Assembly: GCA_026874595.1 (NCBI GenBank)
Contig: CM049309.1
Span: forward strand, 19,657,576-19,721,575
Length of the DNA: 64,000 nt
Reading direction: 5' to 3'
Origin: Sipunculus nudus
Lineage: Eukaryota; Annelida; Sipuncula; Golfingiida; Sipunculidae
Position 1 is the first letter of the stretch. The number at the start of each line of letters is the position of its first letter. The position numbers and the translations under genes were made by a program. The notes below the pieces were generated by a model. The model saw only the letters and a program-made list of their open reading frames with translations. It was not told the origin of the DNA and did not search any database. This document shows, piece by piece, positions 1-64,000 of this stretch.

Positions 1-224
1 CATCTGTATTTTTATGTTTTAAGGAATATTTCCTTGATTTTGAGACCACCAAATTAAATCGATGTTATCAGTTACTCAATTGTAGTTTAATCCAGTGACC
101 TGAAACCTGGTGTGTTTATTATGTCTTCACAAAAGACCCCTCCCCCCCCCCCCCCCCCCGACATTTTTTTGTCCCATCGTCTGTCGTTGTCTGTTCTACA
201 GCCTTGGTATGTAGGATATCTTTT

Positions 225-800
225 AAAAGCAAAAACTTTTGAAGTGGTGGATATTTTTCCCTGAAATTTGAAACATAAAATATTTCTAACAAAATTTTGG
301 AGGAATTTAATGACTGGTGACCATTTCGATATTCAAAGTAAAATCAGCAAAAATGTAATATTTTGTGAACCCCATATCTTTCGTATTGAATATTATTGTG
401 TTCTTAAATTTGATAATTAATTGTTTCAACCAAGTTCTAGGATGAGATCGAAAAAATGATGACCCTTGCCGGGATCTCAAGGTCAAATCAGCCGAATTAT
501 AGTTCATCATGTTTAGGATTTCGTGGGAACGTGATAACTTTGGAAGTACTGCGTGCTTTTTCCCTTAAATTTGACACACCAGTTGTTTCCATCAAGTTCT
601 CAGAATATTTTGAAGATCTATTGATTTTCAAGGTCAAATCTGCGGATTTTTAGGATTATTATAAGCCCTATAACTTTTGAAGTAATGCATATTTTCTCTT
701 CATATTTGACACACCAGTTGTTTCTGCCATAACATTCATAGGAATTTGAAAACTGGAGAGCTTGACATTGATCTTCAACGTCAAATCTGTTTAAATCTAG
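225..800. repeat. diverged tandem repeat, period about 135-150 bp
   Basis: Related segments recur at about 235, 537 and 672. Each opens with a form of 'acttttgaagt', followed by 'aaatttgacacaccagttg' or a decayed form of it, and then by 'caaggtcaaatc'. The spacings are about 302 and 135 bases, so one copy between the first two has decayed. All reading frames are broken and no gene is visible. The rest of 1-1070 appears to belong to the same old repeat landscape and includes a poly(dC) tract at 142-159. The stretch 1070-1750 shows nothing I can name. Confidence 0.45.
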
Positions 801-1756
801 AATAATGTTTTAACCAAGAGGAGTTTGAAAACTAGTTTCCTTTACCTTGTTTTTTCTCTGATACAACTTGTATAAACCAGTCATGAATGGATTCAGTCTT
901 CACATACTAGTAAGCGTGACCCATCACTTAAGGGAGAACACTGTCGACTTTGGTGTTATAAGGTCGAAGGTAAGAACCCATAAGAAGTTAATCTTAATTT
1001 GGCTTTCAGATGATAAAAATGCTTTTGTGAATGTTAGGCTTAATGTCAGGCTAGTAAACTGAGCGTCATGACCAATGGGTCACTTGTTTTGTAGATGCAT
1101 GGATCATGTTACTAAATTCAGTTGAATTATGTTCTAAATGATGTTATTATAAATATTATGGATTACAAAAGTGTATGATATCAAGTATTTTCACACTGAA
1201 TATTTTATCTCTTATACTAAAGGTGGCGCCACTTGTGTTGTTTTGTTTGTAAACAAACTTGCATTTTCCACTATAACTTTCGTTTGCCATAGCTGGACAT
1301 TACTTTGAGCTAGATGAATGAAATAAGTGTGTAAATTGAGCTTTTATTTTCCATTTTTGTATATTTAAAAATTTTACAATTTTCCATATTTTGGGTTAAG
1401 ACATATAATTTTATTCCTATTACCGGGTATTCGAGGAATGACTGCAGCCATAAGCAACGGATATTTCAAAAGTCATTATTTATATGAATATATTCAGATA
1501 TATAAAGTGTGGCATACAGTTTGCTCAATTACTCAGGCCTACAAACTGAAATTGATTCATATTTTAACACGCGCACGAACAACACTCAGTATTGTTATAT
1601 CTTTCATCTGATATCAGAATGGTTCTCACATTTTATTGCTTAGGCAGAAAATTTCTATATGAATATAAACGATAAAAAATGCCGTTCTCCCTATTATTTG
1701 TGCATACATATACAGCTTATATAAATATAAACTTTATTTATTTTAAATGGATTGTA

Positions 1757-1961
1757 CAACTCGATTGTACAATTGCACTCTCCATGGCTCAGATGTTGGC
1801 GCTCGGTAGTCGGTAAGGATGGACGAAACCGGAGGACCCGGAGAAAACCACCGACCTTGGACGGGCAACTATACAACCCACTCTCATAGCCACACCGGGG
1901 ATCGAACCCGGGTCGCCAGCAGAGAAAGCCAAGCGTTTAACCTCTCAGCTGTCCGACCCCC
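1757..1961 (-). mobile_element. tRNA-derived SINE-like element
   Basis: Read on the minus strand from about 1961, there is a tRNA-like head with an A-box-like stretch (CAGCTGAGAGGTTAA). About 40 bases on comes a near-perfect B box (GGTTCGATCCC, plus-strand positions about 1898-1908). The head is followed by a non-tRNA body containing TTTTCTCCGGGTCCTCCGG, a kind of core found in several animal SINE families. The acceptor stem does not close, so this is not a functional tRNA gene. The family name is not claimed, and the exact ends are uncertain. Confidence 0.65.
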
Positions 1962-2343
1962 ATACAGCTAATATCACCCCTCTCGTTTTACATTTTTCAG
2001 GCCAAGGAAAATAGTTCATGTGAATAAATATTCTTAAAAAGTTTTAATGAATTAAAACTATTGTAATTTATTATAATGGGCATACATGTCTTTTAACAAT
2101 TATAGTCCGCTATATGATCTTCAAGTTTTAAATATACAAACGGCTAACACACACATGTATTTTATAATTCAACTGTTCCTGTTTTCGCTGATCGGGTGTT
2201 TGCATGAGACTCAAAGCGATACACGCGGGGCACCCCTAACTTCGTTAAAATTCCTTCTGCCAGGGTCGTAAACTAAAAAAAAATATATGGGGGGGGGGCG
2301 CACATGGAAGAAGCCTAAGGCTTAAAATTTTTAATTCGGGTGA

Positions 2344-2344
<1 letters not shown>

Positions 2345-2378
<34 letters not shown>
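2345..2378. repeat. (TA)n microsatellite
   Basis: About 17 TA dinucleotides followed by a TG-rich stretch. The surrounding 1960-2740 contains no recognisable gene. It also holds a poly(dG) tract near 2290 and a poly(dC) tract near 2566-2580. Confidence 0.9.
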
Positions 2379-2379
<1 letters not shown>

Positions 2380-2744
2380 GTGTGTGGGTGTGAGGCTCAT
2401 GGACTATACGACTTTCGAATAAATATACCTACAGTCATGAGCAACATTTGATAAAACAATTACTTATCGATGAGTGTTCTCGTTATCTGAAATTGGGGAA
2501 AGCCATATTATTAACATGATAATCGTATAATTTGTTTTGAACTTTCTCTTGAAAAGAGTGACACTCCCCCCCCCCCCCCCCATATAATCTAGGACCGGCC
2601 CCTGTGATCGTATATGAAACGAGCTAGCTGTCATCATCCAAATAACTGGTATATGACCGTTTTATTCATTTTAACACTTGCGGTACGTATACCTGACACG
2701 TAGCAGACGTAGCATCTTTTTGCACCACTGATCAAGGTTAACAT

Positions 2745-3307
2745 TTAAGCTGTGTTTCCATTCATCCGTAAATCTGATTCTCGTACCTCTCGTACGCAAA
2801 AAATCGGATCCCTCTTTTTAAGATGAACTGTTTCCATATGTACGTTTTAACGTGCTCCGCATGCGTATCCGTAAAAACGGACAGCATCGAAACGGGTCGG
2901 TGAGCGATTCATCCGTTTTGCGGATGGCAAAAATGCCAACATTTCCCAAAAGTGCCCCGGCGCCAGGTGTGATGAGACATATTGACCTTCTTCCTGCCTG
3001 ACGTCCTTGCAGTTTCAAGGGAATCCGCAAGAAAAACGTACGTACTTATGGAAACAGTTTTTGCGGACTGCGCACTATGGAACGTACGTACGTCTTTTGT
3101 GGATACGTTTTTTTTTTGCGGATCCTACATGGAAACACAGCTTCTTCCTGCCTGTCGTCCTTGCAGTTTCAAAAGAGGCACGCGAAAGGGTATCCGCAAG
3201 AAAAACGTACGTACTTATGGAAACAGTTTTGACGGACTGCGCACTAGGGATCGTACGTACGTCTTTTGCGAATACGATTATTACGGATACATGGAAACAC
3301 AGCTTAA
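2745..3307. mobile_element. inverted-repeat DNA element (MITE-like) with TTAA target sites
   Basis: The left end (TTAA then GCTGTGTTTCCAT, from 2745) and the right end (ATGGAAACACAGC then TTAA, to 3307) are inverted repeats matching at 23 of 25 positions. The element proper is 2749-3303, with TTAA on both sides. Inside, a roughly 150-base module occurs twice, from about 2987 and 3142. The module runs from 'cttcttcctgcctg' through 'cgtacgtacttatgg' to 'gcggactgcgcacta'. A further internal copy of the terminal motif sits near 3127-3147. The open frames here are short and overlap on both strands, so I read none as a gene. TTAA targets are typical of the piggyBac and Kolobok superfamilies; which one applies cannot be told from a non-coding copy. 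Confidence 0.75.
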
Positions 3308-4015
3308 CGGCGGGTGTTTATATGTTTAAACTGATCTAGGCCATCATCTACTTTATACCATGGCAGGTAACCACACATAAAGTGATATAAAGACTGTCGT
3401 CATATACTTATTTCACATCTATATGTGACTTATCGAGGGATAATTAAAGTCATATAGAAGTAAAATAGATAAAAATATTAAAATAAGGATGTTTTGTTGG
3501 GACTTGATGGTTTATTTAAGGTGTGAAACCCCTCAAAGCAAGGATAAATGAGTTCATTTAGTGATAATCTGATAGAAAGGCCGGTGTGGGCCGGAGCCCT
3601 ATTTCCCTCTAATTGTCGCCTAGGCCAATGTTTGTTAACAAAGCGCCTATATAGATGGTCGAGGGCTATACTCATTTTCTGCTCAGACAGGTTTACCGAT
3701 TAGTCTACACCTGGGGATCATATTGGCCAATATGGAAATTATATATAGGCTTGGCCTATATTGGCCCCTATATTCATATTGCACATTTTAGTTTTACCAT
3801 AATCATAACGAATATTTCCTGTAAATGTGCTAAAAAAACTGCAAAAATAATAATATCCCGCAGTCAAGGCAGACGGGGCAGTGAAAACCCTTGTGGGCCT
3901 ATACCCCTTCTGGATTCACCCCTAGGCTATATAGTATAGTTGACCCATCATGTGCAGTGAGCACCTGTGACCAGTACACGAGTATATATATATCCTCTGC
4001 AAGTATGACACATTT

Positions 4016-4020
<5 letters not shown>

Positions 4021-4062
<42 letters not shown>
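4021..4062. repeat. (AT)n microsatellite
   Basis: Twenty-one uninterrupted AT units. The surrounding 3310-4640 holds no recognisable gene: its short open frames lack family motifs and consistent splice sites. Confidence 0.9.
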
Positions 4063-4066
<4 letters not shown>

Positions 4067-4701
4067 TTAATAACATTTCAAATATATTGCAATTAAGTAT
4101 AAGGTTTTATAAAATAAGGTATTATGTTTCCAGTATATATGTTAATTCAAAACTACGTTTAGATTTAATATTTCATAGTAAACTCACAAATGAAACCAAA
4201 GTCTATTTAATTCTATCTATTTAATTTTTTCGTTGGCAATATATAAATATTATTCTCTGAACGGGGGGTGGGGGGGGGATGATTACATTGACCATCCCTC
4301 CCTAAATATTGACGCCCCTGTAGATCAGAAATCGGTGGCCAAGCTATACATCTTTGAATCTGCAAACGTGTACGCAATGGCACAAATAGGCGCCTATACC
4401 AACGTCCTACACTGATCAATAAATATAATATAAAACTGAATATATTAATATTATAGGCATAGGCCTATATATACATGTGCACACTGCAACGGCTAGAAAT
4501 ACACAACAGTAGGCTACATACATGTGTATGAGTCGGCCTTTAGTTCGAGTACATTCTAGAATATAATATACACAGAATTATCTGTGGCCTTGTCACAAAA
4601 ACAGTAACATGTATATTTATAAATACTGTTCCTTTGTATCACATTGACGCTGCGCGAACATGTATCACTCAGTGTTCGGCAGCTCAACATAAAAACATCT
4701 C

Positions 4702-4856
4702 GAAAACTGACGAACATTCCATCGTGGTCACGTGCCACGTGTTTTGCATAGTGCGCAAGAAAAACTCCCGCCTTCGCTCAATGTTCATGTGTTGTTCACT
4801 GGCGGGTGGAAAATTCTAGAAACCGTCACGTGAACGTCATTTCCCGTATAAAAAAC
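4702..4856 (+). promoter_or_regulatory. HSC70 core promoter with heat-shock elements, E-boxes and TATA box
   Basis: A TATA box (TATAAAAAA) lies at 4847-4855. About 26 bases upstream is a perfect three-unit heat-shock element with the GAA-nn-TTC-nn-GAA pattern at 4809-4821. A second, imperfect element spans 4702-4719, with GAA at 4702, GAA at 4712 and TTC at 4717 in 5-base phase. CACGTG palindromes (E-box core) occur at 4729-4734, 4736-4741 and 4827-4832. By known biology, heat-shock factor trimers bind such GAA/TTC arrays, so stress induction is likely even though the gene has introns. Transcription should start near 4875-4880. Confidence 0.8.
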
Positions 4857-4875
4857 GCCGACCAGACGGCCCACC

Positions 4876-5026
4876 AACATACACAGCAGGACTGCAAATA
4901 CTACCAGTGCTTTACAAAATTTACTCTCTGGTGCTGTCAGCCGAGAACGCTGGCTTTCGAGCTGCTGCTTGCTTGCAGACGATAGGCATATTGATCACGG
5001 GAACATAGCCCAAGCAGGAACCAACG
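4876..5026 (+). other. HSC70 non-coding first exon (5' UTR)
   Basis: This lies 25-30 bases downstream of the TATA box and ends at a strong donor (AACG followed by GTAAGG at 5027). The coding start appears only after an acceptor at 7815, so a 5' UTR exon and a 2.8-kb first intron are inferred. This layout is usual for animal HSC70 cognate genes. The start point is estimated from TATA spacing only. Confidence 0.6.
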
Positions 5027-6132
5027 GTAAGGTAGATCAAAACCGTGTTATTTTTTTTTTTTACTTTGTGAATTTGTGTCATTACATGGAATTGCTATCG
5101 TAACAGTTTATTTTTTATCGTGATACCGAATGACAGCTCGGGGAACAGACGACCCTGAAGTCCTGAACCCAGATAAAATTGCTGTGTCATGAATGTGATG
5201 TGTTTACTTAATATAATAATAACATATTAATATTTCATAATAATAACATATTAATATTTCATGATGTTCAAATCCGTATTGAACAATACCCAGGACAAGC
5301 TTTATAGAATAGCAATAACAGGCCTATGCCGTTATGGCAATGCTATATTAATATTACCGGTACAGGACCGTAGCCTGACCCAAATGGCAGAGGGGGCAGT
5401 TAGCGGAAGCGAAGGGTTAAAACCCCCGAGGGGGAGGGATTGGAAGGGGGTGTTACGGTGTCGAAAATTTTGAATAACTGTAAATATCTACTACTGCATT
5501 CTGAGCATTTTTCCTGTCATTAATTAGTCAATGCATAGAAAAAAATTAGGAAAAAAAGAATATCAACAATGCAATATTTTTTTAGCACCTCAAATACCCC
5601 CCCCCCCCCCCCCATGTGGCCATGCGGTATGTATTTTGTAGGCATGTAATTGTAGTATAAACACAGTACTTGCCAGAATTTTCTCGGAACTAAAAAAAAT
5701 CCTTGTCTTGTGAGACCTGATCGGATTCAAAGTACGTAGATGCTTCTAAACAGGTCGATCGGCACGCTCCTGGCACCCGGCCAACAGGAGCTTCCAGAAG
5801 GCAGAACCCTATCATCTTGAATGATATAGGACGACGTGATCACGCTGGTCTAGTGATCGGCCTACTTATGTTTTCACTTGCGCCGTGTGACTTGTTTAAC
5901 CTTAATATGCCTGAAAAAAATATTGTGTGAATAATACGGGCTTGTCATACACTCGATCACTCACTGAAAAATGTATACGTAGATCCACTGGATGACTGCA
6001 TACATTTTCTCTCCCCCCCCCCCCCCCCCCCCCCCCCCCCCTATTCCAGAAGTTTCTGTGTATCTGTAATGAAGGCTTACTTTACCTGTTTACCAGGAAC
6101 GTTGGGGGGGGGGGGGGGGGGGGGGGGGGGGC

Positions 6133-6826
6133 AAGTTTCTGTGCATCTGTCATGTAGGCAGGCCAACGTATTACTTTATCTGTTTATCTGGCACGGATTC
6201 TGCAGAGATACGGGTGAGGGGAGTCGTATAGATTGTAAGCTTTAGTTCATTTTTTGGTTATTTTCCATAATTGGCACTGTGTGAAGTACCGGTATATACG
6301 TATTAATTATGGGTAGGAACTGTTTGAAAAATCATTTTCGATGATTGAAAAAGATCGATGATCGATTTCTGTGCATCTTTCATGTAGGCAGGCCAACGTA
6401 TTACTTTATCTGTTTATCTGCCACGGATTCTGCAGAGATACGGGTGAGGAGGTCATATAGATTGTAAGCTTTAGTTCATTTTTGGGTAGTTTTCCAAAAT
6501 TGGCACAGTGTGAAGTACCGGTATATACGTATTAATTATGGGTAGGAACTGTTTGTAAAATCATTTTCGACGATTGAAAAAGATCGATGATCGATTTCTG
6601 TGCATCTTTCATGTAGGCAGGCCAACGTATTACTTTATCTGTTTATCTGCCACGGATTCTGCAGAGATACGGGTGAGGGGAGTCATATAGATTGTAAGCT
6701 TTAGTTCATTTTTTGGTTGTTTTCCATAATTGGCACTGTGTGAAGTACCGTTATATTCGTATTAATTAGGGATAAGAACTGTTTGTAAAATCATTTTCGT
6801 TGATTGGAAAAGATCGATGATCGATT
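6133..6826. repeat. three-copy tandem repeat, period about 230 bp
   Basis: Copies begin with 'tttctgtgcatct' at 6136, 6366 and 6595, giving periods of 230 and 229. Each contains 'gcaggccaacgtattact', 'cacggattctgcagagat' and 'agatcgatgatcgat'. The copies are highly similar, so the expansion is fairly recent. A shortened partial copy precedes them at about 6049-6103, between the two homopolymer tracts. Confidence 0.85.
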
Positions 6827-6989
6827 ATTAATGTTCACGTATAAAGTGAATTTTACCTATTGTAGCGTTTAATGTATTGTAGCATATAATGACTGACTTA
6901 TTTGTCGTGTATATAATATTTATGTACATGTATCTTTGATGATTCATATATTGTGTTACATATGCATACTGTATATTTTATAATCTTTG

Positions 6990-7101
6990 TACCAGGTATT
7001 TATATCATGTTTTAAGGTTACAGGGCCCTGTGGAAGAACAGACTGTATTACTGAACAGGCTACCCTGTATAAATATATTGAAATAAATAAATAAATAAAT
7101 C
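6990..7101 (+). mobile_element. LINE 3' tail with (AAAT)n end
   Basis: The sequence 'cagggccctgtggaagaa', then 'ctgaacaggctaccctgta' and a run of AAATA repeats, resembles the end of the LINE fragment at 63690-63779. That one has 'cagggccttgtagaagat', 'ctgaacaagccaccatgaa' and the same repeated tail. I therefore read this as the 3' terminus of a related non-LTR retrotransposon. No reverse transcriptase coding remains upstream of it. Confidence 0.55.
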
Positions 7102-7819
7102 AATTATATTAAGTAACTTCTACATTACGGTCATTACCCAATACCGTGAAACTGTTTAAATTCAATATGCCTAAAATATTACCCGAACAAATTAAGTCTA
7201 GCTTGTACATCATTCTGTAAGTGTAAGGGTCAATGTAATGGCTGGGTTGTTAATACGTGTTCGCTGCACATGGTTCAGTTTTAATGCTTTTCATTACCGT
7301 GTAGATGCGAACCGGACCGCTTGGCTGGACCGGACCGCTAACACCAAATACTTAACCGCTTATCCTCGGACCGGTCCGGTCCGGACTGCTCTTCCCAATT
7401 TTTCAAGGTTAAAACTAAACAGGTGACTTGATGGATTCAGTCTCAACCTACAATCTTGTCATAAACAAGGTTTAATTAATTTCTAAAAAAAGACCCTTTA
7501 GCAACATAAAAAAGTATTTAAAGCAATAACAACTGCAATTAATTATTATATACGTACATATATATTTTTTTCATTATATTATGGTTATGTTTTGTTAACT
7601 TATGACCAAAGCTTTCCATAGATTTCATGTCATTATTAACTTTTAAACACATGAATCAGTAATTTTTATTTTATTGACAAAATATATTATTTTAATTTAA
7701 TACGGAAATGGCCATCCCCAAAGTCTGTCAATAAGTTTCATAGCAAGTATATACTTTTTTAATGAATGACACTTGTCAGGTGGCGATTTTTTTATATTTT
7801 TTAATTTTTTAACAGAATA

Positions 7820-10800
7820 ATGGCCAAAGCACAGGCTGTCGGAATTGACCTTGGAACGACCTACTCTTGTGTGGGAGTTTTCCAGCATGGCAAGGTTGAG
7901 ATCATCGCCAACGACCAAGGAAACAGGACCACGCCGAGTTATGTGGCCTTCACAGACTCCGAGCGGCTCATTGGTGACGCCGCCAAGAACCAAGTGGCCA
8001 TGAACCCATCAAATACCATCTTTGGTATGTGTACTTGTGTGTGCGTGTAGACTAGTTGCGAGAAATATTATATTCCACAGGTGTCCGACTAAATTTTTAA
8101 ACTTCTGTTTAATTTTGGTGACGTGGAAGTTTGTGTTAGATTCATTTGTTTAATGTCAGCTAATTCTTACCGCATGGATCACAATGTATTCAAAGGGTGA
8201 GCGATTTTACAAGCATCACTGGGCCCATCCCCCTGTTACCTGTCTTACCAACCTCCCTATTACTTAAACATGTTTCCCCCACTTTGAATGTCCATTAGCC
8301 TAATTTATGCTAAAATCCCCTCTATATAAGGCTTTAAACAACATTTCCATCTTCATACTCGGCTGCTTCCACTCGTGCACTAATTTGCATCACGAGCTGC
8401 AGCGGCTAAGTGTCAAGTGCCTTCGAGAATGGATGTACTGTTTATCCAGAACACTATGACTGACACAGTATTGTATAAATACAACGTATCTTGTAGGCAC
8501 GAATCTTACCTTCTGCAACCCCTAAATCCCAAAAGTTGTTTATTTCGTATGTGAAAGAAATGCTTTCATAACAGTGACAGGTTCAGAATGGTCAGTACCG
8601 ACCAGAGTTAGTCCTCAGTGACAAGAGTATTCTTAGAGTGCTGGTGAAGTATGTTTCCAAAAAAATATCCAACATTCACAATGTACTTTTCAGACGCTAA
8701 GCGACTCATCGGAAGACGATTTGATGAGAGCACAGTGCAGTCGGACAGGAAACACTGGCCTTTCACTGTTATTAGCGACGGCGGCAAGCCCAAAATCAAA
8801 GTGGAATACAAAGGGGAAACCAAGACTTTTTACCCAGAGGAAATCTCGTCAATGGTCCTGAACAAGATGAAGGAGACGGCGGAGACGTACCTCGGCCGTA
8901 CTGTATCCAGTGCTGTTATTACTGTACCAGCTTATTTCAATGACTCTCAGCGCCAGGCCACCAAAGATGCCGGGACCATTTCTGGTATGAATGTTTTGAG
9001 GATCATCAATGAACCAACGGCTGCAGCCATTGCGTACGGACTTGATAAGAAGGTCGGTGGTGAACGGAACGTTCTCATTTTCGACCTAGGCGGCGGGACC
9101 TTTGATGTATCCATTCTGACCATTGAAGAGGGAATTTTCGAGGTGAAGTCAACATCTGGTGACACCCATCTCGGGGGTGAAGACTTCGACAACCGCATGG
9201 TCAATCACTTCATCCAGGAGTTCAAGAGGAAGTACAAGAAGGATATCAGTGATAACAAGCGTGCTGTCCGTCGTCTGCGTACAGCCTGTGAACGTGCAAA
9301 GCGTACCTTGTCCAGCAGTACACAGGCCAGCATTGAGATCGACTCTCTGTATGAGGGTGTTGACTTCTATACCAGCATCACGCGTGCTAGGTTTGAGGAA
9401 CTAAACGCTGACCTGTTCCGTGGCACACTTGAACCAGTGGAGAAGGCACTCCGAGATGCGAAGCTTGACAAAGCATCTGTCCATGATATCGTCCTGGTTG
9501 GAGGATCCACACGTATCCCCAAAATCCAGAAACTCCTACAGGACTTCTTCAACGGCAAAGATCTCAACAAAAGTATCAACCCAGACGAAGCTGTCGCTTA
9601 TGGAGCTGGTAGGTTTAGCACAGTGTAACCTTCGCTAGATCACAAGTAAATGTCTGTTATATATTCCGGGGACACAATGGGAAACTACAAATTTAACTGG
9701 ATTGAAAAGAAAAGTTACCTCGTTTGAATTTTCTACAAAGGCTGAAGAAAATATTAATATTATTTCCTTTAACGACCTAACATTAAATGAGCGTCAACTG
9801 TACCAAGAAAATCATTTGCCTGGTCTCTGTGACGTTACTTTAATGTAATTTTACAAATTAGAGTAAGGGGGGGGGGGGGGGGTGCTGCTCTATTGTTTCA
9901 TTAATTGCCAACCCCCCCCCCCCCCCCCCAAAAAAAAACCACGTAAGACAGCAGTGTAGTCACAACAGATCGTTAAGCAACTTTTTTTTTGTCCAGCTCG
10001 ATTTTGTGCTAAATTAATACAAAACTAGACAGATGTGAACGGAATATAATGGATGAAACTGTTAAAACGGACCGTTGGAATGATAAGTGTCTATTTGCTG
10101 TTGCTGTTTATATAAATTCAGTGGTTGAGTGTAATTGCACTGTAGAGATGACTGTGGCAGTTAATCTCTGTGGGTGCATTATGTTATTATCATGATCCGT
10201 TGCTCGACTGCCCACCATTTACTTGTTAATAATATAAAAAATATAAGATGTTTGCTTTAATTTAGCCATAAATATTTTATTACATAAAATATGAGCGTTA
10301 GATTTTTATGTGTTTTGTTTTCCTTGCATTGCTTCCACGCATTTTTCAATTTTGATATACTATTTCCCATCAGATTAAGTTCAAGTGTGCATGCAAGTGT
10401 ATTACATTACTACATATATCTAAACACACGTGGTTTATATCATAAGATATTGATAATACCACTTGCGTCTTGTAATAGCCATTAACATTTTTTTTATGGT
10501 TGATTATTTCCACAGCTGTGCAGGCAGCCATTTTGTCTGGTGACAAATCAGAGGAGGTACAGGACCTATTGTTGCTAGATGTGGCCCCCCTGTCTCTGGG
10601 TATCGAGACTGCTGGCGGTGTTATGACATCCCTCATCAAGCGAAACACCACAGTCCCCACCAAACAAACCCAGACCTTCACAACCTACTCTGACAATCAG
10701 CCAGGTGTTCTCATTCAGGTGCATTATTTTTATCCTTTTGATTTCTTCCTCATGTACTTAAAAAAATGCTGAATTTAACTAAATATGTCTTATTTTTCCA

Positions 10801-11100
10801 CTAAACTTAATAGTATAATTTTCTTATAAGTAGGACATTTTCAGTCGCTTTTTTATTCATTCTGCTTTTGGGTTTCATACCTGTTAAATGATTTAATTTT
10901 TTTTTTATAATTTCATATTTTGGGATGTTTGATTTTCAGTGTTATATCATGATAATCTGTCTGAAATTAACATTCGTTCTTTGTCAATATGATGTTCAAT
11001 AGTCCATGCTTTCCCATGAGTAAGTGAGGTAGGATACTGTCCAACTCCTGTCCTGCTTTCTAAAATTAATCTTCATTAAAAATGCTTGTTACCACCTACA

Positions 11101-11132
<32 letters not shown>

Positions 11133-11535
11133 TATATATATATACATATATATATGTTTATTACGGTATATATTTGTGTTTATAAATGCATATATTTATA
11201 ACTAGAATTTATAAATATTTGTATGCATAATCATTTTCAACCTGACAGCACCATAAGTTTAGCACAAGATGATGTAGTTGCTAGAGAAAATTCTCTAGTA
11301 TTTACTTGTATTATTGGTCGTACAGGTCTATGAGGGTGAGAGAGCTATGACCAAAGACAACAATCTCCTAGGAAAGTTCGAGCTGACGGGTATCCCGCCA
11401 GCACCCAGGGGAGTGCCCCAGATCGAGGTGACCTTTGACATTGATGCCAACGGAATCCTTAATGTCTCTGCGGTGGACAAGAGTACCGGCCGTGAGAACA
11501 AAATCACTATCACCAATGATAAGGGTGAGTGTGTG

Positions 11536-11603
<68 letters not shown>

Positions 11604-11814
11604 CGTGTGTGTGTGTGTGTATCTCCTTTAGTTGTTCTATTTAAATTTGTTCCCCATAGTATATCAAATAATAGAAATATTTGGAAACCATTACTATATT
11701 ATTTTTAAAGTTTACTTGCTTAATTGTTAATGTTTGAGTAATTGTCAAACCAGTTATGATATACATGAAATATCATTTCCATTTTGTGAAGACCTTGAAG
11801 CTATTTTGCCTATC

Positions 11815-11866
<52 letters not shown>

Positions 11867-13515
11867 TATATAAATATATAAATATTTATATATGTTTATA
11901 TATTTATATATATCCCTGATTTGAAATAACATAAAGTAATGATTACTCTGTTACTGTTTACTTCAGAATTTCTATGTCGAAGCTAAAAGTAATCCCAAGA
12001 TATAAAGAATCTAAAAAGGACTAATAAAAAATGTCTTCATGGGCTTGCAGAATGTAAATGGAGTTCCTTTTTTTAGGTCGCCTGAGCAAGGAAGAAATTG
12101 AGCGCATGGTGAAGGATGCTGAAGAGTACAAAGCCGAGGATGAAAAGCAGAGGGACCGCATCCAAGCCAAGAACAACCTAGAAAGCTACGCCTACAACAT
12201 GAAATCAACAGTAGAGGACGAAAAACTGAAGGACAAGATCTCAGAAGACGACAAAAAGCAGATAATCGACAAATGTAACGAAGCCATCAGCTGGCTGGAT
12301 TCTAACCAGGTACGTTAAATATGCATAAGAAATAGTGGTCTGTTCCTATTCCTCTGTGAAAAAGAAAAAATATAGGATTCGTCTGTTCCTTTAATTTTTG
12401 CAAACACTTTTGAAAAAGGAAAAAAAATAAAGCAATTGTCCTTCCTTTAATTATTGCAAACAATTTATGAGGAAGAAAAAATAACGGATTCATCTGTTTC
12501 TTTACCTTTTGCAAACAATTTGTGAGGAAGAAAAATTAATTCATCTGTTCCTTATTTTTTTTCAAGCAATTTGTGCAGAAGAATAATATAGGGTTTTTCT
12601 GTTTCTTTAATTTTTGAAAACACATTTTGAGGAAGGAAAATAAAGAATTTGCTTTTCCGTTATCCCTCATTCAGTCCATTTTATTAGTTGGAAAGTTTTG
12701 TACGATTCATGTCTGGTAGTATTGGCTAAATATTAAAGTCCAGTTTACTGCAAGAAATTGTTTCTGGATACATTGTTTCAACAATTTATAGAATAAACGT
12801 CTTTGAAGCAAACAAGTAAGGCTGTTAAACACCTGAGAACATGCTGAAATCTTTTGATCAGCTTCCTTTACTGATGGTTAACTGTAATTGCAGGACCAGT
12901 TTATTAATCAAATGTAGTTGATGGTAGGCTGCTGATGTATAAGAAAATTTCCAAATAAAACTAAAACAACAGGAGGACAAACCACGGCAAAATAATCTAC
13001 TAGATCAGCCACATCATCCAGGTCCACAACAAAATTTGACGTGGTCTTCTCTGTCCCATGATCCATCCTTCCACTAAGTTTCATAGAAATCATAGAAAAT
13101 TGATTTTGCACTCTGTATTATTCAGAGGAATAAAAATTATCAATCAGTCAATCCTGTGTAGATTTAACATGATACTTCAGCTAAGATACAAGCATTCAAA
13201 CATTAGTTATTACAGAACTTCCTTGGCAGCAGAGTACTTGTACCCACAGTACTCTGTAAGTGATACGTATTCACAAAGTAAACCTATATTTTTCTGTGTC
13301 TTCAACAGCTTGCCGAAAAGGAAGAATACGACCACCAGCAGAAAGAAATTGAAAAGGTGTGCATGCCAATCATCACCAAACTGTACCAGGGTGCAGGTGG
13401 CGCACCTGGTGGCATGCCCGGAGGTATGCCTGGAGGCATGCCCGGAGGCATGCCCGGAGGAGGAAGTGCGCCATCTGGTGGCAGCGGTGGACCAACCATC
13501 GAGGAGGTGGACTAA
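7820..13515 (+). CDS. HSC70: heat shock cognate 70 kDa protein (HSC70, HSPA8-like), six coding exons
   Basis: Cytosolic/nuclear ATP-dependent Hsp70 chaperone that folds and remodels client proteins with J-domain partners and exchange factors. Coding exons: 7820-8024, 8694-9608, 10516-10718, 11326-11524, 12077-12309, 13309-13515. All phases join, giving 653 aa, normal for the family. The ATPase domain has IDLGTTYS at residues 9-16, [14 protein letters not shown] near 197-210 and [15 protein letters not shown] near 334-348. The basic stretch [16 protein letters not shown] lies near 258-273. The substrate-binding domain starts in exon 4. The C-terminus has four GGMP repeats and ends in EEVD, the cytosolic TPR-cochaperone signal. 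The ATG at 7820 follows an acceptor at 7815 and opens [12 protein letters not shown]. The intron after codon 68 also occurs in vertebrate HSC70. Introns mark it as a cognate, but heat-shock elements lie upstream. Introns contain (TA)n and G/C tracts. Confidence 0.97.
9867..9929. repeat. paired poly(dG)/poly(dC) tracts in HSC70 intron 3
   Basis: A run of 16 G (9867-9882) is followed, after 29 bases, by 18 C (9912-9929). The transcript could pair these into a G:C hairpin. The rest of intron 3 (9609-10515) shows nothing recognisable. Confidence 0.85.
11541..11620. repeat. (AT)30 microsatellite followed by (GT)n, just after an HSC70 splice donor
   Basis: Thirty AT units (11541-11600) and a GT-rich run (to 11620) begin only 17 bases after the exon 5 donor at 11525. 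A second (TA)n block of about 47 bases lies at 11818-11864 in the same intron. The remainder of the intron is featureless AT-rich DNA. Confidence 0.9.
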
Positions 13516-14380
13516 ACAACAGACCAATTTGAGAATAGCCATAATCAGAGTTTTTTAAAATTAACATATAAACACGCCAATGACGAAACTAGTCCTTTTG
13601 CTACTTTCAAATGTCTTTACATTCAAATGCTGACCAAGCACTGCTCAAGTTCAGTTAAGATTTAAGACAAAGATCAGAACATGCACTGAAATAATGCAAA
13701 AAACAACATTGCTGAGTAAAATTTCAGCTTCAAACAGAATGAGATGACACTGAAAAACTAAGTAGTATTTAAGATAACAATTTTTTACTACCGTTTCTGC
13801 TAAGTCATAGAAGATCTGATTATATATTTTATGTTAACAGTGATGTTAAATTGTTACGGTTTTTGTCTTTTGTAGTAGATAAGTTTTTACTGGTTAACAA
13901 GTAAAGCGTCTGCTTCTGGCACAACTTTGGTTGTTGTTCTTGTTTACCCAGTTTGAAACATTTGTATTGTTAAGTTTGAAACTATAAATTTCCTCTGAGA
14001 ATATGTTCCCCGTGTTTTGTTCTGTATCTCCCATACGTGTGCTCTGATTTGTGTTTGTTGCAAAATCATGTTTGTGTATATGTGCGTGTTCATTGTGGAA
14101 CTGCCTGAAGATAAATTGTGTGTATATTATCACGTGAGCTACCGACGTGTGAGAGTTACCCTGATTTTAAAAGTAGACAGTATAAGCCAAATTTAAAGGC
14201 CTGCTTTTTTTGGGTAATCACGGCCACACTTGCCCCACGTAGTTTCTTTTGAGGGAAAAAAGTTTTCAAGATAAACCAATTAATCCGACCGTTAAGTTTG
14301 GTTATGTTCATCACGGTTCTACTCAATATAACATGCAGGATTTATCCTACAGCTGGCGGTGGTTAGGGCTATATAATAAA
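13516..14380 (+). other. HSC70 3' UTR with candidate polyadenylation signal
   Basis: This is AT-rich non-coding sequence after the TAA at 13513-13515. The first canonical AATAAA I see is at 14375-14380. A variant GATAAA near 14111 is an alternative, so the true end may be earlier. Confidence 0.4.
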
Positions 14381-14544
14381 TTTACCTCTCCCGCCAAATT
14401 TTCAAGATTCCAAGGGGCGGCTTAAGAGGGGATGCAGAGGGCGTGTGCCTCCTCTTTCCGGCCTAAACATTCTGGAAAATAAAATAATAACAAAAAGCAG
14501 CATCTCGCACAGTTTCGTTGTTCATAATTATACATGCGAGAATA

Positions 14545-14704
14545 AAGCCGCGTTCACACCTATCCGTTTTTTCCCTCCGCACCGGCACCCGCTTCCGTCA
14601 TCCGCCGTTCGTCGTCTCTGTTCACACCTGTATCCGCGCTGTTGCCGTCCGCACCCTCACTCATCATCCTTGTGACATATTATATACACTATTATCATTC
14701 ATGT

Positions 14705-14768
<64 letters not shown>

Positions 14769-15237
14769 ATAATCAGTCCATCTCGAATGCAGTGGAAAAA
14801 AGTCACATAAGGTCCTGAAAATGTTTGTATGGGTGTGTGTGTGTGTGTGTGTGGGTCCATTCTGCAAATATTGATCTGAAACCTAACAATTTTGCGGCTG
14901 AAAAAAAAAGGGGGGGGGGGGGGGTTCCCCCTAGATGTTCTTCCGATTAATGATAATCTCTATGTAAAATTTATTAGGTCTACCGTTAAAAGATGTGTTT
15001 CTTAATCCAATGAGGATATTTATTCCTAGATTCGAGATCTCAATAACAAATTATCTATTGCCGCGTACCCTCTTAATTTGACAAAATTTATGTAACTGCG
15101 GTTTAGAACAAATTAAAATTGGACCAATTACATCTACGTGTCTCTTTGCCCTGTAAACCCATACAAGTTAAATATTGCGATTTAATGATGTTTAAATTAT
15201 ATATACATACATGCATACACACACACACACGCACGTA

Positions 15238-15301
<64 letters not shown>

Positions 15302-15705
15302 CTATTTTTTTCGTTGGCTTACTAGCAAATTTAATTTATACGCATTGACTTTATTCAAAATCACCCGGCCCCCACTCCTTTGATGAATTTAAATGATTAT
15401 ACTTCTCACATTGCTTTAATTATATCAGTTAATATTAAAGCTTTCATGAACAGGATTGTAAAGCATTGAACTCTCACGCGTAAGTTCCAACCTTTCATAC
15501 TGAAAATTAACCGCTTTTGGCATTTTTTATCAAGGGGAAGACACCAGGACATTCCAGAATATCCCCTATTATTTGACGTAATGTAGGGATTCCCGTCCGC
15601 ACCCGTCGTCCGCTTCCGTCGTGAATCGGTCCCAGACCGATTTGTGCGGACGGTGAGACGGTTGCGGATGCGGAAGGAAAAAACGAATGGGTGTGAACGC
15701 CCCTT
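14545..15705. mobile_element. inverted-repeat DNA element, about 1.16 kb, non-coding
   Basis: The left end (AAGCCGCGTTCACACC at 14545) matches the reverse complement of the right end (AAGGGGCGTTCACACC, ending at 15705). In both, a stretch close to TCCGTTTTTTCC and GC-rich subterminal repeats containing CCGCACC and CTTCCGTC follow. The inside is AT-rich, with (TA)n blocks at 14708-14772 and 15241-15298, a poly(dG) tract near 14910 and no transposase. This looks like a non-autonomous DNA transposon. I could not define a clean target duplication. Confidence 0.6.
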
Positions 15706-18700
15706 AAATCTAACGAAAAATGCCAATCTTTGAATTTTACTCTAAATAACATCTACACATACAAAGAGAGAGGATTGTTAAAAATAAACGTGTTTTGTGT
15801 TGAAAAGTTATACGGTTTCCCGTAAACTGCGGTAGTAATTTCTTTTTTTAAAACTATATATATGTTCTGTTATAAATATTCCTTCATTTGTCTATGATTC
15901 TTAAAATATTATTACTCGGGCCGATTAACTCAGATATAGGACGCGCATTAGCTTTTGATATCGCCATGGTTCCATACACGCAATGACATTGGTAACAGAT
16001 ACAGTTTATTCGAAGATTGTTGGTACTTTGATTTTATTTAGGTTAGAACAAGCATAATGATGGTGGGGAGGGGGGGGGGGATGATTTAAAATGAAAGGGG
16101 AGGACTAGGGGTCGACGGGGTTAATGTATTAGGTGACCTTTCCTCGGTATGGATATAAAAAAAATAATCATAAATTTACTTTTTTTTTATTGATAGTATA
16201 TTCACAATAGTAAATGTTGCAAAACAAAAGTGTGGGGAAACTCTTTCTAGGAGTATACACCTTTGCGTTAAAAAGGATATGCAATTTGACAATAAGAGTG
16301 TTCCTTATCTCATGTATACGTTTAAGTTACAGCACTGCAGAAAATATGGCCCTCCTCCCCTGGTGTAAAAGATACATAAATACATTTCCAAGGTAGATAT
16401 ATGAGTATGGATACATTTGGTTCCTGGATCTGTGAGAGTTAAGTGTGACGGGCTCTCGGTGCATGTACAGGCTTCTTTCAGGTGTTTGTACGTTCCAGTA
16501 CTTCAAGGTACGCCCCCGGTCTGCCCGGGACTGTGTAAGTCATACCTGATGCGCGTATTTGATGGGAATTCCCACAATACTTAGCGTCGCTGGTATTTGG
16601 TGAAGCTGGTTTACAGCTGCTCGCGGAGTATAAGATTAAGATATTCAGGAAAACCTTATTTATTCATATATATATAGTGTGACTTTTGGGACAACTCAGC
16701 CTGAAAGTCAAGCTTCTTAATTTTAGCCTGTCCTGTAGCTGACCATACGCATTCGGAGCTACAGCGATCACCCTTTGTCCTTCGCCCACCTGGCCGGCCG
16801 TCCGGCCGCCCGGCCGTCCGTTAAAAAGGCACAAATTAGGACTTTTTGACCTTGAAACTTATAACTTAAGATCCAGGTCTATAGGTCCTTGGCGAATTTC
16901 CATAACTTATAAAAAATATAGCCCTGCTTGGGCTTTAGTGTATTGATGTTTACTGCTAAAATGCTTCAAATGAAACGTGATTCCATGTACCGACAGACGC
17001 GACGTAACTCAGTTCTAGCTGTTATCACTGAAGCCATGTAAAGTCCGTATGGCGAATTCCTGATATTTGCATATTAGGGCGTCACAAAGCTCCTGACGAT
17101 TCCCTCGCATTTGCATATCAGGCCGCCTGGCCTCCTGTGAATGGCATCTTTGCTATGAGGAGGGTTACAGCATCCCATAGGCAATAGACAGCTCAACCCG
17201 CTTGGTAATATTAATATTCGCACTTAAATCATGCATGTTTTTAGAAAGTCCATACATGGACCTTCGTGTCCTATGATATATCTCTGCTGTTCGAACATAC
17301 GGTCAATGGGCAAATTCAAGTGTAATGTAGACAATGTCGCATCGACTTTGTACTGTGTATTTGTTAATTTTCAAGTAACACATGAAAGTTTTGCCACTGT
17401 TGAGTTGGCAACACGCTGAACGTCGTGTTCGTTACAGTCAGCCGGTACATGAATAACAGATTGACTGCGTTCGTTGCGTGTGGACCTGAATATCTCTCGC
17501 TGATTGGCTGAGCTTGAGACACATTTTAAACCGGCCTGCTGCGATAAGCAATGGTCTGACAAACGGTGACACACTGACTCACTGAGGCTGAGGGTTTTAT
17601 ATAGTGTTAAAAATCTTGCCATACCTAAATAGCCGAGGACCTGAACATATTAAGACTGGTAAAATGGGAATATATATATAGCAAGCAGGAAGTCCACAAT
17701 AGGCGGTTACTAAATTAACCATGCTGGTTTTGAATAAAAAGATTATGTGAAAGACCACTATAATTACTCCTTACGTCACTGGGAAAGACCTTAGTTCAGC
17801 GAGGCGGTGATGTGTGTTGCTGACTGTCCGGTACGGCCCAAGTTTACCAGTCGATGAAATAAGAGGGTCAGAGAATGGTAAGTAGTTATGTAAGTTGCCG
17901 CGTGGTAGCAGTACCGACACCAAGTGCGACACACAGTGAGAGCCGTTTGATATCTCTGTCAGAGCCATTTCATTGACTGGGCCAGTCTAAAAAAATAAGT
18001 CAATGTGACATATTCTGCGAGTTCCGCCCTTTTTTGTGTGTTCTTAGCACTTAGAAAATTGGACTTAAATTTTGCTAAAGTGTTCTGGGTGATAAAACAA
18101 AAAATATATTCAACAAAAAATAAAACATCGTGCATCATCTGTACATATATAACATAAAGTTACCATGTATAAAATGACGAAAAACAGGCCATGTCAGTAT
18201 TCAGAACTGTTGCAGACACAATTGCGAAATTTAACTTTTTTGGCTGTTGATGTATGAAATTCATACTTAAGATATCTCAGTAATGCTCTTTCTGAAATTC
18301 ATTAAGCTTGTTACTCATGCATTGACAGCCCTTTAAACTATGCAAGACTGGTTGCACCATCTACATTTTCTTTATTTTTACGCATTTTAATAATATTTTT
18401 TAGACTTAGATATTAATGTGGACATGTCACAAAAGGAGCTCAGCTAACACATTCTTTACATTTAATCCACAAATTGAAAGAACACGCATCATGAGCACGT
18501 TTCTATTACCATGAAACATTTGAAGAAAATGCATCTGGCAATTCTCCAAAACTTCTGCAGACACAATTGCAAAAATGATAAAATGGCGGCAATCAAGCTG
18601 ATAGATTTCTCAGTGTTACAGATCAGCTGAGCGTCATTATCCCGTCGTGGGGTAGCGCCATATCGGCCCTCTGACATTAGACCAGATTACTGGCTGTCAG

Positions 18701-20537
18701 AGTGCCTTTACATCTAGGTCTGAGGAAGCTTTATAAGGCTCCACGAGGATGCAAATATTTTCGTCATTTTTGACAACGCCTCATGGTCCACAGGTACACT
18801 GTCAATTGACATAAACCAGACTGATAGTTAGCATTTTAGTATACTTTCTATAACAACACGAAACATGAGCGAGAAAAATTCCGTTTTATCTCAGCATTTT
18901 GAATTTCTGACCGCATGCATACAGACATGGCTCGCACGCAGCCATTTTGGACGCGATACAGGAAAATGACTCGTTACCATAGAGACACAGTTTCAGTTGA
19001 GGCTGTGAGTTCACATGTATTCTCTTGCGTTAATGCATAATTCGTAGAATAATGTTAAGATTTTGAGTTGTTTACCACAATATAAATGCAACATGATGTA
19101 AGATCACTGCGATGCATCCCTCGATGTTGCTTATATCACGACTCATATAGGATTACCGGCCCAATTATCATTACCAAATGAGACGGGTTTTCACGGCTGG
19201 TCGTGGGATGTTTTACGGATATTCAGGAAAATATTATTTCTTATATTAAATGTGACATTGGGCGATTGAACATTGTGTACAAACGTTCCAGCTCTTTCCC
19301 TTTGAATAGAATGGTGAATAAATATAAGCAGTCAAGAAGTTAGAACGTTCCCTGGTTTCCTGCATTGTCACCTCTCTATATCATTTTAAAGTTTCTCTCC
19401 TTTTTTGTCTGTCTGTCTCTCTTTTTATCTGTCTCTCTATCTCTCTTTCTCTCTCTCTCCCTCTCTCTCTCTTAGAGATATATTTGAAAACAAACTGCCG
19501 AACACAGTTGATTCAGAAATAATACTGATATTCACTTTATTCTCAACAAAATGCTGATATTCATTTTATTCTCAGAATTATACTGATACTCACTTTGTAT
19601 AATGCTGATATTAAAATGATGGTTACCCTGTACTTTCATTTCACTGTTAATGTTAATGGCACATTAAGAGAAATTACAATGATAAAATTATGATAAACCA
19701 ATTATTCCTATTTACTTTCTAACGAACTTGATTCACATCTATATCCACATTAAGTGGAATTACTGTGGCCGCCTTTATGTAATAAATTATCAGATTTTTC
19801 AAATTATCTGCAAACAATAAACATATTATTTCTACTCGCGATATTTACTTTGGTCCCGTTCCAAATTTTATGATTTTGCGCACATGATACTTTGCAATAT
19901 TAATTCATAAAATGACGGATAAAATCTGTGTAGGTTATTATATGGTGAGATCGCAAAGATGGAACATTCGCGAAACAGTGAAAAGGTGAAAAGCAGGAAA
20001 TGTCAACCTCGCGGATATGTAGTCAACAACAGTATCGGTGCGCATCCATGACATAACAGCTGCCCTCTAGTGATGAGTCTGATGACAACACATGAAAATC
20101 GAGAAGCCAGGTGTTTAATCAATACTGGTAGCTTTAAAAAGGATATTTGGCTCATTTTTTTTTTAAGTTGCATCTCAACAAAGATGTACCCCGCGACCTT
20201 TCCCTTTAGCATCTGCAACAATAAAAAAAATCAAACTAGAAAAACACAAAGAGAGCGCAGACCTCCTCCAAGGCAGCTCATTACCCCCTATGGTGTTGTC
20301 AAAAATGCAGCATTTTTCCTGCAGGATTTATTTGTCACAGAATTTAAAGTATAAAAACTGGATAAAAATTATATGTATTTGAAATATAACTACTGTACCT
20401 GGTATCATCCGGTTTTCTAAAGCTATGTTAAGATATAGAATGTAGAAAGATATGCAATAATTTATTTAATCTATTTAATTTTTATCTAATTTAATTTATC
20501 TGATTTATTCTGGAGAATACCACTTTCCTGACGTAAT
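15706..20537. other. intergenic region between the convergent HSC70 and ASPDH genes
   Basis: No gene is supported. The sequence contains a poly(dG) tract near 16070, a GC-rich CCGGCCGTCCGGCC-like patch near 16791-16820, a pair of ATTTGCATAT octamer-like motifs near 17065 and 17107, and a (CT)n-rich block at about 19420-19470. Short open frames have no family motifs and no matching splice sites. Confidence 0.5.
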
Positions 20538-20543
20538 TTTATT
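20538..20543 (-). terminator. ASPDH polyadenylation signal (AATAAA)
   Basis: A canonical AATAAA on the minus strand, 76 bases downstream of the ASPDH stop codon, is well placed to end that transcript. Confidence 0.6.
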
Positions 20544-20618
20544 CATGTTTTTAAAATAATGAAATCAATATGGGGCACTTTTTCTGAATATGGTACGTTT
20601 ATATCGTCATATTTTAGT

Positions 20619-26617
<5,999 letters not shown>

Positions 26618-27021
26618 GACCGCATGGTCCGCGATGTCACACTCACAACGTTCAAAACATACACCAAATTTCACGAGTAAAAGTGAATGCAGTACAAGGA
26701 CAACAACCGAGTCTGTGTGATATGCTCCGTTTCGTTGGTGAGATATTGTATGTCGGCTCCTCGTCCGTGGTTATTTATGCGTCCTCTAAATTTATTTTCG
26801 CTGAACCGCATGGGACGATCCACTTTGTGTGAATTTGGCATGTCAGGGGCGGATGCGATGGCCTTGTTATGGAAAAGTCCAATCTACTGTATCGGAACAA
26901 CAGTTTGGTGTCTACTCGATACAGAGACCAGGGAAAAATAGCGGACTTAAAAACAAAAAAAAAAAAAAAAAAAAAAGGGGGGGGGGGGCAATACACTGGA
27001 CCAGGTGAGCAAGTCTGCTTG

Positions 27022-27080
<59 letters not shown>

Positions 27081-29579
27081 TATATTATATAACTATGACA
27101 AGAAAAAGGCGTGAAACGAAAATTCGGCCGTTTCTTTCGGTATTAAGCATGTTTTTTTTATTTTCATATTTTCGGCCGAAAACAGGAGGGTACGCGCCCT
27201 CTGTGCTCTCCTAAATCCGCCCCTAGATACAGTTGGGTTGGTCTTTACATGTTATTATTTACCAAAAGCAGGAAATATTAAAATCCCGCCTGTTATTAGA
27301 ACGAATACAACTTAAAAATTTATAATAAGGCGGGCAAACATCGTATGATCTCAAGGATGTTAACTGTACAGACGTTTATTTGCATCAAGTATATATATGA
27401 GTGCGGACGCCACTGGAGCAGACCTGAATATGCGCGCGCACGAATTGATAAATGTGCAGTGTTGTTTCAAAGGTCCATGGGGATGTTTAGCACGTGGGGC
27501 TGTTCTACTATCTATGAATACATCAAGTATACCTCCTTTAGGAGGTTTTACGGTTATATATGTATGTAAGCAACAAAAGTTATGAACGGATAAAGTGAAA
27601 ATTCGGTGGTTGACTTTAAGATAACTTCAAAGGAACAATCCAAAAATAAATATTTTTTAAAGAAATCTGGGTCACTATGATTTGATTCTGGATTCATGTT
27701 TCTTTACCGAGTCTGTCACTGGTACTACTGGTTCTGGGGAATACTTTACTTTAAATTTCCGAAATTGCGAATAAACACATCCTTGTTACATCCTTTATGC
27801 TGGCGGACAGAGCTTTATGATCGGTGGGACAGGTCTTTTACATAGTGTTCTGGAGATCCAGAATGTTGGCGGAGATATGTATGCGGCGTGTGACTGCTTT
27901 CTAGTTAAATTTAAAACAGGTCCTATTTTAAATACGCGACAATATTATAAATTTACTCATGCAGGGTTAAGTTCTAGTCCTTTTGTAACCAATAAACCGT
28001 AATGGACCGGCAAATCTTTGGGAATTTTAAAGTCTGTTAAATAAAGTAGCAGCTATCCGCAGCTATACCGTTTGGCATAAAAAAAACGTTTTTTTTATTG
28101 AACCACAAACACAATACAAACATTGACATTACACTTGGAACACTTCACAGTTAAGTCACATGCAATACATTTTTTCTAATATTAGAAAAATAAAAGCACA
28201 CAATCAATGTACGAAATACACTGAGTCCATGTAACCTTAATTACTTAACATGGAGAGTATAGTCCTCCATGCAAGTGCATCCCTTTGCAGAATATTATTA
28301 CTCAAAACTTTCAATTCACAGTTCAATCCTTGTGATACTATATAGGATACCTTTGAACATAACACACTTACATATAAAAGAAAATAATATGTAAAGTATT
28401 TTGTAGGGTACATAGACATTTTAACATGTGACCACGATTTAGTAATAAAAATTGCATTTAAATCACAGTATCCAAAACGTGAGACAATATTAATCTAGAC
28501 GACCATAAGTCGATCACTTGCCGGAAATTAAAATGAAAGACAGATGGACGTACAGAATATATTGTCGATTTTCTATCAATTGTATGACATTCAGAGCGAT
28601 TGCCTGTACAATGTAGAAGGATATATATCAGACAAACGAACAAGCAAGCAGACAAAGCTGACAACAACAGACAAACAGACAAACATACTAATACGATTAC
28701 ACATCTGAGATCACAGATGTGTTTAGATCATTTTATTAGGGAGGTATAGAGTAACAAAATGAGCTAAATTTTATGTAGGTTAGATCTGTAGTTTTTTAGA
28801 TGTGGCCAAAAATATGTTGAAGTGTTAATGGTGCACTGCTCCCGAGCGGCAATATTAAAAAATAATATAAAAAAAAAAAAAAATTTCGAGATATTCGTGT
28901 AGAACCTAAGATAAATCTGTTTCAAAAGGATTCCTGTAAACTTGTGGCCTCTAGGGCATGCTTAAGTGATATCTTGAAAAATCTCCTTTAACGACATACT
29001 GTGCGAGATATTTCATTGCGAGATATGCAATTGGGTCACTGAAAACTCATAAAGAGCTACAATATGCCGAAAACTAGACCTCTTAAGCTTTAAAAATGTC
29101 AAAGTTAGAAAAATTAGACATTATTCGAAATTACTTTTCTATTCAAGACTTTTTCCCAAAACTGCGTAACCATGGTTACAACAGATTTAAGGCAGCTATA
29201 CATCAGAAAAAAAGCCACGGAATGAAGAATAAAATGAGCTATAGTTGAAGCGGCTACCACCATTTTAATACAAAGATATGAAGAAAAACAATTTTAAACA
29301 GTTTCGATGACCTTGACCGTGGACCTATATTGACCAATAACAACAGGCTTCACGGACTTTGGATTGTCGATCAACCATGTAAGTTTGAAAGGCAGACAGA
29401 CGGACAAACAGACATATGGAACTGACTAACATGCTTGCCGAAATCGAAGATTTTTGTACATTATGTTACAGCCCGAATGTAACAGTCAATTTCCCATGAG
29501 AGGTCCATGCCAGTTGAACTTTTTGTTTTCTTAAGCTGCCTGTAATAACTTTAATATGTTAACATTTAGATCTTCCACA
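26618..29579. other. intergenic region upstream of ASPDH
   Basis: No gene is supported. It includes adjoining poly(A) and poly(dG) runs near 26955-26988 and a (TA)n block at 27028-27075. Open frames that read as alternating Y and I are translations of that microsatellite. The ASPDH promoter should lie just after 26617, but I see no clear TATA box. Confidence 0.5.
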
Positions 29580-30169
29580 ATATCGATGGCTTTTTGTTAA
29601 AGCATTTTTCTTTTCATTATCACCTTCTGTCTACATGCGTAGCTAACAAATTTGAACAGAATTGGCCGGTTCTGCTTCCCTGTGCGTCCTACCCTGTGCA
29701 TCCTGTCAATCATCCAGGATTCAACTTGGGCTCCATTCCTCTCAAAATTTCCCAGACTTTATTTCTTAAATTATCATTTTCGTCCTCCTGGACACCAATA
29801 ATTCTTAAACTATTCCTGCGACTGTACTATTCTTATTCTTCACAGTGGGCCCTGGCTGACTCCAGGTCTTTCTAAAGAGATGTATTCACCTCACCTCAAC
29901 TACAGCAGCTATAGCTCTCTTACATTCATCTTTCAGTTTTTTTTAAAATCTTACTTTCAAAAACACTTTCCTAATTACAACAGCACTATTTACCTCTGTT
30001 AGCATGTTCTGTCGGTTTTAGTGATTCACTGGTCTCTTGAATCTCAGCTCTCCGAGTTTCAATTTTTTCAATTCATTTTATATTCTTTTTCAGCCAATTT
30101 GTTGTCTATATGTTTCAAGGTATTTGTTTCCATGTTGTTTAACAATATTTCCATAGTGTCCTTACCCAT
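29580..30169 (-). pseudogene. decayed L1-type LINE ORF1
   Basis: On the minus strand an ORF1-like sequence begins with MGKDTMEILLNN near 30169 and runs into a charged, coiled-coil-like stretch. After frameshifts comes the RNA-binding part: NSLRIIGVQEDE, then IDRMHRVGRTGKQNRPILFK near 29725-29665. The IDR-HRVGR...RPI pattern is characteristic of L1-clade ORF1 proteins, and the same pattern appears in the LINE at 55805-56542. Stops and frame changes show it is dead. No endonuclease or reverse transcriptase remains beside it. Confidence 0.65.
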
Positions 30170-30540
30170 TTTCTCTCAGTATGTTGGCATGGATGGAAAT
30201 GGATTTTGGAGCTACCCCAAAACACAACCTGCCAATTTCATAGGCCTTTGCCTTTTTCAAGCTCAGGCATTATGTGTTTGTTACATGAAGTCTGGTCCAT
30301 TCAAGTAAATTTTGGCTTGAAGGTTGCAAATATCACCAGAATACGAGGTATATGTTAGCATATGGAAATAAGAAACATTTGGATTAAAAGAGCTCTATGT
30401 GCCATCAAAAAATAAGCAGGATTTTGGTATCTGGTTATCTTCAGATGCATTATGGAAAGGTTTATACACGCACGAGCTCTACATGCAGTATATTTAGGAA
30501 ATCAATTTTGTGTAATGACCATTTAAACACTGTTATAACC

Positions 30541-30900
30541 ACTCATAATGTCTGCAAGGTGGGCGTGAGAAACTGACATGTTGTTGAATGTTTGCAAAGT
30601 GGGCACGAGCGACTGACATGTAGATTAATGTCTGCAAAGTGGGCGTGAGAGACTGACATGTGGTTAAAGCTTTTCAAAGTGGGCGTAAGAGACTGAAATG
30701 TGGTTTGAAGTTTGCAAAGTGGGCGTGAACGACTGACATGTGGTTCAATGTCTGGAAAGTGGGCGTGAGAGACTGACATATGGTTCAATGTCTGGAAAGT
30801 GGGCGTGAGAGACTGACATATGCTTTACTGTCTGCAAACTGGGCGTGAACGACTGACATGTGGTTCAATGTCTGCAAAGTGGGCGTGAGGGACTGAGATG
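30541..30900. repeat. 40-bp minisatellite, nine units without indels
   Basis: Nine units of exactly 40 bases (30541, 30581, and so on to 30861), with a core of 'gcaaagtgggcgtgagag' followed by 'actgacatg'. Changes between units are substitutions only. The open frame across it on the minus strand (HVSRS...HAHF) is a by-product of the repeat, and 40 is not a multiple of three. Confidence 0.9.
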
Positions 30901-31342
30901 TTGTTTCAAAGGTTTAAAGGAGTAGTAGAGTCTCAGGTCTTCCTTTTGAAACCACTTTACTTGGCCAATCAAAGATATAGGTGTGATATTACATTTTTAC
31001 CTGTCTAGATTTGGTGTTGCATTTATATCCTCATGTCAATATAGGTTAGAATTTGAGAAAAGAGAAGCATAATTCCCCATTTTTGGTCTCGTCATTTGTG
31101 ATAATAATAATTCTTACGGTGGGGATAAGTAGAATGTCTGAATGGTATATGACTCACATGAAACGTGGCGTTTTTTTGTAACTATTGGGTCCAGAAAACT
31201 TTTTAGTTTAAGAATTTCCTGGTTATATTTCGTAAGGTTTATAATTAAGATGATTTTTATAACAAAATATTGGTCTGATAAAAAAGGATAGTCAATTTTT
31301 TAATTGAAAAGTGAGCCCTGTATAATGTTAGACACTCCATGG

Positions 31343-31382
<40 letters not shown>

Positions 31383-33057
31383 GTGTGTGTGTATCCGTTA
31401 CTTTTCCCATTTAATCAATCAAGAGAAATCAAATCTGCTGAAGTATTCTAAATATACATAATCAACTGGATAATTAATGAACGATGATAATCATGATCAT
31501 AATCAAAGAAGGAAGTAACAAAAAACAATAATAATGAAAATAATGCCAACTTTATCAAACATAAAATTCGCTATAGACAGAGTCACTCAAATCTATATAA
31601 CACACAAAATACATACTTTTACAGATTCTCCTGACAGAAAGATATAAACATTTACATCGATAGCCGGTGACCATACCTGCATGGAGAAATAATCCATATT
31701 CCATTTCTCCTTATAACTAGAGCGATGTGGCTTGATGGGTTTTATTATCCCTTAGGTTCAGGTAAATGCACAATTTTGATTTAAAAAAAATAAGATTTAG
31801 TTTCTTTTTAATGCCATTCCTTACATTCCTTATCACAGAGTCAAATGAGGTGATTGATTGCTTTCTGAAAAATCACAATCCTCTTTGCAGTTGACACAGA
31901 TAAATGCGATATCTTGATGTGGTGTAAAAGAGGTTTTCGAATGTCGAAACTCCTTACGTTCTACTTGTAAAACCCTTTGTAACGAGAATTTCAGGCTTAC
32001 AATTGTGTTAACCCGTGGAGCGAAGGGCTCAAAGCCGGGAGATCATGAGGTCGAATCTCAACCTAGGAGCGGTGATATTTTTCATGGTCGGCCCCATCCA
32101 ACTCACAAACGTGTGAGTCTCTGCTGGTCAGGGATTATGGGTAATGTAATCTTCTCGTCACAGTGCACTGGGCCTTCGAAATACTCAAGAGGGCAATGTA
32201 AAGGCCGTAAAATATATTTGATAAAAATATGTTAATGCAAATAACATGAACATTAATGTTTGTGGTAGAGGCTTCATTGAATGAGTTATATTTGACAAGC
32301 ATGCACGTGTGCAATGTAAACAATAGGATTTCTTTTGTTGAATTGTGATAAACTTTGAAAATTTGATAAAGGCTGACAGTAGAGACAAAAAGTCCGGGTC
32401 GTCCCACATTCTAGAACTGGAAGATTTTCATTTTGAATAGAAACGACCTCTGGCTTGACATCACGAGTTTTCTCCCTTTTTTTTTTTTTACAAAACTGTG
32501 TGCCTTTGGTCTAACTCTTTGTCCGAAGGAAATCCTGTTTTTAAAGATCAAGAATATTCATTTAACGGAGCTTTACCCTCGATGTTTGTTACGATTATTA
32601 CATCAATACATGCCAGCACGCTGTCCCACATTAGAAGATCTTTTGGAATGCTAATAAGGATCCTTAATTTTAAAATAAATATAACAGTTATTTCATATGC
32701 ATATTATACCCCATTGGATAAACATAATTTTAAACCGGGTCAGAGCTATGAAATAAAATTCATTTTCATGTGAAATTTTGACTTTTTAAAAAATTTTAAA
32801 GTTTTATATGGTACACAATTTTACACAAAAAGTAAAAGGAAACCACATTTTAAAGGGCTAATATCAAACTACATGATATTACACCGTTTTTTCCTTTCTT
32901 TTACCAGTTTCATGTGGTTTTCTATCTTAAATTTAGATTTTTAAGTTTTGATTCAATTAAAAAAACTAAATTTTATTTTTATACATGAAAGAAACATAGC
33001 AGAGGAAAAAACAAAAGGTTTTGAGATAAAAAGAGACATATATCACTTAAAAGCATA
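30901..33057. other. intergenic region, no gene seen
   Basis: AT-rich sequence with a (TA)n block at 31348-31378, a possible SINE-like segment near 32010-32220 and otherwise no recognisable content. This lies downstream of the UNC93-like gene. Confidence 0.45.
32008..32225 (+). mobile_element. possible tRNA-derived SINE fragment
   Basis: A B-box-like GGTCGAATCTC at 32049-32059 follows a plausible but weak A-box region (CCGTGGAGCGAAGGG). A non-tRNA body follows. The structure is decayed and the call is tentative. Confidence 0.3.
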
Positions 33058-33167
33058 CTACCCCAGGTTTAAAATAATAGATACTTCATGAAATTAATAT
33101 TGATATTTAATGAGTTTTGGCTGAATTTTATTCAAGGGTTCTTTGCCAGCGATGGTACCTTAAATAA
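33058..33167 (-). repeat. shared 3'-end repeat, copy 1 (downstream of the UNC93-like stop)
   Basis: About 105 bases roughly 85% identical to 39662-39775, in the same orientation. On the minus strand it runs from 'ttaaggtaccatcgctggca' through 'TTGAATAAAA' to 'atgaagtat' and 'aacctgggg'. It starts 100 bases after the UNC93-like stop codon. Its AATAAA (33132-33127) is the best polyadenylation signal for that gene. Confidence 0.7.
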
Positions 33168-33266
33168 AATCGGAAGTAATACCCACTGATTATAAATATA
33201 CAGCTGACTATACCTACACAATGGATTTTGAAATTTTATATATAAAACATTATAGTACATTTTCCC

Positions 33267-33942
33267 TCAGTGGTTTGTGCTCTCTGCTCTGCATTTTTGA
33301 ATTAATACATGAATTATATAACCTAAAAATGACAACACACAGGTCCCTAGAGTAATATATGTCTTGACAACCATGCACAGAGCACCACTGTAACCAAAAG
33401 CAACGGCGGACATCAAGCTTGCCAGGAAACGGAAGACAGCGTACGCTAGCTCCTTCTGGTGGGAGAACAGAAAACCAAGGAGAGCTGGAAAAAAGGCATA
33501 TGTTCTTACTGCAGTGAAAAAATCGCAAATAAGATCATTCATGTCATAAACTTCTAGGTACCAGGAAAAGACGTCAACATTTCCATTTATCAACGTTTTA
33601 AAAAGTATATAAATGTCCACTTGCGCAAGATTTTTTTACATATGCAGATAGGGAGCTCAGTTTCAACCGAAATGTATTGACATTAGGCCTATATTGCCTT
33701 GTTACATTTAAGCAATTTATATTTTGCTGGAATAACCCTCATAATACAGGTTTTAAACAACATAACACAATACTTACGTATAACTTATTGGCATATTATA
33801 TATTTAGCAATACATATTGAGTATTTTAATCAGTTACATAACTTTTAATCTTAACAATTGAGATGTTACTTGATCGCGCTGCCGTCCGCGAGTTACTTAA
33901 AACTTAAGCTCTGGGTCTCTATGTTCTTAAAATCTAAACCTA

Positions 33943-34012
<70 letters not shown>

Positions 34013-37000
34013 AAAGAAAGGCACAACTGGGTCTATGTTTTTACCATCGCTCTATCGGAGGCATTACCCGTCCTAGCATGTTCATAGGGTGTAAGGGTGT
34101 GGTATAGATAAGTTACCTGTAACGCCAGCTTGCCATATGCCATCCGCCGACCCCCACACACCCGTCAGGACCATTGTGTAAATCAGGGTGTCGGGGCTCC
34201 AGAACTGTAGGGCTACCAGAACGCTTATATTAGCGCAGGCGGCGTATGTGAAAAAAGGCGTGATTCCAATATGTTTCTCCAAACGTCCAAACAGGAGCGA
34301 TGACACAGAGTTCATCACACCCACCATTGAGAGACAGTAACCCACCATTCCGATCCCTAAATGACAGGTTATCACAGCCTAAAAGGGAAACAAAAGGTTA
34401 TATTGCATGTAAGATTTAATATTAAAAAAGTTTACTAAACCTTTTCGAGGTTAAGGAGGTAGTGTTTTCACTTGTGTTTGTGTGTGTTTGTTGGTTTGTT
34501 TGTTGTGCCTTAACATGATAATCGACAGTACCGTAGCCTCCCGGGGGCGGGGGGGGGGGGGGGGGGGGTCAGATGCGAGTATTCTCAGGCAAAAAGGTTA
34601 CCCTGAAGCCACGTAAGTTTCTGTGATTAGCGCTTATATTATAAGAAAAAATACCAACAGAAATGCCAAATTATAGCATGTATTCAAAAAATGTCCACGC
34701 CGTAGGAGAGGAATTCCTCGCAGTGCTTCGCTCTAAGAAAGCATTTACTGCCTCTCTCCTCCTCAGACTTTTCTCAGGCTACGGCCCTGATCACGTGGAT
34801 TTAGTGTGATTGTTTGCCTTGATGGAGGTGTGCGCTCTATTGACTGCCATTCTGGTTTATGTTTTCTGTCGTCAAAATATTAACAAGAAAGCAACTACAT
34901 TATTGTTTTCTTAGGTTACAGCGCTGAATGAGGGTTCGTGAGAAGTTACATTAAGCAATTGGTATACTTTATAATAAACATGTTTAAATAAAGGATCATT
35001 AAACAGGTTTTTTTTAAGAATCTATGGTGTCCCTTATTCTAAGCTCAAAGTTTACACTTGTTAATCTTCTTATGTTTTATTTTCTGTTTGCTTTTTTTTA
35101 AAACCATTACGGATTTCCTAATCAAAATAAATACAAAAAAGGAAGCCTTGAACTGGCTTGTAAACAAGGGAAATAAAGGAGAGCATATAAGGATACTATG
35201 TTTGTGTTATCCCCATCGCTCGTATTATTGCATATTTTAAAGGATTTTTACCTGCATGATCCATGCGTCTTAGAGATTAGAATAACCGATTTCCGTTGAT
35301 GTGATATGGGGAAGTGAACATTGCAGAACAGAAGAAAGTAATAGGGAATACATGTTTAAATGTTCATATATTGTATATAGAAGTTGGACCTTTTAGCAGT
35401 TTGAATAAAAATGTTTCCAGTGATAGTTTTTCTTTCAAGTTTCAGTGGATAAATGGTGCTGGTGAACAGGACTATTTTGCGAAGTCTGTGGCACATTAAG
35501 GAACGAATATTTATTTCGAATTTACACATCAACCTCATTTTACCACCATATTAATATTTTAAGTGAACATAATTAAAACACCTGATGGAAACCTTTTTTT
35601 CTGATGTGGACAATATGAAATCATCACACTATAATATATAACTTTAGGAAACAGGTACATTAGTGCTAAAGTGATATGTAAATATGATAAATTGAACAAA
35701 GGATTTTAAAATCACATTGATTTACACGGGGGTCAAATTGGTTGAAACCATTCAACATAAATGAATTAGAATTCGATATGCGTTTATCTTCTGGAAGGGA
35801 TAATTATAAATCATGAATCCATTGCAAATTTTTCACAAACCTACAAATAAAAAAATGTTGTCAAATTTCCATCCATACGATCGGGTTCAGTTCAATTTTG
35901 TGGGCATATTATTATGAAACTCGAAACTGAAAGATCTATCGAATACACAAATTATAATATTTTACCAATATACCTGTAAACTAATACGAGTGAGTTGTTT
36001 TAAAATACAGTTAAAAGAAAAATCCAATTATTATGAGTAATTGTATCTTATTTTATCAGCGGCTCACGATTTATAGCGTTCATACCTGAGTAAACTCTCC
36101 ATATATCCACGTCTGCTCCAAACCGATGTAACCTAGCAACGGCATCAATGGTAACATTCGAGGTGACACTAGCAGCCGTAAGGTATCCAAAATCGGCTGG
36201 CACGTGACATCCTCTCCACCTGTCACTGGTCCCCCGTCCCTGCCGTCATTACCATTGTTATTTGTGACATCGTCTGAAGGGCAAATTTCACTTGTTTCTA
36301 ACGTTTGACAATTCCTTCGTAGAACTGGTCTATAATTACGATGGTCTATGGGGTCAAGAAAAGCTAACACAAGGATGAGTCCCATAATCACAACGAGTAG
36401 AAACACCCCAAGCATGATGTATATTTGCACATCTGGTATTGTTTGGTTGAAGATCTGAGACATTTTAGGGCAAAACTGAATTCCACATTTTATATTATTT
36501 GTTGCTGTCGAAGAATCATTTGATTTGTACGTCAGTATGGCAGATGAAATAAGATTTCCCCATATATTACTTGTCAGGAATATAGCAAAGAATACTCCAC
36601 TCATACTGGATACAGTGGCTAGTGTATCCAAATCAAAGTTTGAAGCGTACCTCAAAGCGAGGCTGGTGACGTAAGACCCTTGAGCCGTCCAAATTGGTCC
36701 AGTAATGAGACCCACAAAAATCCCTGCTGGTATCAGAGTTGGAAACGCAGGATAAAAATTAGCACCAACAAATATAACATGTACGAACATACTGATAGCT
36801 AAAGAGGTTTTATAACCAAGATGGTATATAATGGATGGAGCCACTATGCAAGAAATCGTAGCGCCGCTGTATACTCCAGTCAAAGTGGCGACACCTAGCT
36901 CTCCTTCTTGGTACAAACTGCTTTGTAAATTTTGTAAGGCCATATATGCAGAAAAAACTAGCGTAAACGAGCAAGCCAGGATGACCAAATTTTTCCACAT

Positions 37001-37105
37001 GCGTTGTTGCGAAGGTTCTCGAGTCACGATAGCCCGTGTGCGTGCACTGGGTAAAGCCCCAAAATCCGATATTTCGCTGGACAACAAATTGTCGCTCTCT
37101 GCCAT
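33267..37105 (-). CDS. UNC93-like multi-pass membrane protein (UNC93A type), three coding exons
   Basis: Member of the UNC93 branch of the major facilitator fold. Relatives regulate potassium channels (C. elegans unc-93) or carry Toll-like receptors (UNC93B1); the role of the A type is poorly defined. Coding exons: 36086-37105, 34117-34378, 33267-33484, phases joining, 499 aa. Exon 1 has a soluble N-terminus, then LACSFTLVFSAYMALQNLQS and the typical GVYSGATISCIVAP. It then has several membrane spans, a glycosylation-prone loop (NDSS, NQTI) and an acidic loop. Exon 2 has LGIGMVGYCLSMVGVMNS and LLFGRLEKHIG, both like UNC93A. Exon 3 has AFGYSGALCMVVKTYITLG near the end. An in-frame TAA lies two codons before the chosen ATG. 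A (TA)33 tract fills part of intron 2. The next gene upstream on the same strand is an OATP transporter, with no sign of co-transcription. Confidence 0.9.
33944..34009. repeat. (TA)33 microsatellite in the UNC93-like intron 2
   Basis: About 33 uninterrupted TA units, roughly 110 bases beyond the exon 2 donor of the UNC93-like gene. The first intron (34379-36085) contains a poly(dG) tract at about 34551-34568 and nothing else recognisable. Confidence 0.9.
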
Positions 37106-39661
37106 ATTTTAAGCTGAAATTCGAACCTACCTCCAAGAGTGGGTCCAAAGTTTTAACATACACAGGAGACGGAGCAATCCAGTCAGAAGTTGTAGGTTTA
37201 ATTCTTATCAATGCACTCTGGACGCCAGGAACAGTGGTATATAATACCGATATATACTAATGATTTATTTAATAAGCGTCAGTTATGTTTACAAGGTACG
37301 TTCACCGCATAACCCACAGTGAACGCGGAAGCAACATGAGACTGCACTGTGTGACGTCACATTATATGGGTATGGACCTTTTGACAGGGGGAAGTGGTTT
37401 AATAAATGACCGGGGAATTTGGTTTTATTTATATACTACTGTATAAGAAACCATGTGCAGAGCTTATCATGGAGTTTATGTGCGGCCTGTCATGCGTCTC
37501 ATTAATTTTATCTCAAGTGTGGTTAAAAGCAGGATAACTGATTATTTGTTTTGTTTTATCAGCGAAGTTAAAATATAAGGACAATCACGTACGCATGTGG
37601 TCTGGTTGATAAATATTTGATTACGAACAAAGGTCTTCTTGTCTGATTACACTGTGGTTTTTGCAATTTGACCTTAAATAGTTTAATTCTTTATTTTTGC
37701 TTTTATTTAACAGAGGTTTTTTCGGACAACAGTTTTTTGTTGGGGTTTCGATTAATGATATGTACGCAAACAAGTTTATGTGTGTGTTATAGCCATGTTA
37801 ATAAACAGATTATTGGCAAATGACAACATAATCCCTTTGTTTAGGGTTTACAACCTTTAATACACAGTGAAACCAGATTGGTTAAAGTCAACTATCAGCA
37901 GCTGAATAAACCAGGTTTGGTTGGTTCATATGTGTCCAACCAATAAACCGGTTAAACTGGCCAATGTTTATTCATCCATCCATGCGAAACGGTTATACAT
38001 AATCAGAATCGGTTAACTAAACCTGGCTTGCATAAACAATTGTAGAACAACCAATTTAAAAATAGTTGCATCAGTTGTTTGTAGTTTTGTATATTATTTG
38101 GTTATATGGGTTTGCACTAGGTTTTCAATTATATTAATTATATAAAAAGTTGTAGAGCCCATGTAAAATAAATAAGTTTTGTTCATATTAAATGTGTTAA
38201 AGTTATGTTTATGAAATATTTACTAATAGGCCTATATAATTCATATTAGATGTACTCTACATTACAGTATTGGGTATATTTAGTATGTACAGATTTTCAT
38301 TTTCATTTGGTATTGGAATCTTGGATGTCGTCAGCAGGACCGGCTTCAGTGGTTTATGGGTTGTACATAGGTCTTAAAGCCAGGAGAATCGTAGACGAGG
38401 CGCTGAAATTTTTATCCGTCGGTTGTCATGCAGGGTGAGCGTTGCAAGGCTAATGGCATAGCCATTCCATACGGCCATGTTTAATGCACAAACTATTACG
38501 CCTACGGGCCGAAGGTGCAGTAGTCGCCGGGCTTAGCTAACACCAGGATATATAATGAGAGAAAGGGTGTGCTACTGCCCTGTCAAGTAGTCTGAAATCA
38601 GAATGGAATTCTGCAGATGTACTTTCTTCGTTAAGCTAGCATTGAAACATGGAGGCAGTTAAAAAAAAAAACAACATTGTTGGTCTTGAGACTGGTGTTG
38701 GTCTAGACCAATTTCCCGGGTTGTCGGTCTTGGTCTCAGCTGAAGATGGTTCAGGTTTTGTAAAATATGTACCATTCTTTAGCTGTCCCTGCTATTATGT
38801 TTTTTTCCCATTAAGATTTCCCAAACAGATTCCTGATTTATGCCTGTGGGCATGTGTTTGTATATGCGTGCGTCAGGGTTTCTGCTTGTGTTTATTTGTA
38901 TTTTTGTTGGAAAGATTCCATGGGTCTTAGCGGAATCCGGTCCAAAACAAGTTAGCATGGTCGTTATCAGTCTCTCAGACTTGAATAAATAATCATTTAA
39001 TAACTCTTAACATATCAACTAATTTTACTTGCAATCTATGTTATGATTGACGGTTTTCACACGAGACTTTTGTCACGCGTCTCCATGGCCACGTCCCGTA
39101 TATGCACATGTTTGGTCTTGATCTATCGGGATTGATGCAGAGTGTATCCTAAAGGGGGTCATTTGGCATATTTTCACCTAAATCCTGTGATATTTCACTT
39201 TAATTTTCAAGGGGCGATTGCAGCGGTAACTACGAGTGAGTATCAAGATCGAGAGCAGTTTGTAACTCGGTATCAGGGTCTGAGGCCATCTCATAGTGTC
39301 CAACATCATAAAATGTTCAGTTAATCTAAGAGCATCAACAAAAAAAATTAAAGTTACTGTATGTGGTTGGTAATAAATGTTAAGTTATTCAAAGACCATG
39401 TATGATGAAAGCTTATAATTGTGCTTTCATTTTAGCCTTCGGACAGTCCTAACACCTTCGATTGGTATGAAAACAATACCAAGCAAAGGGGTAAATAACA
39501 TGTATAAGGACAGTATGTATTTTGAATCAGCCCATTAAAACGTGGTTTGCTATTACTGGTTGCATACATTTGTGTACCATTTAAACATTTTAAATTTTCA
39601 AAAATTGTTAAGATTTCATAGGAAAATGAATATGAATGTAAAAAATATACCACCAGAAAGA
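37106..39661. other. intergenic region between the UNC93-like and OATP genes
   Basis: It should hold the UNC93-like promoter and any 5' UTR exon. A weak acceptor-like AATTTCAG lies about 12 bases before the ATG. No other gene, RNA or classifiable repeat is visible. The open frames at 38250-38440 and 38649-38930 lack homology cues. Confidence 0.45.
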
Positions 39662-39775
39662 ACACTACACCAGGTTAAAAATGATACATACTTCATGGAT
39701 CTAATATTGATTTAAATGAATTTTGGGCTGATTTTTATTCAAGGGGAATTTTGCCAGCGATGTTACCTTAAACAC
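39662..39775 (-). repeat. shared 3'-end repeat, copy 2 (spans the OATP stop codon)
   Basis: This matches 33058-33167 at about 85%. The OATP stop TAA (39768-39770) falls inside the repeat, so the last codons and the start of the 3' UTR come from it. It supplies AATAAA at 39739-39734, about 30 bases after the stop. Confidence 0.7.
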
Positions 39776-42700
39776 TTGTTAAATATTCTGTGGGAGACTG
39801 CTGTATCAATAGGGCACAGTTCATATTCTGTCCATGGGCACTGTATTTTTTCTTCTTCTCGTTTTTCCATGCACGTATAAAAGCTCCATTGTATAGGATA
39901 ACAGATACAACTTGAAGGGCGAACTTTATGACATGCATGGTTATCCTGATATCATGGCGGCTGTACAGGAAACATGCACCCATTTCCTGTGACGTACTTC
40001 CGGGAGAATCAAGCAGGCAGATACTATCGATTGCACGTCCGAAAATATAAGGATTTAGTATAGCTATAAAAGAAATTTTTTTAACAGTCAATTCCATAAA
40101 AAGTAATATGACAGAAGTAAAACATACACAATTAACTATTTATCTAATTTATCATCAATATGTTAACTTATTCGTTTTGTATATTTATGGTTGATTTTAT
40201 ATTTAATTATAAATAAACATTTTTGTAAGTGGACATAAGGCATTTCTTACGTTTGGTCCTTTGTGTGTGCCTTAATGTGTGTGTGTGTGTCTGATTGAGA
40301 TAAGTGTCTGCCACCGCAGCTAAGATACAAGATACATCCAGCACAAAAAAGTGTATTAAAAACTGCAAGACTAAGAGCGCGGTCTCTCTTTTCTGTCATC
40401 CTAAAATACATAAAAAAATTTCTTCAGAGATTAAAACGCAGGTATACCGTAATTGTCGTCAATAATCATTTAAAGAGTCGATAAAACATGTCATTATAAT
40501 ATTAAATGTGTACTGGAATGACACACAAGAGTTGCCAAGTCTGTGTCGCAACAACTTTACATCAGTGACCGGTTTTAAAACCGAATGATAAAAGTACCTT
40601 TACCCTTTCGCTGAAGAACAAAGCGGTTATTAACACTCTTCAGGAGTAATATGTACACAAAATATCATGACAATCCCTAAAGCATTTACTGATAATTCTC
40701 GGCTTTTGCATGTATTTTACTAATAAGATTTTTAACCACCCAAAGTACTCAAAACTGTAATTTTGCCCCTATAGTCGGACCAAAATCGGTTACAGAGACC
40801 TCATTTCATGTCTGCTGAGAAATCCCATCATGATTCGCCTTAATGTGAAGCTGGAGATTTTATTTCTAACGGTTAAGATTCGTTCCCTGCTGAAGGATGA
40901 ATCAATGGCTTCATTATCTCACCCTCAAAATTACAAGTTACAGGGAGTATATATGTCACAGCGACCTACTTTTGAGCTTCTTAAGACAGTGGCGTCAATT
41001 TATTTTCAAGGGTGAGATGATGACCCGCCGGCGTGGAGGAGGGGGGGGGGGGTTAAAGTTAGGACAACTTCTATCCGAAGTATAATAACACACGAAGGGG
41101 CAGATCCAGGATACTGGAAAGGGGAGAGTCCAACCGACAAAGGATCCCCGAAATAAAATCTTTTTAAACAACTCACCAAAAGTTGTTTCGCCACCTAGGA
41201 CCCCCTCCCCCCGCCCTCGTGGACCACCTACTGACGAAACTAACCTCAAGAAGTTGTTCATTGAAGGGACGTTATAAAAATTCCAGCACAGCATCCACAG
41301 TAATAAAAGCAGAAGGAATGGTACAAAGTTAGAACAGGAAGCGTCACACAGTCCTTTGGTGGCTGTCCCGTCAGGAATACATGAGCAGTCCTCGTACACC
41401 TGATAATTAACATATATATAGAATATAATACCCAATCTCAAGGTGTTCAGATGACATGGGTAACATTTTCTACCGGACATAGGTTCGGCAAGGGAGAAGT
41501 GAGAAAAATCATTGGACTACATGAGCAGTCCTCGTACACCTGATAATTAACATATATATATAGAATATTATACCCAATCTCAAGGTGTTCAGATGACATG
41601 GGTAACATTTTCTACCGGACATAGGTTCGGCAAGGGATAAGTGAGAAAAATCATTGGACCTCTAGGATTTTATAGAACCCTTTTTAATGAAAACCCGTTT
41701 CAATTTTACGAGTATAATGTATTAAACGGTATTGTACACATTGTACGATTTTAAAATGTATTATTCCAAAGGGATCTCTCACATAAAAATGGACTACATG
41801 CCTTGATTATTATTTTATTGTCCCGCAAATAACCGGACCCCTAAGAGTCTGTTGGTCAGGGTTATTGGTCATTACTACCACACTGCCCAGAATGAAACTC
41901 CCAATCTGTTGGTTAGAGTTAGTGGTCGTTACGCCTTCCCATCGGACTCCCAGGTGTCTGTTCGTTAGTGATAATGTTCGTTACACTGCCCAGAATTGGA
42001 CTCCCAAGTGTCTGTTGGTCAGGGTTATTGGTCGTCACACTGCCAAGAATTGGACTCTCAAGAGTCTGTTAGTTTGAGTTAGTGGTCGTCACAGTCCACA
42101 CTGGCCAGAACCGGACTCCCAAGAGTCTGTTGGTCAGGGTTAGTGGTCGTCATACTGCCAAGAATCGGACCCCCAAGAGTCTGTTGGTTAGGGTTAGTGG
42201 TCATCACTACCACATTGCCAAGAATTTGTTGGTTAGGGTTAGTGGTCGTTACGCCTTCCCATCGGACTCCCAGGTGTCTGTTCGTTAGTGATAATGTTCG
42301 TTACACTGCCCAGAATCGGACTCCCAAGTGTCTGTTGGTCAGGGTAAGTGGTCGTCATACTGCCAAGAATCGGACCCCCAAAAGTCTGTTGGTTTGAGTT
42401 AGTGGTCGTCACAGTCCACACTGGCCAGAACCGGACTCCCAAGAGTCTGTTGGTCAGGGTTAGTGGTCGTCATACTGCCAAGAATCGGACCCCCAAGAGT
42501 CTGTTGGTTTGAGTTAGTGGTCGTCAAAGTCCACCCTGGCCAGAACCGGACTTCCAAGAGTCTGTTGGTCATGGTTAGTAGTCGTCACACTGCCAAGAAT
42601 TGGACTCTCAAGAGTGTGTTGGTTAGAGGTGGTGGTCATCACTACCACAATGCCGAGAATCGGACTTCCAAGAATCTGATGGTTAGGGTTAGTGGTCGTC

Positions 42701-45700
42701 AAACTGGCCAGAATCGGACTCCCATGAGTCTTTTTGTTAAGGTGAGTGGTCGTCAAACTGCCCAGAATGGGACTCCCAAGAGTCTGTTAGTTAGGGTAAG
42801 TGGTCGTCAGAGTCCACACTGCCCTGAACCGGACTTCCAAGAGTCTGTTTGTTAGGGAAAGTGGTCGTCAGAGGCACTACTGCCCAGAACCGGACTCCCA
42901 AGAGTTTGTTGGTTAGGGTGAGTGGTCATCAAAATCCATATTGCCTGGATTCGGACTCCACAGAGTCTGTTGGTCAGGGCAAGTGGTCATCCCAGTCAAC
43001 ACTACCTAGAATCGGACTCCCAGGTGTCTGTTGGTTAGGGTTAGTGGTCGTCACACTGGCCATAATCGGATCCCCAAGAGTCTGTTGGTTAGGGTTAGTG
43101 GTCATCACTACCACATTGCCAAGAATCTGTTGGTTAGGGTTAGTGGTCGTTACGCCTTCCCATCGGACTCCAAGGTGTCTGTTCGTTAGTGATAATGTTC
43201 GTTACACTGCCCAGAATTTGACTCCCAAGTGTCTGTTGGTCAGGGTTAGTGGTCGTCATACTGTCAAGAATCGGACCCCCAAGAGTCTGTTTGTTTGAGT
43301 TAGTGGTCGTCACAGTCCACACTGGCCAAAACCGGACTCCCAAGAGTCTGTTGGTAAGGTTTAGTGGTCGTCATACTGCCTAGAATCGGACCCCTAAAAG
43401 TCTGTTGGTTTGAGTTAGTGGTCGTCACAGTCCACACTGGCCAGAACCGGACTCCCAAGAGTCTGTTGGTCAGGGATAGTGGTAGTCATACTGCCAAGAA
43501 TCGGACCCCCAAAAGTCTGTTGGTCAGGGTAAGTGGTCGTCACACTGCCAAGAATTGGACTCTCAAGAGTCTGTTAGTTAGGGTAAGTGGTCGTCAGAGT
43601 CCACACTGCCCTGAACCGGACTTCCAAGAGTCTGTTTGTTAGGGAAAGTGGTCGTCAGAGGCACTACTGCCCAGAACCGGACTCCCAAGAGTTTGTTGGT
43701 TAGGGTGAGTGGTCTTCAAAATCCATAATGCCTGGATTCGGACTCCCAAGAGTCTGTTGGTCAGGGCAAGTGGTCATCCCAGTCAACACTACCTAGAATC
43801 GGACTCCCAGGTGTCTGTTGGTTAGGGTTAGTGGTCGTCACACTGGCCATAATCGGATCCCCAAGAGTCTGTTGGTTAGGGTTAGTGGTCATCACTACCA
43901 CATTGCCAAGAATCTGTTGGTTAGGGTTAGTGGTCGTTACGCCTTCCCATCGGACTCCAAGGTGTCTGTTCGTTAGTGATAATGTTCGTTACACTGCCCA
44001 GAATTTGACTCCCAAGTGTCTGTTGGTCAGGGTTAGTGGTCGTCATACTGTCAAGAATCGGACCCCCAAGAGTCTGTTGGTTTGAGTAAGTGGTCGTCAC
44101 AGTCCACACTGGCCAAAACCGGACTCCCAAGAGTCTGTTGGTAAGGTTTAGTGGTCGTCATACTGCCTAGAATCGGACCCCTAAAAGTCTGTTGGTTTGA
44201 GTTAGTGGTCGTCACAGTCCACACTGGCCAGAACCGGACTCCCAAGAGTCTGTTGGTCAGGGATAGTGGTAGTCATACTGCCAAGAATCGGACCCCCAAA
44301 AGTCTGTTGGTCAGGGTAAGTGGTCGTCACACTGCCAAGAATTGGACTCTCAAGAGTCTGTTAGTTAGGGTAAGTGGTCGTCAGAGTCCACACTGCCCTG
44401 AACCGGACTTCCAAGAGTCTGTTTGTTAGGGTAAGGGGTCGTCATACTGCCCATAACCGGATCCAAAGAGTCTGTTGGTTACGGTCAGTGGTCATCACAG
44501 TCCAACCTGTCTAGAATCGGACTTCCAAGTGTTTGTTGGTTATGGTAAGTGATCTTCACCCTACACAGAATCGGACTCCCAAGAGTCTGTTGGTTAGGGT
44601 TATTGGTCATCACTACCACACTGCCCAGAATCTGACTCCGAAGGAAGGGTCTGTTGGTTAGGGTAAGTGGTCTGGTCACACTGCCTAGAATTGGACTCCC
44701 AAGAGTCTGATGATTAGGGTTAGTGGTCATCACCACCACACTGCCCGGAATCGGACTCCGAAGGTGCTCTTGCTTAAAGTTACTGGTCTCGTCACACTGC
44801 CCAGAATTATACTCCCAAGAGCCTGTTGGTTAGGATTTGTGGTCATCACAGTCAACACTGCCCAGAATTGGACTCCCAAGAGTCTGTTGGTTAAGGTTAG
44901 TGGTCGTTACATTGCCCAGAATTGGACGCTCAAGCGTTTGTTGATAAGGGTTAGTGGTCTCGTCACACTGACCAGAATCGGACTCCCAAGGGCCTCTTGG
45001 GTAGGGTTAGTGGTTATCACAGTCAACACTGCCAAGAATCGGACTCCCAAGAGTCTGTTGGTCAGGGCAAGTGGTCATCACAGTCAACACTGCCTAGAAT
45101 CGGACTCCCAGGTGTCTGTTGGTTAGGGTGAGTGGTCATCACAATCCATACTGCCTAGAATCGGACTCCCAAGAGTCTGTTGGTCAGGGCAAGTGGTCAT
45201 CACAGTCAACACTGCCTAGAATCGGACTCCCAGGTGTCTGTTGGTTAGGGTGAGTGGTCATCACAATCCATACTGCCTAGAATCGGACTCCCAAGAGTCT
45301 GTTGGTCAGGGCAAGTGGTCATCACAGTCAACACTGCCTAGAATCGGACTCCCAGGTGTCTGTTGGTTAGGGTGAGTGGTCATCACAATCCATACTGCCT
45401 AGAATCGGACTCCCAAGAGTCTGTTGGTCAGGGCAAATGGTCATCACAGTCAACACTGCCTAGAATCGGACTCCCAGGTGTCTGTTGGTTAGGGTTAGTG
45501 GTCGTCACACTGGCCATAATTGGATCCCCAAGAGTCTGTTGGTTAGGGTTAGTGGTCATCACAACCACATTGCCAAGAATCTGGTGGTTAGGGTAAGTGG
45601 TCGTTACGCCTTCCCATCGGACTCCCAGGTGTCTGTTCGTTAGTGATAATGTTCGTTACACTGCCCAGAATCGGACTCCAAAGTGTCTGTTGGTCAGGGT

Positions 45701-48700
45701 AAGTGGTCGTCATACTGCCAAGAATCGGACCCCCAAGAGTCTGTTGGTTTGAGTTAGTGGTCGCCAAAGTCCACCCTGGCCAGAACCGGACTTCCAAGAG
45801 TCTGTTGGTCAGGGTTAGTGGTCGTCACACTGCCAAGAATTGGACTCTCAAGAGTGTGTTGGTTAGAGTTGGAGGTCATCACTACAACAATGCCGAGAAT
45901 CGGACTTCCAAGAATCTGATGGTTAGGGTTAGTGGTCGTCACACTGGCCAGAATCGGACTCCCATGAGTTTCTTTGTTAAGGTGAGTGGTCGTCATACCG
46001 CCCAGAATGGGACTCCCAAGACTCTGTTAAATAGGGTAAGTGGTCGTCAGAGTCCACACTGCCCTGAACCGGACTTCCAAGAGTCTGTTTGTTAGGGTAA
46101 GTGGTCGTCAGAGGCACTACTGCCCAAAACCGGACTCCCAAGAGTTTTTTGGTTAGGGTGAGTGGTCATCACAATCCTTACTGCCTAGAATCGGACTCCC
46201 AAGTGTCTGTTGGTCAGGGCAAATGGTCATCCCAGTCAACACTGCCTTGAATCGGACTCCCAGGTGTCTGTTGGTTAGGGTTAGTGGTCGTCACACTGGC
46301 CATAATCGGATCCCCAAGAGTCTGATGGTTAGGGTTAGTGGTCATCACTACCACATTGCCAAGAATCTGTTGGTTAGGGTTAGTGGTCGTTACGCCTTCC
46401 CATCGGACTCCTAGTTGTCTGTTCGTTAGTGATAATGTTCGTTACACTGCCCAGAATCGGACTCCCAAGTGTCTGTTGGTCAGGGTTAGTGGTCGTCATA
46501 CTGTCAAGAATCGGACCCCTAAGAGTCTGTTGGTTTGAGTTAGTGGTCGTCACAGTCCACACTGGCCAGAACCGGACTCCCAAGAGTCTGTTGGTCAGGG
46601 TTAGTGGTCGTCATACTGCCAAGAATCGGACCCCCAAGAGTCTGTTGGTTTGAGTTAGTGGTCGTCAAAGTCCACCCTGGCCAGAACCGGACTTCCAAGA
46701 GTCTGTTGATCAGGGTTAGTGGTCGTCACACTGCCAAGAATTGGACTCTCAAGAGTGTGTTTGTTGGAGTTGGTGGTCATCACTACCACAATGCCCAGAA
46801 TCGGACTTCCAAGAATCTGATGGTAAGTGGTCGTCAAACTGCCAAGAATTGGACTCTCAAGAGTCTGTTGGATTGAGTTAGTGGTCGTCACAGTCCACAC
46901 TGGCCAGAACCGGACTCCCAAGAGTCTGTTGGTCAGGGTTAGTGGTCGTCATACTGCCAAGAATCGGACCCCCAAGAGTCTGTTGGTCAGGGTTAGTGGT
47001 CGTCACACTGCCAAGAATTGGACTCTCAAGAGTGTGTTGGTTAGAGTTGGTGGTCATCACTACCACAATGTCCAGAATCGGACTTCCAAGAATCTGATGG
47101 TTAGGGTTAGTGGTCATCACTACCACATTGCCAAGAATCTGTTGGTTAGGGTTAGTGGTCGTTACGCCTTCCCATCGGACTCCTAGTTGTCTGTTCGTTA
47201 GTGATAATGTTCGTTACACTGCCCAGAATCGGACTCCCAAGTGTCTGTTGGTCAGGGTTAGTGGTCGTCATACTGTCAAGAATCGGACCCCTAAGAGTCT
47301 GTTGGTTTGAGTTAGTGGTCGTCACAGTCCACACTGGCCAGAACCGGACTCCCAAGAGTCTGTTGGTCAGGGTTAGTGGTCGTCATACTGCCAAGAATCG
47401 GACCCCCAAGAGTCTGTTGGTTTGAGTTAGTGGTCGTCAAAGTCCACCCTGGCCAGAACCGGACTTCCAAGAGTCTGTTGATCAGGGTTAGTGGTCGTCA
47501 CACTGCCAAGAATTGGACTCTCAAGAGTGTGTTTGTTAGAGTTGGTGGTCATCACTACCACAATGCCCAGAATCGGACTTCCAAGAATCTGATGGTAAGT
47601 GGTCGTCAAACTGCCAAGAATTGGACTCTCAAGAGTCTGTTGGATTGAGTTAGTGGTCGTCACAGTCCACACTGGCCAGAACCGGACTCCCAAGAGTCTG
47701 TTGGTCAGGGTTAGTGGTCGTCATACTGCCAAGAATCGGACCCCCAAGAGTCTGTTGGTCAGGGTTAGTGGTCGTCACACTGCCAAGAATTGGACTCTCA
47801 AGAGTGTGTTGGTTAGAGTTGGTGGTCATCACTACCACAATGTCCAGAATCGGACTTCCAAGAATCTGATGGTTAGGGTTAGTGGTCGTCACACTGGCCA
47901 GAATGGGACTCCCAAGAGTCTGTTTGTTAGGGTTAGTGGTCGTCAGAGGCACTACTGCCCAGAACCGGACTCCCAAGAGTCTGTTGGTTAGGGTTAGTGG
48001 TCGTCAGAGTTCACACTGCCGTGAACCAGACTCCCAAGAGTCAGTAGGTTAGGGTGAGTGGTCGTCACAGTCCACACTGCCCATAACCGGACTCCCTAGA
48101 GTTTGTTTGTTAGGGTTAGTGGTCGTCAGAGGCACTACTGCCCAGAACCGGACTCCCAAGAGTCTGTTGGTTAGGGTTAGTGGTCGTCAGAGTTCACACT
48201 GCCGTGAACCGGACTCCTAAGAGTCTGTTTGTTAGGGTTAGTGGTCGTTGGAGTCAATACTGCTTAGAACCGGACTCGTAAGATTCTATTGGTTAGGGTA
48301 AGTGGTCGTGTGAGTTCACACTGCGGTGAACCGGACTCCCAAGAGTTGGTTAGGGTTACACATATGGCGCAGGGAGCAATGTAGTGAAGAAATTAATGTA
48401 GCCCGTTCAAGTTCGTTTGATAAGAACTATTTCAAGGCAATAAGGTACATAAACATGGCTGTTTTGGGGTAAGGCATTCACGGAATAAGTAATATTTTGT
48501 GTTAAACGCATGTGAAATGTAAACAGAAGGTGATTCCTTGAAATGTAACAAATTTTGATTTTAAGGTTTTACAGTTTAGACACGTAGAGTAAAAACGTCC
48601 TCTGGCGGAAGAGTGGCTCGAACCACAATTTGTCGTTCACAGAGTTCGTAGAAGAATATATTTTTTTGGTTTGGCTCAGTAAAAATTTGGAACGAGAAAT

Positions 48701-50763
48701 ACGATAATAACTTCGATAATGATCATTTATTTTATATTGTAATTCTGTTTCTAATTCAAACATTTAGAAAATGTTTTCAGTGTAGAAAGAAAAAATTTAA
48801 GACATTTAAACCCAGAGAAAATATATGTTTGATTGCAATTAATTGAACTTATATCAATTAAAATAATGTTTGTTCACTAGAAAGGAAATGCACTTGAAAA
48901 ATTTTATGCAGAAAAAAAAAACTGAAATGGCCATGCTAAAAGGTAGTCTACGCATGCATATGGACTACTCATGCGCACAACGCATGAGTGGAAACAATCC
49001 AGTTAAAACAAAAATGTAATTACAGATAAGAACGTTATCATGGAAACAGTTTAAAACTGTGCAGAGCGATTTTTTTCTACGCATACGGGCGCTGTATATC
49101 GAAACTGGCTTTAGGTCTAAAATGAAAAGTACCCGAATTTTTAGGTAAACTACACAAAAGAGCGGCGTTGGCGGAGGTATGCACTTTCTCGGGTGATCTG
49201 TAGTGCTGCTTGTTTCTGCAGCTGGTAGAGAGCATTTACCTGTGTGGTAGCGTTGTTCCTAGTCCCGGCACAGGCCGCGTGGCACGCACTGTAGTACATT
49301 TGACCATCTGTACCGCACACTGGATCAAACTCAACCATCGGGCACGAGCAGTTTACATTACACGGAACGGTCAAGGTCACACTGGAAGGTCAAATATACA
49401 GGGACCGGTCAAGGTCACACTACGCTCCAAATTTTAAATCTGAAGAAAAAGTTTGCTCACTTATTGCTGGATATAATTTAAAAAGGTGTAGCTTTATAAT
49501 CAGTTCTAAATTTAAAAATGGATCGAAAAATATACTCACTTGTCTCCATGACGACCAGCTATGGGTATCTCTGAGCAGCCAAGAAAGATAAGCCCAAACG
49601 ACGCCAGGAGTGCCACTGTTGCCATGGAAGCAACGAGGCGGGTGTAGTTAAATACTGTGTGGGTTTTCATTTTTGATGTACAAGCTCCACTAATCATAGA
49701 CGCGGCGAGGCTCGTGACGGACGGGACTAATCCTGTTAATAATGAAATAATTGATTCAGCAGTGTTGACCTGTTTCAAAGTGAGCAGAAAGTAATAATTA
49801 CTCTGTTAGTGTAACTTCAGAATTTTAAATTTCAAAGGCAAAAAATTCTCTCAAGATATAAAGAAAAAAAAACATTCAATTAAACAATCCTATTAAATAT
49901 TTGAATATAATGTGAAACTTGTGTAATAAGAACACATATGGGACTGGCAAAAAGTGCTTTTAATTCACAGGTGGTCTCATAGACAGGTCAATTATAATCA
50001 AAGTGAATACATTTGGTTTATTCAAGGTTGGTCTTAATAGACAAGTGGTCTTATTAGACAAGTGGTCTTATTAGACAGGTGGTCTTTACGACAGGTTGCA
50101 CTGTAAATATAAAATAAACGTTTCATTATTGACTATATAATATCACTTTAGAATCATTTTAGTACATTATTCACTATTTGATAAATAGTTTATCTGAGGT
50201 CTCCTTGCTGTGAAGAGAGAAAAGCACTATTGTGCAAGTAGTCTCATACACAGACACACGGTAGCCCTTTGCAATCCCCCGGTGAGCCCGTGGAAGAGGC
50301 TAATTTTGCAAGTTACCTCCGAGAATACTGGCCATGTAGGCAGACTGTTGAAATTGGACCTCAAGGTATTTCAGTAGAAATATTAAATATCCAATCTGCA
50401 TCAGGTCCAGGTATAAACCGAAAGCGAAGAGCACGTAAACCTCATTAGTGGCCAGGCGCTTCAGAGCTCGTGGTAGATCTGAAAAAAAAAAGACTGATAA
50501 AATAAAAAAAATCAACATCCGATATGAAATTTATTTGTCGACCACAGACATTAAGTTAAGTGAACATTGTTTTCAGGGTTTAAACATTTAAAATCCGGAC
50601 ATAAATAAACGTCACATCTAAACGGAATAACTCATGGTAAACACTCTTGTGTTCTTATATTCATAATTGAAAAAAAAGATGTTTTGTAATGACAAAGACT
50701 TTAAGTCTTCCACACTAGACAGCCTGTACGAATTATGCCTGTAAGACTTTAATGAATTCGTGT

Positions 50764-50805
<42 letters not shown>

Positions 50806-53800
50806 CAGAGAGGGAACCACCTGACATGTCTTCGTTCAAAGTCGGCACAAAAGCGTCACTTTCTCTTTCAGTATTATCTGCAGACTTGTCCCCTTGATGA
50901 TGCTCAAACTCTCTCGGAAACATGAACATAGGTATGCTCAGACAAGCAACTGCGCATGCGGTGATGACGTAACCAAGCCACCATGCTCCGATCCACATTG
51001 GATGCTCGGGGGTCAGGTCAGTGTCTGTATAATATGGTACATACAACAACTACAGATAAAATAAAACAACCCCCCAAAAAAGCCCGATTTCGGTATAATT
51101 ATTATTTTTTTTTTCTTTTTCTTTTTTTCTTCTTTTTTTCCTTTTCTTTTCTCGAAAGATGTCTCAGAATACTGTATATAATTTTTTTTTATATTATCCT
51201 TTTTATCATCGACATCTCCCGGAACTTGATATACAGACATGTACATGCATGCAATAACGACAAAGTGTCCACAAAGATAAGGGTATTTTTCCTTAAAAGA
51301 AAACTAATTACATCGGCAGATTAATGGCTCTCCAATTTTGGTAAATGCACTTTCACTGTATTATTTTCCGCGACCAATCTTTCCATACTTTCGATGGTAC
51401 AGACTTTCTTTAAGAAAAATGACAGAGGCGGGGTTTCTTTATCCCGGCTTTTGAATAACACAAACATATAAATCAATATGAAGATATCAATAAGCGTTTT
51501 CCTTTCATTTTCAACATCACAACCAACATATACAATCTTTGGACAGAGTGCGGGTAACATGATTCCAAATTTTCCGGCCCACGTCTGAATTTGATTATAG
51601 AATGTAACAGCAACATGACATTCACAAAAAAGATGAACCGATGATTCAATATCAGTAAAACAATAAGAGCATTTATTGGTTTCAGATATTTTCCATGTAA
51701 ATAACAATTCATTGGTTGCTAGAATATTATGCAGTATTTTAAATTGAAATTCATGCAGATACATATCACGAGTTGTATAGAGTACATGAAGTGCAGCATC
51801 TTTCAAAGTTAATTTGTCGTTAAATAAATTTTGGAGTTTCTTTATAACTATTGGTTCTGATGTTTTATTTCGCAGAATATGGGTGTATAAGTGCTTAAAT
51901 CCCAACTTGGTCAACTCAAAAATCCTACCACTGATTGGTATTTTCAGCTGATTTGAGACATAACTATTAAAATCTTGAACATCATTGTTATTTTTCAAGA
52001 TTGTAATCCATTGCTGTGGTATTGCCTTTTGAATGGAAATCCAGTATAGATACAATTTTTGTATTCTTTGCTGGAACAGTCAACTATTTCTGATAGATAT
52101 TTTAAAGAGCCATCGGCGTTATATAGATGATACAGAAAACGTCTCCCTATTTTATCTAGAAAACCAAAATAGACAGATTTTTTATCAACTTTGATGTATT
52201 GATTATTCCAAATTTGCTGCAGAATAACTACCTCCGCAGATTGTGGGTCAGTAGATGTATACTTATCCCAGACGGCGAAACAATGACTGTAGAATTTAGA
52301 AATTTTTCGTGTGATACAACTAATATCAAAAGTAACCCCCATGTTTTCTATACCACCCACTCTCTGTAGATAGAAATTAGGTACAACTGTGCTTTTTAAA
52401 TTTGCCAAGTGTTTTAATCTGATCAGCCAAGATATTCTTTGACATTCTAAAATAGTCTAAACATCTGGTAATTTTATACCTCCATTTTCTGATTCACTTA
52501 TCAGCACATCATATTTAATTTTCGGCTTCCGGCCATACCATATAAAATCAACAATGCAGTTTTTCACCTTTTTGATAAAACGCCTTGGGGGTTCAAGAAT
52601 AATCATAGTGTACATTAGTTTTGATATTCCGAAGGTTTTAATTATCGTGTTTCGCCCAAATATTGTCAGCCCTCTCGATTTCCACATATTAAACGTTCTT
52701 AAAATATTATTATAAACTTTTTCAAAATTCAACTCGTATGACAAAATCATCCCTGTATGTAAACCATATACCTAGGATTTTTATAGCATCGGAATGAAGG
52801 GCAACCCATTTGATATTGTTTGAATATTCTAGCGTGTTCTTTCTCCTTCCCATCCAAGCGGCTTCACATTTGTTGAAATTCACATTCACTGAAGATATCA
52901 TTGAAAAATCATTTAAAATTTGCAGTTATGCCCCCATTGATTTCAAGTCTTTTAAAAAGAATGTGCTTTCATCGGCAAAGAGACATTGTTTTAATTCAGT
53001 GCCGTTTATGACGATACCTTTGACCAAGTTGGATTGACGGACCATAATTGCCAATATTTCAATCACCAACAAAAATAAGTAAGGCGCCAACGGATCACCT
53101 TGTCTTGTTCCTCGCTCTAATTTAAAATACCCTGTGGTATAACCGTTGTTTATTATGCAGCTTTCTAATCCGTTATGTAATAATTTAATCCAATCAATAA
53201 ATGTATTTTCAAATCAAAATTTACGTAATACAGTAAATAAAAATACATAATCAATTGAGTCGAACTCTGCCGCAAAATCGACGGCAAATAAGACAGATAT
53301 CTCATTTTCTATATAACAATAGTCTATTATATCGCTGATCAGTCGAGTTGTATCAGATATCTTTCGATCCTTCATAAAAGCAGTTAGATCCTCGCCTATA
53401 AGACTAGGTAATACTCTCTTAATTCGTCTAACTAGAATTTTACTTAAAATTTTGGAATCAACATTAACTAAACTAATGGGTCTCCATGATGATAAGTGTC
53501 TATTGTCTTTACCAGGCTTCTCTTTCAACGTAATAACAGCTTGTCTTTGACTTGTCGTCAATAATCCCTCTTCAAAACATACATTAAAACATTCCAAAAG
53601 GTCATCTCCTAAACAATCGAAAAAGGTTAAGTAAAACTCATTAGGCAGACCGTCGTTTCCTAGCGTCTTGTTATTTTTCATCTCATTTAAGGCCTCTATT
53701 ATTTCAGTTTTGGTAACAATACCTTCACATAATTTAGATTCATTTTCGGATAATTTGGGCATGTTCAAATTAGAAATGACATCTAAACAATCTATTTCAT

Positions 53801-56800
53801 CAATATCTCTTTCCCTAGCATACTTTTTTTCTGAAAAAATAATTTGATTTCTTCCATGATGCGAACTGGATTTGTGATTTCATTATTAGATATAAATAGT
53901 TTCCTTATCGTTGTTTTCTTTTTATTATGTTTCTGCATATTAAGAAAAAAATTAGAGCTACGTTCGCCCTCCTTAAACCACTGTACTCTAGATCTGACTA
54001 TCAGTCCTTGGGTATGTTTCTCATAATATTCTTCAACTTCTTTTCTTATATGATTATACTTTATATGGTTACATGAGTTGGCTGATAATTCATTTTCCGC
54101 TTGCAGAAGTTGTTGTTCTAGGAAACGTAATTTCCTTCTTTCATTTTTTTTTGTTTATTCTTACAATATCTCATAGTAAATGTTTTTATTTTAAACTTTA
54201 TATATTCCCACCGTTGTTTTGCTTTAAGTCCATTTTCCTCCTCGGTTCTCACTACTTTGATATATTCTTTCATTTCTTTTATATAATTCTGATCTTGTTG
54301 GAGGGAGAGATTAAACTTCCAGTGGGACGGTCCGTGTGTAAGGTTATTTATTGAACATATATCTGCGATAACAGCTGAATGATCAGTCAAGACAGCTGGA
54401 ATAATTTGCACATCTTTTACAATGGTATTTAATTCAGAACTAACCAATAAGAGGTCCAATCTACGCTGTTTGAAGGGATTGAAAGATCGCCATGTATAGT
54501 TACGAGTAGACGGATTTCGAATCCTCCACAGGTCAATGAGATCAAAATTAGATTTAAAAAAATTCATGAATTTAACGGATTTTATTTTTAGACTATAATT
54601 TTTTTCCCCTGCGTCGAGACTTGATAGGCACATGTTAAAATCCCCACCCCATATAATTTGTGTCTCTTGATCTGTAACCATGTTTTGCAAATATTCTCTC
54701 ACAATATTGAAAAATAATATTTGTTGATGTTCCGTGTTTGGGACATAAGTATTTAAAATAATAAACAAAGAACCTTGAATATTCGCTTTTATAAAAAAAA
54801 AGTCCATGCTCATCTATTTTACTTTCAATTTCAGCAAAATTAAGATTATTTCCAATAAGTGTTAATACACCCCTTGCTAGGTTAGTTCTGTGAGAAAAGA
54901 AGGTGAAACCAGGCCAGTCTTTTCTCCATTCATTTTCTATGTCCTCAGTACAGTGTGCTTCCTGTAGAAACATAATGCTATCCGCACCTCTTTTGTTTTG
55001 TAACCAATTATATAACTCCCGTCTTTTCTTATTATTTCTAATACCCCGCACATTTAAGGTGACAATAGAGAATTTTAGCATAGGTCGGTTTTCTTAATAA
55101 AAAAAAATATATAAATAGTGATTTCCTTTTTTTACAGTATTTAAACATTTTTCCCGCTTCCATGTAATTTGTTTATTACACTCACGGATCTCATTTTCTC
55201 ATATGTAAAGACACTGCCTATTCCAATGTAATGTTAATAAGGTACAAGAGAATATAACAAAGCAGTGGCATGTAAATGCCTGAATGAATTTAACAAAGTA
55301 ATTATATATATAAATAAATGAATAAGTGTATATGTGTTTTAGTATGGCGCCTTTCGGGCGAATATATCCGGTTATTATCCCGAATAGTGCCGAATTCTGA
55401 AAAGGAATAATTGAATAAGAGAAAGCAATCTTATTTCTGCGTTGAATTTCAGATCGAATAACTCAATCTGACAGAAGCCGAAAAGAATGTTTTAAGAGAA
55501 ACAAGGGGACAGGAAGACCGGCTCCTTCTATTTTTATATTTCAGATAAAAGTCGGTTAAATAAGACATATTCAAGGTGAATTTACGCAGATCGTTATCTC
55601 AAAGTGAAAAAAAACTATCCAAAGTGAATAATTAACCTTTTGTAACATATCTTTAACATGTATACAGATTGGTGATAAACAATCGAGGTCACCTGTTGAC
55701 TCTCATTACCTTGGAGTAGACGTGAGTTAGGGTTGTACTCTGGTGTGTTGGACACCCAGGGATTGAGCAAACGTAATGGGTGGATTACGTCTCAACTCCT
55801 CTAGTCAAGCATAAAATTTTGTGCCGGCAGTGAATCGCAGTACCTTTGATGTGCGATCTCTCACGAAAACAACACCATCCTTTGTCCAACAATCGTTAAT
55901 GAGGTTGTCACGCTTCATGCTTTGAGCCGAACGGAGCATATTCAGTCTAGTCTTTGTGAGATCCTCATTCAAATAGAGACCTTTACCCTGATCCCCGGCC
56001 ACTCTGAGGCGAGCTTTGCCTTTCATGAAAGCCAGTTTTGTTTTGTCGGACAAAATCTTGACAAGAATAGGTCTCGGCTTGCCCCCTGGCAGGGGTCTAC
56101 CTGTTCTATGGGACCTGTCAATATCGTCCTTACTGATATGAACATCCATCAGATTCTTGGCCATGTCTATAACTAATTTGTCGATGTCCTCACCCCTATT
56201 CTCAGCCCATGTATTTGTTATCCTAACAGATTTTCTCCTCGAATACTGTTGTTGACTGTCAATTTCATCTTTCATCTCGCAAACTGTGTTCTCCAAGTCC
56301 ATCACACGTGTTGTAAGTTGTTCAACTTTCTGTATATAGTCTTTCAACTTTTCCTCAACCGCTGCATCCACGATAGTTTTCAATGAAGTTTTAATAACTT
56401 CAGATTTCAGAGCTGCCTCTAAATATTTTGTAAATTTATCACAGTCACTTATCACAATAGTCTGATCACGTCCAGTTTGTTTTGGTTTTTGGCTTAAATT
56501 AGACAGAGGATATTCATCAGAGGATTGATCCATATCACTCATATTGATATCTTTATTTGGACATTTTTTATCTTAATGGAATGAATTACTACCAGAGGAG
56601 TCGCTATGAACTCGTTTCTTATCTTGGTTACACCGGATAGTGGTATAATGATTTCGGTATAATTAGTATCATTAAGCCGAAACACGCTGCACTGCCAGTC
56701 CTTGGGTTAAACATGGTAATCAACTAAACTAACCACATGAATTGTCTAAAATGCAAAAGATGCAGCTTATCCCCGTTAGTGATTCATTCACCTGGACAGT

Positions 56801-58950
56801 AGTTTCCTAGTGGTGGACAAAGTAATCTCACCTTACCTCTGCTCGTAGGTGACTCAGCCTGAAAGGAATCTCATTGGCTAACCTTTTATCTCCTATTTTG
56901 CTATAGGGTTGATCGTGGGTTAATCCACTATGGTGAAAAATGGGGGGGGGGATCTCTTGCCATGGAACTCTCGTGATCTTCCCTTTTTCACTGTGTTTAT
57001 TTTCTACGGTTCTCCCTTTGGGGATAAGGAAACCAGCTCAGTCGGTATGCTTTTGATAAAAAGTTATTGGCCAATTATTTACTTATATAATTTGAAGCTA
57101 GATGGCAGTGACTGATCGTCCTCTTTTAAACATTCGTAGGAGCCTCAAAAACAGATGTTCTTGACTCAGTGACGTCGTAAGAATGGATAACGTTTTCTGA
57201 TACCTTACCGGTTGGTTTATATTATTTTGATTTAATTTTGTTAAATATTGTCTATGGTTATGATAACAGAAAAAAAAATCCATCCATAAAATTCTGGCGG
57301 TTATTTGAATCACCACACCAAATTTTAAAATCAAAGGATATCATATCCCATTGTAACATACAGCTATTTTCAGGGAAAGACTGTTCTTGAGGTGCCCTGG
57401 GATGAAATTTTTTAACCTTGCCTGTTGTATACTCAGCACAGTTTCATGAGAATTCTCACGGAGGTGAGTGGTAGTTTATTACTGCTTCTTATGTCCCATA
57501 TATAAAAAGTGACAAATATAAACATGAACGGCCTGGAATGTCAACTGGTTCATGTTTCGTTGACAAAACAGTAGGGGACTCAGATTTAGTCTGCGTCAAC
57601 AACAATGTTGGAGGTAAAAAATGCAACATAATAATAAGAAGGAGAAAAAAAGTGCCCACTAAATAGATGTGGTCACTATATGGGCTAGCTACTGGGAGAG
57701 GTTCATCTGTATAACTAATAAACGAGCGTATGCAACATCAGTGAATCGATGAACTATCATTTCACCAAAAACAAATCCCTTTTCTGTTTCTTTTTATTGA
57801 CTTGTAAAATAGGATTCAATGACTAGTGAAACTTACCTTTCAAGTCCACGGGAATCATGAGAGAGAAGGTTGATATAGCGAACGCAATGATAGGAGAGTA
57901 AAACTTTAATTCCATGAACAAACCTAAAATATTAATTTTTTCAGTAAATATTCATTCTGGTTCGTCCTTGCTGGCATTGAATTCAACAGTCTGAACCATA
58001 ATAATGTATCCCTTGTCATAAAAATCGTCTACAGGTAATAACTCATCCACAATCGGATTAGTAAAAACAAAGAAAAAAATAATAATAACATTGCCCGTAA
58101 CCCATCGAAACTGTTAGATATATGTTGGGCTGGATGCTTCATACTGAAGTTTACATTTAGAAGAACAATGACGTAGCACTTATTGTGGTCTACGTCACAT
58201 AAGATGTAAGCATAAAAAGGAACAGTTACCTATATAGATAAAAACATGAGATTTCCTCACATGGTCGTCGATGTACGGAACTGCCAGCGTCCACGTTGGA
58301 TTGGCCGCAGCACCGAATATAAACTCACCCAGAAAAAATAATGCAAATGCTACGGTTGATTCTACAACCGCTATGGTCTGAGACTCGGGTTCACTTTGGT
58401 ATATCTTCGTTGTTGCACTGGTGATCAATGGCATTAAAGTATAATTCTCTTTGGCTGGTCTTTCCGCATCTCTTGCTTTATGAACACTAGCAGTGCCATC
58501 TGCTGGTGAACAAAATTTCGATGACGTTACGTCATTTCCTGTTGTTCCATTTATAGGTACGTTGGTGGCGGAACCACTGCCTCCATATAAAATAAAGGGC
58601 AGCGCGTTCAAAGCACTCGCGAGTGCTGTTAAAACCAAACATATGGCAAAGGTACGAGGTTTGTGCCAGTGTCTTCCGAAGTGTCCAACAAAGATGGAGA
58701 CAAAACTGACTCCAATGAAAGAAGCTCCATTTAACAAACCTGTCATGGCACTTGTCCAGTTAAAACATTTCTCCAGCGTTGTGATAATGGCGGACAAATA
58801 TACTCCGTGAACTCCCTGTAACAGACAGGAGGTGTATAATATGATTAAGAAGAAACGAAAATCTCTGAACAGCCCACGGTAACTCGGTGGCGTATTTGGT
58901 TTTGAGGCATCCTGCGTACCATCTGACATAGTCTTGTCCCCTTCCTCCAT
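39768..58950 (-). CDS. organic anion transporting polypeptide (SLCO/OATP family), nine coding exons
   Basis: Plasma-membrane, sodium-independent carrier for bile salts, steroid conjugates, eicosanoids and similar amphipathic anions, judged by family. Exons in transcript order: 58230-58950, 57837-57923, 50821-51024, 50317-50478, 49540-49732, 49240-49381, 41245-41399, 40315-40400, 39768-40063. Phases all join, giving 681 aa. Exon 1 has GVYLSAIITTLEKCF, glycosylation sites NGTT and NYTL, and NPTWTLAVPYIDDHV. Exon 3 has the OATP signature WIGAWWLGY. Exon 4 has ALKRLATNEVYVLFAF. Exons 6-7 form the Kazal-like loop, with NCSCPMVEFDPVCGTDGQ and ten cysteines. Exon 8 has KRDRALSLA and exon 9 IFGRAIDSICLL. 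The exon 8 donor (GCG then GTGG) is chosen for frame; a stronger GTAAGA lies downstream out of frame. A TAG lies three codons before the first ATG; Met-8 is an alternative start. Intron 2 holds a LINE and intron 6 a minisatellite. Confidence 0.93.
41381..41660 (-). repeat. 140-bp tandem duplication covering the OATP exon 7 acceptor
   Basis: Bases 41381-41520 and 41521-41660 are almost identical. The main differences are an extra TA and a few substitutions. Each copy holds the first 19 bases of exon 7 (GTGTACGAGGACTGCTCAT), its CAG acceptor and about 120 bases of intron. Only the copy at 41381 continues into the exon, so the outer acceptor is a decoy. Confidence 0.9.
41833..48359. repeat. 6.5-kb minisatellite with telomere-like motif and higher-order structure (OATP intron 6)
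   Basis: More than 100 tandem units of about 54 or 61 bases. A typical unit reads 'gttggttagggttagtgg', then 'tcgtcacactgcccagaa' and 'tcggactcccaagagtct'. Many units contain GGTTAGGGTTAG, two telomere-type repeats. Higher-order copies are visible. A block of about 772 bases recurs at about 46429 and 47201, one of about 787 bases at about 43140 and 43927, and a 122-base dimer recurs at 45121, 45243 and 45365. Many long open frames cross it on both strands, as expected from a low-stop repeat. They have no start or splice logic and are not genes. Confidence 0.95.
51321..55081 (-). pseudogene. LINE ORF2 (endonuclease plus reverse transcriptase), broken
   Basis: The AP-type endonuclease keeps its motifs: TLNVRGIRN, FLQEAHC, WGGDFNM, RRLDLLLVSSEL and LTDHSAV. 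The reverse transcriptase has SWRPISLVNVDSKILSKIL, AAEFDSIDYVF (usually D-F-x-x-A-F-D), GTRQGDPLAPYLF and LFADEST, where the family has FADD. The tail has CSYCFTDIESSVHLFCEC, the C-terminal cysteine-histidine motif of this clade. The frame changes near 54790, after 54118, near 53214 and near 52400-52050, and there are stops near 52925. With these breaks and the altered catalytic pair, the enzyme cannot be active. Confidence 0.85.
55805..56542 (-). CDS. LINE ORF1 RNA-binding protein (intact)
   Basis: A 245-aa open frame from ATG to TAA. After a Ser/Pro-rich start there is a coiled coil (about residues 60-97, VEEKLKDYIQKVEQLTTRV). Then comes YSRRKSVRI and the RNA-recognition-like part with IDRSHRTGRPLPGGKPRPIL, which is the L1-type ORF1 signature. 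The C-terminal part (GLYLNEDLTKTRLNML) fits the same family. In known L1 elements this protein trimerises, coats the element RNA and acts as a nucleic-acid chaperone. It is the only undamaged protein of this LINE. Confidence 0.85.
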   Translation of the reverse strand: MSDMDQSSDEYPLSNLSQKPKQTGRDQTIVISDCDKFTKYLEAALKSEVIKTSLKTIVDAAVEEKLKDYIQKVEQLTTRVMDLENTVCEMKDEIDSQQQYSRRKSVRITNTWAENRGEDIDKLVIDMAKNLMDVHISKDDIDRSHRTGRPLPGGKPRPILVKILSDKTKLAFMKGKARLRVAGDQGKGLYLNEDLTKTRLNMLRSAQSMKRDNLINDCWTKDGVVFVRDRTSKVLRFTAGTKFYA

Positions 58951-60753
58951 TCTGTATTCCTAGGCGTTTTTCTAGTTGATTATTCTACAAGGAAAGTATT
59001 TATGAATATATTAAATATATCGCTTGTTGGTAATATTAAAAATATAATATAATATTATATGACACATGTATATTATATTATATGTGTGTATGACTGTTCG
59101 ACAAAGGAAAGCCAGTTTTCATTCTAAATGATTGACAACATATACCCATTGACTGGTAGCGTTAAATTTCTTTTTATATTTAAAAAAATCCGGATCCGGT
59201 TCTGTTAAGCTTCATGAAAAGCTTCGAGGACATTCGACATAAGGAAATTCTTATTCGAGAAGTCCTATTTCAGAATATGAATCAGCCCATATATAAAAAT
59301 TTATGAAATATTGTCTCGAAAACACGAAGGAAATCTCATAGCGGAATATATCTTGTTTGCTTTTCTTACAAAACTGACCTTATTGTGTCTAATCAAATTT
59401 TTATTTTACTTTTTCTACGAATGAACATGACCATAGGTCCACCGAACTGGTGATACTGAACCCTAAAGGCTTATGGATGATGATATGAGATATAAACTTA
59501 CACGAAACCAATAGTGGTAGCTAGGTTCCTGCTTGGTCCGACGATACATTCCCTTTAAATACAAACACTTGTCAAAGAATACTGCATAAAATAAAAAAAA
59601 ACTTTCCTCCGAGGATTTCATAAATCACCACGTTAGAACCATACAAGTGATCTTGATGGGGCACTACAAATTTCGCGCACAACGCAACAGTGAACTGCTC
59701 ACGTAATTAACGATAATCGATGCCCTGTAGATCAGGTATATGAAACTTAACATACCACAGTGACTGTTTAACCATGTCTTGTGGCAACATAAACGATGCG
59801 AACAAATAGACTTTTATCGCCGTGCTGTATATACCTGTCCACATTTATGCAGTGAACCTTTCTGAGTGAAATGAATGAAGAATAAAGCTCTCCCCTGAAG
59901 CCCCAAAGTTAAAGATAGATATAAATCACATGGTTAGGTGTATTAGGTCGGTTTAACAGTGAATAAGAAGCACGTTCAGTGTAAAAAAAAAATAAATAAA
60001 ATAAATAAATAAAATAAAATAAAACCGGACCGGACTATGATACCCACTTACGAACTCTGGTCCTGTACGATATCATTTTAACTATAAGAATGTGCATTCA
60101 AAGGAATGCAAGCCTGAACCATGCGGGAGGTCCCTATTATAGGATGCTCCCAAAACCGAGTTTGCGTTCACTTATTCGGTCCATAATCCCAGGTTCATTC
60201 GTGCACAGGTGATTCTATACATTTGTAAATATACCTTGATCATAAATGCGGATGATGTGCTGGATCCACACCCGAAATGCCCTGAAAATTTCATGAGATT
60301 CCCTTCACGATAACGTGAATTACATTGTGAACAACACACACACACACACACACACACGTCGATGAATGTCGATGAACGCATATCCTCCCGGCGGAGGAAA
60401 TAAATATTATGTAAAATGAAGCAAATAAATTTTGTTCATCATCATATGAAGATATATTAAGACAACAGTTAAAAATGTGGCAATAGCAATAATCATGCAC
60501 CCTTAAATTCATAATAATAAAATCATACTGTTGACTCATTCTGGATTTGTCAGGGATTCAAACACTCGTGGAATGGTCGTGTGGCACGCACGAGGCGCTG
60601 TTGCCATGGCAGCCTCTTTCTATTCATGTGTTTATTAGTATTGTTGTTGTTTTTTTTTATAGATCATTGAGTACATGACAGCGAACTATAGAAATAAGGA
60701 AAATAAGTTGGAGAAATACCAGACACAAGACATTTATAGGAATTAAAGCGCTT
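58951..60753. other. upstream flank of the OATP gene
   Basis: It should contain the OATP promoter and possibly a 5' UTR exon: an acceptor-like ATACAG lies two bases before the ATG. It holds an A/T-only block at 59035-59090, an AAATA microsatellite at about 59983-60024 and a (CA)n run at about 60335-60357. No gene is visible. Confidence 0.45.
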
Positions 60754-60761
60754 GTTCAGAC

Positions 60762-61665
60762 TAGTGTTGGGCCGATCATCGAGTTTTTCGAATGTCAGTC
60801 GGTTTGCTGCCACTTTTAAGCGCTCGATTACCAAAGGCAACTATCGATTACATCATACTCATGATTTTTTCCGCAGAATGTCTCTATGTTATAGGCAAAA
60901 ATTATTCTTCCATTTTTTTTACAACATTCCGCACTACATATAATGAGTCTGTGTTCCAAATAACCTCCGTATCTAATCGAGTATGACACGGTATATAAGA
61001 GAACTGAGGACTTATTAAAACTCTATGAACTGGCATTGAGCTGCAGAATTAGCGGAAAGTTTTCTAACGAGATGTTCATTGCAAAATATGGGCGATATGG
61101 CGTTAAAATGCTCCATAATTCTCCAGATCTATGCCAATTTTGCGAGATTCTCTTAGAAATAATCTCTTCAACTGATGCCACGTGCCGCTGCCACATGAGT
61201 AATTTTATTTTTAGCTTTCAATTACTTTTTTAAAACTTTTACCAAAAATTATATGGGCCTGTAATTTTTCTGGCGGGTCTGTGAAATAAGTATGCATGTC
61301 GAAAGTCGTCATAATCGTTATAAAATGAAAGTCCTTGCTGGTGGTGAAGTTAAGATAATAGGCGGGAGTTATCTTTAGGGCCAGCAAGTAGATGTCCTGG
61401 ATTGTGGTTTATTTCTTGATTATTATAATTAATTAAAATGAAATTTGAATTGCATATCTTCGTAATAATAGAAAAATATAAAAAAGGCAAAAACTTCTAT
61501 TCATATGGTAGAATTATTAAGACATACGACTGGGTAAAGAGAGTACAGTTTCACAGATAATTGCATATTTCTTTTTTATTTGTCTGAACCGATTAATAAT
61601 CGATCATCGTTCGGTTTACCCAAACCGATGATCGATTATGAAAAAGGAACCGACTCCCACCCCTA
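60762..61665. mobile_element. hAT-type non-autonomous DNA transposon with 8-bp target duplication
   Basis: The element starts TAGTGTTGGG and ends CCCACCCCTA, whose complement is TAGGGGTGGG; this is the usual hAT terminal pattern. It is flanked by a perfect 8-bp direct repeat, GTTCAGAC, at 60754-60761 and 61666-61673. Subterminal ATCGATCATCG-like motifs occur at both ends. At 904 bases it has no transposase frame, so it depends on a partner elsewhere. Confidence 0.85.
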
Positions 61666-61929
61666 GTTCAGACTGATGCGAATCACACAGTTTACACAGG
61701 GTTGTATTTGCTTTTGGGTGTAAAAAGTTTTGATTTCCAAATGGAAAAGCTGTCATAAAAGTTTATTAAACTATCCATTGTTTTGAGGAGGAATGCTTAT
61801 ACACTATCTCTGCGATGTTTAATTAACTGCTGATCATATTTATAAATTTTACAATATAATAGAAGAAAAAGAAAACTCTAAAATAAATTCTGTATTACGT
61901 AAGCATATACAATTCAAATGGAAATGCAT

Positions 61930-62012
61930 TTATTTGGGCACTGTCGGATTTGAACCCTTGAACCCAACCTTGTCTTTTGTGGTCATCCCGTCTGACCCAG
62001 CTCCGCGGTAAA
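61930..62012 (-). mobile_element. tRNA-like SINE head with AAATAAATG tail
   Basis: On the minus strand an A-box-like TGGGTCAGACGG is followed at about 40 bases by a B box GGTTCAAATCC. The sequence then runs through CAGTGCCC into AAATAAATG. Acceptor and anticodon arms do not pair well, so this is a tRNA-derived repeat, not a working tRNA. Confidence 0.5.
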
Positions 62013-62474
62013 CAGAAACACGGGAATACATGGACGACAGTAAGAATAAGAATCAGTTGTTCTTTTACAGGTGTTACCAGGTGGCGCTAAAGAATGGATG
62101 AACGTACCAGCACACGTTTTTATTCATGTTGATTCATCTTTGATGACAGTTTGAGGATACGTGGCTGCATTTATTTTTTTTCTTTAAAACATCTACAAAA
62201 CCCCTGAAGCTTGGGCTTCTTTAAAAATTTCAAAATAAATTCTGATATAAAATCTTTGTTTTTACCTGAGAATATGTTGTTTCTACAGTCAAACAAGGCC
62301 AAGGAAATCAGGGCTTGTGTATTTTATTTTCTCACAGTCCTGGTCCGAATGCAGTGAAGCCAAAATATCAAACAACCATTTGGACAACATGTCTTTGATT
62401 GGCCACAGATTTAAAAATATTTGACTGATACCTTCAATTTTGTTTGAGATTATGCTACACATACGTTAAAATCA

Positions 62475-63779
62475 AACAATACCAACATTTAGTAACATTA
62501 GCCTATTTGCTGATGATACATGCTTATATGTTTCTGGTCTCACTATTGAGTCCGTCACACAGAAAATTCAAGTTGATATTAATAGAATATCTGAATGATT
62601 TCGAGTGAATAAACTCACGATAAATACAGAAAATCCTACCTAATGGTCATTGGAAGTAGATAAAAATTGTCTAAAATTTCATCATCATATCCACCTATTT
62701 TGTTAAATGATACAGTCCTACGGTATACAGATAAGACTCAATATCTCGGATTAACACTTGACAGTTGTCTTACATGGAGAGCATATATCAATGAACTTGC
62801 TTCCAAATTAAAACCTAAACTAGGCGCTCTCGCATGTCTGAGCAAAGTTTTTTCTTTCACAGGAACTCGCTCATATTTATATGACCACTATACAACCCTA
62901 TATTGATTAGGGTTTAATCATTTGGGGCCATCAAAGCAAAACACTGATATGAACGTTGTCCAGAAAATCCAGATTAGGGCTGCCCGTATAATCTCTCGGA
63001 ATTATGATAAGAATACAGCTAGTTCAACATTGAAATCATGCAGCCTTAAAATGGCAAAACATCAATCAACTATTATTTTACCTCTCTATTCATGTATAAA
63101 TTCATATTTAAATGCCTTAATGGCCTAGCACCTTGTTATCTTGATTATCTACTAGAAACCCGATCTGAAATACACTCATGTAACACGAGATATTCTTGCA
63201 GGTGAAAGTACCAACAGTTAGAACTGAATTGATGCGAAAATTTTTTATTTATCAGGGACCGAAATCATGGAATTTGTTACCAGAAGCTCTTCGTAGGATA
63301 GATAACCTAGATAAGTTAAAAAAAGATCTTAAGCAATATTCTCTAAACTCTTGACATTATATCAATAGATATATTAATTCTTTTACATGGTATGCATGCA
63401 TGTTGAGATTTTATGCTTTACGGATACCATTAAGTGAATAAACACTAACATAACTATGCATACATTGCACTTCTGGTTTGTATCATTCTTTGCACTTATT
63501 TCATACAATGTTATCAACATTGTTAATAACCTGAATAGCCTATTATTATCTAAATAATATTCTATAATAAACTCTTAATAATGGTCATACTAGTACCGGA
63601 ACTAACAATATATGTTTTTTTCAGCTACAATATTCTGCACTTATATATTTGCTTGTATATTACTGTCATGCTATTCCATCATGTTTGAAATTTCAATTAC
63701 TATCAGGGCCTTGTAGAAGATAAGTTTATTCTGAACAAGCCACCATGAATAAAGATATATTAATAAATAAATAAATAAA
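62475..63779 (+). mobile_element. 5'-truncated LINE with reverse transcriptase remnant and (AATA)n tail
   Basis: The fragment opens inside the reverse transcriptase at LFADDTCLYVSG, the catalytic box, near 62500. It continues through INRISE, a stop, and FRVNKLTINTEN. After a frame change come YTDKTQYLGLTLDSCLTW and ELASKLKPKLGALACLSKVF. Past another stop there is VQKIQIRAARIISRNYD and, further on, GPKSWNLLPEALR near 63256-63294. This order is that of a Jockey/CR1-like LINE. Several stops and frameshifts make it dead. It ends in AATAAATAAATA at 63760-63779. Confidence 0.8.
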
Positions 63780-64000
63780 AAATAGGATTTTAAGGCCTCC
63801 TGGCATAACGGCTAGAGCTAAACAGAGCATACCAAACCATCCACTACTCTCCTTCATGGCTTAGTAACCCCAGGTCATGTAAACAAATAGGACCACGTGA
63901 CCGTGAAGAGCGGTGGCCCATAGTGATCGCCATGTACCTGCGTACGTCAGTGACGCTTGATTTCGCGCGCAGTATCTCAAGGAGAATACATTTGATCTTT
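63780..64000. other. window end, no feature recognised
   Basis: The last 220 bases are less AT-rich than the flanks and contain CACGTG and GCGCGC motifs, which could be part of a promoter or another repeat. Nothing can be assigned. Confidence 0.3.

Follow-up and report, generated by a model that had tools for sequence, protein, structure and literature searches.

A nested minisatellite with a telomere-like motif in an OATP intron of Sipunculus nudus

A tandem array of about 6.5 kb lies in an intron of a predicted transporter gene of Sipunculus nudus and its repeat unit resembles the telomere repeat, which raises the question of whether the array has a role connected with this motif or with the splicing of its host gene, or is an ordinary minisatellite in which the motif is incidental. 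The locus was analysed in a window of 64,000 nucleotides (GCA_026874595.1, contig CM049309.1, positions 19,657,576 to 19,721,575 of the forward strand) and all coordinates given below are those of this window.

The host gene and its intron

Pieces of the OATP profile lie collinear on the minus strand together with a Kazal segment, identifying the host as an OATP (SLCO) gene. Pfam matches place profile positions 1-176 at 58.2-59.0 kb, 196-257 at 50.6-51.0 kb and 278-336 at 50.3-50.5 kb; positions 323-394 (49.5-49.8 kb) overlap the preceding profile piece and fall below the Pfam cut-off as a fragment. In the exon that precedes the intron, the Kazal-encoding (Kazal_2) part, identified by profile and PDB matches, occupies 49240-49383, and is followed on the same strand by the next OATP exon (41244-41399, profile 431-486) and by profile positions 509-542 (39.8-40.1 kb), each of these two being below the cut-off as a fragment. 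The larger open frame around profile 431-486 scores 26.6 bits, just above the Pfam cut-off of 25.8 bits. The intron between the two exons (41400-49239, minus strand) is 7840 bp in length with GT and AG ends, and the array with its 6528 bp makes up 83% of it.

In the PDB, the Kazal exon scores best against repeat proteins named Cake, through short and weak matches added up across copies, and OATP chains come next, an example being 9qzo_A (E 8.1e-6). Compared alone with the PDB, the exon that follows the intron gave no OATP chain and two matches to another protein, both with an E-value of 1.1; its assignment to OATP comes from Pfam. An earlier note on this DNA had placed the array between two Kazal-loop exons of an OATP gene; a position between the Kazal exon and the next OATP exon (profile 431-486) was borne out.

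LINE-like pieces (51324-54813, minus strand), with endonuclease, reverse transcriptase and zf-RVT in separate open frames, also lie between exons of the OATP gene and share their strand. The window additionally has an UNC-93-like open frame (36083-37108, minus strand) and an HSP70-like open frame (8648-9625, plus strand).

Units and higher-order blocks of the array

Segmentation by wrap-around alignment to a 54-base consensus resolves 41831-48358 into an unbroken run of 117 pieces, of which 115 are full units; the pieces at either end, of 10 and 20 bases, are excluded from unit counts. The full units span 45-61 bases and 78 of the 115 are distinct. Lengths of 61 bases (44 units) and 54 bases (43 units) predominate, the others being 60 (10 units), 52 (6), 45 (6) and various (6). 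Between 41834 and 48309 Tandem Repeats Finder lists overlapping repeats with periods of 54, 61 and 115 bases, and both methods confirm the earlier description of a minisatellite of about 6.5 kb with units of about 54/61 bases. The G+C content is approximately 50% in kilobases fully within the array versus 29-46% in those fully outside. Minisatellites are defined by units over 6 bp (PMC6857246). The array has tandem units above this size and extends over kilobases, and shares with minisatellites or VNTRs with higher-order blocks its variant units and nested block duplication; no tested feature of it departs from this kind.

Clustering of the units, with a dot standing for an unclustered unit, gave the order A, BCDEDF, BCDEDEDGHIJKLMNF, BCDEDEDDJKLMNF, BCDEDEDDJ and eleven diverged units, followed by MOMOMOMNF, BCDEDGHIJKOMNF, BCDEDEDGPEDDGF and BCDEDEDGPEDDGHKJ.KJ.. 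in the remainder of the array. A higher-order block of 14-16 units has seven starts in this order and is complete, from B through F, in the four copies at 42218-43118 (16 units, 901 bp), 43119-43905 (14 units, 787 bp), 45573-46358 (14 units, 786 bp) and 46359-47130 (14 units, 772 bp), the second and fourth being recovered by lag analysis also. On the basis of the clustered unit order, these are length variants of one block. The remaining three starts comprise a short block, BCDEDF (41901-42217, 317 bp), and two that run into other units: a truncated block of 9 units (43906-44410), which is 99.6% identical to the preceding block over 505 columns, and the last block, whose start (47131-47857) is 99.86% identical to the preceding block over 727 columns. 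The eleven diverged units, all but one of which are unclustered, lie at 44411-45046. They are followed by a two-unit block in three successive copies plus one unit (MOMOMOM, 45047-45473), identified by lag analysis and clustering, which is the source of the 122-bp period.

All of the nested periods noticed earlier, of about 122, 772 and 787 bases, were recovered as lags with few mismatches: 2 in 347 bp at lag 122 (99.4% identical), 1 in 795 bp at lag 772 (99.9%) and 10 in 900 bp at lag 787 (98.9%). An older lag of 3240 has 49 mismatches in 1057 bp (approximately 95% identical). Identity between blocks ranges from 86.3% to 99.9%, and duplications of different ages therefore lie side by side. 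Comparison of the first five units from each of the seven blocks gave a mean of 2.5 edits in block register (105 comparisons) and 14.2 out of register (420 comparisons), so that the multi-unit blocks are more alike in register than out, as is characteristic of a higher-order repeat. The long blocks are near-identical, as had been claimed, and the identity of the youngest pairs means that copying was recent, provided that the assembly is right.

The CpG observed/expected ratio is 0.47 in the array and 0.80 in the remaining window, and of the 447 changes from the array consensus 90 are C>T and 73 are G>A, the two commonest classes. Methylation would account for both features.

The telomere-like motif

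The unit consensus holds GGTTAGGGTTAG, which is (GGTTAG)2, or two permuted hexamers. The exact word occurs 20 times in the window, with all occurrences in the array and none beyond it, and was found in 0 of 200 Markov sequences matching the dinucleotide make-up of the array. The earlier statement that units carry two copies of the telomere repeat consequently holds for the consensus and for 20 of the 115 units, and fails for the other 95. Complete TTAGGG hexamers nowhere follow one another directly and TTAGGGTTAGGG has 0 occurrences in the window; as a hexamer run of the kind expected in an interstitial telomeric sequence, the permuted (GGTTAG)2 of 20 of 115 units is at the lower limit. Human short interstitial telomeric sequences are described with 2-25 copies in PMC6410037, and the two permuted hexamers of the 12-mer sit at the low end of this range. 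The array differs from such sequences in that each unit has a single 12-mer, which is broken in 95 of the 115, and in lacking any longer hexamer run. PMC2820488 was considered as a precedent and dropped, as its telomere-like motifs belong to separate Arabidopsis-type clones.

For a (TTAGGG)n 12-mer in one random unit of like make-up, a formula puts the chance at about 5e-5 and shuffling puts it at 2.7e-5. Since it is this unlikely in one unit, a chance origin must allow for how many minisatellites a genome has and for the selection of the locus by the earlier reader; across so many minisatellites, such a 12-mer would not be improbable.

Conservation of the motif within the array was assessed in two ways. 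With duplicate units removed and unit kinship otherwise ignored by the statistic, the 12 columns of the motif have the lowest mean identity of all (54th of 54 circular 12-column windows), at 0.851 versus 0.905 in the other columns of the 78 distinct units. By whole-word intactness the 12-mer ranks 26th of 43, which is poor and not the worst, and its 9-mer core TTAGGGTTA ranks 35th of 46. Selection on the motif received no support from either test and was rejected. The word YTAGGGTTR, which we take to be a telomere-repeat protein site, is found 26 times in the array, always on the plus strand and with successive sites 45 to 775 bases apart, and once in the rest of the window. A three-G quadruplex pattern has 0 matches on either strand of the array, and looser two-G patterns have 14 matches on one strand and 20 on the other. 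With the motif intact in so few units, its columns the least alike and no tandem TTAGGG pair, the telomere-related role raised in the earlier note is unsupported.

Splicing, origin and rival explanations

The transcript of the gene contains the CCCTAA-like strand of the array, referred to here as sense. GTRAGT is absent from the sense strand of the array and occurs 26 times on the antisense strand. Among 239 YAG sites on the array sense strand, 3 have 11 pyrimidines in the preceding 16 bases and none has more, versus 5 of 19 sites with 11 in the 882 intron bases that separate the array from the Kazal exon. The sense strand also has 158 CTRAY (branch-point-like) and 21 CTAACCAACAG words, and a splicing effect of the array is conceivable because the former are plentiful. 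With RNA folding of 11 fragments, the sense strand is at the level of Markov sequences (mean z 0.17), and the antisense strand folds slightly better than they do (mean z -1.26), with 11 of 11 fragments below zero. DNA folding of six array fragments (z -0.82 to 1.77) is within the shuffle range.

The length of the array alone may have an effect, as reported for the intronic VNTR of ABCA7, the length of which is reported to correlate with exon skipping (PMC5954066; PMC6857246). Both are kilobase-scale intronic minisatellites in a transporter gene; however, the ABCA7 unit is 25 bp with high G+C, whereas the array described here has units of 54/61 bp with about 50% G+C. A tandem duplication of 140/142 bp (41374-41659), detected by Tandem Repeats Finder and sequence comparison, copies the acceptor TTATCAG together with the first 22 exon bases. 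From the upstream copy, with its first base at 41539, the frame would go 30 residues and then reach a stop (open frame 41450-41611). Judged from these sequence features, the duplicated acceptor near the array would be a better splicing lead. It is hardly credible that the 26 TTAGGGTT-type sites act together as a telomere-type Myb platform in the transcribed gene, with array length tuning the choice between the acceptors at 41399 and 41539 and so setting the yield of transporter mRNA.

The array is probably a minisatellite of the ordinary kind with higher-order repeats nested in it, which expanded within the intron as entire blocks were copied in tandem and in which the telomere-like motif is incidental. 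This motif bears no sign of purposeful retention, so that the array resembles any common tandem repeat, and further support comes from the unbroken segmentation, the recurring BCDED...F order, the closer likeness of units in block register, the near-identity of the young blocks, the lack of three-G quadruplex patterns and of sense GTRAGT, and other minisatellites within the same 64 kb. The units form one family of about 54 and 60/61 bp, and misaligned blocks would have been copied through unequal exchange or slippage in replication. The 12-mer may already have been there in the first unit, either by coincidence or because a short stretch was inserted early on, and would then have drifted. The array would have no specific action except to lengthen the intron, and its length probably varies between individuals. 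Counted against this explanation are the rarity of the 12-mer, its not being the worst word by intactness, the antisense folding and the two-G quadruplex patterns. No Rfam family reached its gathering score anywhere in the window.

That the array is instead one locus of a dispersed satellite, or a piece of a tandem-repeat-bearing mobile element that landed in the intron, is possible though unlikely: its length, homogeneity and sharp edges would fit, as would the LINE-like element in the same gene, but the flanks 41300-41840 and 48340-49260, each searched separately, have no inverted repeats and exact GGTTAGGGTTAG is absent elsewhere in the window. An assembly artefact, such as two haplotypes placed end to end, could produce the adjacent and nearly identical 772 and 787 pairs, which are judged here from the assembled sequence; however, older blocks at 86-95% identity keep the same unit order, which makes the higher-order structure independent of the young pairs, and an artefact is considered improbable. 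The same low standing is given to the idea that a short piece of telomeric DNA, inserted when a break was repaired, seeded the unit before amplification. Telomeric repeat insertion at breaks is described in PMC6410037 and the two permuted hexamers of the consensus are rare by chance in one unit, but the match is limited to 12 bases with no flanking trace. A functional array, either binding telomere-repeat proteins or altering the splicing of neighbouring exons, could draw on the excess of YTAGGGTTR words, the CTRAY and CTAACCAACAG words of the sense strand and the ABCA7 precedent (PMC5954066), an intronic VNTR that affects splicing. Against these stand the lowest mean identity of the motif, the lack of sense GTRAGT, YAG pyrimidine counts that peak at 11 of 16 and sense folding at the Markov level, leaving such a function very improbable.

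A literature search with four 15-mers of the unit returned nothing related by title, and searches found no paper joining TTAGGGTTAG with minisatellite, repeat unit and intron, nor one on minisatellites or tandem repeats in introns of the oyster genome. Exact unit words had 0 matches in viral contigs and 0 in bacterial and archaeal genomes, which informs little on the host given the make-up of these collections. As an ordinary minisatellite, the array is a well-ordered example of growth by copying blocks of blocks, and is usable as a length marker and as an assembly test. If its length altered splicing, it would be a parallel to the ABCA7 case in another transporter gene.

Other repeats in the window include minisatellites at 30547-30905 (40 bp x 9) and 12362-12649 (approximately 54 bp x 5.3). 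At 6013-6826, a run of 29 C (6013) and a run of 28 G (6104) are followed by three copies of a 229-bp unit with 94% matches.
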